From IMG/VR virus record IMGVR_UViG_3300041409_000253, positions 1 to 37,983 of that record: a stretch of DNA of 37,983 bases, one strand, 5' to 3'. How positions within the stretch are numbered: the stretch's first letter is position 1; the number at the start of each line of letters is the position of its first letter. This document shows positions 1-37,983 of the stretch, piece by piece. The position numbers and the translations under genes are program-made. Source of the DNA: a virus. The notes under the pieces were generated by a model, which was not told the DNA's origin, did no database searches, and was given only the letters and a program-made list of their open reading frames with translations.

Positions 1-63
1 CCACGCTTGCAAGACCGCAGGATAGACAGGGGTACCCCTTAGAGGATAGAACAGGACACGAGC
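1..63. other. Left part of presumed cos region and terminase leader
   Basis: Non-coding leader before the small terminase gene. It holds a perfect 10-bp palindrome, GGGGTACCCC, at 29-38 and a weak ribosome-binding site (AGGA near 53-56). Together with 37949-37983 it would form the joint between the HNH gene and the terminase if the molecule is circular. In cos phages the cut site and terminase-binding sites lie here. No cohesive end can be located from sequence alone. Confidence 0.45.
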
Positions 64-558
64 ATGCCAGGCCCAGCACCAACACCGACCAACCTGAAGA
101 TCATCACCGGCAATCGCGGCAAGCGCGGGGTGAACAAGCAGGAGCCGGATCCCGAGTACCTGACGAACCTCGCCGCGCCGGCGTGGTTGTACCCGGAAGC
201 CGCGGCGGTGTGGGCCGAGGTGGTACCAGGGCTGGCCAAGGCCAAGCTGCTCACCGTGATCGACGTGCCGCTACTGGCGATGGGTTGCGTGGCCATTGCC
301 CAGTACCGCCTGGCGGCGCAAAAGACCGGCACGGAGCTGATCCGCGCCCCGATCGAGGACAAGGACGACGACAGCGAAAAGCCCGCGAAGGCGGAGTACA
401 TCAACCCCTGGATGATCGCCCAGTCGATGAGTTTCAAGCAGGCGATGGCGGTGTTCCAGCAATTCGGCATGTCGCCGGCGGCGCGCACGCGCATTGCCAT
501 CCAGCCGATGGGCGACCTTTTCAATGGCCAGGACAAAGCGGCGCCGTACTTCACCTGA
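64..558 (+). CDS. terS: Terminase small subunit (P27 family)
   Basis: 164 aa. Small terminase subunits bind the packaging start site on phage DNA and hand it to the large subunit. The N-terminus (PGPAPTPTNLK, then GNRGKR) and the following helical body ending in a hydrophobic-aromatic tail are typical of the P27 family, and length is normal for it. The ATG at 64 has a weak AGGA ribosome-binding site. The gene overlaps the large-subunit gene by 35 nt in another frame, so the two are probably translationally coupled. Family assignment is by eye but strongly supported by position next to TerL and portal. Confidence 0.88.
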   Translation: MPGPAPTPTNLKIITGNRGKRGVNKQEPDPEYLTNLAAPAWLYPEAAAVWAEVVPGLAKAKLLTVIDVPLLAMGCVAIAQYRLAAQKTGTELIRAPIEDKDDDSEKPAKAEYINPWMIAQSMSFKQAMAVFQQFGMSPAARTRIAIQPMGDLFNGQDKAAPYFT

Positions 559-2245
559 CCCGACCACCGCCTACGCCGCCGCAGTCTGCGACGGCACCAT
601 CCAGACCGGACCCCACGTCCGCAGCGCCTGCAAGCGCCACCTGGATGATCTGAAGAACGGCCCCGCTCGGGGCCTTTTTTTTGACCTTGAGTCGGCGGCC
701 AGGGCAATCGCCTACTTCCGCGACGTGCTGTGCCTGAACGGTGGCGAGTACGAGGGCCAGCCCTACGAGCTGCTCGACTGGCAGTGCTTTATCGTCGGCA
801 GTCTGTTCGGCTGGAAAGCGCCAGACGGGTACCGCCGCTTTCGCGTGGCCTATGTCGAGACCGCCAAGGGCTCCGGCAAGTCGCCGCTGGCCGCCGGTGT
901 CGGGCTCTATGGCCTGACCGCCGACGACGAGCCGCGCGCCGAGTGCTACGCGGCCGCCACGAAAAAGGATCAGGCCATGATCCTGTTTCGCGACGCCGTG
1001 GCGATGGTCGACCTGTCGCCGGCGCTGCGCACGCGCATCCTGAAAAGCGGGCGCGACGAAAAGGTGTGGAACCTGGCCTACGTGGCAACCGGGTCGTTCT
1101 TCCGCCCGATCAGTGCCGACGATGGCCAGTCCGGCCCGCGGCCGCACATCGCGCTGCTCGACGAGATCCACGAGCACAAGAACGCGCACGTGGTCGAAAT
1201 GCTGCGCGCCGGCACCAAGAGCCGGCGCCAGGCGATGATCTTCATGATCACCAACAGCGGCACCGACAAGAACTCGGTCTGCTGGCACTACCACGAATAT
1301 GCCGGCCGGGTGTGCGCCGGCGAGGTGCAGGACGACAGCTTTTTCGCCTACGTCTGCGCCCTCGATCTGGGCGACGATCCGTTCAAGGACGAGGCCTGCT
1401 GGGACAAGGTCAACCCCAGCCTGCGCTTTGGCCTGCCGGGCCTGAAATACCTGCGCGAGCAGGTGCGCGAAGCGCGCGGCATGCCCTCGAAAGAGTCCAC
1501 CGTGCGGCGGCTGAACTTCTGCCAGTGGGTGGAAGCCGCCAACCCGTGGATCTCGCGCCATATCTGGGAGCCCGCCGGTGCCAAGTTTGCACTGGAAGAT
1601 TTGCGCGGCCGGCCCTGTTATGGCGGCCTGGACCTGTCCAGCACGCGCGACCTGACCGCCCTGGCGCTGGTGTTCCCGCCGGTCAAGGCCACCGACAAGT
1701 GGCGCCTGCTGTGCTGGTTCTGGCTGCCGCAGGACACGCTGTTGCAGCGCGAGGAACAAGACCGCGTGCCGTACACGTTATGGCGCAACCAGGGCTGGCT
1801 CGAAGTGACACCCGGGCACGCCATCAACAAGATGCACGTGGTGCAGCGCCTGATGTCCATCGCCGAGCAGGTCGACGTGCGCGAAGTGGGATATGACCGC
1901 TACCGCATCGACGACTTCAACGCCATGGCCGACCAGGCCGGGGTCGAGTTGCCGCCCATGGTCGAGTTCGGCCAGGGCTACAAGGACATGACCCCGGCGC
2001 TCGATGAGTTCGAACGCAACCTGGTCAACGGCGAGCTGCAGCACAACGACAATCCGGTGCTGACCATGTGTGCGGCCAATGCCGTGGTGGTGGCGGATGA
2101 CGCCGGCAACCGCAAGCTCACCAAGCGCCTGGCCACCGGCCGCATTGACGGCATGGTGGCCGCGGTGATGGCCATGCGGCGGGCTTCGCTGCATGCCGAA
2201 GAGGGTCCGAGTGTCTACGAACAACGCGGGGTGATCGTCGTATGA
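524..2245 (+). CDS. terL: Terminase large subunit (packaging ATPase-nuclease)
   Basis: 573 aa from the ATG at 524; a TTG at 494 would add ten residues without improving the family match. It powers DNA packaging at the portal vertex and cuts the concatemer. Visible motifs: Walker A ETAKGSGKS at residues 112-120, Walker B HIALLDE around 208-214, and an RNase H-like nuclease with its first acidic residue in GGLDLSSTRD (D370) and a late acidic motif RIDGMVAA. It resembles HK97-type TerL. A perfect terminator-like hairpin lies within codons 46-53. The stop overlaps the portal start as ATGA. Confidence 0.95.
   Translation: MARTKRRRTSPDPTTAYAAAVCDGTIQTGPHVRSACKRHLDDLKNGPARGLFFDLESAARAIAYFRDVLCLNGGEYEGQPYELLDWQCFIVGSLFGWKAPDGYRRFRVAYVETAKGSGKSPLAAGVGLYGLTADDEPRAECYAAATKKDQAMILFRDAVAMVDLSPALRTRILKSGRDEKVWNLAYVATGSFFRPISADDGQSGPRPHIALLDEIHEHKNAHVVEMLRAGTKSRRQAMIFMITNSGTDKNSVCWHYHEYAGRVCAGEVQDDSFFAYVCALDLGDDPFKDEACWDKVNPSLRFGLPGLKYLREQVREARGMPSKESTVRRLNFCQWVEAANPWISRHIWEPAGAKFALEDLRGRPCYGGLDLSSTRDLTALALVFPPVKATDKWRLLCWFWLPQDTLLQREEQDRVPYTLWRNQGWLEVTPGHAINKMHVVQRLMSIAEQVDVREVGYDRYRIDDFNAMADQAGVELPPMVEFGQGYKDMTPALDEFERNLVNGELQHNDNPVLTMCAANAVVVADDAGNRKLTKRLATGRIDGMVAAVMAMRRASLHAEEGPSVYEQRGVIVV
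659..682 (+). terminator. Intrinsic-terminator-like hairpin inside terL
   Basis: Stem GGCCCC (659-664), loop GCTC, stem GGGGCC (669-674), then eight T residues (675-682). This is a textbook rho-independent terminator shape on the sense strand, lying within the coding sequence where it encodes part of a conserved TerL segment. It may be fortuitous, or it may reduce late transcription unless the polymerase is antiterminated. Confidence 0.6.
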
Positions 2246-3837
2246 ACAAGCTCGAAAGCTGGGTCGCGCGGCGCGTGGTGGGGTGGTTATCCACCCGCTC
2301 GCAAACCGGCAACGGCAACGACATCATCAAGATGATCACCGAGGCCTGGGGCGGCGGCAAGACCGCTTCCGGCGTGTCGATCAACGAAGACAAGGCGCTC
2401 ACCATCGGCGCGGTCTACACCGCGGTGCGCATCATCAGCGACACCATGGGTGCCTTGCCGCTGCACGTCTACCAGCGCGACGAGCGCGGCCGCAAGTTCG
2501 CGCAGCGGCACTGGGCTTATGCCTTGCTGCACGACTCGCCCAACGAGTACCACACGTCGAGCCAGTGGCGCCGCATCATGATCGCCCACCGGCTGCTGTG
2601 GGGCCGCGCCTATTCGCGCATCGACTGGCTGAAAAACGGCGCCGCCGGCGCGCTCTATCCGCTGATGCCGTGGACCGTGCAGACTCGCCGCACCGAGCGC
2701 GGCACCCAGTTCTACCGGGTGCAGCTGCCCGACGGCCACGAAGACCTGCCCGCCGACGAAGTGCTGCACTTCCCGGGGCTGTGCTACGACGGCATCGACG
2801 GCGTGTCGGTGATCCAGAAACAGCGCGAAGCGCTCGGGTTGTCCAAGGCCATGGAGGAATTTAGCAGCGCCTTTTTCGGCAATGGCGCCAAGCCCGGGGC
2901 GATCCTCGAAGTGCCGGCGCGCATGAAGGAAGAGGCGCAGAAGAATCTCGCGTTGTCCATCGCCGAGAAGTTCGGCCGCCCGTCGGACGCCTTCAAGGTG
3001 ATGGTGCTGGAAGAGGGCAGCAAGCTGCACACCTACACCATGCCGCTCGAGGACGCGCAGCTGCTCGATGCGCGCAAATTCAGCCGCGGCGAGATTTTCG
3101 GCTGGTACGGCGTGCCCCCGCACCTGGGCGGCGACACCGAGAAGTCCACCAGTTGGGGCACCGGCATCGAGCAGCAGGACATCGGCTACGCCAAGCACAC
3201 CATCACGCCCCTGTGCGTGGATTTTGAGCAGGAGATCAACCGCAAGCTGTTCGGCCGCGGCACCGGGTTCTATTGCAAGTTCAACCTCGACGCCCTGCAG
3301 CGCGGCGACTTCAAGAGCCGCATGGAAGGCTACAAGTCCGCCGTGGGCCGGCCGTTCATCAGCGTCAACGAGGCGCGCGAGCTCGAGGACTGGAACACCA
3401 TCGACGGTTATGACGACATCGCCCTGCCGCTCAACACCGGGGTGGGGCCCGGCGAGGAACCCCCGGCCCCCGGCAGCGAGCCGGCGGGCGGTGATAGCGG
3501 GGCGGATGACGACGGAACACCACCGAAACCCGAGCAAAAGTCCACGCGAAGCCAGCAAATCAACGTGAACCATGCCCCGATTACCGTCAATTTGCACCAG
3601 GGCGAGATTCGCACAGTGGTCCCGGCGCAACCGGCGGCGCAGGTCACCGTGAACAACCAGGTCGACCCGGTGCGCCCGATCGTGCATGTCGCGCCCGAAG
3701 TGCGCAATGAAATCCGGGTTGATGTGCCGCCGCAGGAAGTGAACGTCCATCTGCCGGCGCGCATCGCCGAATCGAAGATCGAATACAACGCCGCCGGCGA
3801 AATCGTCAAGGTGAGCCAGACGGAGCGTGACGCATGA
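2242..3837 (+). CDS. Portal protein (HK97 family)
   Basis: 531 aa. It forms the dodecameric ring through which DNA enters and leaves the capsid and to which the connector binds. Residues about 40-400 match the HK97-type portal core, with the recognisable stretches AVYTAVRIISDTMGALPL and FFGNGAKPGAILEVP. The last ~110 residues are a low-complexity tail with alternating Val/Asn/Pro strands (HAPITVNLHQ, PQEVNVHLPAR), longer than in the minimal family and of unknown role. The start is the ATGA overlap with terL; its stop overlaps the next gene in the same way. Confidence 0.94.
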   Translation: MNKLESWVARRVVGWLSTRSQTGNGNDIIKMITEAWGGGKTASGVSINEDKALTIGAVYTAVRIISDTMGALPLHVYQRDERGRKFAQRHWAYALLHDSPNEYHTSSQWRRIMIAHRLLWGRAYSRIDWLKNGAAGALYPLMPWTVQTRRTERGTQFYRVQLPDGHEDLPADEVLHFPGLCYDGIDGVSVIQKQREALGLSKAMEEFSSAFFGNGAKPGAILEVPARMKEEAQKNLALSIAEKFGRPSDAFKVMVLEEGSKLHTYTMPLEDAQLLDARKFSRGEIFGWYGVPPHLGGDTEKSTSWGTGIEQQDIGYAKHTITPLCVDFEQEINRKLFGRGTGFYCKFNLDALQRGDFKSRMEGYKSAVGRPFISVNEARELEDWNTIDGYDDIALPLNTGVGPGEEPPAPGSEPAGGDSGADDDGTPPKPEQKSTRSQQINVNHAPITVNLHQGEIRTVVPAQPAAQVTVNNQVDPVRPIVHVAPEVRNEIRVDVPPQEVNVHLPARIAESKIEYNAAGEIVKVSQTERDA

Positions 3838-4244
3838 CCATCCAGTATTCGACCGCCGTGCGTAACGCCAAGCTCGATGCCGTCGAAACCATCATTGGTT
3901 CGGCACCGATCATGGAACTGCGCAGCGGCGCGGCCCCGGCTAATCCGGCAACGGCGGCCAGCGGCACCCTGCTCGCGCAAGCCGCCTTGCCGTCGGACTG
4001 GTTGACTGCCGCCGCGGCCGGTGCCAAGGGCAAGAACGGCAGCTGGTCGCTCACGGGCCTGGCCCCGGGCGGCACCATTGGCCACTTTCGCATCTACGAA
4101 TCCGGCAGCCCCTCGGTGTGCCACATGCAGGGCAGCGTTACTGCCACCGGTGGCGGCGGGGACATGACGGTGGATAACACCAGCATCGCGGCTGGCCAGG
4201 CGGTCACCGTCAACAGCTTCACCCTCACCGCCGGCAACGCGTGA
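3834..4244 (+). CDS. Phage head-module protein of unknown function
   Basis: 136 aa. I recognise the type (a small protein beginning with NAVRNAKLDAVE-like sequence, then IGSAP..LR.GAAP) as one recurring in head modules of temperate phages, but it has no assigned function that I know. The C-terminal half is rich in Gly, Thr and Ser with short beta-strand-like stretches, which suggests a beta-sandwich such as a capsid decoration or fibre-like domain; that is inference. It is coupled on both sides, by ATGA to the portal gene and GTGA to the next gene. Confidence 0.75.
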   Translation: MTIQYSTAVRNAKLDAVETIIGSAPIMELRSGAAPANPATAASGTLLAQAALPSDWLTAAAAGAKGKNGSWSLTGLAPGGTIGHFRIYESGSPSVCHMQGSVTATGGGGDMTVDNTSIAAGQAVTVNSFTLTAGNA

Positions 4245-5008
4245 GGGCCAATAGCGGGCTGGTCCAGCTGCCCAGCGGGCTGCTGGTCTCGCAGAAAAGC
4301 TGGATCGACGCGCAGGAGCGCGCGGGCATTCCCCGGCGCGTGGCCATCGCCAATGCGGTCCAGGCCACGCTGTCCAATGACAGCATCGTGGTCACCCCGG
4401 GCAGCGGGGCCACGGTCGCCACCCATGCGGTGAGCGGCAAAGAGCACCAGCTGATGATGAACGCCGACCAGTCCGGCCACATCATCGGGTCCAAGCCCAC
4501 GTTTTTTGCGTTGATCCCGTCGCAGGTGCATGTGGCCGGGGCCAACACCGTGCACTGGGATTTTTTCAACGCGGATGCGGCCTTCATCATCCGCGTGCTG
4601 TCTATCCTGCAGATCCCGAACATCACGACGGCCGTGACCGGCATCGTGTTCGACTGGCTGCTCGAGCGCACCACCGCGGTGGGCACCGGGGGTACGGGCA
4701 TCACGCCGTGGGCGGCCGATACCAGCAACACCGCGCTCGATGCCGACGTCACCTGCCGCTCCAAGCCCACGGGCGGGGCCACGCAGAGCACCGATTTGCG
4801 CAGCTACTCGATCAGCTCGGAAGAAACCAACGCCGCCACCATCCAGATCGCCAGCCAGGGCGGGCTGGAACTGGTGCCCGAGCCGCTGCGCCAGATCAAC
4901 TGGGGCCACGGCATCGTGCTGCGGCAGAACCAGGGCCTGCGCTGCGTGCAGGTGAACAGCTCGAACGCCGGCAACACCGGCTGGCTGATCGGCTTCACGC
5001 AGGAGTGA
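4241..5008 (+). CDS. Phage structural-module protein of unknown function
   Basis: 255 aa, starting at GTG 4241 in a GTGA overlap with the upstream stop. No motif assigns a function. The sequence is rich in small residues and beta-forming segments, with no signal peptide or membrane segment, and it contains conserved-looking aromatic spots (ANTVHWDFFNAD, INWGHGIVLRQNQG). Such a pattern suits a virion surface or minor head protein. The position between portal and protease supports a structural role but does not prove it. It could equally be a receptor-contacting decoration protein made with its neighbours. Confidence 0.75.
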   Translation: MRANSGLVQLPSGLLVSQKSWIDAQERAGIPRRVAIANAVQATLSNDSIVVTPGSGATVATHAVSGKEHQLMMNADQSGHIIGSKPTFFALIPSQVHVAGANTVHWDFFNADAAFIIRVLSILQIPNITTAVTGIVFDWLLERTTAVGTGGTGITPWAADTSNTALDADVTCRSKPTGGATQSTDLRSYSISSEETNAATIQIASQGGLELVPEPLRQINWGHGIVLRQNQGLRCVQVNSSNAGNTGWLIGFTQE

Positions 5009-5009
5009 C

Positions 5010-5648
5010 ATGAGCCTGCTGCTGTTTTACGGCGCGCAGGCCGAGATTGCCGCCGACCTTGCGGTCACCGACGCCGACGACACGCTGGCGGCAGATGCGG
5101 CCCTCACCGTCGCCGGCGCGCTGGCACAGACCGACGCCGACGACAGCCTGTCTGCCACGCTGATCCCCACCCCGGTGACGGCGGATTTGGCCGTGACCGA
5201 AGCCGACGATCTGCTGGCCGCGGCCGCGGCACTTGCCCTGGCGGCGGACAGCGGGTTCACCGAGGCGGGCGACACGCTGGCCGCAGATGCCGCGCTGGCC
5301 ATTGCGTCGGCAGCGTCACTGACCGAAGCCGCTGACACCCTGTCCGCGGCGGCCGTGCTGCTGATCGGCGCGGTGGGCGAAGCGGGCGACATCGGCTTCG
5401 AGCCCGACATTGACGAGGACGACGACACCCTGTCGGCCGCCGCCACCCTGGCGTTGCGGCTGGATCTGGGGTCGGTCGAGCAGGATGACACGCTGGATGC
5501 GCAGGCCGACCTGGAAGGCGACGCCGCCGTGCCGGTCGCCGTGCGCCGGCCGGGCCGGATTACGCGGATCGAGCAGCGGATCGCCGCGGCCGCCGCGGCC
5601 CGGGCCCAGCGCAACCGACAAGCCGTTGTTCTTCACTTGATTCAATAG
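5010..5648 (+). CDS. Acidic protein of degenerate DDTL repeats
   Basis: 212 aa with a good AGGAG ribosome-binding site and a 1-nt gap to the upstream stop. About residues 10-175 consist of roughly seven degenerate repeats, most 21-23 aa, with consensus L..TeADDtLaAdAaLa; clear copies contain TDADDTLAADAAL, TDADDSLSA, TEADDLLAAAAAL, TEAGDTLAADAAL, TEAADTLSAAA and DEDDDTLSAAATL. The body is highly acidic and Ala-rich, while the last ~35 residues are basic (RRPGRITRIEQRI) and could be an anchor. Similar repeats occur in phage structural proteins; the function is unknown. A capsid decoration or scaffold-like role is possible. Confidence 0.72.
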   Translation: MSLLLFYGAQAEIAADLAVTDADDTLAADAALTVAGALAQTDADDSLSATLIPTPVTADLAVTEADDLLAAAAALALAADSGFTEAGDTLAADAALAIASAASLTEAADTLSAAAVLLIGAVGEAGDIGFEPDIDEDDDTLSAAATLALRLDLGSVEQDDTLDAQADLEGDAAVPVAVRRPGRITRIEQRIAAAAAARAQRNRQAVVLHLIQ

Positions 5649-5658
5649 GAGTCCCGCC

Positions 5659-6282
5659 ATGGACAAGAAACCCGCCGACAACGAATTCGAGCGCCGCGCC
5701 TTTGTGATGGATGCGCTCAAGATCGAGGCGCGCGCCGACGCCAAGGAAACCCGCCGCATCGTCGGCCACGCCTCGGTGTTCAACCGCGATGCCGACATCG
5801 GCGGCTGGTTCCTCGAGCGTGTCGCGCCGGGGGCCTTCAAGCGCGCCATTCGCGAGGACGACGTGCGCGCGCTGTTCAACCACGATTCCAACATCGTGCT
5901 GGGGCGCAACAAGGCCGGCACCCTGAAGCTGGCCGAGGACGACGTGGGCCTGGCCATCGACATCGACCCGCCGGATACGCAATGGGCGCGCGACCTGATG
6001 GTCAGCATCGAGCGCGGCGACATCAACCAGATGTCGATTGGCTTTCGGGTGCTCAAACAAGAGTGGGACGAAACCGGCGAGGTCGCCAAGCGCACCTTGC
6101 TCGAGGTCGAGCTGTTCGATGTTTCGCCCGTGACCTTTCCCGCCTTCGTCGAAACCGATGTCGGCCTGCGCAGCCTCGCGGCTTACCGCAAGACGCAATC
6201 GCCGAAAGGGCTCACCGCGCCCGGGCCCGATCTGCGCGCTCTGATCCAGCGATCGCGCGATCGCGGCAACTTTTTAAAGTAG
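5659..6282 (+). CDS. Prohead maturation protease (HK97 gp4-like)
   Basis: 207 aa with a strong AGGAG ribosome-binding site. It is the serine protease packaged in the prohead that removes the N-terminal delta domain of the major capsid protein and then itself. Family landmarks are visible: GHASVFNRD near residue 36, the catalytic-region His in ALFNHD (H75), and the catalytic Ser in NQMSIGF (S126), followed by ELFDVSPVTFPA. Length is normal. It sits directly before the capsid gene, as usual, but is separated from the portal gene by three accessory genes rather than adjacent to it. Confidence 0.94.
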   Translation: MDKKPADNEFERRAFVMDALKIEARADAKETRRIVGHASVFNRDADIGGWFLERVAPGAFKRAIREDDVRALFNHDSNIVLGRNKAGTLKLAEDDVGLAIDIDPPDTQWARDLMVSIERGDINQMSIGFRVLKQEWDETGEVAKRTLLEVELFDVSPVTFPAFVETDVGLRSLAAYRKTQSPKGLTAPGPDLRALIQRSRDRGNFLK

Positions 6283-6305
6283 CACCCGCTGTACCGCCCG
6301 TAACG

Positions 6306-6328
6306 GCCGCCACCTGGCGGCTTTTTTT
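6306..6328 (+). terminator. Intrinsic terminator just upstream of capsid gene
   Basis: Stem GCCGCC (6306-6311), loop ACCT, stem GGCGGC (6316-6321), followed by seven T residues (6322-6328). It lies between the protease stop and the capsid ribosome-binding site (AAGGAG at 6333-6338). No promoter is evident after it, so capsid expression must rely on readthrough, antitermination or RNA processing here. Confidence 0.75.
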
Positions 6329-6344
6329 ATTTAAGGAGATTCAT

Positions 6345-7808
6345 ATGAAGCGCAGTTATCTCGTACTGAGCATTGCCCTCGTGGCCGTGCTGGCGGTGCC
6401 GCTGTTCGGACATGCCGCCATTCTCGACCCGTCGTTCCTGATGCCCGACAACCTGGTGCTGCTCGGCCAGTACGTCGTCACGGCCGGCGCTGCGGCCATG
6501 CCCGCCGACCTGTTCCTGTCCAAGCGCCTGCGCCAGGAGCGTGCTTCGCTGGTCGAGGAAAACCGCAAGGTGCTCGACCGCATCGCCACCGAAAAAGACG
6601 CCGCGCGGGTCAAGGAACTCGAGGCCGAGTGGGACAAGCGCGACCAGGACATCATAAACCAGACCGCCGCCATTGCCCGTGCGGAAAAGCAGGAAGCCCT
6701 GGACTCTGAGCTGAACACCTCCGCCACCGAGCGCCGCAGCGGCCGCGAGGCCCCGGCGTCCAGCGCGCAGACCGAAGCGCAGCATGCCGACGCCAAGGCC
6801 AAGTACAAGCGTGCCTTCTGGGACGGCATGAAATACGGCGTGCAGGCGCTGGACCCCGACGAGCAGTTGCTGCTCACCCGCAACTTCCGCAAGGTCGACG
6901 GCGAGCCGATGAGCACCGGCGGGCGTGAAGTGCGCGCCATGTCCAGCACCAACGCGGCGGGCGGTTACACCATCCCCGAGGGGTTCTACAACGAGCTGCA
7001 GGGCAACATGCTGCACTTCGGCGGGGTGCGCGAACTGGCCCGCATCTGGACTACCCCCACGGGTAACTCCGTGCCGGTGCCGACCGTGGATGACACCGGC
7101 AACGAAGCGGCGATCGTGGGCGAAGGCAGCGCGCTGTCGAGCCCGCAGGACCCGACCTTCGGCGTGGTCACCTTCGGGGCGTTTACCTACCGCACCCTGT
7201 GCCTGGTGCCGCTGGAACTGCTGCAGGATTCCGCGTTCGACCTCGAAGCCTGGGTGCGCAGCTGGATCGCCGAACGGATCGCGCGTGGTACCAACCGCCA
7301 CTTCACCACCGGCAACGGCAGCACCCAGCCCAACGGCGTGATCCCGGCATCCTCCAGCGGTGTCACCGCTGCGTCGGCCACCTCGGTCAGCTACGCCGAC
7401 CTGGTGGACCTGGAGCACTCGGTCGATCCGGCCTATCGTCGCAGCCCGCAGGCCGGCTTCATGATGGCCGACGGCACCATCAAGGTGCTGAAGAAACTGG
7501 TGGACCTGGACAGCCGCCCGATCTGGGCGCCGGGCATTGCCGTGCGCGAGCCGGACACCATCCTGGGCTACAAGTACGCCATCAACCAGCACATGGCCGC
7601 GGTGGCCGCTTCCAACAAGTCCATCGCCTTCGGCGACTGGAGCAAGTACTGGATTCGGGATGTGTCCGGCATGCTGCTGATCCGCGCCAACGAGCTGCAC
7701 ATCGCCAATGGCCAGATCGGGTTCTACGCCTTCAGCCGCCACGATGGCGACATCGTCGATGCGGGCACCGATCCGATCAAGCACCTGACCCACCCGAGCC
7801 CGAACTAA
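6345..7808 (+). CDS. Major capsid protein (HK97 fold) with hydrophobic N-terminus
   Basis: 487 aa from ATG 6345, which has a near-perfect AAGGAG ribosome-binding site 6 nt upstream. Residues about 55-140 form a charged coiled-coil delta-domain-like segment (LRQERASLVEENRKV onward), and residues ~160-487 match the HK97 capsid fold, entered through STNAAGGYTIPEGF. Oddly, residues 1-25 look like a secretion signal (MKRSYLV, hydrophobic core, FGHAA) followed by a second hydrophobic stretch. An internal ATG at 6498 would give a conventional start but has no good ribosome-binding site. Strong terminators flank the gene on both sides. Confidence 0.92.
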   Translation: MKRSYLVLSIALVAVLAVPLFGHAAILDPSFLMPDNLVLLGQYVVTAGAAAMPADLFLSKRLRQERASLVEENRKVLDRIATEKDAARVKELEAEWDKRDQDIINQTAAIARAEKQEALDSELNTSATERRSGREAPASSAQTEAQHADAKAKYKRAFWDGMKYGVQALDPDEQLLLTRNFRKVDGEPMSTGGREVRAMSSTNAAGGYTIPEGFYNELQGNMLHFGGVRELARIWTTPTGNSVPVPTVDDTGNEAAIVGEGSALSSPQDPTFGVVTFGAFTYRTLCLVPLELLQDSAFDLEAWVRSWIAERIARGTNRHFTTGNGSTQPNGVIPASSSGVTAASATSVSYADLVDLEHSVDPAYRRSPQAGFMMADGTIKVLKKLVDLDSRPIWAPGIAVREPDTILGYKYAINQHMAAVAASNKSIAFGDWSKYWIRDVSGMLLIRANELHIANGQIGFYAFSRHDGDIVDAGTDPIKHLTHPSPN

Positions 7809-7828
7809 CCAGCACTAAGGGCACGACG

Positions 7829-7861
7829 GGCCCGCCGAATGAAAGCGGCGGGCCTTTTTTT
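7829..7861 (+). terminator. Strong intrinsic terminator after capsid gene
   Basis: Nine-bp perfect stem GGCCCGCCG (7829-7837) with CGGCGGGCC (7846-7854), an 8-nt loop and seven T residues (7855-7861). It follows the capsid stop by about 20 nt. Downstream genes read in the same direction and show no obvious promoter, so termination here is presumably partial or suppressed during late expression. Confidence 0.85.
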
Positions 7862-7898
7862 GAGCGCATCCACCGGTGCGTTCAAACAAAGGAGTCCC

Positions 7899-8099
7899 AT
7901 GAAAATCAAATTCACCGAACCCGTGGCCGGCGCGCGCTTTGCCTACCGCAAGGGGCAGGTGCGCGATCTGCCCCCGGGCGTGGCCAAGGAATTCATCCGG
8001 CTACGCCAGGCGGTGAAGGCGCCCATCGAGGCGGCCGTCACCGGTGCGCCCGAGCAGGCCGTGTCCCGCCCGAACCGCCTGCAGCGTCTGTTTAACTGA
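7899..8099 (+). CDS. Small basic protein of unknown function
   Basis: 66 aa from ATG 7899, chosen because AAAGGAG lies 5 nt upstream; an earlier in-frame ATG at 7839 falls inside the terminator hairpin and is unlikely. The protein is basic and has no recognised motif. Position between capsid and connector genes is one often used for small head-completion or decoration proteins. Its stop overlaps the next start (TGATG), so it is probably coupled to the connector gene. Function cannot be stated. Confidence 0.65.
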   Translation: MKIKFTEPVAGARFAYRKGQVRDLPPGVAKEFIRLRQAVKAPIEAAVTGAPEQAVSRPNRLQRLFN

Positions 8100-8728
8100 T
8101 GGTCTACAGCCTCACCGTCAAGACCGCCGCCGTCGCCGAGCCGGTCACCTTGGCCGAGGCCAAGGACCATTGCCGCATCCTCGACGACGTCACCGACCAG
8201 GATGCGTTGATCAGCGCGCTGATCGTCGCCGCGCGCGAGTGGTGCGAGAACTTCACCCGCCGCTCATTCGTGCGCCGCACCTACGAAATGCGCCTGGATA
8301 ATTGGTTTGGGGGCGACCGGTGCCGTGAGATTCTGCTGCCCCGCGGCCCGGTGTCGAGCGTCACCCACGTCAAGTACACCGACAGCGCCGGCGCACTCGC
8401 CACCCTGGCGGCCGACCAGTACCAGACCGGGCTCTACGACATGCCCGCGCGCATCGTGCCCGCCTTTGGCGTGGTCTGGCCCACGGTGAAGCCCGGCGCC
8501 GTGGATGCGGTGCTGATCGAATACGTCGCCGGCTACGCGCCCTCATCGGACAGCCCCACCGATCATGCCGCGAACGTGCCGGCCTCGGTCAAGGCGGCGA
8601 TGAAGCTGATCGTGGGCCACCTCTACGAGCAACGCGAACTGTCCGCCAACTCGGCGATTTTCGAGGTGCCCTTCGCCGTCAAGGCGCTGCTGGCACCGTT
8701 CGAGGTGCGCGACTACCGGCTGGAATGA
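8099..8728 (+). CDS. Head-tail connector (gp6-like, phiE125 gp8 type)
   Basis: 209 aa. These proteins form a ring below the portal that closes the filled head and receives the tail. Diagnostic features are the N-terminal VTLAEAKDHCRI helix, the LISALIVAAREWCENFTRRSF helix region, the ILLPRGPVSSVTHVKYTD strand and the C-terminal ASVKAAMKLIVGHLYEQRE helix, which fit the gp6-like connector family. Length is typical. Starts in a 1-nt TGATG overlap and ends in an ATGA overlap with the first gene of the carbohydrate block, so that block is read from the same message. Confidence 0.9.
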   Translation: MVYSLTVKTAAVAEPVTLAEAKDHCRILDDVTDQDALISALIVAAREWCENFTRRSFVRRTYEMRLDNWFGGDRCREILLPRGPVSSVTHVKYTDSAGALATLAADQYQTGLYDMPARIVPAFGVVWPTVKPGAVDAVLIEYVAGYAPSSDSPTDHAANVPASVKAAMKLIVGHLYEQRELSANSAIFEVPFAVKALLAPFEVRDYRLE

Positions 8729-9429
8729 AGCCGGTCTACTGGCCGGTGCCGCGGCTGTGGCCGGGCGAAACCGTGGTGCTCATCGGCGGCGGGCCCAGTC
8801 TCACGCCGGCGCAGGTCAATGCCTGCAAGCATCGCGCGCGGGTCATCGCCATCAATGATGCGCTGCGCCTGGCCCCGTGGTGCGACGTGCACTACTTCTG
8901 CGACGACCGCTGGTGGCGCTGGCACCACCGCAGCGACTGGTACAAGGCCTACACGGGGCTGCGCATCACCCTGGAAAACCTGCACCTGGCCAAGGAAGAC
9001 CCGACGCTCAAAAGCGTGCAGAACGTCGGCCGGCCCGATGCGCCGAAGCAGCCCACTGAGGCCTTGTGTAGCGAGCCCACCGGCGTGATGCCGGGGCGCA
9101 ACAGCGGGTACCAGTGCATCAACCTGGCCGTGCACCTGGGGGCAAAGCGGATCCTGCTGCTGGGTTTCGACATGAAGGGCGTGCTCGCCGGGCGCAGCGT
9201 GCGCACCCACTGGTTCGGCAAGCATCCGGACCCGACGGCGGATTCGGTGTATGCCGAGTTCCTGCAGCAGTTCCCGAAGCTGGTGAAGCCGCTGGCGGCC
9301 CTGGGCGTGGACGTCATCAACTGCAGTCCGGATTCCGCCCTGGGCTGCTTTAAAAAAACAACGATCGAAGAGGCACTCGATGCACCGCGCGTATTGCATG
9401 ATCCGGGCGCAGCCGCATTATCGGCGTGA
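8725..9429 (+). CDS. DUF115/Maf-like or GT42-like glycosyltransferase candidate
   Basis: 234 aa, first gene of the carbohydrate block, coupled by ATGA to the connector gene. The N-terminus has a nucleotide-binding-type loop, VLIGGGPSL (residues 18-26), then VIAINDALRLAPWCDVHYFCDD, and later GYQCINLAVHLGAKRILLLGFDM. This arrangement is seen in DUF115/Maf-type proteins and sialyltransferase-like folds, which suggests transfer or handling of a nucleotide-activated sugar, perhaps a nonulosonic acid. That is inference; similar phage proteins usually carry no defined function. No signal peptide or membrane segment, so it should act in the cytoplasm. Confidence 0.7.
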   Translation: MKPVYWPVPRLWPGETVVLIGGGPSLTPAQVNACKHRARVIAINDALRLAPWCDVHYFCDDRWWRWHHRSDWYKAYTGLRITLENLHLAKEDPTLKSVQNVGRPDAPKQPTEALCSEPTGVMPGRNSGYQCINLAVHLGAKRILLLGFDMKGVLAGRSVRTHWFGKHPDPTADSVYAEFLQQFPKLVKPLAALGVDVINCSPDSALGCFKKTTIEEALDAPRVLHDPGAAALSA

Positions 9430-10189
9430 CGCCTTTGTCAACGGACTCACCGCCGCCGGCTGGAAGGTAGAGAGCGTCTATCCGACCGCGAAGCCCGGGC
9501 CAGGTGACGTGCTGGTGATCTGGAACCGCTACGGCGAAGGCGAGGCCGTGGCCGACAAGTGGGAAAAGTTAGGCGGACTGGTGTTCGTCGCCGAGAACGG
9601 CTATGTCGGCCTCGATGCCGCCGGCGTGCAGTACTACGCGCTGTCGATTTCGCAGCACAACGGCGCCGGGCCCATCCCCACCGGCGATGGGTCCCGCTGG
9701 GAAAAACTCGGCATCGAAGTCAAGCCCTGGCGCACGGACGGCCACGCCCTGGTCATCCGCGGCCAGCGCGGCATCGGCAGCCGCCTGATGGCAAGCCCGC
9801 CGGATTGGCACAAGCGCGTGGGCGCGCACCTCGCCAAGCTCGCCGCGCGCAAGGTGGTGGTGCTGGACCACCCCGGCAAGCCGGCCTGCGACCCGGAAGT
9901 CGTCGCCTGGCTGTGCAAGAATTTCGAGCAGGCCCACGCCTGCCTGGTGTGGAGTTCCGGGGCCGCGATCCGCGCCCTGATCGAGGGGGTGCCCGCGTTC
10001 TACGCCGCCCCGCACTGGATCTGCGAAGGCGCGGCCTTGAAGTGGGGCGGGTACCCGGAAACGCCCCGGCGCGACGATGCGGCGCGCCTGGCGGCCCTGC
10101 AGCGCATGGCCTGGGGCCAGTGGACCATCGACGAGATCACCACCGGCGAGCCCTTCGTGCGGCTGCGCGAGCTGAAGGCGGCCGCATGA
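9380..10189 (+). CDS. Putative GT-B-like glycosyltransferase, paralogue of next gene
   Basis: 269 aa from ATG 9380 (GAAGAGG upstream), overlapping the previous gene by 50 nt; an ATG at 9398 is the alternative. The C-terminal half carries VWSSGAAIRALIEGVPAFYA and then GQWTIDEITTGEPF, closely matched in the following gene (YSSGCAVTAILEGVPAFV and NQWTLDEMRSG). A small-residue motif before an E-G-V-P turn is typical of the nucleotide-sugar half of GT-B enzymes such as capsule-type transferases, so a transferase role is plausible but not certain. No export signal. It probably arose with its neighbour by duplication. Confidence 0.68.
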   Translation: MHRAYCMIRAQPHYRRDAFVNGLTAAGWKVESVYPTAKPGPGDVLVIWNRYGEGEAVADKWEKLGGLVFVAENGYVGLDAAGVQYYALSISQHNGAGPIPTGDGSRWEKLGIEVKPWRTDGHALVIRGQRGIGSRLMASPPDWHKRVGAHLAKLAARKVVVLDHPGKPACDPEVVAWLCKNFEQAHACLVWSSGAAIRALIEGVPAFYAAPHWICEGAALKWGGYPETPRRDDAARLAALQRMAWGQWTIDEITTGEPFVRLRELKAAA

Positions 10190-10989
10190 TCGTCGGCTAT
10201 CCCACCCCCGGCAAGGGCAAGGCGCGCGTGATTCTGGATGCGTTCTGCGCCGGCGCCGGCGGCCGGGTGGCCGAGGCCATCCCGCCGCAGTTGCACGATG
10301 GCGCCGCCGCGTTCTACGGCATCACCGAGGCCACCCGGCACCTGTGGGAGCAAGCCAGGGCCGAAGGCCGCGACTGGGTGTATCTGGACAACGCCTATTT
10401 CGACGGCTGCCGCCAGCCGCCGCTGATCAATGGCTACTTTCGGGCGACGTTCAACCGGCTGCAGCACCCCGGCACCGGGGTGTCCGATGGCCAGCGCCTG
10501 GCGCAGTTGATCAAGGCCGGGCTGGTGCAGGAACCCAGGCCCTGGCGTTTCACGGGCGCCCACATCGTGGTGGCGCCGCAGTCGGCGCAGTTCATGAAAA
10601 CCGTCGCCGGCTACGCGGGCAACTGGGTGGAAGACATCCACAAGGCCATCCGTGCCGTCACCACCCGGCAGATCACCTGCCGCCCGTGGACGGCGGACAA
10701 GGTCGAGCAATACCGGCAACTGAAGCTCGACCTGCGCCAGGCGCGCGCGGTGGTCACGTATTCCAGCGGTTGCGCGGTGACGGCGATTCTCGAAGGCGTG
10801 CCCGCGTTCGTGATGGGCCAGGACGCGATTTCGCGGCCGGTTGCCTTTACGGATCTGCGGTACATCGAAAAAGGCCCGCCGCCGCAGGCGCAATGCCTGC
10901 GCCGTCCGTGGATGGAAGTCGTTGCCGATAACCAGTGGACCCTGGACGAAATGCGCAGCGGCCTGTGCTGGAACATGCTCAATGCCTAA
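10186..10989 (+). CDS. Putative GT-B-like glycosyltransferase, paralogue of previous gene
   Basis: 267 aa, ATGA-coupled to the gene before. The N-terminal half differs from its neighbour (GYPTPGKGKARVILDAFCAGAGG, then WVYLDNAYF), while the C-terminal half shares the SSGxA..A..EGVPAF and QWTxDE motifs, so the pair is paralogous in the second domain. I infer a GT-B-like transferase or a related sugar-binding protein of unknown substrate. The C-terminus overlaps the methyltransferase gene by 8 nt. Nothing suggests membrane attachment. Confidence 0.68.
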   Translation: MIVGYPTPGKGKARVILDAFCAGAGGRVAEAIPPQLHDGAAAFYGITEATRHLWEQARAEGRDWVYLDNAYFDGCRQPPLINGYFRATFNRLQHPGTGVSDGQRLAQLIKAGLVQEPRPWRFTGAHIVVAPQSAQFMKTVAGYAGNWVEDIHKAIRAVTTRQITCRPWTADKVEQYRQLKLDLRQARAVVTYSSGCAVTAILEGVPAFVMGQDAISRPVAFTDLRYIEKGPPPQAQCLRRPWMEVVADNQWTLDEMRSGLCWNMLNA

Positions 10990-11566
10990 CGGCTGGTTCG
11001 CGATCGAGGGCATGCAGCACGGCGCCCGCAGCGTCGAGGAACAACTGCAGGGCCTGGCCCCGGCGCTGGCCGTGGCCAGCGGCAAGACCGTCTATGACTT
11101 CGGCAGTGCCGAAGGGCTGATCGCGCTGGAGTTCGTCAAGTTCGGCGCCGCCTCGGTGCGCGGCTTCGACAACAACGCCGTGTTCCTGCATGCCGCCCAC
11201 CAGGTGCGTGCGCGGCTGCCAGCCGCGCAACAGGGCCGGGTCCGTTTCGAGCCCTGCGACCTGCGCGAGACTGGCGCGATTCGGCAATTGCCGGCGCGCG
11301 ACCTGGTGCTGGCCCTGGCCATCCTGCACAAGCTGGCCGACCCGGAGGCCTCGGCGCGCGCCATGGCGGCGCTGGCGCGCGAGCGCCTGGTGGTGCGCCT
11401 GCCGCTGGGTTCCGAAGGGGTGGTCCAGTACAAGCACGGCAAGGCGCGCTGCGATCTGCGCGCGGTGCTGCCCGAATGCGGGCTCACCCTTGAGCAAACC
11501 CTGCCCGGCCCGCGTGGCGAATGGGTGCAACACTGGATTCGAAAAGACTTGGTTGGAAACCCATGA
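10982..11566 (+). CDS. Class I SAM-dependent methyltransferase
   Basis: 194 aa from ATG 10982, which overlaps the upstream stop by 8 nt; upstream in-frame starts would run deep into the previous gene. The SAM-binding motif I is VYDFGSAEGLIAL (residues 37-49), followed by an acidic strand end, VRGFDN, and later RDLVLALAILHKLAD at motif IV. The substrate cannot be predicted; its place among glycosyltransferases suggests methylation of a sugar or a carrier-linked glycan. Length is short but complete for a minimal Rossmann methyltransferase. Confidence 0.8.
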   Translation: MPNGWFAIEGMQHGARSVEEQLQGLAPALAVASGKTVYDFGSAEGLIALEFVKFGAASVRGFDNNAVFLHAAHQVRARLPAAQQGRVRFEPCDLRETGAIRQLPARDLVLALAILHKLADPEASARAMAALARERLVVRLPLGSEGVVQYKHGKARCDLRAVLPECGLTLEQTLPGPRGEWVQHWIRKDLVGNP

Positions 11567-12105
11567 CCGCGCTGCTCCCGCACACCGGCCCGCGCAAGCG
11601 CCTGTTCGGCAAGGCCGCCGGCTGGCTGCACCAGGTCGACATCCTGCTCGATGTCGGCGCCGGCATCCGCCCGCAGGCCCTGGTGCCCTGCAGCCGCCAT
11701 ATTTGCGCCGAGCCCCATGGCGAATATGCCGATGTGCTGGCGGCGCACGGGTTCGAAGTCATCCGCGCGCGGGCCACGGAAGCGCTGGCCCGCATCGACC
11801 GGGTGGACACCATCGTCGCCCTGGACGTGATCGAGCACATGGAGCGCGACGAGGGCGAGGCCTTCATCAAAGCGGCGGTGGCCAAGGCGCGCCACCAGGT
11901 GGTGATTTTCACGCCGCTGGGCTTCATGCCGCAGGACGGCGGGGATGCGGCCGACCCCTGGGGGCTGCAGGGCCAGCACTGGCAGGCGCACCGCTCCGGC
12001 TGGACCCCGGCCGATTTTCCCGGCTGGCGTTGCCTGATCGGCAAGGACTTCCACAAAAAGCATAACCACGGCGCGTTTTTCGCCATCCATACCCGGAAGA
12101 CATGA
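11563..12105 (+). CDS. Class I SAM-dependent methyltransferase
   Basis: 180 aa from ATG 11563 in an ATGA overlap; an ATG at 11521 would add 14 residues but overlap more. Motif I is ILLDVGAGIRPQ (27-38), and VDTIVALDVIEHMERDE (81-97) is the typical motif IV/post-IV of UbiE-like methyltransferases acting on small molecules or glycans. The C-terminus ends in a basic HKKHNHG stretch. It forms a pair with the upstream methyltransferase but the two are not close in sequence. The substrate is unknown; context suggests a sugar moiety. Confidence 0.82.
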   Translation: MTALLPHTGPRKRLFGKAAGWLHQVDILLDVGAGIRPQALVPCSRHICAEPHGEYADVLAAHGFEVIRARATEALARIDRVDTIVALDVIEHMERDEGEAFIKAAVAKARHQVVIFTPLGFMPQDGGDAADPWGLQGQHWQAHRSGWTPADFPGWRCLIGKDFHKKHNHGAFFAIHTRKT

Positions 12106-13145
12106 ACGCCTTCTCCAGCCTCAAAGCCGCGTGGCACATCGAGCGCATCGCCGATCTGCGCGCCGGGCGCGACGTGGCGCCCACGCACGTGCAGCTGATC
12201 ATTTCCGACCTGTGCAACCAGGATTGCCACTTCTGCGCCTACCGCATGGAAGGCGGGTTTTCCACGGCCAACTTCGCCGATGAACAGGGCAACAAAAACC
12301 CCAAGCGCTTCATCCCCACCGCCAAGGCGCTGGAGATCCTGGACGACTGCGCCGCGGCCGGGGTGGGGGCGATCGAGTTCACCGGCGGGGGCGAGCCCAC
12401 CGTGCACCCGGAGTGGGAGCGCATCATCGGCCATGCCCAGGCGCTGGGCATGCAGACCGGGCTGGTCACCAACGGCGTGCGCCTGAAAGACCAGCCGGTG
12501 CTGGCCAAACTCACCTGGCTGCGCATCAGCCTCGATGCTGGCACGCCCGAGACCTACCAGCGCATCCGCCGCAGCCACGCCTGGCCGCAGGTGATGCGCG
12601 CGCTCGAAGCCGCCGGCAAGCTGCAAGGGCCGTTGGTCGGGGTCGGGTTCGTCGTCACCCGCGAGAACGCCGACGAGCTGGCGCAGTGCGCGGCCCTGGT
12701 CAAGGCTGCCGGCATCCCGTACCTGCGCGTCAGTGCCATGTTCAGCGAGCAGGGCGCAGAGTACTACAGCGGCCCCTGGCTCATCACCATCAACGCCCAG
12801 CGCGCCGAGGCCGCCGCGCTGCAGGATGCCCGCTTCAAGGTGGTGGATTTTTTCAGTGCCCGGGTCGAAGACCTGGAAAAACAGGCGCCGGATTATTCGT
12901 TCTGCGGCTACCAGCAGTTCGTGGTCTACATCGGCGGCGACCAGAAGGTCTACACCTGCTGCACCAACGCCTACACCCCGCACGGCGAGATCGGCGACTT
13001 GAAGCAGCAGCGCTTCGCCGATTGGCTGAAGACCACGCGGCGCTTCGATTTCGATGCGAGATCCTGCCACCACTGCCAGTTCAACGATCGCAACAAGGTC
13101 ATCGGCTACATGGTCGGCAAGCCCGAGCACGTCGACTTCGTATGA
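12102..13145 (+). CDS. Radical SAM enzyme with C-terminal cysteines (SPASM/twitch-like)
   Basis: 347 aa, ATGA-coupled on both sides. The [4Fe-4S]-binding CxxxCxxC motif is CNQDCHFC (C38, C42, C45), followed by the SAM-contact strand GAIEFTGGGEPTVHP. The C-terminal part contains further cysteines (FCGYQQF, then VYTCCTNAY, then SCHHCQF) that could bind an auxiliary cluster, as in SPASM/twitch proteins. The enzyme would generate a 5'-deoxyadenosyl radical to modify a sugar, peptide or nucleoside; which one is unknown. Placement between methyltransferases and glycosyltransferases favours a glycan or a glycosylated protein side chain. Confidence 0.9.
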   Translation: MNAFSSLKAAWHIERIADLRAGRDVAPTHVQLIISDLCNQDCHFCAYRMEGGFSTANFADEQGNKNPKRFIPTAKALEILDDCAAAGVGAIEFTGGGEPTVHPEWERIIGHAQALGMQTGLVTNGVRLKDQPVLAKLTWLRISLDAGTPETYQRIRRSHAWPQVMRALEAAGKLQGPLVGVGFVVTRENADELAQCAALVKAAGIPYLRVSAMFSEQGAEYYSGPWLITINAQRAEAAALQDARFKVVDFFSARVEDLEKQAPDYSFCGYQQFVVYIGGDQKVYTCCTNAYTPHGEIGDLKQQRFADWLKTTRRFDFDARSCHHCQFNDRNKVIGYMVGKPEHVDFV

Positions 13146-13831
13146 AGCCGTTCGTATCCCTGATCCTGCCGTATTGGCAGCGGCCGGCAGCGGTGGAAAA
13201 AGCGCTCGTCACCCTGAAGCCGGAGCTCGAACGGATACAACTGGAAATCATCGTTGTCGATGACGGCTCGCCGATGCCATTTGTCAGGCCGCCGGAGTGG
13301 TCAGACATCGAGGTGGTGCGGCTGCCTCTTAAGGATCGTCCGCTGAACCCTTGCGTGCCGATCAATCGTGGCGTGGAAGTCGCGCGGGGAGAATACATCG
13401 CACTGTCCTGCGCCGAGATTTTGCACAGCCAGGGCCCGGTTCTGGACAAGCTGCTGTGGCCGGTGGAGCACTACGGTAGTGAGCTATACGTCACGGCTGG
13501 CTGCTGGTCGCCGGATGAAAAGCGCTGGCATGCGCACTCCACTGTGCCGCCGATGGCCGATGATTTCCAGTTACCGATCGGGTCGCACTTCCACTTCATG
13601 TCGATGATGCACCGCTCGCTGTGGGACAAGGCGGGGGGCTTCGATGAGGAATACCGCGAGGGCGCCGGCTACGAAGACGCCGATTTCCTCATGCGCTTGC
13701 AACGAGTCGGTGCCAAGTTTCTGTTGCGTGACGACGTGGTCGTGGAGCATCCGCGTGCCGGCACGCGGGCCGCGTGGACGCGCGCCATGCACAAGCGCAA
13801 TGCCGAACTGTTCCGGAGCAAGTGGTGCTGA
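13142..13831 (+). CDS. Family 2-like glycosyltransferase
   Basis: 229 aa, ATGA-coupled to the radical-SAM gene. The N-terminus VSLILPYWQRP, the nucleotide-binding VVDDGSP (38-44) and the acceptor-side motif GFDEEYREGAGYEDADFLMRL are characteristic of GT-A inverting family 2 enzymes. The usual metal-binding DXD after GEYIAL is replaced by SCAEI, so metal use may be altered or supplied by another acidic residue. Base composition is a little less GC-rich than in its neighbours. It is cytoplasmic, with no membrane segment; sugar donor and acceptor are unknown. Confidence 0.85.
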   Translation: MKPFVSLILPYWQRPAAVEKALVTLKPELERIQLEIIVVDDGSPMPFVRPPEWSDIEVVRLPLKDRPLNPCVPINRGVEVARGEYIALSCAEILHSQGPVLDKLLWPVEHYGSELYVTAGCWSPDEKRWHAHSTVPPMADDFQLPIGSHFHFMSMMHRSLWDKAGGFDEEYREGAGYEDADFLMRLQRVGAKFLLRDDVVVEHPRAGTRAAWTRAMHKRNAELFRSKWC

Positions 13832-14451
13832 CCGTCGCCTGTGTCGAGTGGGGCAACTATTGCGGCAAGGGGCGGCGCTACGTCGACAATCTGTTCGCCG
13901 GCGTGCTCCTGAACCTGCACACGCCGTACCGTTTCGTGTGTCTCACCGACGATCCGGACCGCCATGCGGTCGACACCATCCGCCTGACGCCGGGCGCAAC
14001 CGGCTGGTGGAACAAGCTCGAGCTGTTCCGCCCGGGGCTGTTCGAGGGCCGGGTGCTCTATCTCGATCTCGACAACTTCATCGTCGGCAGTCTCGACGCC
14101 CTGGTGCAGCACAAGGGCATCATCCACCTCGAGCAGTGGGGCTGGAAGGTCAACGACTACGGCAGCGGCGTGATGGTTTGGGATGCCGGCGAACATGCCG
14201 AGGCCTGGGAACGCATGAATGACCCACCCATGCCCGCCGCGATGCGCTTTCGTGGCGACCAGGACTGGCTGACCGCGCTCGGCGGCTGGGACGCGCTGCC
14301 GGTGCCGATGGTCTGTTCGTTCAAGTACCACTGCAAGCCCACGCCGCCCGCCGGCGCTGCGGTGGTGTGCTGCCACGGCCCGCGCAAGCCGCATGTGTTG
14401 CACCGCGCCGACCAGGAAGCCTGGCTGCGCCCGCTTTGGCCGGCGGCGTAG
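13825..14451 (+). CDS. GT-A glycosyltransferase with DXD motif
   Basis: 208 aa. I place the start at GTG 13825 because GGAG lies 6 nt upstream and the family-like sequence begins there (LTVACVEWGNYCGKGRRYV); GTG 13822 is the alternative. The metal-binding motif is VLYLDLDNFIVGSL with D81 and D83, and the pattern resembles GT8/glycogenin-like or phage-encoded transferases. A following NDYGSGVMVW segment is typical of the acceptor side. The start overlaps the upstream stop by 7 nt. Substrate is unknown. Confidence 0.8.
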   Translation: MLTVACVEWGNYCGKGRRYVDNLFAGVLLNLHTPYRFVCLTDDPDRHAVDTIRLTPGATGWWNKLELFRPGLFEGRVLYLDLDNFIVGSLDALVQHKGIIHLEQWGWKVNDYGSGVMVWDAGEHAEAWERMNDPPMPAAMRFRGDQDWLTALGGWDALPVPMVCSFKYHCKPTPPAGAAVVCCHGPRKPHVLHRADQEAWLRPLWPAA

Positions 14452-14454
14452 CGC

Positions 14455-15216
14455 GTGGGCTGGGGTGATGAGCTCATGGTCACGGGCCAGGCCCGTGTCC
14501 TGCAGGAACGCGACCCCAGAAAGGTGCGCGTGGTGTACGAGCGGCCGCGCTGGCATGAGGCCTGGGACAACAACCCGCGCATCGCCGGCCGCGACGAGGT
14601 GGGGGATTTTCAGCAGCTGCGGGCGCGTGATGGCTACCGCCGCCCCTACATTGCCGCCAAGGGGGAAACCCAATGGACCTGGCAGGCGTGGGGCCCGCCG
14701 GTGGGGGAGCTGTACTTTAGCCACGCCGAAACCCTGTTCGGCGAAAAGCACGCCGGCCGGGTGATCGTCGAGCCGACCCTCAAGATGGGGGCCAGCCCCA
14801 ACAAGCAATGGCCCTGGCGCAACTGGGAGCAGCTGGTCGCCTGGCTGCGCAAACGCGGCATCAAGCCCGCGCAGCTGGGCACGGTGAACACCCAGCGCGT
14901 GACCGGGGCCGATTTCATCGGCACGGCCAGCATGCGGCAGGCAGCGGCGGTCATCGCCCGCGCCCGCGCCGTGGTGGTGCCAGAGGGCGGCATGCACCAC
15001 GTCGCCGCGGCCACCGGCACGCCGGCGGTGGTGATTTACGGCGGCTACATCGCCCCGGCGGTCACCGGGTATGCCAGCCAGCGCAACGTGTTCATCAACG
15101 ACCCCGCGCACCCGCTGGGCTGCGGCATGCGCGTGCGCTGTCCGCATTGCGTGCAAGCCATGGAACGCATCACGCCCGAGCTCGTGACGGGCCTTCTGGA
15201 GACCTTCTTACAATGA
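14455..15216 (+). CDS. Family 9 (heptosyltransferase-like) glycosyltransferase
   Basis: 253 aa, starting at GTG 14455, 3 nt after the upstream stop. Family landmarks are the N-terminal GWGDELMVTGQAR and the C-terminal VVVPEGGMHHVAAATGTPAVVIYGG, the nucleotide-sugar site of ADP-heptose-type GT-B enzymes. The protein is shorter than LPS heptosyltransferases (about 320-350 aa), with a reduced N-terminal domain. C-terminal cysteines (GCGMRVRCPHC) are notable. A role in building a short glycan is likely; the sugar need not be heptose. Confidence 0.85.
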   Translation: MGWGDELMVTGQARVLQERDPRKVRVVYERPRWHEAWDNNPRIAGRDEVGDFQQLRARDGYRRPYIAAKGETQWTWQAWGPPVGELYFSHAETLFGEKHAGRVIVEPTLKMGASPNKQWPWRNWEQLVAWLRKRGIKPAQLGTVNTQRVTGADFIGTASMRQAAAVIARARAVVVPEGGMHHVAAATGTPAVVIYGGYIAPAVTGYASQRNVFINDPAHPLGCGMRVRCPHCVQAMERITPELVTGLLETFLQ

Positions 15217-15854
15217 AAAATATCGGCGGCGTCTGGCTGCCCGACAATGAGACGCACCTGGTCGAGTGGATGCAGAACCGCAACCAGGTGGTCGACGGCA
15301 AACTCACCTACCAGTACCACAAGCTGGAAGCGGCCCTCAAACACGTCAAGCAATTCCGCGCGGCGATCGACGTCGGCGCCCATTGCGGGCTGTGGAGCAT
15401 GCACCTCGCCAAGCGGTTCGCCATGGTGCACGCCTTCGAGCCGGTGTTCGCGCACCGCGAGTGCTTCCATGTCAATGTCGGCCCCGTCAATGCGTTGCTC
15501 TATGCCGTCGCCCTTGGCGCGCAACACGGCCGGGTGGCGATGCAAACGGCGCCCAGCAGCAGCGGCGACACCACCGTCACTGAGGGCGATGACGTGCCGC
15601 TGATGATGCTGGACGAATACGACTTTCACGAGGTCGACTTCATCAAGTTGGACTGCGAAGGCTACGAGCTGTTCGCCCTCATGGGTGGCGAGCAGACCAT
15701 CCTGCGCAACAAGCCCTGCATCTGCGTCGAACAAAAACCCGGCAAGGCCCGGCAATTCGGACTGGGCGAAACCGATGCCGTGGCGTGGCTGCAGGAACGC
15801 GGTGCCAAGCTGCGCGCCGAGATCGCGGGCGACTACATCCTGTCATGGGACTGA
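15213..15854 (+). CDS. FkbM-type methyltransferase
   Basis: 213 aa, ATGA-coupled to the GT9 gene. SAM motif I is AAIDVGAHCGLWSMHLA (51-67), followed by HAFEPVFAHRECF, and the family signature VDFIKLDCEGYELFAL (141-156). FkbM-type enzymes commonly O-methylate hydroxyl groups on sugars or polyketides. In this setting, terminal methyl capping of a glycan is a reasonable guess. The C-terminus overlaps the next gene by 10 nt. No membrane segment. Confidence 0.9.
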   Translation: MKNIGGVWLPDNETHLVEWMQNRNQVVDGKLTYQYHKLEAALKHVKQFRAAIDVGAHCGLWSMHLAKRFAMVHAFEPVFAHRECFHVNVGPVNALLYAVALGAQHGRVAMQTAPSSSGDTTVTEGDDVPLMMLDEYDFHEVDFIKLDCEGYELFALMGGEQTILRNKPCICVEQKPGKARQFGLGETDAVAWLQERGAKLRAEIAGDYILSWD

Positions 15855-16591
15855 ACGAGCTCGAGGTGTTCATTGGCTGGGACGCGCGCGCGCGCACCGC
15901 CTGGCAGGTCTGCGAGCGCTCCTTGCAGCACCACGCCGCCGACCCGGTGCCGGTGCGCGCCATTGGCCGCAAGATGCTGCAGAACATCGGCGCCTATACC
16001 CGGCTCACCTCGGAAGTCGATGGGAAATTGCTGGACCACCGCAGCAACGAATTCTGCAGCACCGATTTTTCCCTGGCGCGCTTCTGGGTGCCGCAGTTAG
16101 CCGGGCGTGCGGGCTGGGCGCTGTACTGCGACAGCGATTTCCTGTTTCGGGCCGATGTGCGCGAGATCCTGGAACACGCCGACCCGAGATACGCGGTGAT
16201 GGTGGTGCCGCACCAGCACGAGCCAACGGATACCAGCAAGATGAACGCCCAGCAGCAGACCGCCTACTTTCGCAAGAACTGGTCGAGCCTGATGCTGTGG
16301 AACCTGGCGCACGCCGGCTGCCAGCGCTTGAGCCCGCACGACCTGAACACCTGGCACAAGCATGACCTGCACGGCTTTCGCTGGCTGGCGAGCAACGAAA
16401 TCGGGTTTTTGCCGGAGCCGTGGAACTGGCTGGTCGGCGTGAGCCCGACCCTGCCGCCCTCCGAGCCTTACCTGCAGCCGCCGAAAGCGGTGCACTTCAC
16501 CAACGGAACCCCCGACATGAAAGGCTACGAGCGCATGGCGTATGCCGACGAGTGGCGGTCTTACCAGCAGCCCGCGGAGCGTGTGGCATGA
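15845..16591 (+). CDS. GT8-like glycosyltransferase with DXD motif
   Basis: 248 aa from ATG 15845; an earlier in-frame start at 15785 would add 20 non-family residues. The N-terminus LEVFIGWDARARTAWQV and the motif WALYCDSDFLF with D96 and D98 are typical of retaining GT-A transferases related to family 8. Phage and LPS clusters often carry relatives. It is the last enzyme of the block; its stop overlaps the chimeric tail gene as ATGA, so the entire block lies in one coupled message between connector and tail genes. Confidence 0.82.
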   Translation: MGLNELEVFIGWDARARTAWQVCERSLQHHAADPVPVRAIGRKMLQNIGAYTRLTSEVDGKLLDHRSNEFCSTDFSLARFWVPQLAGRAGWALYCDSDFLFRADVREILEHADPRYAVMVVPHQHEPTDTSKMNAQQQTAYFRKNWSSLMLWNLAHAGCQRLSPHDLNTWHKHDLHGFRWLASNEIGFLPEPWNWLVGVSPTLPPSEPYLQPPKAVHFTNGTPDMKGYERMAYADEWRSYQQPAERVA

Positions 16592-17643
16592 GGGCCGGCA
16601 AGCTGCGTCACACCATCACCCTGCAGGAAAAAGCCCACTGGGTGCCGGCCGGGTCGATGCTGCCGGGCAAGGCCGGGGTTTTGCCTGGCGTTGCCAGTAA
16701 CTATTTTTCAACACCGGACAGTGCAGCGCTCGACATCACTGGCGACATCGACATCCGCGCAAAGGTGATGCTGAACGACTGGACGCCCACAGGCAGCCCC
16801 TATATCGTAAGCAAGAACGGCGTGAGTTCGGCTTATCACTTACGCCTGATTGGCGGCACGGGGCAGATCAGGTTTGGCTGGTTCGATGGCTCGACTGCGC
16901 GCACGGCAGATTCGGTTGGCGGCACTGGATTCGCGGATGGATCTACCCACTGGATTCGAGCCACCATGGATGTGGATGCGGCGGGGTCTCCCTCTGAATA
17001 TGCGGTCAAGTTCTACACCAGCGAGGATGGCATCACCTGGACGCAATTGGGGGCCACGAAAACTGGCGCGGGTCCCACCCAACTTAGTGTAGGCACCGCA
17101 GTGCTTGCGGTTGGCATGTTCACGAACGGGACATCTGACCCCCTTGATGGCCACGTTCACTACGCCGACGTCCGCAACGGCATCGACGGCACCGTCGTCG
17201 CCGAGTTCGACCCCTCTGACTGGACGAGCGGCACGACCTGGACCGCCGACACCGGCGAAGTCTGGACGATCAACAGCAGCGGCAGCCCGTCGATCGGCAT
17301 CGTGTCGGTCAGCGATCCAACGGTACAGGGCGCCTCCCAGACTGGAAACAGCCTTGCCACCGAGGGCTGGAAAAACAACGCCACCGGCCTGCTGCTGCCG
17401 GGCGATTACTTCGGGGTGAATGGCGAACTCAAGATCGTCACCGCGCAGGCGGATGCCGACAACTATGGCAACGCTACCCTCAACTTTCGCCCGCCGCTGC
17501 GCTCGTCGCCCGCCGATGGCGCCGTGCTCGACCTGGTGCAACCCACCACCGAGTTCATGCTAACCGGCCCCGACGTCGAGTGGAACGTCAACGAGGGCAA
17601 CCTGTTCGCCGATTTCGTGATCGACGCGGTGGAAGCCTTCTGA
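16588..17643 (+). CDS. Chimeric tail protein: joining-protein start, LamG-like domain, tail domain
   Basis: 351 aa, ATGA-coupled to the block upstream. Three parts are visible. Residues 1-16 (MRAGKLRHTITLQEK) match the first residues of phage head-tail joining proteins of the Phage_H_T_join family, which are usually ~110 aa. Residues ~36-230 look like a concanavalin A/LamG-type beta-sandwich (FSTPDSAALDITGDIDIRAK onward). Residues ~245-351 resemble the C-terminal domain of the tail protein usually encoded after the tape measure (TGLLLPGDYFGV, LNFRPPLRSSP). The middle segment is visibly less GC-rich. It was probably formed by deletion and domain swap. Confidence 0.72.
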   Translation: MRAGKLRHTITLQEKAHWVPAGSMLPGKAGVLPGVASNYFSTPDSAALDITGDIDIRAKVMLNDWTPTGSPYIVSKNGVSSAYHLRLIGGTGQIRFGWFDGSTARTADSVGGTGFADGSTHWIRATMDVDAAGSPSEYAVKFYTSEDGITWTQLGATKTGAGPTQLSVGTAVLAVGMFTNGTSDPLDGHVHYADVRNGIDGTVVAEFDPSDWTSGTTWTADTGEVWTINSSGSPSIGIVSVSDPTVQGASQTGNSLATEGWKNNATGLLLPGDYFGVNGELKIVTAQADADNYGNATLNFRPPLRSSPADGAVLDLVQPTTEFMLTGPDVEWNVNEGNLFADFVIDAVEAF

Positions 17644-17645
17644 TG

Positions 17646-17688
17646 TTCACCCAGCACGCAGCACCCAGCACGCAGCACCGCCCTTATG
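17646..17688. repeat. Heptanucleotide CAGCACN repeat insertion, copy 1
   Basis: Four tandem heptamers CAGCACG, CAGCACC, CAGCACG, CAGCACC at 17652-17679. The segment lies directly behind a TGATG stop/start overlap (17641-17645), whose ATG now opens an 18-codon frame ending at 17696. The element ends in CGCCCTTATG, supplying the ATG at 17686 that begins the next tail gene. It reads as an insertion placed exactly after a start codon. Confidence 0.75.
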
Positions 17689-18438
17689 TCCCGTGACATC
17701 GACGCCGCCATTACCACCGCCCTGGCCGGGCAGCACGTCCCGGCCTTGATGCTGGTGGAGCTCGATTTCCCGTCCGGCACCCTGCGCCTGAACAACTCCG
17801 GGCAGAACATCGACTGGAACGGGTCTACCTGGTACGCCGGCGGGGCGCTGATCGGCATTTCTGAGGTGGCGGAATCCACCGACGGCGAGGCCCACGGGGT
17901 GACCCTGCAACTGAACGCGGTGGAGTTAACCCCGATCACCGGCTCGCCCAACAACGCCAACATCGTGCAGCTCGCCCGCGCGCAGAACTACCAGGGCCGC
18001 GCGGCGCGGGTGTGGCTCGCCCCGCTCGATGCCGACTACGTGCCGGTGGTGGATCCGGTGCTGGCCTTCGAGGGGCGCATGAACAAGATGGATTTCCAGG
18101 TGGGCGAGGACGCGGCCTTTTCGCTGGCCTGCGAATCGCGCTTTGCCGACTGGAACCGCCCGCGCGTGCGCCGCTACAACGACGCCGACCAGCGCAGCCG
18201 CTTCCCGTCCGATCGCGGGCTCGAATACATGGAACAGATGGTCGAGAAGCAACTGATCTGGAAGTTCCCCGTGCCGGGCAGCTTCGGCAGCGGCGTCAAC
18301 GCCGGCAGCAGCCGCGGCGCCCTGGTGACCACCGACCGCGGCGGGGCCGTCACCATCGGCGCCATGACCCCGCAACAGGTGCAAAGCCTCAACAACGGCC
18401 GCGGGGGTGTCAACACCTTCGGCGGCAACGGACGCTAA
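17686..18438 (+). CDS. Tail protein, DUF2163/baseplate-hub-like
   Basis: 250 aa from ATG 17686. The N-terminus (RDIDAAITTALAGQHVPALMLVELDFPSG) and the LACESRFADWNRPRVRRYNDADQ segment are typical of a phage tail-tip protein found just before the NlpC/P60-like and J-like genes, equivalent in place to lambda L or to GTA tail-tip components. It likely forms part of the hub joining tail tube and tip. The Gly/Asn-rich C-terminus is low complexity. The start codon comes from the heptamer insertion, so translational coupling to the upstream gene has probably been weakened. Confidence 0.82.
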   Translation: MSRDIDAAITTALAGQHVPALMLVELDFPSGTLRLNNSGQNIDWNGSTWYAGGALIGISEVAESTDGEAHGVTLQLNAVELTPITGSPNNANIVQLARAQNYQGRAARVWLAPLDADYVPVVDPVLAFEGRMNKMDFQVGEDAAFSLACESRFADWNRPRVRRYNDADQRSRFPSDRGLEYMEQMVEKQLIWKFPVPGSFGSGVNAGSSRGALVTTDRGGAVTIGAMTPQQVQSLNNGRGGVNTFGGNGR

Positions 18439-18441
18439 CCC

Positions 18442-18861
18442 ATGCGCTTTGAAAACTGGCCAGAACGCCTGGCCGAAGAAGTCCGGGCCGCGAAATCGCG
18501 GCCTTTTGTTTGGGGCACCCACGACTGCGCCAGCTTCGTGTCGCGCGTGGTCGAGGCCCTGACCGGTATCAACTGGAAGGACACCTTCCTGGCCTATACG
18601 GACGCCGCCGGCGCGCAGGACATCCTCAACGAGCAGGGCAGCCTCGAGGAACTGGTCACCGAATGCCTGGGCGAACCGATTCCCGCGCTCACCGCCCAGC
18701 GCGGCGACGTCTGCCTCATCGAACTGCCCGAAGGCCTGCACGGCGAGCACGGCCCCTTTGTGCTCGGCATCTGCGACGGCAGCCGGGTCGTCGTCGCCCG
18801 CCCGCCGCAAGGCATTGCCATGCTGCCGATCAAGTGGGCTGTCAAGGCGTGGCGCGTATGA
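18442..18861 (+). CDS. NlpC/P60-like tail assembly protein (lambda K-like, DUF6950)
   Basis: 139 aa, 3 nt after the previous stop. It has the fold signature of papain-like NlpC/P60 proteins: the catalytic-type Cys in WGTHDCASFVSRV (C29) and a later His candidate in HGEHGPFVLG. These proteins sit at the tail tip and probably cut peptidoglycan during DNA entry or process tail parts. Length and gene order (between the DUF2163-like and J-like genes) are normal. Its stop overlaps the next start as ATGA. Confidence 0.85.
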   Translation: MRFENWPERLAEEVRAAKSRPFVWGTHDCASFVSRVVEALTGINWKDTFLAYTDAAGAQDILNEQGSLEELVTECLGEPIPALTAQRGDVCLIELPEGLHGEHGPFVLGICDGSRVVVARPPQGIAMLPIKWAVKAWRV

Positions 18862-21764
18862 ACCCGGTGCTGCGTGCTGCGTGCTGGGTGCTGCGTAAGG
18901 GCCGTTCAAGCGCGAAGCGGCGTTCGCCTGTTAGCACGCAGCACGCAGCACTCAGCACGCTGTTGCTCCTGCTCTTCCCAGGCATCGCCTGGGCGGGTCC
19001 GGCCGTCGGCGTCTTTTTCGCCGGCCTGACCTTCAAGGCGGTGGTGGTGGCGGTGATCAAGGCCGTCGCCCTGGGCCTGATCTCCCGCGCGCTGTTCAAG
19101 CCCAAGCGCCAGCAGTCGGGGCTGGACAACGCCGCGCGCGAGCGCATGGTGATGGTGCGCTCGGCCGTGGAGCCGCACCGCATCGTCATCGGCCAATGCC
19201 TGTGCTCGGGGCCGATTTCGTTCATGGAAGTCAGTGGCGCCAATTCCGAATACCTGCACGTGGTGGTGCTGCTGGCCGGGCACGAGGTGCAGGAGATCGG
19301 CGACATTTACTTCGACGACGTGCTGGTCGGCGACCTGGACGGCAGCGGCAATGTCACCACCGGCACCTTTGCCGGCTACGCGCGCATCAAGAAACACCTG
19401 GGCACGGACACCCAGACGGCGGATGCCGATCTGGTGTCCGAATGCCCCAGCCGCTGGACCACCGGCCACCGCAACCAGGGCATCGCCTACGTCTACGTGC
19501 GCCTGCTCAACAATGAGACCGCCTACGCCAACGGCCTGCCGCAGATCCGCGCGCTGGTGAAGGGCCGCAAGCTGTTTGATCCGCGTGTGGTCGGCAGCCC
19601 CAACAACCCGGTCTGGTCGCCCAATCCGGCGCTGGCCTGCCGCGATTACCTGGCCGCCGCGTTCGGCATTGCCGCGGCCAGCAGCGAGATCAACGACACC
19701 GACATCGCCGCCGCGGCCAATGCCGCCGATGAGCGGGTCACCGTCACCTACGTAACGCCAGCCTTCACCCTGGCGGTGGGCAGCCCGTCGGACAACATCG
19801 CCCACTTTGCCGAGGAAGAACACCGCCTCAAGACCGGCGATGCGGTGGTGCCCTCCACCACCGGCAGCCTGGCCGGCACCGGACTCACCGCCGGCACCGT
19901 GTACTGGTGGAGCTGGGTGTCGGCCACCGGCGGGCGCTTCCATACCAGCCGCGCCGCGGCCCTGGCCGGGACGTCGCCGGTGGCCATCGGCAGCGCCGGC
20001 AGCGGCACCCACACCTTACAGCCGCGCGCCGTGGTCACCGCCTCGGCCTCCACCGACAAGTTCACCTTCGAGTCTGACGAGCGCTACATCGCCCAGGGCG
20101 ACGGCGTGCAGGTGGCCACCACCGGCACCTTGCCGACCAATATCTCGGCCTTGACCACCTACTACGCGATCAAGACGCGCGCGAGCGAAATGCAGCTGGC
20201 CACCACCTATGCCCGGGCACTCGCCGGCACCGCCATCGATCTCGGTTCGGCCGGCTCCGGCACGCTCACCATCCTGCATGTGGACCAGGCCCGCTTCACC
20301 GCCAATGGTAGCTACAGCCTGGGCGAGTCGCCGGACGACATCATGGCCGGGCTGCTGTCCAGCATGGCCGGGGTGCGCACCTTCAGCCAGGGCGTCTACA
20401 GCGCCCACGCCGGGGTCTACAACTCGCCCACCTTGACCATCACCGCCGACGACCTGCGCGGCCCCATCACCGGCACCACGGGCCTGGATGCCCGCGAATT
20501 GTTCAATGCGGTGCGCGGCACCTATGTCGACCAGTTCAAGTTCTACCAGCCGACGGATTTTCCGCTGGTCACCAACGCCAGTTACGAGGCGCAGGACAAC
20601 GACGAGCAGATCGCCACCGACGCCGAGTTCCCGTTCTGCACCGACGTGGTGCGCGCCCAGCGCCTGGCCAAACAGTTACTCGAAGGCGCGCGCCGCGGCG
20701 AAGCCATCGTCCTGCCCTGCAAGCTGACGATGTTCAAGGCCGCGGTATGGGAAACCGCCGAGGTCACGATCGACACCCTGGGCTATGCCGACACCGTGTT
20801 CCGCGTGACCGGCTGGCGCTTTGCCTGGGACGACAACGGCCCCGGGGTGGATCTGTCGCTGGCCATTGCCGACAGCGCCCAGTACACCTGGGCCGCGGCG
20901 GACGCCACCCAGGTGGCGCAATCCACCGACATCGTGGTGCCGAACCTGCGCAGCATCGGCGCCCCGGTGGGCATCGGCAGCCCGATTGAGCTCGCCTTGA
21001 CCGCCGAGCGTGCCACCAGCTTCCAGGTGGCGAACCCCAACATCACCGTGGTGATCAAGGCCGACTGGGCCGCCGCGGTCGAGGCCAACGGCAAGCATTA
21101 CGAGGTGCAGTGGAAAAAATCCACCGACAGCACTTACAACTCGATCCTGCTGCCGTTTTCGGGCGACACCGAATACCGCATCAAGGAAACCGACAACAGC
21201 GCCACCTACAACGTGCGCGTGCGCACCGTGGCCATGAGCGGCGCGGTGTCGGCGTGGCTGTCCAACACCATCGTGGTGAGCCCCACCACGGTGCTGGCGG
21301 ATACGGATGACCTGCAGGTGGAAGCGGCCACCGTGGGGGTCGCGTCCTACACCGAAGGGCAGGTCTACCTCGAGGTGGGCAGCCCCAGCCGGGTGGAGAT
21401 CCAGCGCATCACCGTGGATTCCAGCGGCCTGGCGCCGATCATCATCATCGCCAGCGGCGAGTGGGATTTCCCGATCCCGACCTTTGACGCCACCAAGTTC
21501 ATCACCTGGTCGCTGTACCGCGAGCAGACCGGCAGCCCGTCGCGCGAACTGCTGTTCGACAGCCAGATGATCCTGCTGGGCAACGTGCCCACCGGCTTTT
21601 CCACCTCATTCCAGCATTACCTGACCTGGACCCATGTCGATTTCAACCCGCCGGCGGGCACCATTTCCTACGTCTGGGAAGGGCAGGGGCAGGACACCAA
21701 CCACATCCCCGAGGATTCCTACGTGGAAAAACGCAACCTGGTCTCCATCGAGTTAAAACGATGA
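18858..21764 (+). CDS. Tail-tip host-specificity protein (lambda J-like)
   Basis: 968 aa from ATG 18858 in an ATGA overlap. It is expected to form the tail tip and contact the host receptor. Residues ~35-80 are hydrophobic (LLLLLFPGIAWAGP onward), then comes a J-like core (EYLHVVVLLAGHEVQEIGDIYFDD, later ARELFNAVRGTYVDQFKF and the VRAQRLAKQLLEGARRGE region), then a fibronectin-III-like stretch around residues 690-810. The first ~35 residues are encoded by the heptamer repeat insertion (VLRAACWVLR, STQHAALST), so they are a recent addition and not family sequence. Confidence 0.9.
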   Translation: MNPVLRAACWVLRKGRSSAKRRSPVSTQHAALSTLLLLLFPGIAWAGPAVGVFFAGLTFKAVVVAVIKAVALGLISRALFKPKRQQSGLDNAARERMVMVRSAVEPHRIVIGQCLCSGPISFMEVSGANSEYLHVVVLLAGHEVQEIGDIYFDDVLVGDLDGSGNVTTGTFAGYARIKKHLGTDTQTADADLVSECPSRWTTGHRNQGIAYVYVRLLNNETAYANGLPQIRALVKGRKLFDPRVVGSPNNPVWSPNPALACRDYLAAAFGIAAASSEINDTDIAAAANAADERVTVTYVTPAFTLAVGSPSDNIAHFAEEEHRLKTGDAVVPSTTGSLAGTGLTAGTVYWWSWVSATGGRFHTSRAAALAGTSPVAIGSAGSGTHTLQPRAVVTASASTDKFTFESDERYIAQGDGVQVATTGTLPTNISALTTYYAIKTRASEMQLATTYARALAGTAIDLGSAGSGTLTILHVDQARFTANGSYSLGESPDDIMAGLLSSMAGVRTFSQGVYSAHAGVYNSPTLTITADDLRGPITGTTGLDARELFNAVRGTYVDQFKFYQPTDFPLVTNASYEAQDNDEQIATDAEFPFCTDVVRAQRLAKQLLEGARRGEAIVLPCKLTMFKAAVWETAEVTIDTLGYADTVFRVTGWRFAWDDNGPGVDLSLAIADSAQYTWAAADATQVAQSTDIVVPNLRSIGAPVGIGSPIELALTAERATSFQVANPNITVVIKADWAAAVEANGKHYEVQWKKSTDSTYNSILLPFSGDTEYRIKETDNSATYNVRVRTVAMSGAVSAWLSNTIVVSPTTVLADTDDLQVEAATVGVASYTEGQVYLEVGSPSRVEIQRITVDSSGLAPIIIIASGEWDFPIPTFDATKFITWSLYREQTGSPSRELLFDSQMILLGNVPTGFSTSFQHYLTWTHVDFNPPAGTISYVWEGQGQDTNHIPEDSYVEKRNLVSIELKR
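18861..18960. repeat. Inverted heptanucleotide repeat insertion, copies 2 and 3
   Basis: The left arm has four units of (G/C)GTGCTG (18866-18893) and the right arm four units of (T/C)AGCACN (18932-18959), on opposite strands and separated by about 38 nt. The two arms can pair to a long imperfect hairpin in DNA or RNA. The element lies directly after the start codon of the J-like gene and is in frame, adding about 34 codons. The units match copy 1 at 17652-17679. No transposase is present. Confidence 0.8.
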
Positions 21765-21994
21765 GCGTGCCCTTCGTGGTGTACGACGCCAACGGCAACG
21801 TGCTGCGCAGTGGCCGCTGCCAGGATCACATGGTCGAAGCCCAGGCGCGCCCGTTCAGCGGCGAAGTGGCCGTGGCCGAAATACTCAAGCTGGTGGCGCA
21901 GCCGGACGACAAGGGCCGCCTGGTGCGCAAGGACTGGGACCAGTTCAAGGCGCAGGTCGAGCAGCAGCGCCCGGAAAAATTTCCCACTGACTGA
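21761..21994 (+). CDS. Small protein of unknown function after tail-tip gene
   Basis: 77 aa, ATGA-coupled to the J-like gene. It begins VPFVVYDANGNVLRSGRCQ, which resembles the first strands of small phage tail-fibre-associated or chaperone-like proteins, but I cannot name a family. It is acidic to neutral, with no membrane segment. Being coupled to the tip gene suggests co-assembly or a chaperone role for the tip; that is inference from position only. Confidence 0.65.
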   Translation: MSVPFVVYDANGNVLRSGRCQDHMVEAQARPFSGEVAVAEILKLVAQPDDKGRLVRKDWDQFKAQVEQQRPEKFPTD

Positions 21995-22005
21995 AAGGAC
22001 GCGCC

Positions 22006-22341
22006 ATGTCCGGCAACCAGGTGTTCCTGATCGCCATCACCCTGTCGATCCTTACCGTCTGCGCCATCATCTTTGCGGTTTTTCGCAGTGCCCGCAACGG
22101 CGTGGAGTGCTGGCAGCTGATCAGCACCCGCAACAAGGACGGCCAGGAGCGCGCCGACATCGACAAGATCGGCAAGGTGGTGGCCTTGCTGGTGTCCACC
22201 GGCGTGGTGATCTATTACGTGTACGTCACCCCCCTGGGCGCGGACGTGCTGATGCTGATCGGCACCTTTCTCGCCTATGCCGGCGGGGTGTCGATGTTCG
22301 CCGCGCACAAGCGCGCGCAGCAGGACAGCGGAAAACCGTGA
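22006..22341 (+). CDS. Holin-like membrane protein
   Basis: 111 aa with a good AAAGGA ribosome-binding site. Three membrane segments are predicted by eye at residues about 6-26, 57-74 and 80-100, with a basic C-terminal tail (HKRAQQ). Small three-segment proteins at the start of a lysis cassette are usually holins, which open the inner membrane at the time of lysis. No sequence family is recognised with confidence. It is followed by an exported protein, a DUF5675 protein and spanins, which supports the call. Confidence 0.7.
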   Translation: MSGNQVFLIAITLSILTVCAIIFAVFRSARNGVECWQLISTRNKDGQERADIDKIGKVVALLVSTGVVIYYVYVTPLGADVLMLIGTFLAYAGGVSMFAAHKRAQQDSGKP

Positions 22342-22772
22342 AGCCCCTTTTATGGCTGGCCGCCGCCGTGCTGTTCTGGCTGGCGGTGGAAACGCACGCC
22401 CAGGTTTCCACGGCACCGGACCCGCGCCGCATCGTCGCCGAGCTGCTGACGGATCTGCACTACGACGGCCCGCCCCCCGACCTCACCTGGGTCGATCCCG
22501 CCCGGGTGATCGAAGCCTGCGCCTGCCGCCCGCCGGCGTTCTACCGCGACGGCAGCGCCTATCTCTCCCGCGCGCTGGATCTCAATGACCTGTTCCAGCG
22601 CTCCATCCTGCTGCACGAGCTGGTGCACCACATCCAGTGGGTGGCCGCCGGCCCGGCGCGGGATTGTTACGAATGGCACCGCCGCGAGGTCGCCGCGCAC
22701 GCCGCGCAAAACGCCTGGCTGATGCAGCACGGCAGCGGGAAGCGCGCGATCTTTACGGGAGTCTGTCAATAA
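22338..22772 (+). CDS. Exported HExxH protein of lysis cassette (DUF6647-like)
   Basis: 144 aa, starting at GTG 22338 in a GTGA overlap with the holin-like gene. Residues 1-21 form a signal peptide (hydrophobic core, THA-QV end). The zinc-metallopeptidase motif HELVHHIQW gives H93, E94 and H97, and cysteines (CACRPP, DCYEW, GVCQ) could form disulfides in the periplasm. I associate this type with DUF6647, of unknown activity. In this place it may help lysis by cutting cell-wall peptides or envelope proteins, but it could be a moron gene acting on the lysogen. Confidence 0.75.
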   Translation: MKPLLWLAAAVLFWLAVETHAQVSTAPDPRRIVAELLTDLHYDGPPPDLTWVDPARVIEACACRPPAFYRDGSAYLSRALDLNDLFQRSILLHELVHHIQWVAAGPARDCYEWHRREVAAHAAQNAWLMQHGSGKRAIFTGVCQ

Positions 22773-23215
22773 TGGAAAACCTGATCCGCCGCAGTCCCAC
22801 GGTCAACGGCAACACCTTCGGGCAATGGTTCATCAACGGCGCATTCGAGTGCTACACGCTCGAGGATGCGATCCGCGAGGTGGAAGGCGAGCCGGTGCAC
22901 CTGTGGAAGATCGACGGCAAGACCGCGATCCCGTCCGGCCGTTATCGCCTGGCGCTGGAAGATTCGCCCAGGTTCGGCAAGGACACCATCACCGTGCTGG
23001 ATGTGCCGGGCTTCAAGTTCATCCGTGCCCACAGCGGCGAGGACGTCGACGACACCGAGGGCTGCCCGCTGGTGGGCGACACCATCGACAAGCCCGCCGG
23101 CAAGATCAGCGGCGGCATCGCCCGCGGCGTGCTCAAGCGCCTCAAGGCCAAGATCCGCGCAGCCCTCGATCGCGGCGAGGCTGTCTGGCTGGTGATCGAG
23201 AGCCCCGCCACATGA
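22772..23215 (+). CDS. DUF5675 family protein, candidate lysis enzyme
   Basis: 147 aa; the start overlaps the upstream stop by one base (TAATG). DUF5675 landmarks are IPSGRYRLALEDSPRFGKD, VLDVPGFKFIRAHSGE and DTEGCPLVGD. A conserved His (H87) and Cys (C98) in this H-S-G...E-G-C pattern recall L,D-transpeptidase-like active sites, but catalysis is not established. No export signal, so like many endolysins it would need the holin. No other endolysin candidate of a standard family is seen in the genome. Confidence 0.8.
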   Translation: MENLIRRSPTVNGNTFGQWFINGAFECYTLEDAIREVEGEPVHLWKIDGKTAIPSGRYRLALEDSPRFGKDTITVLDVPGFKFIRAHSGEDVDDTEGCPLVGDTIDKPAGKISGGIARGVLKRLKAKIRAALDRGEAVWLVIESPAT

Positions 23216-23748
23216 TCCCCCCCTTCCTCTACAAATGGCTCGCCCTCGCCTTTGCGCTGCTCGCCCTGCTGGCCTGGGGTGGTCTTGGCTGGTACGGCAA
23301 GCGCGCGGTCGAACTCGAATTCGCCGGCTACAAACTCGCGCAAGCCAGGGTGGTGGCCGACCAGCTCGCCGAAAACCAGCGTTTATCTGACGCGCAGGCC
23401 AAAGCGGGTGCCGCGATCAGTGACGCCTACCAGAAAGGAAAAGCCGATGTCGCCAAAGCCTATCAGCCGGTCCTGGCGGACCTGCAGTTCCTGCGCCTGC
23501 GCCTTGCTGCTGCTGGCGGGCTGCGCGAGCACCCCGCAACTGACCCCGGCCCCGTGCCCGGCCCCCCCGACCCCGCCGGCGGACCTGATGCAACCGCCTG
23601 CACCGGTGACCCCGGCCGCATCCTCGACGCTGCTGATCGAGTCGTTGCGGACCTTGCTGCCTGTGAAGACACCCGACGGCAATTGATCAGTTTGCAGGCG
23701 TGGGTTCGCGAAGTGGTTGCGTCACCTTCGACCGGTCATATTCCCTGA
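23212..23748 (+). CDS. Rz: Inner-membrane spanin subunit (Rz-like)
   Basis: 178 aa, ATGA-coupled. One N-terminal membrane anchor (about residues 8-28) is followed by a coiled-coil-like periplasmic domain (AGYKLAQARVVADQLAENQRL onward) and a Pro-rich section. I-spanins join the inner membrane to the outer-membrane lipoprotein Rz1 and fuse the two membranes at lysis. The rz1 gene is nested within it in another frame. The Pro/Gly-rich stretch of residues ~105-125 is where the rz1 frame imposes its own Pro-rich coding. The 3' end runs 62 nt into the convergent gene 23687-24298. Confidence 0.88.
   Translation: MIPPFLYKWLALAFALLALLAWGGLGWYGKRAVELEFAGYKLAQARVVADQLAENQRLSDAQAKAGAAISDAYQKGKADVAKAYQPVLADLQFLRLRLAAAGGLREHPATDPGPVPGPPDPAGGPDATACTGDPGRILDAADRVVADLAACEDTRRQLISLQAWVREVVASPSTGHIP
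23447..23686 (+). CDS. Rz1: Outer-membrane spanin lipoprotein (Rz1-like), nested in Rz
   Basis: 79 aa in the +1 frame of Rz, from ATG 23447 with GAAAGGA upstream. The lipobox LLLLAGC is clear, giving a lipid-modified Cys, and the mature part is short and Pro-rich (PAPCPAPPTPPADL), as in o-spanins. It pairs with Rz across the periplasm. Its stop codon TGA abuts the stop of the opposite-strand gene (TGATCA at 23684-23689). Confidence 0.9.
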   Translation: MSPKPISRSWRTCSSCACALLLLAGCASTPQLTPAPCPAPPTPPADLMQPPAPVTPAASSTLLIESLRTLLPVKTPDGN

Positions 23749-24298
23749 TCGCCCAGGCCAGGGCATAGCAGCACCAGACGAAGCGGAAGGTGTAGGCCCG
23801 CAAGTTGGTTTCCCAGAAGTCCTGGAAGTCGAAGCCGTCGTGCTCGAAATCCAGGGCGGCCCGCATGGCGGCATACTCGCCGTCGTCGGCATGGATCAGC
23901 ACTTCATCGGCAACCGCCTGCCGGATTTCCTCTGAGGCATCGGCCTCATCCAGCCAGTATTGGATCGCTTCCCGAAAAACCGCAGCACTGTATTCGGTCA
24001 CGCCGTCGCTCTGTGAGGCACAGCATTTTTCGCCCCAGTACTGGGGGTTGATGCGAAACTCGTCGCGCTCAGTGCGGAAGAATTCGAACATATCCCGGAG
24101 CCGGGTAAACACATAGCAGCCCATGTCGCCCGAATAGGCGAGGTGCCCTGGCCAGGTGACCAGTTCGAAGTGCATGAAACCGGTCCCGGGCTTGCCGAAC
24201 CGGATGTGGCGATAGATGCCATCGTCGCGCAGCACGGTCATCTGGTGGTCTTTGGTGTCCCTGCGGAAAATCTCTTCGGTGCATTCGTGGTTCTTCAT
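23687..24298 (-). CDS. Phage protein of unknown function, convergent with lysis cassette
   Basis: 203 aa from the ATG at 24298 (AAGGAAG and GAGGGG upstream); an earlier in-frame start at 24343 lacks a ribosome-binding site. It is a type I have seen in many temperate phages (RDDGIYRHIRFGKPGTGFMH, then ELVTWPGHLAYSGDMGCYVFTRLRDMFEFF), always without a known function. No signal or membrane segment. It is rich in aromatic and acidic residues. It stands alone, leftward, between lysis genes and attP, as many lysogen-expressed cargo genes do. Base composition is less GC-rich than in the structural genes. Confidence 0.82.
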   Translation of the reverse strand: MKNHECTEEIFRRDTKDHQMTVLRDDGIYRHIRFGKPGTGFMHFELVTWPGHLAYSGDMGCYVFTRLRDMFEFFRTERDEFRINPQYWGEKCCASQSDGVTEYSAAVFREAIQYWLDEADASEEIRQAVADEVLIHADDGEYAAMRAALDFEHDGFDFQDFWETNLRAYTFRFVWCCYALAWAIREYDRSKVTQPLREPTPAN

Positions 24299-24325
24299 AC
24301 CCCTCGCTTCCTTTGGTAATATTCC

Positions 24326-24345
24326 GCCCCGCTCGGGGCTCATTT
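24326..24345. terminator. Weak hairpin upstream of 23687-24298
   Basis: GCCCC (24326-24330), loop GCTC, GGGGC (24335-24339), then TCATTTT on the plus strand. It has the same stem-loop core as the hairpin in terL. The T-tract is interrupted, so termination would be inefficient. It could stop rightward readthrough into attP or act in the leader of the leftward gene. Confidence 0.35.
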
Positions 24346-24419
24346 TCCACTTTTCCCACCCAAACCCGCCGTTTTATTCCCAATTTCCAAGCCGCAGTCC
24401 GGCTTATAATCAGGTCATT

Positions 24420-24485
24420 ATCCGACGTTCACGGATCGGATTGTGATTCCAGTTGTCGTGGGTTCGAGTCCCATCAGCCACCCCA
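24420..24485. other. attP core matching the 3' half of tRNA-His(GTG)
   Basis: 24438-24485 reads as a tRNA-His gene from the anticodon stem to the CCA end: anticodon loop TTGTGAT with GTG at 24443-24445, T-arm GTGGG-TTCGAGT-CCCAT, acceptor CAGCCAC, discriminator C, then CCA at 24483-24485. The 5' half is absent. An inverted repeat ATCCG-N7-CGGAT (24420-24436) precedes it and could be an integrase or accessory site. The integrase gene ends at 24556, as expected for phages that integrate at a tRNA 3' end and restore it. Confidence 0.88.
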
Positions 24486-24555
24486 TTTCCTCAATGCGTT
24501 ACGCCGCTTTTTCGTTGCATGCGTTTGGAAATATTCTGCGTGATTGGTAATACTT

Positions 24556-25560
24556 TCACCGCAGCGGCCTGACTTTCTTCACCACGTTGCGGCGATAGCT
24601 CTTGCGCGTGGTGCTCACACTTTCGTGGTCGAGCAGTTCCTGGGCGCGGGCGTCACTCTCGGCATCGGACCCGGCCGCGCCGCGGATGTCGTGTTCCCAG
24701 AACGCATGGTTGCCGGCGGCAATCCAGTCTTTCTGCGCGCGCTGCCAGGCGCTTTTCAAGCCGCTGGCGCTCATGCCTTCGCCGCGGGTCTTGCCGCGCT
24801 GTGACCAGAAGATCATCGCGCACTTTTCCGGCCGCGGCAGGGCTTTTAACCACGCCCACACCACGCGCAGGCGCGGGGTCCAGGTGATCGTGAGCGTGCG
24901 CAGTTTTCTTTTCTTGAGGATCTGGAAGGCGATGCCGTCGGGCTTTTCGCTGAAGGTGGAGAGCTTCAGCATCTCGCCCGCGCGGCGGCCGGCCAGATAT
25001 TTGAGCAGCATATAACCGCGCAGCCACGGCGGGCAGTGGCGCTTGGCGAACAGGGTGCGCTCGCGGTTGCTGACCTTCCTCTCGCGCGCGGTTTCCTCGG
25101 CGTAGATGAAGCCCTGGCAGGGATTGCGCCCCGGGGTGGCGGCGCGCCACTTGATGGCGTAGCGGTAGATCTTGCCCAGCACCGTGATCTCGCGATTGGC
25201 CCGCACCGGCGCGCAGCGCGCGTTGTGGTAATCGTACAGATCGGTGGTGAGGATTTCATCCGGGTGCATGTGGCCGAAGCCTTGTTTGAGTTTGTCCAGG
25301 TACAGGCGATAGGTGGCCTGGCTGCCGGGGGACAAGGTGGGCACGACCTCGAGCAGGTACTTGTCGAGCACCTCGCCCATGAGGCGCGGCGCGGTGTGGT
25401 CGCCGGCGATTTCGCCATAGCGGCGCATGCATTCGCCGGGGTTGTCACGCGGGCCGAGATCGACGGGCTTGCCGCCCTTGGGGATGAAGCGGATGCGGCT
25501 GCCGTGCGGGTAACAGCGCGGCGGCAGCCAGGCAGGCGAAGTGGTGCGGGGTCGGCCCAT
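24556..25560 (-). CDS. int: Tyrosine-recombinase integrase
   Basis: 334 aa. It recombines attP with the host tRNA-His attB. Catalytic residues can be placed: Arg in LAGRRAGEML (R193), H290 and R293 in EHDIRGAAGS, H312 in LLDHESV and the nucleophile Y322 in TTRKSYRRN. A SAM-like core-binding domain occupies about residues 55-145. It is the last gene of the leftward early operon, 30 nt after a DUF4224 gene, and has a poor ribosome-binding site, which may keep its level low. Its 3' end lies 70 bp from the att core. Confidence 0.95.
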   Translation of the reverse strand: MGRPRTTSPAWLPPRCYPHGSRIRFIPKGGKPVDLGPRDNPGECMRRYGEIAGDHTAPRLMGEVLDKYLLEVVPTLSPGSQATYRLYLDKLKQGFGHMHPDEILTTDLYDYHNARCAPVRANREITVLGKIYRYAIKWRAATPGRNPCQGFIYAEETARERKVSNRERTLFAKRHCPPWLRGYMLLKYLAGRRAGEMLKLSTFSEKPDGIAFQILKKRKLRTLTITWTPRLRVVWAWLKALPRPEKCAMIFWSQRGKTRGEGMSASGLKSAWQRAQKDWIAAGNHAFWEHDIRGAAGSDAESDARAQELLDHESVSTTRKSYRRNVVKKVRPLR

Positions 25561-25590
25561 GATGGGTATCAGAGTCGGTGGCGGGAGAGT

Positions 25591-25824
25591 TTACGCCGGT
25601 TGCCGGCGCGCTGCCGCCAGGCCGTCCAGGCGCGGGCCCTTGCGCGGGGTGGCCTTCACCCCCAGCCGCTGCTCGAAATACGCCGTGGCGATCTTGGGGC
25701 GGCCGTCGGCCCCCACGTCGAACTTCCAGCCGTGGGCGGTGAGCCACGCGATCTGGTAGCGCGGGTAGGTGCGATCGGTGAGGGCCTGGACCTGGGCGGC
25801 GGTGAGCAGGAGGTCGGGGGTCAT
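25591..25824 (-). CDS. DUF4224 domain protein
   Basis: 77 aa from the ATG at 25824, in an ATGA overlap with the gene upstream. The N-terminal half (LLLTAAQVQALTDRTYPRYQIAWLTAHGW then GRPKIA) fits DUF4224, a small domain regularly encoded beside phage integrases. It may act as an excisionase-like or integrase-partner protein, since such a protein is otherwise missing next to int; that is inference from position. The C-terminus is basic, which suits DNA binding. Confidence 0.82.
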   Translation of the reverse strand: MTPDLLLTAAQVQALTDRTYPRYQIAWLTAHGWKFDVGADGRPKIATAYFEQRLGVKATPRKGPRLDGLAAARRQPA

Positions 25825-26054
25825 GCGCGATCGGGTTTCTGCGCTTCGTGGGTGGCGAGGGCGGCACGTAGCTGTCCGTCCGCTTTCTGTTCCGAACAAT
25901 CCTTCGCCTCTAGGTGGCCGTGGATACACTTGCCTCCGTGTGGTTGTGCGTCGATCCATAGCGCATAGACCGGGCACCAACAAACCTTGCAATACCCGCT
26001 GTAAGGGCCGTGGTCGCGTAAGGATCGAACATCCTTTATTTGGTTATCCGCCAT
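25821..26054 (-). CDS. Small cysteine/histidine-rich protein
   Basis: 77 aa. It holds CKVCWCPVY and GGKCIHGH, a spacing of Cys and His that could bind zinc, but I do not recognise the family. The start overlaps the end of the upstream gene by 11 nt, and its stop overlaps the DUF4224 start, so it is part of the leftward operon. A role in protein or nucleic-acid binding is possible. No membrane segment or signal. Confidence 0.65.
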   Translation of the reverse strand: MADNQIKDVRSLRDHGPYSGYCKVCWCPVYALWIDAQPHGGKCIHGHLEAKDCSEQKADGQLRAALATHEAQKPDRA

Positions 26055-27345
26055 GGGCGCTTAAATCTTCGAGCAACATTTGCTCGGTCGCTGTTCGCTG
26101 ACCTTCCGGTACTCGTTTCAATGCATTGACCGCATCCTTCAGCGCCTCTCTGAGTTCCTGTTCCTGTGGGGTAGCTGGAACGGCAGGGGCGGTGCAGGCG
26201 GGGCAGGGCGGATCACCTAAAGTGGGATTCCAGCCCATCACACCGCAATGATGTTGGGGCTGCACCATGTCAGGCTGTTCCTGTGCGGCTGCGCGGGCTT
26301 GCTTCAGTAATTCAAGAACGCCGACTACGTCCTTTCGATTCCTTGCAATGCATTGGGCCGGGGTTTCGCCTTCTTTCAGGTAGGGGGCACATTGATCCAG
26401 CAATTGCTTGCGCATGCCTGCTATTGCAACGAAGCAGATCGGGCAAGCCCCTTCATCAATCCACTCCAGCATTCTCGCAATGGTGTGCTGGCAACCTTCA
26501 ATGCGGCGTTTAGGCTGTTCCTGTGCGGCAGGGGCGGCGTAGAGAGGAACAACTATTTCGTTATGTCTGCCCAATGCTCTAATTGCCTCGGCGTGCTCTT
26601 TTGAATTCCATAGCCCCGTCCAATATCCGTCCTCGTTTCTCACGGCCCACGCCACAGGCACCATGTCAGGCTGTTCCTGTGCGGCAGGGGAGGCGCTACC
26701 AGCCGGGGCTACCTCACGCGAGTAAGGCAGTTCTAATTCCGGTTCAATACCGGCCCCCGGCCTAGCAGCATAGAGGGGTGTCACCTTTACGTTGAACTCC
26801 AACAAGGACTCATCGGTGTCAGGAGAGCGGTCTACAGTGCTTATCAAAGCCCCGCCAGCTTTCCATTCCCTGAGATACGCTACCGGCTGTTCCTGTGCGG
26901 CAGGGGCGGCAACACCTTCAGGGATGATTCGAGCGTCACCCGTTGTTGGCTGTGTGCCGGTCGCCATCGAGCCAGCGTAGAGTTCGATAATTTCATCGGC
27001 AAGCATGATTTCGTTTGCGCCGGTCTGTTCATCCATTAGATGATCGACCCACACCACGCGCTTGCCTTCCATGCTGGTGCACCGCCACGCAATGGGTTTG
27101 TCCTGCGCTACCTGCTGTTCCTGTGCGGGAGCAAGGGAGCGGATAGCCGCATAAGGGTCTTCACCCCACTTAACGCCTAGAGCTTCGTGGAGGTCATAGC
27201 AGACCTTTTCAACGCGCTTTGCTTGGGCCAACTCCCTCTGCATATCCTGAAGGGCGGATTCGGCTTTCTCGGCACGTTGCAGATAATTGGCACATTTCAC
27301 CAGTAGGCTGCCAATCTGCTGGTCGTCGTTCGGTGTCTCACTCAT
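26044..27345 (-). CDS. Early-region protein with three PVAW-PLYA modules and QEQP linkers
   Basis: 433 aa from the ATG at 27345 (AGGGGGAA upstream). A coiled-coil-like N-terminus (residues ~10-55) is followed by three modules of about 40 aa that each start with P-[IV]-A-[WY] and end with [EP]-L-Y-A (residues ~84-124, 154-193, 229-271), joined by linkers rich in AAQEQP. A Cys pair (CPIC at 301-304) and CPAC (381-384) lie further on. Such Ea22-like mosaic proteins occur in early regions of lambdoid phages; function is unknown. DNA is notably less GC-rich and repetitive (GGCTGTTCCTGTGCGGC four times). Confidence 0.75.
   Translation of the reverse strand: MSETPNDDQQIGSLLVKCANYLQRAEKAESALQDMQRELAQAKRVEKVCYDLHEALGVKWGEDPYAAIRSLAPAQEQQVAQDKPIAWRCTSMEGKRVVWVDHLMDEQTGANEIMLADEIIELYAGSMATGTQPTTGDARIIPEGVAAPAAQEQPVAYLREWKAGGALISTVDRSPDTDESLLEFNVKVTPLYAARPGAGIEPELELPYSREVAPAGSASPAAQEQPDMVPVAWAVRNEDGYWTGLWNSKEHAEAIRALGRHNEIVVPLYAAPAAQEQPKRRIEGCQHTIARMLEWIDEGACPICFVAIAGMRKQLLDQCAPYLKEGETPAQCIARNRKDVVGVLELLKQARAAAQEQPDMVQPQHHCGVMGWNPTLGDPPCPACTAPAVPATPQEQELREALKDAVNALKRVPEGQRTATEQMLLEDLSAHGG
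26273..26901. repeat. 17-bp direct repeats encoding QEQP linkers
   Basis: GGCTGTTCCTGTGCGGC occurs at 26273, 26513, 26669 and 26885, with a shortened copy at 27115. Each encodes the (A)AAQEQP linker on the minus strand. Identity at DNA level despite diverged modules between them suggests recent recombination or selection for recombination between linkers. Confidence 0.85.
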
Positions 27346-27356
27346 GATTTCCCCCT

Positions 27357-27785
27357 TCAGCACATCGACGTCCTTGCGAATTCGCCGAAGTCGTTCTTGA
27401 ACACGCACACCACGCACCGCTCGGAAAAGTCATAGGCGCATTTGCGCTTGTTGCTGGGCAGCAGCTGCGCGTGCTGGCGCGGGGTGAGGCTGCGCAGCGT
27501 GTCGATGCGGCTTGCCATGGTGGGCGGCTCGGCCACGGTGTTGCGGCCGATGATCAGGCCCGCGCACAGCACAATGATGAGGATCGCCCAACTGCGCGCG
27601 AAGTTCAGGCGCCGGATCCAGGTACTGCGGCGGGTTTCCCCCGGGGTGCCCAGGGCCATGGGGCCGTGCAGGTTGGGAATGTCGCCGACAATGCCGTGAC
27701 GGTCGTGACTGGCGTGACTGGCGTGACGGTCGTGAGGGCGTGAGAGGGTCAGGATGGCGAGGCGGTCACGGAAGGCGAGGGGCAT
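27357..27785 (-). CDS. Small single-pass membrane protein
   Basis: 142 aa from the ATG at 27785, with GGAG 6 nt upstream. One membrane segment is clear (SWAILIIVLCAGLIIG, about residues 65-80); the N-terminus is His/Arg-rich and the C-terminal part carries several cysteines (KCAYDF, RCVVCVF, TSMC). I do not recognise a family. It is one of a run of small membrane proteins in the leftward early operon, overlapping the upstream gene by 29 nt. Exclusion of other phages is one possible role for such genes. Confidence 0.6.
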   Translation of the reverse strand: MPLAFRDRLAILTLSRPHDRHASHASHDRHGIVGDIPNLHGPMALGTPGETRRSTWIRRLNFARSWAILIIVLCAGLIIGRNTVAEPPTMASRIDTLRSLTPRQHAQLLPSNKRKCAYDFSERCVVCVFKNDFGEFARTSMC

Positions 27786-27951
27786 GGTGGGCTCCGGTGG
27801 GTGGGGGCGGCGTGCAGGGCGTGAAGTCGTAATCGGTGAGCGCGATGTGGTCGAGGGTCCGCCGGGTTTCGCAGTGCGAGGCCCACGCGGCCCACAGCAG
27901 GGCCAGCGCGATCAGGACCAGGGCGGCGCCGAAGATCAGGTCGAGGGTCAT
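27766..27951 (-). CDS. Small single-pass membrane protein
   Basis: 61 aa from the ATG at 27951, in an ATGA overlap with the gene upstream. The N-terminus MTLDLIFGAALVLIALALLW is a membrane segment, followed by a short cytoplasmic-type tail ending in Pro-rich sequence. No family recognised. Its 3' end overlaps the start of 27357-27785. The ribosome-binding site is weak (TGAAGAA), consistent with translational coupling. Confidence 0.55.
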   Translation of the reverse strand: MTLDLIFGAALVLIALALLWAAWASHCETRRTLDHIALTDYDFTPCTPPPPTGAHHAPRLP

Positions 27952-28124
27952 TTCTTCACGCAATAAAGCCGCATGGCTCTGGTGTGGTTGTTGGCCGTGA
28001 TGGCGCGGATCGCGGCCTCGCAAGTCTCGCGGCTACTGAATTCCTGAAATGACGCGTTCGCGCACTGCCCTGACGTGTTCACGTGACCGCACGTCAACAT
28101 GATCAAAATGAAGATGCCGTTCAT
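27948..28124 (-). CDS. Small exported or membrane cysteine-containing protein
   Basis: 58 aa from the ATG at 28124, which has AAAGGGG 6 nt upstream. The first ~15 residues (MNGIFILIMLTCGHV) look like a short signal or anchor, followed by a cysteine-bearing region (GQCANASFQEF, ETCEAAIRAI, LYCVKK) that suggests a disulfide-bonded periplasmic domain. No family recognised, though the spacing of Cys resembles small secreted phage proteins. Coupled to the next gene by ATGA. Confidence 0.62.
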   Translation of the reverse strand: MNGIFILIMLTCGHVNTSGQCANASFQEFSSRETCEAAIRAITANNHTRAMRLYCVKK

Positions 28125-28164
28125 GGTCCCCTTTCCCCTTTTCTCTCGTCTCTCGTCTCTGGTT

Positions 28165-28611
28165 TCACCAGTGCAGCATCCCGTCCAGGTGCTCGCGCTC
28201 GTGGGCCTTGACGAAGCCGGGGGTGAGCGCGCAGGTGTAGGCGATCGCGGTCTTGTTGACCTCGGTGATGGCATTGGTCTTGGGGTCGCGCCAGGCCTGC
28301 AGCCAGAACTGGGTGCAGCCCAGCGGCACGGACCCCAGCGCGATCCAGTACCAGGGCATGCCGGCGTAGCAGATCTCCAGCATGCGCAGGCAGGGCACGG
28401 TGACTTCGAACTGGTAGTCGATCCTGGGGTTGCGGATCTGCTCGGCGGTGAGATCGGCCCCGAGGGTGTCGCGCAGGCGCTGCACTTCGGCGTCGCTCAC
28501 CTGCCAGCCGGTTTTCGGCAGCATCGGCGAGCAGGCCATGGACCAGGCGATCAGGAGGCCGCAGACGAGGCCGCAGGCAAAGCCGTGGCGGGTGATGAGC
28601 GACGGCTTCAA
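28165..28611 (-). CDS. Exported protein with HEREH zinc-protease-like motif
   Basis: 148 aa, starting at TTG 28611 in a TTGA overlap with the gene upstream. Residues 1-27 form a signal-like sequence ending in WSMAC, a marginal lipobox. Near the C-terminus, VKAHEREHLDGM provides an HExxH motif (H137, E138, H141). Cysteines (PCLRML, ICYAG, GCTQF, YTCAL) may form disulfides. I do not recognise the family. It is the second exported HExxH protein in the genome, here under early control, so not a lysis protein; it may be an envelope-modifying cargo protein. Confidence 0.62.
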   Translation of the reverse strand: MKPSLITRHGFACGLVCGLLIAWSMACSPMLPKTGWQVSDAEVQRLRDTLGADLTAEQIRNPRIDYQFEVTVPCLRMLEICYAGMPWYWIALGSVPLGCTQFWLQAWRDPKTNAITEVNKTAIAYTCALTPGFVKAHEREHLDGMLHW

Positions 28612-28856
28612 ATGAACGCGCTCCGGGTGAGCCAGCCGATGCCGAACCAGATGATGCCGTGGAAGAAAAAGATCAGCACCCAGCGCAGGGCGTTGCCGCT
28701 CAAGTCGTGCATCAGGGTGGCGGGGTCCGTGTCCTGCGCGTCGTCGATCAGGCGCGCGTCGCCGCGGCGGTCGGGGCCGCGGTAGACGGGCTCGGCAACC
28801 CCGTGGTCGCTGCGGCGGGACCGCGGGGGCGGGGGTTTGAAGTCGGGGTCGCTCAT
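28608..28856 (-). CDS. Small tail-anchored membrane protein
   Basis: 82 aa from the ATG at 28856 (GGGAG upstream); an earlier ATG at 28907 is in frame but lacks a ribosome-binding site. The N-terminal two thirds are hydrophilic and Pro/Arg/Asp-rich, and the end holds one membrane segment (WVLIFFFHGIIWFGIGWL). That makes it a C-tail-anchored inner-membrane protein. Family unknown. It belongs to the leftward early operon. Confidence 0.6.
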   Translation of the reverse strand: MSDPDFKPPPPRSRRSDHGVAEPVYRGPDRRGDARLIDDAQDTDPATLMHDLSGNALRWVLIFFFHGIIWFGIGWLTRSAFI

Positions 28857-28857
28857 G

Positions 28858-29139
28858 TCAGTCTCCCGTGGCTGTGTTACCGGCACGCCAGTCATCCCGG
28901 TGTACACCGTCTTCTTCGCCAGCCCCGCACTCGCGCTGCACCTGTTCGCTCCGCGCTGCGAGCAACGCGCGCAGCTCGCCGACGGTCAGGGTGTCCACTT
29001 CGCGCCCGCGCTCGGCGATGTCCTCGGCCAGCAGGTACGTGAACCACGCGGCCGACTCGCAGGCGCTGCCGATTTCCTGCGAGGCGCGGATCAGATCGTC
29101 GTGGGCCTGGGCCACGGTCTGCATCACGGCGGCGCTCAC
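28858..29139 (-). CDS. Small hydrophilic protein of unknown function
   Basis: 93 aa, starting at GTG 29139 in a GTGA overlap with the first gene of the operon. Helical, acidic, no membrane segment and no recognised family; LTVGELRALLAARSEQVQRE is likely a helix. A later in-frame ATG at 29124 is possible. It is the second gene from the leftward promoter. Confidence 0.55.
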   Translation of the reverse strand: MSAAVMQTVAQAHDDLIRASQEIGSACESAAWFTYLLAEDIAERGREVDTLTVGELRALLAARSEQVQRECGAGEEDGVHRDDWRAGNTATGD

Positions 29140-29273
29140 AGCAACCTCATCGGCGGCAGGCGGGTGCCGCGCAAGTCGGCGCAGCGGCGCCGGGCCCAGC
29201 CGAGAAAGCCCAGGGCGACACAGATCAGCGCCAGGGCGGTGAGGTAGTCGAGTGCGACGGTTGCGGCGATCAT
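29136..29273 (-). CDS. First gene of leftward operon, tiny membrane protein
   Basis: 45 aa from the ATG at 29273, which has AAGGGAGG 7 nt upstream, the best ribosome-binding site of the operon. An upstream in-frame ATG at 29369 would start before the transcription start and is rejected. The protein is mostly one membrane segment (YLTALALICVALGFLGW) with a basic tail. It would be the first protein made from the leftward promoter after infection. Function unknown. Confidence 0.58.
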   Translation of the reverse strand: MIAATVALDYLTALALICVALGFLGWARRRCADLRGTRLPPMRLL

Positions 29274-29359
29274 GCGGGCCTCCCTTGAGGGTCGGACCGC
29301 CGCCGGGTCAAAGCTACTGGCAGTAACAATGAGGGGGACCGGCGGGGTCCGTGGGAAGC

Positions 29360-29389
29360 ACATTAACAAGCAATCCTTGTAAATGTCAA
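29360..29389 (-). promoter_or_regulatory. Leftward early promoter (PL-like)
   Basis: On the minus strand: -35 TTGACA (29389-29384, perfect), 18-bp spacer, -10 TAATGT (29365-29360). The spacer is filled by one operator and a second operator overlaps the upstream side of the -35. Expected start near 29353, giving an ~80-nt leader before the ATG at 29273. Confidence 0.78.
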
Positions 29390-29403
29390 CAAGGAATTCT
29401 TGT
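29366..29403. promoter_or_regulatory. Two repressor operators at leftward promoter
   Basis: ACAAG-CAATC-CTTGT (29366-29380) and ACAAG-GAATT-CTTGT (29389-29403), both perfect 5-bp inverted repeats with 5-bp centres, 23 bp apart centre to centre. The same 15-bp pattern recurs at the rightward promoter (30616-30630). They are very likely bound by the repressor 30147-30566 and/or the Cro-like protein. Confidence 0.82.
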
Positions 29404-29470
29404 TATTTGAGGCGAACCCTTATCCGGGTCGTTGAATCAGGCGCTTATGTCTGCGGCATGAACGGAACGT

Positions 29471-29752
29471 TCAACCGTGGTGCCACCAGGCGGCCATGCG
29501 GCCGACCAGCCAGAGCACCACCCCGACGATGAGCAGCAGCGCCGCGGCCTGGGGCGCCTGCGCGGTGCAGGACACCACGCCGGCCAGGATGCACAGCACG
29601 CCGATCAACTGGATCATCTTCTGCGGCTTGCCGGTGGCTTCGGTGGTGGTGACATCGGTGCGGGCCGCGGCGATCGGCGCGCCACACTTCAGGCACGCGG
29701 CGGCGCGATCCGACATTTGCGTGTTGCAGTCAGGGCAGGTGACCAGAGCCAT
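29471..29752 (-). CDS. Zinc-ribbon membrane protein in lysogeny operon
   Basis: 93 aa with an AAAGG ribosome-binding site. The N-terminus is a zinc ribbon (CPDCNTQMSDRAAACLKCG), followed by a short linker and two membrane segments (MIQLIGVLCILAGVVSC and ALLLIVGVVLWLVG). It is the third gene after the repressor on the same strand, so it should be made in the lysogen. Many such genes change the host surface or block other phages; the exact role is unknown. No terminator is obvious between it and the leftward promoter. Confidence 0.75.
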   Translation of the reverse strand: MALVTCPDCNTQMSDRAAACLKCGAPIAAARTDVTTTEATGKPQKMIQLIGVLCILAGVVSCTAQAPQAAALLLIVGVVLWLVGRMAAWWHHG

Positions 29753-29753
29753 A

Positions 29754-30107
29754 TCAGCCTTTCGTGATGAGCAGGTTAACGCCGAGCGTGCGCTTCTTGC
29801 CGCTGCCGCCGGTGACGTCGGTGATGACGCCGTGCACCTCGCGTCCGGCAGCCAGGGCCCGCGAGATTTCGCCCGCGATTTCCGCGGGCAGGTAACCGAT
29901 CTGCAAGGGATGGCGAAAAATCAGGAACGGGCGCGCGACGATCCAGCAGGCGACGGCGTTTTTATCGAATGGGTTGTCGGGCTCGCGGCGCAGCTCGACG
30001 CGCATGCCGGAGCGGCAATAGGAGCGGATGCAGTCCTGGCGTGATTCGCCGTTGTCATTGCGGGCGCTGACACCTGCGACTTTGGTATGAAAGGTTCCGG
30101 TGGTCAT
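29754..30107 (-). CDS. HIRAN domain protein in lysogeny operon
   Basis: 117 aa. The sequence KVAGVSARNDNGESRQ, then LRREPDNPFDKNAVACW and QIGYLPAEIAGEIS is characteristic of a stand-alone HIRAN domain. In HLTF-type helicases this domain binds DNA 3' ends, and stand-alone versions in bacteria and phages are thought to sense damaged or unusual DNA ends. It lies 40 nt after the repressor stop and should be expressed in lysogeny. It could sense infecting DNA or replication stress; this is inference. Confidence 0.87.
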   Translation of the reverse strand: MTTGTFHTKVAGVSARNDNGESRQDCIRSYCRSGMRVELRREPDNPFDKNAVACWIVARPFLIFRHPLQIGYLPAEIAGEISRALAAGREVHGVITDVTGGSGKKRTLGVNLLITKG

Positions 30108-30146
30108 CCGCGCTTTCTCCCCTTGTAAAACGCAATGTCGATTACC

Positions 30147-30566
30147 TCACATGGGCCGCTTTTTTTGGCGCGGGGCTTCATCGCCTTCGTCACGGCCGTC
30201 AGGACCGCCATTTTCTGGTTCAGCAATCGCAGGCACGATTTTGGTCAGTTGCTGCACCTGGTAATCCGGCAAGGGTTCCGCCGCCTTGACGAGCGCGGCG
30301 ATGGCAGGCCGCAAATGCTGTTTTTCGAGGAACTTGGGTTCGCGCCCGGTGAGCAGCCAGTCGACCTGCACCTTGGCCTTGATCGCCATGGCGCGGGCGG
30401 CTTCCAGCTTGGGCTCGGTTTCCCCGGTGAACCACAGGTTGACGGTCTGCTGCTTCCACTTGAAGAGCTTGGCCAGCGCGGTCTGGCGACCCCGGCCCGC
30501 CGGCAACTGGAGCAGGTCGCAGACCTCATTCAACCGCGTGATGGTCGCAAGCCGTTGTTTTGTCAT
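30147..30566 (-). CDS. Phage repressor with HTH domain, no peptidase domain
   Basis: 139 aa from the ATG at 30566. An XRE/lambda-type helix-turn-helix spans about residues 28-52 (ALAKLFKWKQQTVNLWFTGETEPK), followed by a helical segment (VDWLLTGREPKFL) typical of Cro/CI-like phage repressors. The remainder is short and ends in a charged, disordered tail; there is no S24 peptidase Ser-Lys dyad or Ala-Gly cleavage site, so RecA-driven self-cleavage is not expected. The ATG lies 7 nt after a good -10 (TAGAAT), so its message is probably leaderless. It faces the Cro-like gene. Confidence 0.85.
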   Translation of the reverse strand: MTKQRLATITRLNEVCDLLQLPAGRGRQTALAKLFKWKQQTVNLWFTGETEPKLEAARAMAIKAKVQVDWLLTGREPKFLEKQHLRPAIAALVKAAEPLPDYQVQQLTKIVPAIAEPENGGPDGRDEGDEAPRQKKRPM

Positions 30567-30573
30567 GCACAAG

Positions 30574-30579
30574 ATTCTA
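30574..30579 (-). promoter_or_regulatory. Repressor maintenance promoter -10 (PRM-like)
   Basis: TAGAAT on the minus strand (30579-30574), seven nucleotides before the repressor ATG at 30566, which implies transcription starting at or next to the start codon. No convincing -35 lies 16-18 bp upstream. A degenerate operator (30592-30606) covers that place, so activation by bound repressor, as at lambda PRM, is plausible. Confidence 0.6.
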
Positions 30580-30591
30580 GGCGGCCCGCCA

Positions 30592-30606
30592 ACAAGAAAG
30601 GAGTGT
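30592..30606. promoter_or_regulatory. Degenerate operator half-site between repressor and cro
   Basis: ACAAG-AAAGG-AGTGT: the left half matches the operator and the right half matches at three of five positions. It lies 24 bp centre to centre from the perfect operator at 30616-30630, the same spacing as at the leftward promoter, and it overlaps the likely -35 region of the repressor promoter. It is a candidate weaker site for cooperative binding. Confidence 0.5.
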
Positions 30607-30635
30607 TGACGAATAACAAGATTGCCTTGTAAAGT
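30606..30635 (+). promoter_or_regulatory. Rightward early promoter (PR-like) with operator
   Basis: -35 TTGACG (30606-30611), 18-bp spacer, -10 TAAAGT (30630-30635). A perfect operator ACAAG-ATTGC-CTTGT (30616-30630) fills the spacer, exactly as at the leftward promoter. The -10 ends 7 nt before the ATG at 30643, so the cro message probably begins at its start codon. Confidence 0.78.
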
Positions 30636-30642
30636 GGGCGCC

Positions 30643-30888
30643 ATGGAATCGCGTGAAGCGTTGATCAAGGCCGTGGACCTGATGGGCATGCAGCCGCTGG
30701 CAAAAGAGGTGGGGCGTTCGTACCAGGCGGTCCAGCAATGGGTCCGCAAGGGCCGCTTGCCGCGCACGGACTACAGCGGCGAGACCGACTATGCATCGCA
30801 GATTTCCGCAGCCTGTACGGCGATCGATCCCGAGTGCGGCATCACGCGCGAGCGGCTGCTGGGCCTGAAGGACAGGGCCGCCGCATGA
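30643..30888 (+). CDS. Cro-like transcriptional regulator (YdaS type)
   Basis: 81 aa from ATG 30643. The N-terminus ALIKAVDLMGMQPLAKEVGRSYQAVQQWVRKGRLP is a compact helix-turn-helix typical of YdaS/Cro-like phage regulators, and ITRERLLGLKD is the usual C-terminal segment. It is the first gene of the rightward early operon and diverges from the repressor. There is no Shine-Dalgarno sequence, and the promoter -10 is so close that the transcript is probably leaderless. It should bind the same operators and shut down repressor and early transcription during lytic growth. Confidence 0.88.
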   Translation: MESREALIKAVDLMGMQPLAKEVGRSYQAVQQWVRKGRLPRTDYSGETDYASQISAACTAIDPECGITRERLLGLKDRAAA

Positions 30889-30893
30889 TCCAT

Positions 30894-30966
30894 CCGGGCG
30901 CCCCTTCATTCCGTGTCGCACACCCCGGCAGGGCGGGCGCAACGGCGGGGCGCCCGGTCCCTTTTT
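30894..30966 (+). terminator. Possible long-loop terminator after cro
   Basis: Perfect 11-bp stem CCGGGCGCCCC (30894-30904) with GGGGCGCCCGG (30947-30957), a 42-nt loop, then TCCCTTTTT. The long loop lowers confidence, but stem strength and the T run after the stem favour at least pausing or partial termination of rightward transcription. Confidence 0.45.
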
Positions 30967-31142
30967 GTTGCGCTGCCGAACGGGGCACACAGTCCCCCGA
31001 GGCTACGACTTTATTGTCCCCGCGTCTGTCCGGTCTGTGCGATAGCCCACATAGCCTATGGGCGCGGGTTTCCCGGCTCCTCCCCCTTCGGGCTTCTGCC
31101 AGCGCCAATGCGGGCGCGGGTGGAGTGTCGGTCCGAGGGTTC

Positions 31143-31186
31143 ACCGCCACACCGGATCCCTCCCTTTCCGGGCGTGGCGGTTTTTT
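31143..31186 (+). terminator. Intrinsic terminator in early rightward leader
   Basis: Outer stem ACCGCCAC (31143-31150) with GTGGCGGT (31174-31181), inner CCGG pairs with CCGG, then a run of six T (31181-31186). It lies 25 nt before the start of the next gene. Its place between cro and the replication genes matches lambda tR1, and implies early antitermination or readthrough for expression of the rest of the operon. Confidence 0.75.
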
Positions 31187-31211
31187 CTTTGCTCGATCGT
31201 GAGGTGATGCC

Positions 31212-31439
31212 ATGTATGCCGATCCTTCCCTGATCCGTGACCGTGTGGTGAAGCTCAGTTTCAACGACGACGAGTTCGCCCTGGTCGATGCGCTGGTCAA
31301 TTACACCGGGGAGCAGAAGGCCGCGTTCCTGCGCAAGCTGATCCTGGAACAGGCGCGCCTGGTGCTCGCCGGCGAAGCGGACTATGGCCCCCGGCACGGC
31401 GCGGACGAAGGCCTGCAATTGGCCATGCAACTTGCATAA
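31212..31439 (+). CDS. Small ribbon-helix-helix-like protein
   Basis: 75 aa with GAGGTG before the ATG. The segment RVVKLSFNDDEFALVDALVNYTGEQKAAFLRKLILEQA (residues ~11-48) has the strand-helix-helix pattern of ribbon-helix-helix DNA-binding proteins. It is the first gene after the terminator at 31186 and probably acts in early regulation. No toxin partner is seen. Family assignment is by pattern only. Confidence 0.7.
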   Translation: MYADPSLIRDRVVKLSFNDDEFALVDALVNYTGEQKAAFLRKLILEQARLVLAGEADYGPRHGADEGLQLAMQLA

Positions 31440-31453
31440 AGAGTTACTGAAAA

Positions 31454-31642
31454 GTGACTAAAGAGACCGCGCTGGCGCTCACCGAAAGCGAGCTCGCCCT
31501 GGTGCGCAAGATCGCGGCGCGCGACGGCATGACCGAAGACCAGGCCGCCACGCAACTGATGCAGTCCGGCCTCGCGCGCCGGGTGCGCAAAAAAACCGGC
31601 AACCGGCCGGCCCGGGTGTATTCGATGAGAGGAAAGAAATGA
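31454..31642 (+). CDS. Small ribbon-helix-helix-like basic protein
   Basis: 62 aa, starting at GTG 31454. TALALTESELALVRKIAARDGMTEDQAATQLMQSGLA fits a short RHH-type fold, followed by a very basic tail (RRVRKKTGNRPARVY) suited to DNA binding. Similar small proteins recur in early regions of beta/gammaproteobacterial phages. Its stop overlaps the next gene as ATGA. Together with the gene before, it may regulate early genes. Confidence 0.7.
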   Translation: MTKETALALTESELALVRKIAARDGMTEDQAATQLMQSGLARRVRKKTGNRPARVYSMRGKK

Positions 31643-32442
31643 TGCATCGCCTCTGGAGTGACAATCAAGTCAGTGTCTGGCCGTTCACCTATTGCCGCGA
31701 TACCTATGGCAAGCCCTTCGGCGTCATCCTGGATTCCGGTTCCGAGGAATACCCGGGGTGCCACCTGCGCCTGCGCGGCTTCGGCCACACCGTGCTGATT
31801 GAGTTGCCGCCTGTGGTGCGGCCGTGGCGGCAAAAGGTGCAGGCGGGGTGGGACGCGGCAACGGTCGCGCGGCTGGGCCGTGACTGGTACTGGAACATCT
31901 ACCCGAGGGAGTATGGCTTCCAGATTAACCAGGGCGGGTTCCTGCAGGTGTTCCTCGGCCGGCAGACTCACGACAGCATCACGGAGCAGTCGTGGAGCAT
32001 GCACCTTCCATTCACGCAATGGCGGCATGTTCGGTTCAGTTTGTACGACCCGGAAGGCAACCACGTCTGGACGCAGTTCGACTCGGCAAGAGTCGGCGGT
32101 TTTGATGCGTTTTCCGCACAGAGGCAGGCCGTGGAGCGGTGCCCGTCGGTGTCATTCGAGTTTGACGATTACGACGGGGAGCGGATCACCGCCCGCGCTC
32201 ACATCGAAGAGCGGGAATGGCGCTTTGGGGCAGGGTGGTTTCGCTGGCTCTCCCTGTTTCGCCGGGCGCGGGTGCGCCGAGCGCTCGACCTGCAATTCTC
32301 CAAGGAAACCGGCCCGCAAAAAGGATCGTGGAAGGGCGGCACGATGGGCCACGGGCTGGACCTGCTCCCCGGCGAAACGATCGAAGCCGGATTTCGGCGC
32401 TATTGCGCCGGGCACCGGATGACGTTCGTGGGGCGGGTGTAA
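31639..32442 (+). CDS. Early-region phage protein of unknown function
   Basis: 267 aa, ATGA-coupled, with GAGAGGAAAG upstream of the start. No domain is recognised with certainty. It is rich in Trp, Tyr, Arg and Phe (SVWPFTYCRDTYGKPFGV, WYWNIYPREYGFQINQGG), a composition and layout I have seen in unnamed proteins of temperate phages. No membrane segment. It does not look like a nuclease or helicase. Confidence 0.68.
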   Translation: MMHRLWSDNQVSVWPFTYCRDTYGKPFGVILDSGSEEYPGCHLRLRGFGHTVLIELPPVVRPWRQKVQAGWDAATVARLGRDWYWNIYPREYGFQINQGGFLQVFLGRQTHDSITEQSWSMHLPFTQWRHVRFSLYDPEGNHVWTQFDSARVGGFDAFSAQRQAVERCPSVSFEFDDYDGERITARAHIEEREWRFGAGWFRWLSLFRRARVRRALDLQFSKETGPQKGSWKGGTMGHGLDLLPGETIEAGFRRYCAGHRMTFVGRV

Positions 32443-32810
32443 TGAGCCGCGGGGCCAACGAACGCGCCAGCCCATTCATCGACGATGTCGATGCCGACCT
32501 GCCGGCGGAATTCCTGCGGCTGAAAAAACTCTGGTTCGCGGTGCTGTTCCTGGCGCTGGAGGACCTGCACGACAAGTACTACGGCCCGGCCATCCAGGAC
32601 TGGGTGCGCAGCGACCGGCTGGGGGTGGGGTCGTTCCTGTTTGTGTGCCAGGTGATCAACGCCGACCCGGCGCGCCTGCGCCAGCGCATCGCCCAGCCCG
32701 GATTTTTCCGGGCGGCCAAGCAAAAGGTGATGGCCTCGAACGTGCTGGCCCGGGCGGGTTACTCCCGCTACACCAAGCGGCCTTACGCCAAGGCCAAGGC
32801 GTTGGCATGA
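32442..32810 (+). CDS. Early-region phage protein of unknown function
   Basis: 122 aa; the ATG at 32442 overlaps the upstream TAA by one base. The sequence is helical, with a conserved-looking aromatic core (FAVLFLALEDLHDKYYG, then DWVRSDRLGVGSFLFVCQVI) and a basic C-terminus ending in KAKALA. I recognise it as a recurring phage early protein but cannot assign a function. Coupled downstream through ATGA to the 53-aa gene. Confidence 0.68.
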   Translation: MSRGANERASPFIDDVDADLPAEFLRLKKLWFAVLFLALEDLHDKYYGPAIQDWVRSDRLGVGSFLFVCQVINADPARLRQRIAQPGFFRAAKQKVMASNVLARAGYSRYTKRPYAKAKALA

Positions 32811-32968
32811 AAAAGCGCGCCGCGATCGAACAGGACCGCGCCCGGCGCTTCGCCGAGGCCGTGCCCAAAGCCCCGACGCGCAACTTGAAGCGCCTCGCGG
32901 CGCATGCGTGCTGTCAGGCGCTGCTGCAGGTAACCAAGAACAAAGGACGCCAGCTGCGGCTGGTGTGA
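32807..32968 (+). CDS. Very small basic protein
   Basis: 53 aa from ATG 32807, ATGA-coupled to the gene before and followed by the HNH gene after 3 nt. Strongly basic (KKRAAIEQDRARRF, RNLKRLAAHACC), with no known family. Coupling and lack of any gap support it being a real gene. It may be a nucleic-acid-binding accessory protein. Confidence 0.55.
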   Translation: MKKRAAIEQDRARRFAEAVPKAPTRNLKRLAAHACCQALLQVTKNKGRQLRLV

Positions 32969-32971
32969 GCG

Positions 32972-33676
32972 ATGACCAAGCGCCGCTACGCCACCGAGCC
33001 CCGCCAGTTCTGGACCGCTGCCCAGGATGACGAGCTGCGGCGCCTCTATCCGTTTGCGCAAACCTGTGATGTGGCAAAAGCCATCGGCAGAAGCCTTACC
33101 GCGACCTATGGCCGCGCCTACATCCTGGGCCTGTCCAAGAGTGCGGAATATCTGGCCTCGCCGGCGGCGCACCGCTTTGACGGTCTGAAGGGCATCGGCA
33201 CGCGCTTTGTCAAAGGCCAGGTGCCGCCGAACAAAGGGCTGCGCCGCCCAGGATGGGCGCCCGGGCGCATGAAGGAGACGCAGTTCAAGAAGGGCAATCG
33301 CAGCAAGCGCTGGGATCCGGAGATTTATGCCGTGGGCGCGTTGCGCATCAACTGCGATGGCTATATCGACATCAAGGTCAAGGAAGGGCCACGCGCCTGG
33401 GAGCAGTTGACCCGCTATGTCTGGCGCACGGAGTTTGGGCCGATTCCGCCCAATCACGTGGTGCGCACCCTCAATGGCGACATCGACGACGCCCGCCCGG
33501 AAAACCTGCGGCTGATGACCCGCCGCGACCTGATGCTGGAAAACACGCTGCACAACTATCCGAAGGAAATCGCGCACCTGATTCAGCTGCGCGGCGCTCT
33601 AAACCGTCAGATCAACCGGAGGGACCGTGAAAAACAAGATCGAGGATCTGCGCAATCACCTGTTCGCCACGCTTGA
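32972..33676 (+). CDS. HNH endonuclease-like protein, early region
   Basis: 234 aa from ATG 32972. An N-terminal helix-turn-helix/SANT-like part (FWTAAQDDELRRLYPFAQTCDVAKAIGR) precedes a basic linker and a C-terminal HNH core, NHVVRTLNGDIDDARPENLRLMTR. Free-standing HNH proteins of this layout are common in phages and may be homing endonucleases or host-DNA nickases. The N of the HNH motif is present (ENLRL). Its 3' end overlaps the next gene by 50 nt. Distinct from the HNH gene at 37643. Confidence 0.82.
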   Translation: MTKRRYATEPRQFWTAAQDDELRRLYPFAQTCDVAKAIGRSLTATYGRAYILGLSKSAEYLASPAAHRFDGLKGIGTRFVKGQVPPNKGLRRPGWAPGRMKETQFKKGNRSKRWDPEIYAVGALRINCDGYIDIKVKEGPRAWEQLTRYVWRTEFGPIPPNHVVRTLNGDIDDARPENLRLMTRRDLMLENTLHNYPKEIAHLIQLRGALNRQINRRDREKQDRGSAQSPVRHA

Positions 33677-33896
33677 GGCGCTGCAGGACAAGGAAAATCC
33701 GATGGAGCTGGAGCGGGCGCGCACCATTTCCGAAGTGGCGCAGACCATGATCAATTCCGCAAAAGTGGAAGTCGATCTGCTGCGAGCGGTGGGCGCCTCG
33801 ACTGGCACCGGGTTTATTACGCTTCCCGAAAAGACCGTCACGCCGAATGCGCCACGCCTGGTCAAGGGTGCGGCAATGAGCGGGGGCGGGGACTAG
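33627..33896 (+). CDS. Small early protein, recurring phage family
   Basis: 89 aa, starting at GTG 33627 with CGGAGGG upstream. NKIEDLRNHLFATLEALQDKENPMELERARTISEVAQ with AKVEVDLLRAVG is a pattern that recurs in early operons of temperate phages beside HNH and replication genes. It is helical and acidic. Function unknown. It overlaps the end of the HNH gene by 50 nt. Confidence 0.75.
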   Translation: MKNKIEDLRNHLFATLEALQDKENPMELERARTISEVAQTMINSAKVEVDLLRAVGASTGTGFITLPEKTVTPNAPRLVKGAAMSGGGD

Positions 33897-33899
33897 GGC

Positions 33900-34163
33900 A
33901 TGACGGCCTTGAACGAATCCCCCGAACTCGCCGCCCAGGCCTACGAAATCGCCGACTCGATGAGCATGTGCGACATCGAATGCAACACCCACCCGGTCGA
34001 GGTTGAAGGCGTCAATTGGTGGAACACGGCGATCGTGGATCCGCAGGACGACGGCGGGGTCGCGGAATCGCTGGCCTACCTGGACGCGCGCGGCCTGGTC
34101 ATTCGCCACCCGGCGCGCCCCGAGCTGGTCCGCTTCACCGTGCACGAGAAGCCCGCCGCATGA
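33900..34163 (+). CDS. Small protein upstream of helicase gene
   Basis: 87 aa from ATG 33900. Acidic, no known family: PELAAQAYEIADSMSMCDIECNT, then LAYLDARGLVIRHPARPELVRFT, the latter resembling a winged-helix-like terminal segment. ATGA-coupled to dnaB, so it might serve as a replication accessory; position is the only basis. Confidence 0.6.
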   Translation: MTALNESPELAAQAYEIADSMSMCDIECNTHPVEVEGVNWWNTAIVDPQDDGGVAESLAYLDARGLVIRHPARPELVRFTVHEKPAA

Positions 34164-35524
34164 CCACCCGCAAAACCCCGCTCTCTCTCGTCGATCACGA
34201 TCGCCTGCACCAGGTGGAACTCATCAAGCTGCCGCCCCATTCCGTCGAGGCCGAGCAGTCGGTGCTGGGTGGGCTGCTGCTGGACAATACGGCCTGGGAC
34301 CGCATCGCCGACCTGATTTCCGAATCGGACTTTTACCGCGTCGACCATCGGTTGATCTGGCGGCACCTCACCGCGCTGATCGGGGAATCGAAGGAAGCCG
34401 ACGTCATTACGGTGTCCGACGCGCTGCAGTCGACCGGCGAACTGGACAGCATCGGTGGCCTCGCTTACCTGGGCGCGCTGGCGCAGAACACGCCGTCGGC
34501 GGCCAATATCCGCCGTTATGCGGAGATCGTGAAGGATCGCGCGATCCTGCGCCACATCGCGCATGAGTCCACCACGCTCGCCGATCTGGCGTACAACCCG
34601 AACGGGCGCGCCGCTTCTGAAATCCTCGACGAGGCGCAGCAGAGAATGTTCGCCCTCACGGACGGGGCGCAAGCGTCCGCCGGCTTCGAGCAGATTTACG
34701 CGGCGATGAAGCGCGCGATCGACGGCATGGGCAAGCTGGGCATGCCCACGGGCTTCACCGATCTGGACAACATGACCGGGGGCCTGGGCGCGGGCGACCT
34801 GGTGGTGATCGCGGGGCGGCCCTCCATGGGCAAGACGGCGTTCACCATGAACATCGCCGAGTACGTGGCGCTCAAGCTGCAAAAACCCGTGGGCGTGTTC
34901 TCGCTGGAAATGCCGTCCGAGGCGCTGGCGGCGCGCCTGTTGACCAGTTACGCGCGGGTGAACAATTTCAAGTTCCGAAAGGATGCGATCAACCCCGAAG
35001 AGCGGGCCCGCATCAGCACCAGCCTGGCGGCGCTGCAGGACATGCCGCTGCACATCGACGAGACGGGTGCGATTTCCCCCACCGAGGTGCGCGCGCGCTG
35101 CCGCCGCCTTTCCCGCGAGTGTGGCGGTTTGGGGTTGGTGATCGTGGATTACCTGCAGCTGATGGACGTGGACAGCCTGGGCGACTCGCGCGCCGATTCC
35201 GTGGGCCGCGCGTCCCGGGAGTTGAAGCACCTCGCCAAGGAACTGGGCTGCCCGGTGATCGTGCTGTCGCAATTGAACCGCCAGGTGGAGCAGCGCCCGA
35301 ACAAGCGGCCCAACATGGCGGATCTGCGCGACTCCGGCGCCATCGAGCAGGACGCCGACCTGATCCTGTTCATGTATCGCGACGAGGTCTACAACCCGGA
35401 CTCCCCGGACAAGGGGCTGGCCGAGGTGATCATCGCCAAGCAACGCAACGGCCCGATCGGCATGGTGAAAGCCACCTGGATCGGGGAAATCATGCGCTTT
35501 GAGAATCGGGTGTGGCAGCGATGA
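34160..35524 (+). CDS. dnaB: Replicative DNA helicase (DnaB family)
   Basis: 454 aa, ATGA-coupled on both sides. N-terminal DnaB domain (PPHSVEAEQSVLGGLLLDNTAWD) at residues ~26-125, then a RecA-like domain with Walker A GRPSMGKTAF (219-228), Walker B GLVIVDYLQLM and the QLNRQVEQRPNKRP motif. It should form the hexamer that opens the phage replication fork, loaded by the initiator 35973-36887. Length matches host DnaB, so the phage brings its own helicase instead of a loader alone. Confidence 0.96.
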   Translation: MTTRKTPLSLVDHDRLHQVELIKLPPHSVEAEQSVLGGLLLDNTAWDRIADLISESDFYRVDHRLIWRHLTALIGESKEADVITVSDALQSTGELDSIGGLAYLGALAQNTPSAANIRRYAEIVKDRAILRHIAHESTTLADLAYNPNGRAASEILDEAQQRMFALTDGAQASAGFEQIYAAMKRAIDGMGKLGMPTGFTDLDNMTGGLGAGDLVVIAGRPSMGKTAFTMNIAEYVALKLQKPVGVFSLEMPSEALAARLLTSYARVNNFKFRKDAINPEERARISTSLAALQDMPLHIDETGAISPTEVRARCRRLSRECGGLGLVIVDYLQLMDVDSLGDSRADSVGRASRELKHLAKELGCPVIVLSQLNRQVEQRPNKRPNMADLRDSGAIEQDADLILFMYRDEVYNPDSPDKGLAEVIIAKQRNGPIGMVKATWIGEIMRFENRVWQR

Positions 35525-35976
35525 GCCGGCTTGTTCCCGATGAAAACAAGTTCCACATCGGCGCGCCCGATGGCAAGCACTACTGGCTTACCCCCCCCTG
35601 CTTGCTGGAACAGCTCAACGCGGAATTCCATTTCAACTTCGATCCATGTCCGTACCCGAAGCCCGCCGATTTCGATGGGCTTACGGCGGACTGGGGTTCA
35701 TCGAACTACGTCAATCCGCCATTCGGGTCGATCATGCACAACGGTAAGAAAAAAGGGCCGACCGCGTGGGCGCGCAAGGCCATCGAAGAAAACAAAAAGG
35801 GCAAGCGCGTCGTCCTGGTCTACCCGATCGACAAGTGGGTGCTGATGCTGCTGGCGGCCGGTGCGCAAGTGCGTAATCTCGGCGACGTACGCTGGCATGC
35901 CACCGAGGACGGATCGCAGGGGAAGGGGACCGGTCGACACATTGCGATGTTTTTGCTTGAAGGCCAGTCGCCATGA
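35521..35976 (+). CDS. Phage DNA N-6-adenine methyltransferase (Dam type)
   Basis: 151 aa, ATGA-coupled to dnaB. The family signature is WLTPPCLLEQLN, FNFDPCPYPKPADFDGL and YVNPPFGSIMHN; the NPPF is the catalytic motif of adenine-N6 methyltransferases. This short phage type lacks a separate target-recognition domain. It could protect phage DNA from host restriction or mark replication. It lies between helicase and initiator. Confidence 0.9.
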   Translation: MSRLVPDENKFHIGAPDGKHYWLTPPCLLEQLNAEFHFNFDPCPYPKPADFDGLTADWGSSNYVNPPFGSIMHNGKKKGPTAWARKAIEENKKGKRVVLVYPIDKWVLMLLAAGAQVRNLGDVRWHATEDGSQGKGTGRHIAMFLLEGQSP

Positions 35977-36887
35977 GTTCCCGCCTGGTCGGCCTGGTCC
36001 TCGAGCACTACCAGGGCACACCCAATGAGGTGCTGCTGGCCATCGCGATCGCCGATGAGGCGGACCACAACGGCGGCAATGTCTGCGCCAGCCTCCCGCT
36101 GCTCGGGCGCCTTTCCCGCCAGTCCGACGGGAACGTGCGCCGCCTGTTCCGAAAAATGGAGGCGTCGACCTGGTTGCAATGCCTCGAACGCAGTCCGGGA
36201 GGACGGGGCAAGCCGAGCGTGTATTGCATCAATCCGGACTGGGTGCGGCTGCCCACCGGCTGGCAGCCGAAACCCGAACAAAACCCGAACACTGTGCAGG
36301 GGTTTGTGGCGGCTAAACCCGAACAAAACCCGAACACTGTGCAGGGGTTTACGGGGTCTAAACCCGAACATTGTGCAGGGGTTTCCGACCCCACACCTCT
36401 TTCTTTAAAAACATTACCCCCTGTAGTCCCCCAATTCGAGTTGACCACCGATAGCGGCAACGCCGGTGAAACCGTGCTCGATGCGGACCTTCGGCTGGCG
36501 CGCTGGATGCTGGAGCGCTTGCGCACCCTCAACCCGAAACACCGGGAGCCGAAAAACTGGGCCCGCTGGACCCGGGAGATCCGGCTGCTGCGCACCGAGG
36601 TCGAAGGGCTCACCCACCGCGAGATCGCCGCGGTGTTCAAGTGGGCCAATGAGCAACGCACGCCGCGACCCGGCGGCAACTTCTGCTGGGCACGGGTGAT
36701 CCTGTCGCCAGGCAACCTGCGCGCGCACTGGGACCGCTTGCACGTGGAATACACCCCACCGGCGGCAGCGAAGGCCGAAAGCCGGCTCTGCGAAGACTGC
36801 GGCACGGTGCCCTGGTCGATCGCCCAGCAGGGACAACCGAAGCGCTGCAGCCGCTGCGCCGACGCAGCCGAGCGGGTGGCGGCATGA
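35973..36887 (+). CDS. Replication initiator-like protein with internal origin
   Basis: 304 aa, ATGA-coupled. The N-terminus (residues 1-85) is a winged-helix-like phage replication domain (SSRLVGLVLEHYQGTPNEVLLAIAIAD, then RQSDGNVRRLFRKME). Residues ~93-135 are tandem KPEQNPNTVQGF repeats encoded by DNA iterons. The C-terminal part has a helical domain and a zinc-ribbon-like CEDC...CSRC (C273, C276, C292, C295). It resembles lambda O in layout: DNA-binding N-terminus, iterons in its own gene and a C-terminus that could recruit the helicase. Confidence 0.8.
   Translation: MSSRLVGLVLEHYQGTPNEVLLAIAIADEADHNGGNVCASLPLLGRLSRQSDGNVRRLFRKMEASTWLQCLERSPGGRGKPSVYCINPDWVRLPTGWQPKPEQNPNTVQGFVAAKPEQNPNTVQGFTGSKPEHCAGVSDPTPLSLKTLPPVVPQFELTTDSGNAGETVLDADLRLARWMLERLRTLNPKHREPKNWARWTREIRLLRTEVEGLTHREIAAVFKWANEQRTPRPGGNFCWARVILSPGNLRAHWDRLHVEYTPPAAAKAESRLCEDCGTVPWSIAQQGQPKRCSRCADAAERVAA
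36270..36384. repeat. Iterons of putative replication origin inside initiator gene
   Basis: The 25-bp unit AAACCCGAACA(C/T)TGTGCAG plus GGGTTT occurs at 36281-36305, 36326-36350 and 36360-36384; its ends AAACCC and GGGTTT form an inverted repeat. Extra AAACCCGAACA half units stand at 36270 and 36315. Units 1 and 2 are exactly 45 bp apart, in frame. The AT-rich stretch 36396-36418 (TCTTTAAAAACATTA) follows immediately, as in the lambda origin. Confidence 0.82.
36396..36418. other. AT-rich segment beside iterons, probable unwinding element
   Basis: CTCTTTCTTTAAAAACATTA in an otherwise highly GC-rich gene, directly after the third iteron. Such AT-rich DNA next to iterons is the usual site of first strand opening. 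Confidence 0.6.
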
Positions 36888-37066
36888 GCAAAACCCTCGA
36901 AGCCTGGCGTTTCGGCGACCCGGCCGAGGTGGTCGAGCGCCTCGAGCTGCAAGCCAACGCCGCCGCGGCCCGTGAGTCGGCCAAGGCGATCGAGCAGGCA
37001 CAACGACAATCCACGCGCGAACGCATGCGCGAACTGGTTTTCAGGAAACAACAGGGGGCACGATGA
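36884..37066 (+). CDS. Small helical protein after initiator gene
   Basis: 60 aa, ATGA-coupled on both sides. Strongly helical and charged (VERLELQANAAAARESAKAIEQAQR), basic at the end (RMRELVFRKQQ). No family recognised. Its coupled position suggests a replication or regulatory accessory. Confidence 0.62.
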   Translation: MSKTLEAWRFGDPAEVVERLELQANAAAARESAKAIEQAQRQSTRERMRELVFRKQQGAR

Positions 37067-37494
37067 GCAGAGAGTCGATCATCAAGGACTTGGCCGAGGA
37101 TTACATCCGCCGCATGCGCAACTGGTCGCGCGCCGATTCAGGCGAAGGGATCTATGCTTCGAGCAGCATTTACGACCCGGCCGGCCACATCCGCGGCGAA
37201 ACGGTGATTCCCACCCTGATCGGCGAGGCCTCGGACACCCACCTGGCGCTGCAGGCTGTTCCCGCCCGGGAGCGCAACGCCGTGATGCTGTTCTGGCAAT
37301 ACGAGGGCAGGGCGCTGGAGTGGATGGGGCGCAGGCTGGGGAACATTCACTACGAAACCGTGGAGCGGCGGGTGATCAAGGGCCACACCCTGCACCAGGC
37401 CGAGATCCGGCGCATGACCGAGCGCCACCATGCCCAGGTCCGGGCCAACCAGCTGGCCACGGCGAAGGCCTCGGAGTACGTGCACGCCTGTTGA
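37063..37494 (+). CDS. Putative late-gene regulator in the Q position
   Basis: 143 aa, ATGA-coupled. The C-terminal half contains a sigma-region-4-like helix-turn-helix (LEWMGRRLGNIHYETVERRVIKGHTLHQAEIRR), after PARERNAVMLFWQYEG. It is the last gene of the rightward early operon and lies directly before a strong promoter and a terminator, the place of the antiterminator Q in lambdoid phages. I infer a late-transcription activator or antiterminator. The -35 of the late promoter begins within its last codons. Confidence 0.65.
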   Translation: MSRESIIKDLAEDYIRRMRNWSRADSGEGIYASSSIYDPAGHIRGETVIPTLIGEASDTHLALQAVPARERNAVMLFWQYEGRALEWMGRRLGNIHYETVERRVIKGHTLHQAEIRRMTERHHAQVRANQLATAKASEYVHAC

Positions 37495-37519
37495 CAAACC
37501 AAAATGCCGGGTAGATACT
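37491..37519 (+). promoter_or_regulatory. Putative late promoter (PR'-like)
   Basis: -35 TTGACA (37491-37496, perfect), 17-bp spacer, -10 GATACT (37514-37519). The -35 overlaps the stop codon region of the Q-position gene. Start is expected near 37526, about 70 nt before a terminator. A 12-bp palindrome TGTGGATCCACA (37567-37578) lies in the leader. Confidence 0.65.
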
Positions 37520-37597
37520 GCCCGCCACAGTAGGGTCATAGGTGCGCCCGATGGGCACCAACCGACTGTGGATCCACACTGTGCAAGCATTCCCTTG

Positions 37598-37628
37598 AAC
37601 CCGCCTTACTCCCTGAGGCGGGTTTTTT
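37598..37628 (+). terminator. Intrinsic terminator in late leader (tR'-like)
   Basis: Nine-bp stem AACCCGCCT (37598-37606) with AGGCGGGTT (37616-37624), 9-nt loop and T run to 37628. It lies between the late promoter and the HNH gene, so late transcripts would stop here unless antiterminated, as in lambda. Confidence 0.85.
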
Positions 37629-37642
37629 ATTGCCTGTTTCCC

Positions 37643-37948
37643 GTGAAACCTGAGTATAAAAAGCTCTACAACTCAAGTGCATGGCACAGGCTCCGCACCA
37701 GGCAGCTGCGTGATCATCCGTTGTGTGCCGATCACCTGGAGGGTGGGCGCACGGTGGTTGCCACCATCGTGGACCACAAGGTCCCGCACCGGGGCAGTGA
37801 GGTGTTGTTCTTCGATGAGGACAACCTGCAGTCGCTGTGCAAGCCGTGCCATGACGCGCACAAGCAACGGCTGGAGAAGTCAGGCACGGTCGTGGGATGC
37901 GATGCAAAGGGCATCCCCCTCGATCGCCGCCATCATTGGGGCCGGTAG
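37643..37948 (+). CDS. HNH endonuclease next to cos/terminase
   Basis: 101 aa from GTG 37643; no strong ribosome-binding site. The HNH core is clear: CADH, VDHKVPHRGS, then DEDNLQSLCKPCHDAHKQR, with zinc-binding cysteines. HNH proteins encoded directly before terS in HK97-type phages assist the terminase in cutting cos. The TerS gene at 64 would follow after a ~100-nt gap if the molecule is circular. Ends in RRHHWGR. Confidence 0.9.
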   Translation: MKPEYKKLYNSSAWHRLRTRQLRDHPLCADHLEGGRTVVATIVDHKVPHRGSEVLFFDEDNLQSLCKPCHDAHKQRLEKSGTVVGCDAKGIPLDRRHHWGR

Positions 37949-37983
37949 GGGGGGTCAAAACTTCACAGCCCCCACGACCTAGA
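37949..37983. other. Right part of presumed cos region
   Basis: Non-coding end of the window. A run of seven G (37948-37954) and CCCCC (37969-37973) can pair around TCAAAACTTCACAG. The sequence ends ACCTAGA. Joined to position 1 it would give the HNH-terS spacer where cos is expected. Confidence 0.4.

Follow-up and report, generated by a model that had tools for sequence, protein, structure and literature searches.

Why should a temperate tailed phage carry, amid the genes for its own particle, a block of eleven genes encoding glycosyltransferases, methyltransferases and a radical-SAM enzyme? The question is raised by the IMG/VR virus record IMGVR_UViG_3300041409_000253, positions 1 to 37,983 of which (37,983 nucleotides) form the window of this study. 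Between 8725 and 16591 the window contains eleven intact ORFs (g1-g11), all on the plus strand, which bears out the initial annotation of eleven one-strand genes linked by ATGA or short overlaps. Most joins are short overlaps, 4-bp ATGA among them; the longest is the 50 bp shared by g1 and g2, and the sole gap is the 3 bp between g8 and g9. With further 4-bp overlaps at both ends, to the connector gene and to the gene following g11, the eleven genes are translationally coupled to one another and to the structural genes on both flanks. The features are:

8099..8728, + strand: head-tail connector (adaptor), upstream of the block; phrog_442 head-tail adaptor, E 1.4e-33; 4-bp overlap with g1
8725..9429, + strand: g1, sialyltransferase/MptE-like (DUF115-related) transferase; phrog_4603 (sialyltransferase), E 3.4e-41; PF01973, 2.2e-6, under cut-off
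9380..10189, + strand: g2, GT-B fold, like CMP-Kdo transferases; model of pLDDT 80 and PDB fold matches
10186..10989, + strand: g3, paralogue of g2; about 28% identity to g2
10982..11566, + strand: g4, class I methyltransferase; Pfam methyltransferase models, E about 1e-4
11563..12105, + strand: g5, class I methyltransferase, conserved core; weak Pfam match, 0.036; conserved neighbour of g6 in many phages
12102..13145, + strand: g6, twitch-type radical-SAM enzyme, core gene; PF04055, E 1.1e-21; cysteine pattern; fold
13142..13831, + strand: g7, GT2 glycosyltransferase, core partner of g6; GT2 models, E 1e-4 to 1e-5, under curated cut-off
13825..14451, + strand: g8, phage glycosyltransferase; phrog_1962 (glycosyltransferase), E 9.3e-20
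14455..15216, + strand: g9, GT9 heptosyltransferase-family enzyme, start possibly at 14476; PF01075, E 5.6e-10
15213..15854, + strand: g10, FkbM-type methyltransferase; PF05050, E 7.4e-12
15845..16591, + strand: g11, GT8-like glycosyltransferase; phrog_28018 (unknown function), E 7.7e-58; PF01501, 4e-4, under cut-off
16588..17643, + strand: chimeric gene outside the cassette; head-completion start, repeated domain and distal-tail end

Sequence searches gave no family match for g2 and g3, and PDB sequence searches with g1, g8, g11 and a g2/g3 profile returned nothing useful. Glycosyltransferase and methyltransferase genes lie together within the structural operon, an arrangement shared with phage virion-glycosylation cassettes, and the earlier description of a glycan-building block of more than usual size in the late structural operon is supported.

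Its placement with the head-tail connector directly on one side and the tail-tip genes directly on the other, in contrast, did not hold. A second contig, L002, agrees without a mismatch with window positions 2102-17233 and departs at 17234, beyond which it encodes head-completion, HK97-gp10-like, tail-completion, tail-tube and tape-measure proteins, its end falling within a second copy of the repeated domain. These genes of L002 are absent from the window, which is short of tail genes by about 5 kb. The gene at 16588-17643 is identical to L002 up to 17233, and its C-terminus matches the distal tail protein phrog_1302; it is a head-completion/distal-tail chimera formed at the repeated domain, and the sequence around 17233, just downstream of the block, is faulty or deleted. 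Since the neighbouring tail gene is a chimera and the record has no tail module, the location beside tail-tip genes is not supported; L002 runs from the block into the head-completion gene, and the true position of the block is between that gene and the head-tail connector. A tail-less or short-tailed phage, as the want of tape-measure and tail-tube genes in the window might suggest, was rejected, for the near-identical L002 encodes both.

The fault near 17233, along with gene types like those of bacterial polysaccharide loci, would also fit a bacterial polysaccharide locus misassembled onto phage DNA, an alternative that the initial annotation had itself named. It is close to refuted: two contigs cross both edges, at 8725 and 16591, without mismatch, as far as contigs allow such a check, and since the second contig spans both edges, no bacterial locus has been joined in here. 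Moreover, start-stop overlaps tie the block to phage genes, its GC and GC3 equal those of the flanks, long branches in a quick tree set the phage radical-SAM sequences apart from bacterial ones, and the core of the block is found in unrelated phages.

The chemistry of the block is best approached through g6. Across 55 sequences the cysteines of its CX3CX2C motif (C38, C42 and C45) are at least 90% conserved and the GGE motif (96-98) is invariant, as are five cysteines past the radical-SAM motif, namely C268, C286, C322 and C325 (C-X17-C, a gap, then C-X2-C) and also C287. Compared with the SPASM/twitch auxiliary-cluster cysteine motif (PMC6231123), the four auxiliary-cluster cysteines, which are the first four of the SPASM set, are present, with the Gly of CX9-15GX4C displaced from its expected place; the seven-cysteine SPASM motif CX9-15GX4C-CX2CX5CX3C-C was not found in the 55 sequences, which have five auxiliary cysteines only. 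The g6 family is a viral branch of the twitch-type radical-SAM enzymes, and g6 as a full SPASM peptide maturase was rejected on this cysteine pattern.

The structural model of g6 (347 residues, pLDDT 95.6) finds its best PDB match in BlsE, by fold and by sequence, with DesII the third-ranked enzyme among the fold matches and SkfB and SuiB also in the top ones. BlsE and DesII are radical-SAM enzymes that act on nucleotide-linked sugars, while SkfB and SuiB modify peptides. At 16-22% identity of g6 to BlsE and DesII, this likeness is one of predicted fold. The peptide-modifying enzymes among the matches, as well as weak NCBIfam hits, each far under cut-off, of g6 to the mycofactocin radical-SAM model, of g7 to its glycosyltransferase model and of g5 to its oligosaccharide methyltransferase model, could point, by analogy with mycofactocin, to a RiPP-like system. 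In it a phage peptide or protein side chain would be the direct substrate of g6 and its partners, with sugars and methyls added later. We consider this distinctly unlikely: the 347-residue model leaves no room for an N-terminal peptide-recognition (RRE) domain, two short helices (8-20) being all that precedes the barrel, the auxiliary cysteines number five against the seven of the full SPASM set, the best match is BlsE, and no short precursor-peptide gene was found inside the block.

The sugar-directed reading of g6 draws further on its cellular relatives. The notion of a virus-only family, prompted by two weak matches only in a peptide-pattern scan of bacterial genomes, was dropped after a profile search of 379 genomes from one bacterial phylum recovered relatives in 13 (E<=1e-30). 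These lie in nucleotide-sugar operons, adjoining genes for a cytidylyltransferase, NAD-dependent epimerase, SIS isomerase, HAD phosphatase, methyltransferase and GT2 glycosyltransferase. In the related viral contig L096, g1-g2-g3 and g9-g10 are kept and the centre is occupied by a C-methyltransferase and a DegT-type sugar aminotransferase. Because of the BlsE/DesII-like fold, the operons of the cellular relatives and this L096 centre, we think it probable that the block itself tailors one sugar or more and obtains simpler donors from the host. The earlier claim that nucleotide-sugar synthesis genes are lacking and that the host must supply donors needs to be amended accordingly.

For g2, all 16 PDB matches of the model at E<=0.001 are KpsC, KrkA or WbbB, retaining Kdo transferases with a GT-B fold like that of the g2 model. 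These enzymes have the nucleophile Asp of the QXXXD motif characteristic of retaining Kdo transferases of GT99/GT107/GT140 (PMC12887879, PMC10148158), whereas g2, g3 and their relatives are without it, none of the six aligned rows having an Asp at +4; g2 reads Q129-R-G-I-G133 at the end of the equivalent strand. Of the CMP-binding motif (K/R)XHP, g2 has HP, the relatives in L096, L014 and L030 have the full form, and g3 and its relative have none. As the QXXXD Asp is missing, g2 and g3 were rejected as true retaining Kdo transferases.

Conserved co-occurrence, for which the initial annotation proposed a search, is seen: unrelated phages share a core made up of the radical-SAM g6, the GT2 g7, the methyltransferase g5 and the transferases g1 and g8. 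The radical-SAM protein is encoded on at least 115 viral contigs, and neighbourhoods were counted in 60 non-redundant phage loci, up to five genes from its gene. Within that distance a relative of g7 occurs in 47 of the 60 (adjacent in 31) and a relative of g5 in 23. At least 33 of the 60 loci lie amid capsid, connector, terminase, sheath or tail genes, and the core has a similar position in relatives and in the window; nearly half have no structural gene recognised nearby. Some relatives are located in glycosyltransferase-rich islands near UvsX. The carriers include siphovirus-, podovirus- and T4-like contigs, and in L014 and L030 g1-g2-g8 are fused. Because the core recurs in more than 100 other phage sequences, phages probably share a mobile toolkit for an unusual sugar coat.

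We give about an even chance to the block being a mobile, late-expressed glycan-building cassette of tailed phages, its glycan most likely carried by a virion protein. The donors, the reaction order and the attachment to the virion are what we infer here. The cassette would be expressed together with the late structural genes, and its cytosolic glycosyltransferases would draw on host donors to assemble a short oligosaccharide. The probable donors are, for g1-g3, CMP-activated ulosonic acids of the Kdo or sialic-acid type; g9 would probably take ADP-heptose, and g7, g8 and g11 hexose donors. g6 would oxidise, decarboxylate or rearrange one sugar, either as a nucleotide sugar or as a bound residue, and the altered sugar would be transferred or extended most likely by g7. 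Methyl capping of the chain by g4, g5 and g10 would follow, with attachment most likely to a virion protein translated from the same message. We advance more tentatively, as a possible extension, that this phage-owned radical-SAM family, distinct from its cellular relatives, makes a sugar absent from host glycans, and that the mobile core, a radical-SAM and a GT2 gene around which donor-tailoring genes can be exchanged, yields a virus-specific virion carbohydrate in unrelated tailed phages.

As to the acceptor, none was identified, which counts against attachment to the virion. The loci with no recognised structural neighbour, those in the islands near UvsX and the relative next to heptose-synthesis genes weigh against this explanation too, as do the peptide-modifying SkfB and SuiB among the fold matches of g6. 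Neither the TEADDTLSA-repeat protein (5010-5648) nor the repeated tail domain was found in other cassette-bearing loci, and for this reason no acceptor could be named.

Alternatively, the cassette might alter a polysaccharide of the host surface, either LPS core or O-chain, in late infection or in lysogeny, blocking superinfection or the re-adsorption of progeny to debris. The donors suggested for g2/g3 (CMP-sugar) and g9 (GT9) are of LPS inner-core types, the cellular relatives of g6 belong to nucleotide-sugar operons, heptose-synthesis genes adjoin one radical-SAM relative, and the authors describing pelagimyophages mention radical-SAM gene cassettes for which they favour host O-chain modification (PMC7029224). 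We nonetheless hold this to be rather unlikely, for the block is coupled to head genes and not placed under a separate lysogeny promoter; none of its proteins has a membrane segment, and no flippase or polyprenol-linked transferase was matched in it by Pfam. It thereby differs from the gtrABC serotype-conversion loci, which have both a membrane flippase and a polyprenol-phosphate glycosyltransferase. Sugar hypermodification of phage DNA by these enzymes, as a means of evading restriction, is very improbable: no hydroxymethyl-base or TET-type gene is among the annotated genes of the window, a record that is incomplete and partially annotated, and GT9-, Kdo- and FkbM-type enzymes are not known to serve in DNA glycosylation. 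Phage glycosyltransferases acting on DNA are known, as cited in PMC12619734.

Returning to glycosylation of the virion, its performance by phage enzymes is already known, being reported in a few mycobacteriophages, and the radical-SAM variant is uncharacterised. In cluster O mycobacteriophages glycosyltransferases and an O-methyltransferase are reported to modify the capsid and tail tube (Freeman et al. 2023, as cited in PMC11600133 and PMC12619734). Like our block these phages have several tandem glycosyltransferases with an O-methyltransferase, but three glycosyltransferases and no radical-SAM enzyme are reported for them, whereas the block has eleven genes with a conserved radical-SAM core. 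Synechococcus phage SynMITS9220M01 likewise has methyltransferase and glycosyltransferase genes next to a radical-SAM relative, although its cassette and those of the pelagimyophages are found in an island for host recognition or sugars that also contains heptose or deoxysugar genes. In Podoviridae sp. ctQWt234 (MW202801) radical-SAM, glycosyltransferase and methyltransferase genes stand close behind the major capsid gene, as in our block; this phage differs in being short-tailed, in its extra PhyH dioxygenase and NodB-like genes and in its radical-SAM protein, whose identity is only 26%.

With a conserved radical-SAM cassette shared by siphovirus-, podovirus- and T4-like contigs, virion glycosylation would be widespread and have a chemistry of its own, and it would bear on adsorption, particle stability and the recognition of phages. 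The small set of enzymes open to test is g6 with g7, followed by g5, and the aminotransferase and C-methyltransferase that stand in L096 at the place of the radical-SAM gene render a sugar-tailoring role directly testable.

The window is a virus record of 37,983 bases. Its encoded products, comprising a terminase, portal, capsid, connector, tail tip, integrase, repressor-like regulator and DnaB-type helicase, suggest that it most likely represents a temperate tailed phage. As the initial annotation described, eleven plus-strand genes (g1-g11) occupy 8725-16591, mostly with 4-bp ATGA or other short overlaps between neighbors, and such overlaps also couple the block to the genes on either side, the connector ending at 8728 and the structural gene that begins at 16588. 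The block agrees with the flanking phage genes in GC and GC3, the GC3 values listed for g3, g5 and g7 being from the wrong frame. Family searches back the glycosyltransferase, methyltransferase and radical-SAM assignments of most block genes, with several scores below curated cut-offs, and matched no sequence family to g2 and g3. In the early region, a DNA methyltransferase gene (phrog_111) adjoins the DnaB-type helicase.

8725-16591, plus strand: eleven-gene block
16588-17643: head-completion/distal-tail chimera
5010-5648: repeat protein of the structural region
35521-35976: DNA methyltransferase gene

The possibility that the block is a bacterial locus joined by misassembly at 8725 and 16591 is contradicted by two contigs spanning both edges, the window itself and IMGVR_UViG_3300035687_000024 (L002), which has zero mismatches to window 2102-17233, whole block included. 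The edges thus appear sound; being identical, the two sequences are probably from one population and not fully independent. L002 departs from the window at 17234 and continues through an intact head-completion protein (PF05521), an HK97-gp10-like protein, a tail-completion protein, a tail tube (PF16460), a chaperone-like gene and a tape measure (PF10145), ending within the second copy of a repeated domain inside a distal-tail gene. This comparison indicates that window gene 16588-17643 joins the start of a head-completion gene to the end of a distal-tail gene, and that the tail module is absent from the window record. Hence, of the proposed placement directly between connector and tail-tip genes, the connector side holds and the tail side does not. 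A LamG/ConA-like domain, judged by eye and lacking a Pfam match, is inserted in head-completion and distal-tail proteins alike (window 16588-17643; L002 14487-15722 and 19537-19938). Its two copies show 97% DNA identity across 116 bp of overlap, and the window assembly appears to jump from one to the other; the joint may have arisen by collapse during assembly, or it may be genuine, from a variant carrying a deletion.

A g6 (radical-SAM) profile matched at least 115 viral contigs, of which 80 matches were kept, 60 being non-redundant at 90% among the analyzed loci. A relative of g7 (GT2) lies within five genes of the radical-SAM gene in 47 of these 60 loci, adjacent to it in 31; relatives of g5 (methyltransferase), g8 (phage glycosyltransferase) and g1 (sialyltransferase/MptE-like) do so in 23, 17 and 11 respectively. 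A structural gene was recognized within 5 kb in 33 of the 60, a lower bound, and the placement of the core takes several forms:

L015, L018: between capsid and connector
L032, L040, L030, L014: comparable blocks close to capsid or connector
L011, L012: after a tail-tip gene
L003, L008, L010, L019, L079: before the terminase
L049, L064: between terminase subunits of T4-like phages
L052, L055, MW202801 (further phages): on the downstream side of capsid

Terminase, portal and capsid proteins of L015 and L018 are only 24-36% identical to those of the window, as against 61-64% for the radical-SAM proteins. Within the window's own radical-SAM clade (15 rows, SH-aLRT 99) insertion sites vary among members, which indicates that the cassette moves. 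Both virion glycosylation and cassettes of glycosyltransferases have precedents in phages, and the pelagimyophage literature mentions radical-SAM cassettes; among the papers reachable by our literature search, none was found defining or testing the radical-SAM/GT2 core.

L096, part of a 67-kb viral contig, retains relatives of g1, g2, g3, g9 (GT9) and g10 (FkbM-type methyltransferase) in preserved order, with identities to the window of 35-50% for g1-g3, 38% for g9 and 56% for g10. No g6 relative was found in its record, and its center instead encodes a C-methyltransferase (PF08421, PF08484), a DegT-type aminotransferase (PF01041) and one protein without a family match. The C-methyltransferase and the aminotransferase are standard nucleotide-sugar tailoring enzymes. 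Further, homologues of g1, g2 and g8 form a single polypeptide in L014 (3539-5725) and L030 (3587-5575). The exchanged center and these fusions together point to one pathway for the cassette genes, with g6 in the sugar-tailoring slot.

Across 55 g6 homologues the radical-SAM cysteines are conserved along with a C-X17-C, C-X2-C set and one more invariant cysteine, C287, while the full SPASM cysteine set is not present. This pattern is that of the twitch layout, which PMC6231123 describes as having a single auxiliary cluster. The g6 structure model (pLDDT 95.6, pTM 0.93) is nearest in fold to BlsE, followed by SkfB and DesII. Nucleotide-linked sugars are the substrates of BlsE and DesII. Bacterial relatives at E<=1e-30 occur in 13 of 379 genomes from a single bacterial phylum, with operon partners including cytidylyltransferases, NAD-dependent epimerases, SIS isomerases, HAD phosphatases, transketolase subunits, methyltransferases and GT2 genes; in the tree, long branches set the viral forms apart from two bacterial groups. 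In three bacterial genome regions (L115, L116, L117) g6 relatives lie within a conserved operon whose other genes encode transketolase as split subunits, a pair of cytidylyltransferases, one epimerase and one methyltransferase; the operon resembles an unassigned nucleotide-sugar pathway. In four of the 60 radical-SAM genes from phages, an intein-like insert interrupts the [4Fe-4S] cysteine motif, before the second cluster cysteine in three and before the third in one:

L014 5730-7841
L086 10001-11560
L088 8795-10972
L090 6015-8036

An AlphaFold2 model of g2 from six sequences (pLDDT 80) matched only KpsC, KrkA and WbbB in the PDB at E<=0.001, all of them Kdo transferases. The predicted fold is thus like that of the retaining Kdo transferases and g2 has the HP motif, but their QXXXD Asp is missing from it, which rules out g2 as a retaining Kdo transferase by mechanism.

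In the Gram-negative LPS inner core, the Kdo donor is among the CMP-activated ulosonic acids and the heptose donor is ADP-heptose. On the best reading of fold and family, g1-g3 would take CMP-activated ulosonic acids and g9 ADP-heptose as donors; g7, g8 and g11 (GT8-like) would add hexoses, g6 would tailor one sugar and the methyltransferases would cap the chain. We favor a virion protein as the site of attachment, because no membrane segments were found in the block proteins, the block has a late structural placement, and PMC11600133 offers a mycobacteriophage precedent. The lack of membrane segments and the coupling of the block to head genes also weigh against the main rival, that the cassette modifies the host surface, a role already proposed for pelagimyophages (PMC7029224). 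For attachment to the virion, a possible candidate acceptor is the structural-region protein at 5010-5648, which has no counterpart found in other cassette-bearing loci and is built from TEADDTLSA-like repeats in which Thr/Ser recur at regular spacing.

Follow-up and report, generated by a model that had tools for sequence, protein, structure and literature searches.

Heptanucleotide repeat arrays at gene junctions of a temperate tailed phage and their likeness to a widespread bacterial period-7 class

Background

Arrays of heptanucleotide repeats have been noted piecemeal, in single genera, over decades, and to our knowledge no origin or role has been accepted for them. The accessible text of Rehm 2015 (PMC4692102) describes GGGAATC heptamers in Xanthomonas and GGGGA(C/T)T heptamers in Nostoc, which have a period of 7, typically about four units and a location between genes, and for which that text reports no function found. 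In the same text, neighbouring arrays of opposite sense are convergent and the repeat strand lies near an ORF end on its 5' side. Direct repeats of TAACTGA were described in Beggiatoaceae, cyanobacteria and Bacteroidetes by MacGregor 2015 (PMC4679880), and translational control was proposed for them; these arrays lie a few nucleotides before starts or behind stops, ribosome-binding sites are often missing and the length changes by 7 nt between close strains. In Geobacter metallireducens, a four-unit GGGACCG heptanucleotide family (PMC2700814) is dispersed in one genome. These three reports taken together indicate that the class is already known in pieces. The REP/BIME sequences (PMC3733652) are dispersed extragenic palindromes of 20-40 bp with possible RNA hairpins and a GTAG/CGTC tag at one end. 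The defence reverse transcriptase DRT10 (PMC12632851) copies an RNA template into short tandem DNA repeats, the sequence of which depends on the system; in the best-studied system the repeats are of 9 nt and protein-primed, and the accessible text of that paper reports no chromosomal integration. On the evidence of that text, DRT10 shows that bacteria possess a telomerase-like maker of tandem repeats.

The window analysed here is the whole stretch of a 37,983-base virus record, and period-7 arrays were located at three sites in it. They share with the arrays in the accessible text of Rehm 2015 the period of 7, the unit number and the position between genes. The GGGAATC repeat is described there as G-quadruplex-forming and chromosomal, whereas CAGCACN has no G tract, so the window arrays belong to the wider class only and not to the GGGAATC family. 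The window units CAGCACN and AGAGACG also differ in sequence from TAACTGA, whose system consists mostly of direct repeats with one inverted repeat in that genome and stresses the start-codon side (PMC4679880); proximity to a start codon is nevertheless shared by site 1 (7 nt) and site 3 (1 nt). Members of the GGGACCG family also lie within genes and were proposed as regulatory RNA (PMC2700814), and REP/BIME, although likewise dispersed and hairpin-capable, have no period-7 arrays. A literature search with the letters of the CAGCAC array returned unrelated papers only. Stop-codon anchoring, heptamer swaps and carriage by a phage are not described in the accessible text of Rehm 2015. As far as the literature searched goes, which included few subscription papers, the setting in a phage (tail operon), the stop-side anchoring, the swapping of heptamers at one junction and the comparison of a junction in three states (bare, GTGCTG, GTGAGG) are new.

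Results

The window contains terminase, portal, major head, distal tail, tail fibre/J-like, integrase and repressor families, and the presence of the integrase and repressor families indicates a temperate tailed phage. ORFs were called by a simple purpose-written script, for which stops are firm and starts less so. The late operon (64-23215) has 344 nt of non-coding DNA, of which two array gaps make 143. A scan at a threshold of 17/21 matches revealed period-7 runs at three places, every one a gene junction. At the same threshold, no run was obtained for periods 4, 5, 6, 8, 10 and 11, and one each for periods 9 and 12. Composition shuffling abolished period-7 runs in 192 of 200 replicates, and the other replicates had one at most. 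The repeats of the window are thus real and chance is excluded. The three arrays lie 4-8 nt behind stop codons. The window is G+C-rich with a general over-representation of CAGCAC (81 copies against 34.8 expected), and it gave no Rfam match at gathering score.

Site 1 (17652-17678, plus strand), located by the period-7 scan and unit positions, is a one-armed array of four CAGCACN units, with CAGCAC at 17652, 17659, 17666 and 17673; it carries the right-arm type of site 2 alone and the left arm is missing. It lies 8 nt past its upstream anchor, the stop TGA (17641-17643, plus strand) of the distal tail protein gene (16588-17643), and 7 nt ahead of ATG 17686, the true start of the next tail protein gene (17686-18438, plus strand, PHROG 2048). 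The initial annotation had placed CAGCACN heptamers from 17652 onward and an inverted pair near 18866-18959, each just behind an ATG overlapping the previous gene; the unit positions and both overlaps were confirmed. At site 1 this ATG (17643-17645) opens a dead frame as claimed, of 17 codons instead of 18. The same ATG could not be kept as the functional start, because the homologue in locus L017 (41% identity) starts at the equivalent of 17686, at the same residue (MSRD). In L017 a Shine-Dalgarno AGGAG is found in the 5' leader between stop and start, and the leader frame is absent. Site 1 is therefore in the leader of the tail gene. By comparison with this homologue, it takes the place where the ribosome-binding site normally lies.

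Site 2 is a two-armed inverted element with the layout TGA-5 nt-(GTGCTGN)4-loop-(NCAGCAC)4. Its anchor is the stop TGA (18859-18861) of a DUF6950 gene (18442-18861, plus strand; Pfam PF22262, PHROG 2134). The left arm (18867-18893, minus strand), 5 nt past this stop, has four GTGCTGN units, with minus-strand CAGCAC at 18867, 18874, 18881 and 18888. The loop (18894-18931, plus strand) begins with CGTAAG, comparable to the CGTAAAA or CGTGAAA that often opens related loops in host-type genomes. The right arm (18932-18958, plus strand) has one degenerate unit, TAGCAC (18932-18937), and three perfect CAGCACN units, with CAGCAC at 18939, 18946 and 18953. The units per array number 4 at site 1, and 4 (left arm) and 3(+1) (right arm) at site 2. 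The arms fold at -62 to -63 kcal/mol (z -3.7 to -4.5), in line with the large mRNA hairpin that the initial annotation thought possible. Identity as an intrinsic terminator was rejected, there being no T run and the hairpin being followed by GCTGTTGCTCC. Identity as REP/BIME was also rejected, as the GTAG/CGTC tag is lacking and the flanks are ACCCG and GCTG.

The J-like tail fibre gene (18858-21764, plus strand) starts at either ATG 18858 or TTG 18963. Site 2 is inside its reading frame because ATG 18858-18860 overlaps the DUF6950 stop TGA, and the frame is open through the element for 35 residues until TTG 18963, the next in-frame start; the initial annotation was right about the frame and gave the addition as about 34 residues. 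With the ATG, the element is in frame and is translated as 35 extra residues; with the TTG, the start lies behind the element and all three arrays of the window are in gene gaps. The J-like protein minus site 2 would be MN-LLLLLFPGIAWAGPAVG, a length that fits the short N-termini of its homologues.

Site 3 (28125-28164, minus strand), a one-armed array of AGAGACG and then AGGGGAA units, was found by the period-7 scan and is absent from the earlier reading of the window. Its minus-strand sequence (28122-28167) is TGA-AACC-(AGAGACG)2-AGAGAAA-AGGGGAA-AGGGGAC-C-ATG, with the array 4 nt past the stop TGA 28165-28167 and 1 nt ahead of ATG 28122-28124. No further AGAGACG arrays were present in the fetched loci.

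Orthologous junctions were compared in a family of 12 genomes, one of them under the record 'Gammaproteobacteria bacterium isolate REEB89' (locus L107). Arrays are present in 7 of the 12, and their variable base is mostly G, with C/T, as in the window. The family elements resemble site 2: shortly behind a stop come (GTGCTGN)n, the loop and (CAGCACN)n, and the next gene follows within a few nt. The junctions described here are those that we take, from the protein sequences, to be gatA-gatB, guaB-guaA and nrdR-ribD. The gatA-gatB gap is 2-5 nt wide in four genomes; it holds a GTGCTG element in G391 and G054, beginning 5 nt past the stop in both, while G387 has it in degenerate form. The guaB-guaA junction contains a GTGCTG element in one genome and GTGAGGN...CCTCAC arrays in at least three; in three array-less genomes the stop is followed there by an unrelated stem-loop. 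At nrdR-ribD the GTGCTG element is present in three genomes and the GTGAGG type in at least three. Occupied and bare junctions were also paired at L257/L267 (43 vs -4 nt) and L275/L281 (115 vs 5 nt), the bare/occupied comparison being unpolarised. The copy number of orthologous arrays varies, with 8 vs 4 units at L259/L266. Among sister genomes a given junction occurs both with and without an array.

The two-armed forms in this family give strong hairpins (z -7.3 for the gatAB element and -4.3 for the guaBA element), and one-armed arrays did not fold in the RNA folding test. The variable base showed no arm-to-arm covariation in the family, and genome-specific bases are a confounder of the covariation excess observed elsewhere. 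Despite the inverted arms, no target duplication convincing by eye was seen at the gatA-gatB bare/occupied pair.

Searching for four-unit arrays turned up 31 viral stretches and at least 120 genome stretches; among the matches listed, the latter are from cyanobacteria, Chloroflexi, Acidobacteria, Chlorobi, Nitrospira, Planctomycetes and Proteobacteria. The anatomy of site 2 recurs across many bacterial phyla, and the repeats are patchy, being carried by 6 of 369 genomes in one class sample. In bacterial genome loci 89 of 121 array elements are intergenic, compared with an intergenic background of 18%; in other loci 35 of 145 elements are inside called ORFs, and several arrays of the 31 viral stretches are also inside called ORFs. 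This excess and the bare and occupied sister junctions sustain the repeated placement at stop/start junctions claimed by the initial annotation, and the arrays are not at random places. The inverted pattern search gave no match in viral contigs or in five proteobacterial genomes; the array query gave none in annotated phages and short partial matches only in plasmids.

Opposite-sense arrays at most 200 bp apart in the fetched loci had the order GTGCTG...CAGCAC (-+) in 21 cases and +- in none; site 2 is likewise -+, and this convergence is shared with the neighbours in the accessible text of Rehm 2015. The outer end, i.e. the 5' side of the GTGCTG strand, is at most 30 nt from a gene boundary in 60 of 117 arrays and the other end in 14 of 117. 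The outer end is the closer one in 89/117 (p 1e-8), which, with site 2 at 5 nt, agrees with the 5'-side proximity to ORF ends in the same text. Choosing the loci by array does not bias these polarity tests because the tests are symmetric. In the two-armed set (n=47 including the window's element; 5 inside called ORFs were excluded from the distances) the median distance is 10 nt to stop codons vs 35 nt to starts, and the stop side is nearer in 26 of 33 tandem junctions (p 0.001). The positions in the gap are non-uniform (p 7e-5), and the 5 nt of site 2 is typical. The claimed insertion 'exactly behind start codons' is contradicted by these distances; the anchor of the arrays is the upstream stop codon rather than a start codon.

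In non-family genome loci, strong period-7 runs were found at 28 junctions without GTGCTG-type sequence, compared with 0-4 for each other period from 4 to 12. A wider set of 77 period-7 arrays with unrelated sequences has a similar polarity: the G/T-rich strand is near the left boundary and the C/A-rich strand near the right (p 1e-4), and the median distance is 11 nt for the outer side and 73.5 nt for the inner. The rules of constant period, inward G/T-rich strand, stop side and heptamer replacement apply in all the sampled phyla that bear the repeats and are seen in a phage as well. A single variable position per unit, regarded as a sign of templated synthesis, was unsupported in a sequence-agnostic test. 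At L068 (Thermomicrobiales) two adjacent copies have closely matching flanks and the element core in opposite orientation.

No near relatives of the phage were found by DNA, and those found by protein have only about 30-41% identity. The search for a host with the J protein gave 0 matches in genome contigs, 1 in 369 class genomes and 0 in two families, one of them the repeat-bearing 12-genome family. The tetranucleotide profile of the window has a mean r of 0.84 with this family and 0.50 with other repeat loci, and a proteobacterial locus, L123, is closer (r 0.91); since G+C and class are confounded, the likeness is a host hint only.

Discussion

It is probable that the phage has three members of a widespread bacterial period-7 class, which were acquired as a prophage and are tolerated between genes. 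The bacterial genomes show that such a class exists, with its polarity and its position on the stop side, and that orthologous junctions can be bare, occupied or swapped. We infer that the arrays were acquired during prophage residence in a repeat-bearing host and have persisted by tolerance, and the most likely account is that of host-type repeats acquired by the phage and surviving only between genes. The class comprises one- or two-armed arrays in which the G/T-rich strand runs from the gene boundary inward and the outer end is usually 0-15 nt behind a stop codon. The process that makes or moves such arrays in host DNA would also hit resident prophages, and selection would keep the arrays behind stops, where an insert breaks no gene. 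The low number of arrays in viral contigs (31 stretches), several of them inside called ORFs, counts against this account, as do the right-arm-only form of site 1, the failure to find the J protein in the repeat-bearing family and the lack of a near phage relative with an empty site. Tolerance alone is not obviously the cause of the closeness of the outer end to the stop in wide gaps.

Three candidate generators, namely slippage with template switching, transposition, and templated end addition, account for some of the observations each. Growth in place, in which polymerase slippage expands chance repeats, hairpin template switching adds the second arm and selection leaves the arrays intergenic, is possible and can be held tentatively. 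It accounts for the differing unit numbers of orthologous arrays, as at L259/L266, and for the inverted core of the adjacent L068 copies. However, the strict -+ polarity and the G/T-rich strand rule are not predicted by slippage, and whole two-armed elements are found at junctions that are 2-5 nt wide in relatives.

The two-armed anatomy with inverted ends, the orthologous sites both bare and occupied and the dispersed copies per genome would suit a transposable mini-element that is moved by a trans-acting transposase (MITE-like or REP/RAYT-like) and targets the DNA behind stop codons. This is unlikely, as neither the arm sequence nor the unit number nor the loop is fixed, one-armed forms are common, sister genomes hold different heptamers at one junction, and the gatA-gatB site has no recognised target duplication. 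The single mobile mini-element of the initial annotation is not favoured by the same results, namely the absence of a target duplication and the unrelated heptamers at the same kind of site.

A selected regulatory device, with the hairpin or repeat controlling translation or mRNA decay of the neighbours in phage and host, is less likely again. The strong hairpins of the two-armed forms, the unrelated stem-loops behind the stop at three array-less guaB-guaA junctions and the translational control proposed for TAACTGA arrays (MacGregor 2015, PMC4679880) are in its favour. Hairpin function does not define the class, however, because one-armed arrays are unfolded and the arms are without covariation in the family; sister species are bare at the same junction, and the accessible text of Rehm 2015 (PMC4692102) saw no role.

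In an account of very low probability, the arrays are scars of telomerase-like heptamer addition by a DRT10/UG-type reverse transcriptase or similar templated enzyme. At a chromosome break, genome-specific heptamers would be added to the 3' strand of either end, and filler DNA would then link the two ends. If true, it predicts inward G/T-rich 3' strands, a -+ polarity without exception, a constant period with varying sequence, and bare and occupied sites without target duplication, and a temperate phage present in the host as a prophage would bear the mark of the same event. Chance or coding repeats without meaning, for which the general excess of CAGCAC in the G+C-rich window and the elements elsewhere inside called ORFs could be cited, were rejected by the shuffle test and the junction-only location of the window runs and retain next to no probability.

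With acquisition from a repeat-bearing host as the preferred reading, the arrays have the look of passengers that are tolerated and have side effects, not of a device dedicated to the phage, and the effects on the two phage tail genes are probably such side effects. Site 2 would add 35 in-frame residues to the J-like protein or impose a restart at TTG behind a strong mRNA hairpin, and J translation would probably be lowered. The comparison of bare and occupied junctions makes the generator of the arrays testable. For annotators, starts and N-termini beside such arrays, e.g. that of the J-like tail gene, may be mis-called. Phase variation of J was also considered, as a 7-nt slip would shift the frame of ATG 18858 and spare TTG 18963.

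Repeat arrays and stem-loops

A third period-7 array was found on the minus strand of the window at 28122-28167, where it is flanked by a stop codon and an ATG. Its heptamer, AGAGACG, differs from that of the two CAGCACN sites described in the initial annotation, and the array lies beyond the coordinates given there. Tandem repeats were also present within ORFs of the window, namely a period-9 array of CGTGACGGG (27695-27743) and, at 36270-36370, a 45-bp repeat in which AAACCCGAACA occurs in pairs.

At the guaB-guaA junctions (L297-L307), an unrelated stem-loop of GGAAGGCCGC-GCGGCCTTC type was located 3' of the stop codon in three genomes and was missing from the junctions occupied by heptamer arrays. 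From these sequences, it is possible that one post-stop hairpin has been swapped for another. In the Thermomicrobiales locus L068, two adjacent element copies (5660-5770 and 6360-6455) have closely matching flanks, relative to which the two-armed repeat core is flipped, and this inversion suggests recombination between the arms.

Gene content

The late operon harbours a run of about ten genes (8725-16591) flanked by head-tail genes and tail genes, with matches to glycosyltransferases, methyltransferases (FkbM and other types), radical SAM and MptE-like proteins. Judged by these matches, the run is a cargo cluster for sugar modification, and its location is unusual. The phage probably counters cyclic-nucleotide defence, since 31639-32442 strongly matches Acb3, a family of CBASS inhibitors (PF25187, E 9.5e-71).
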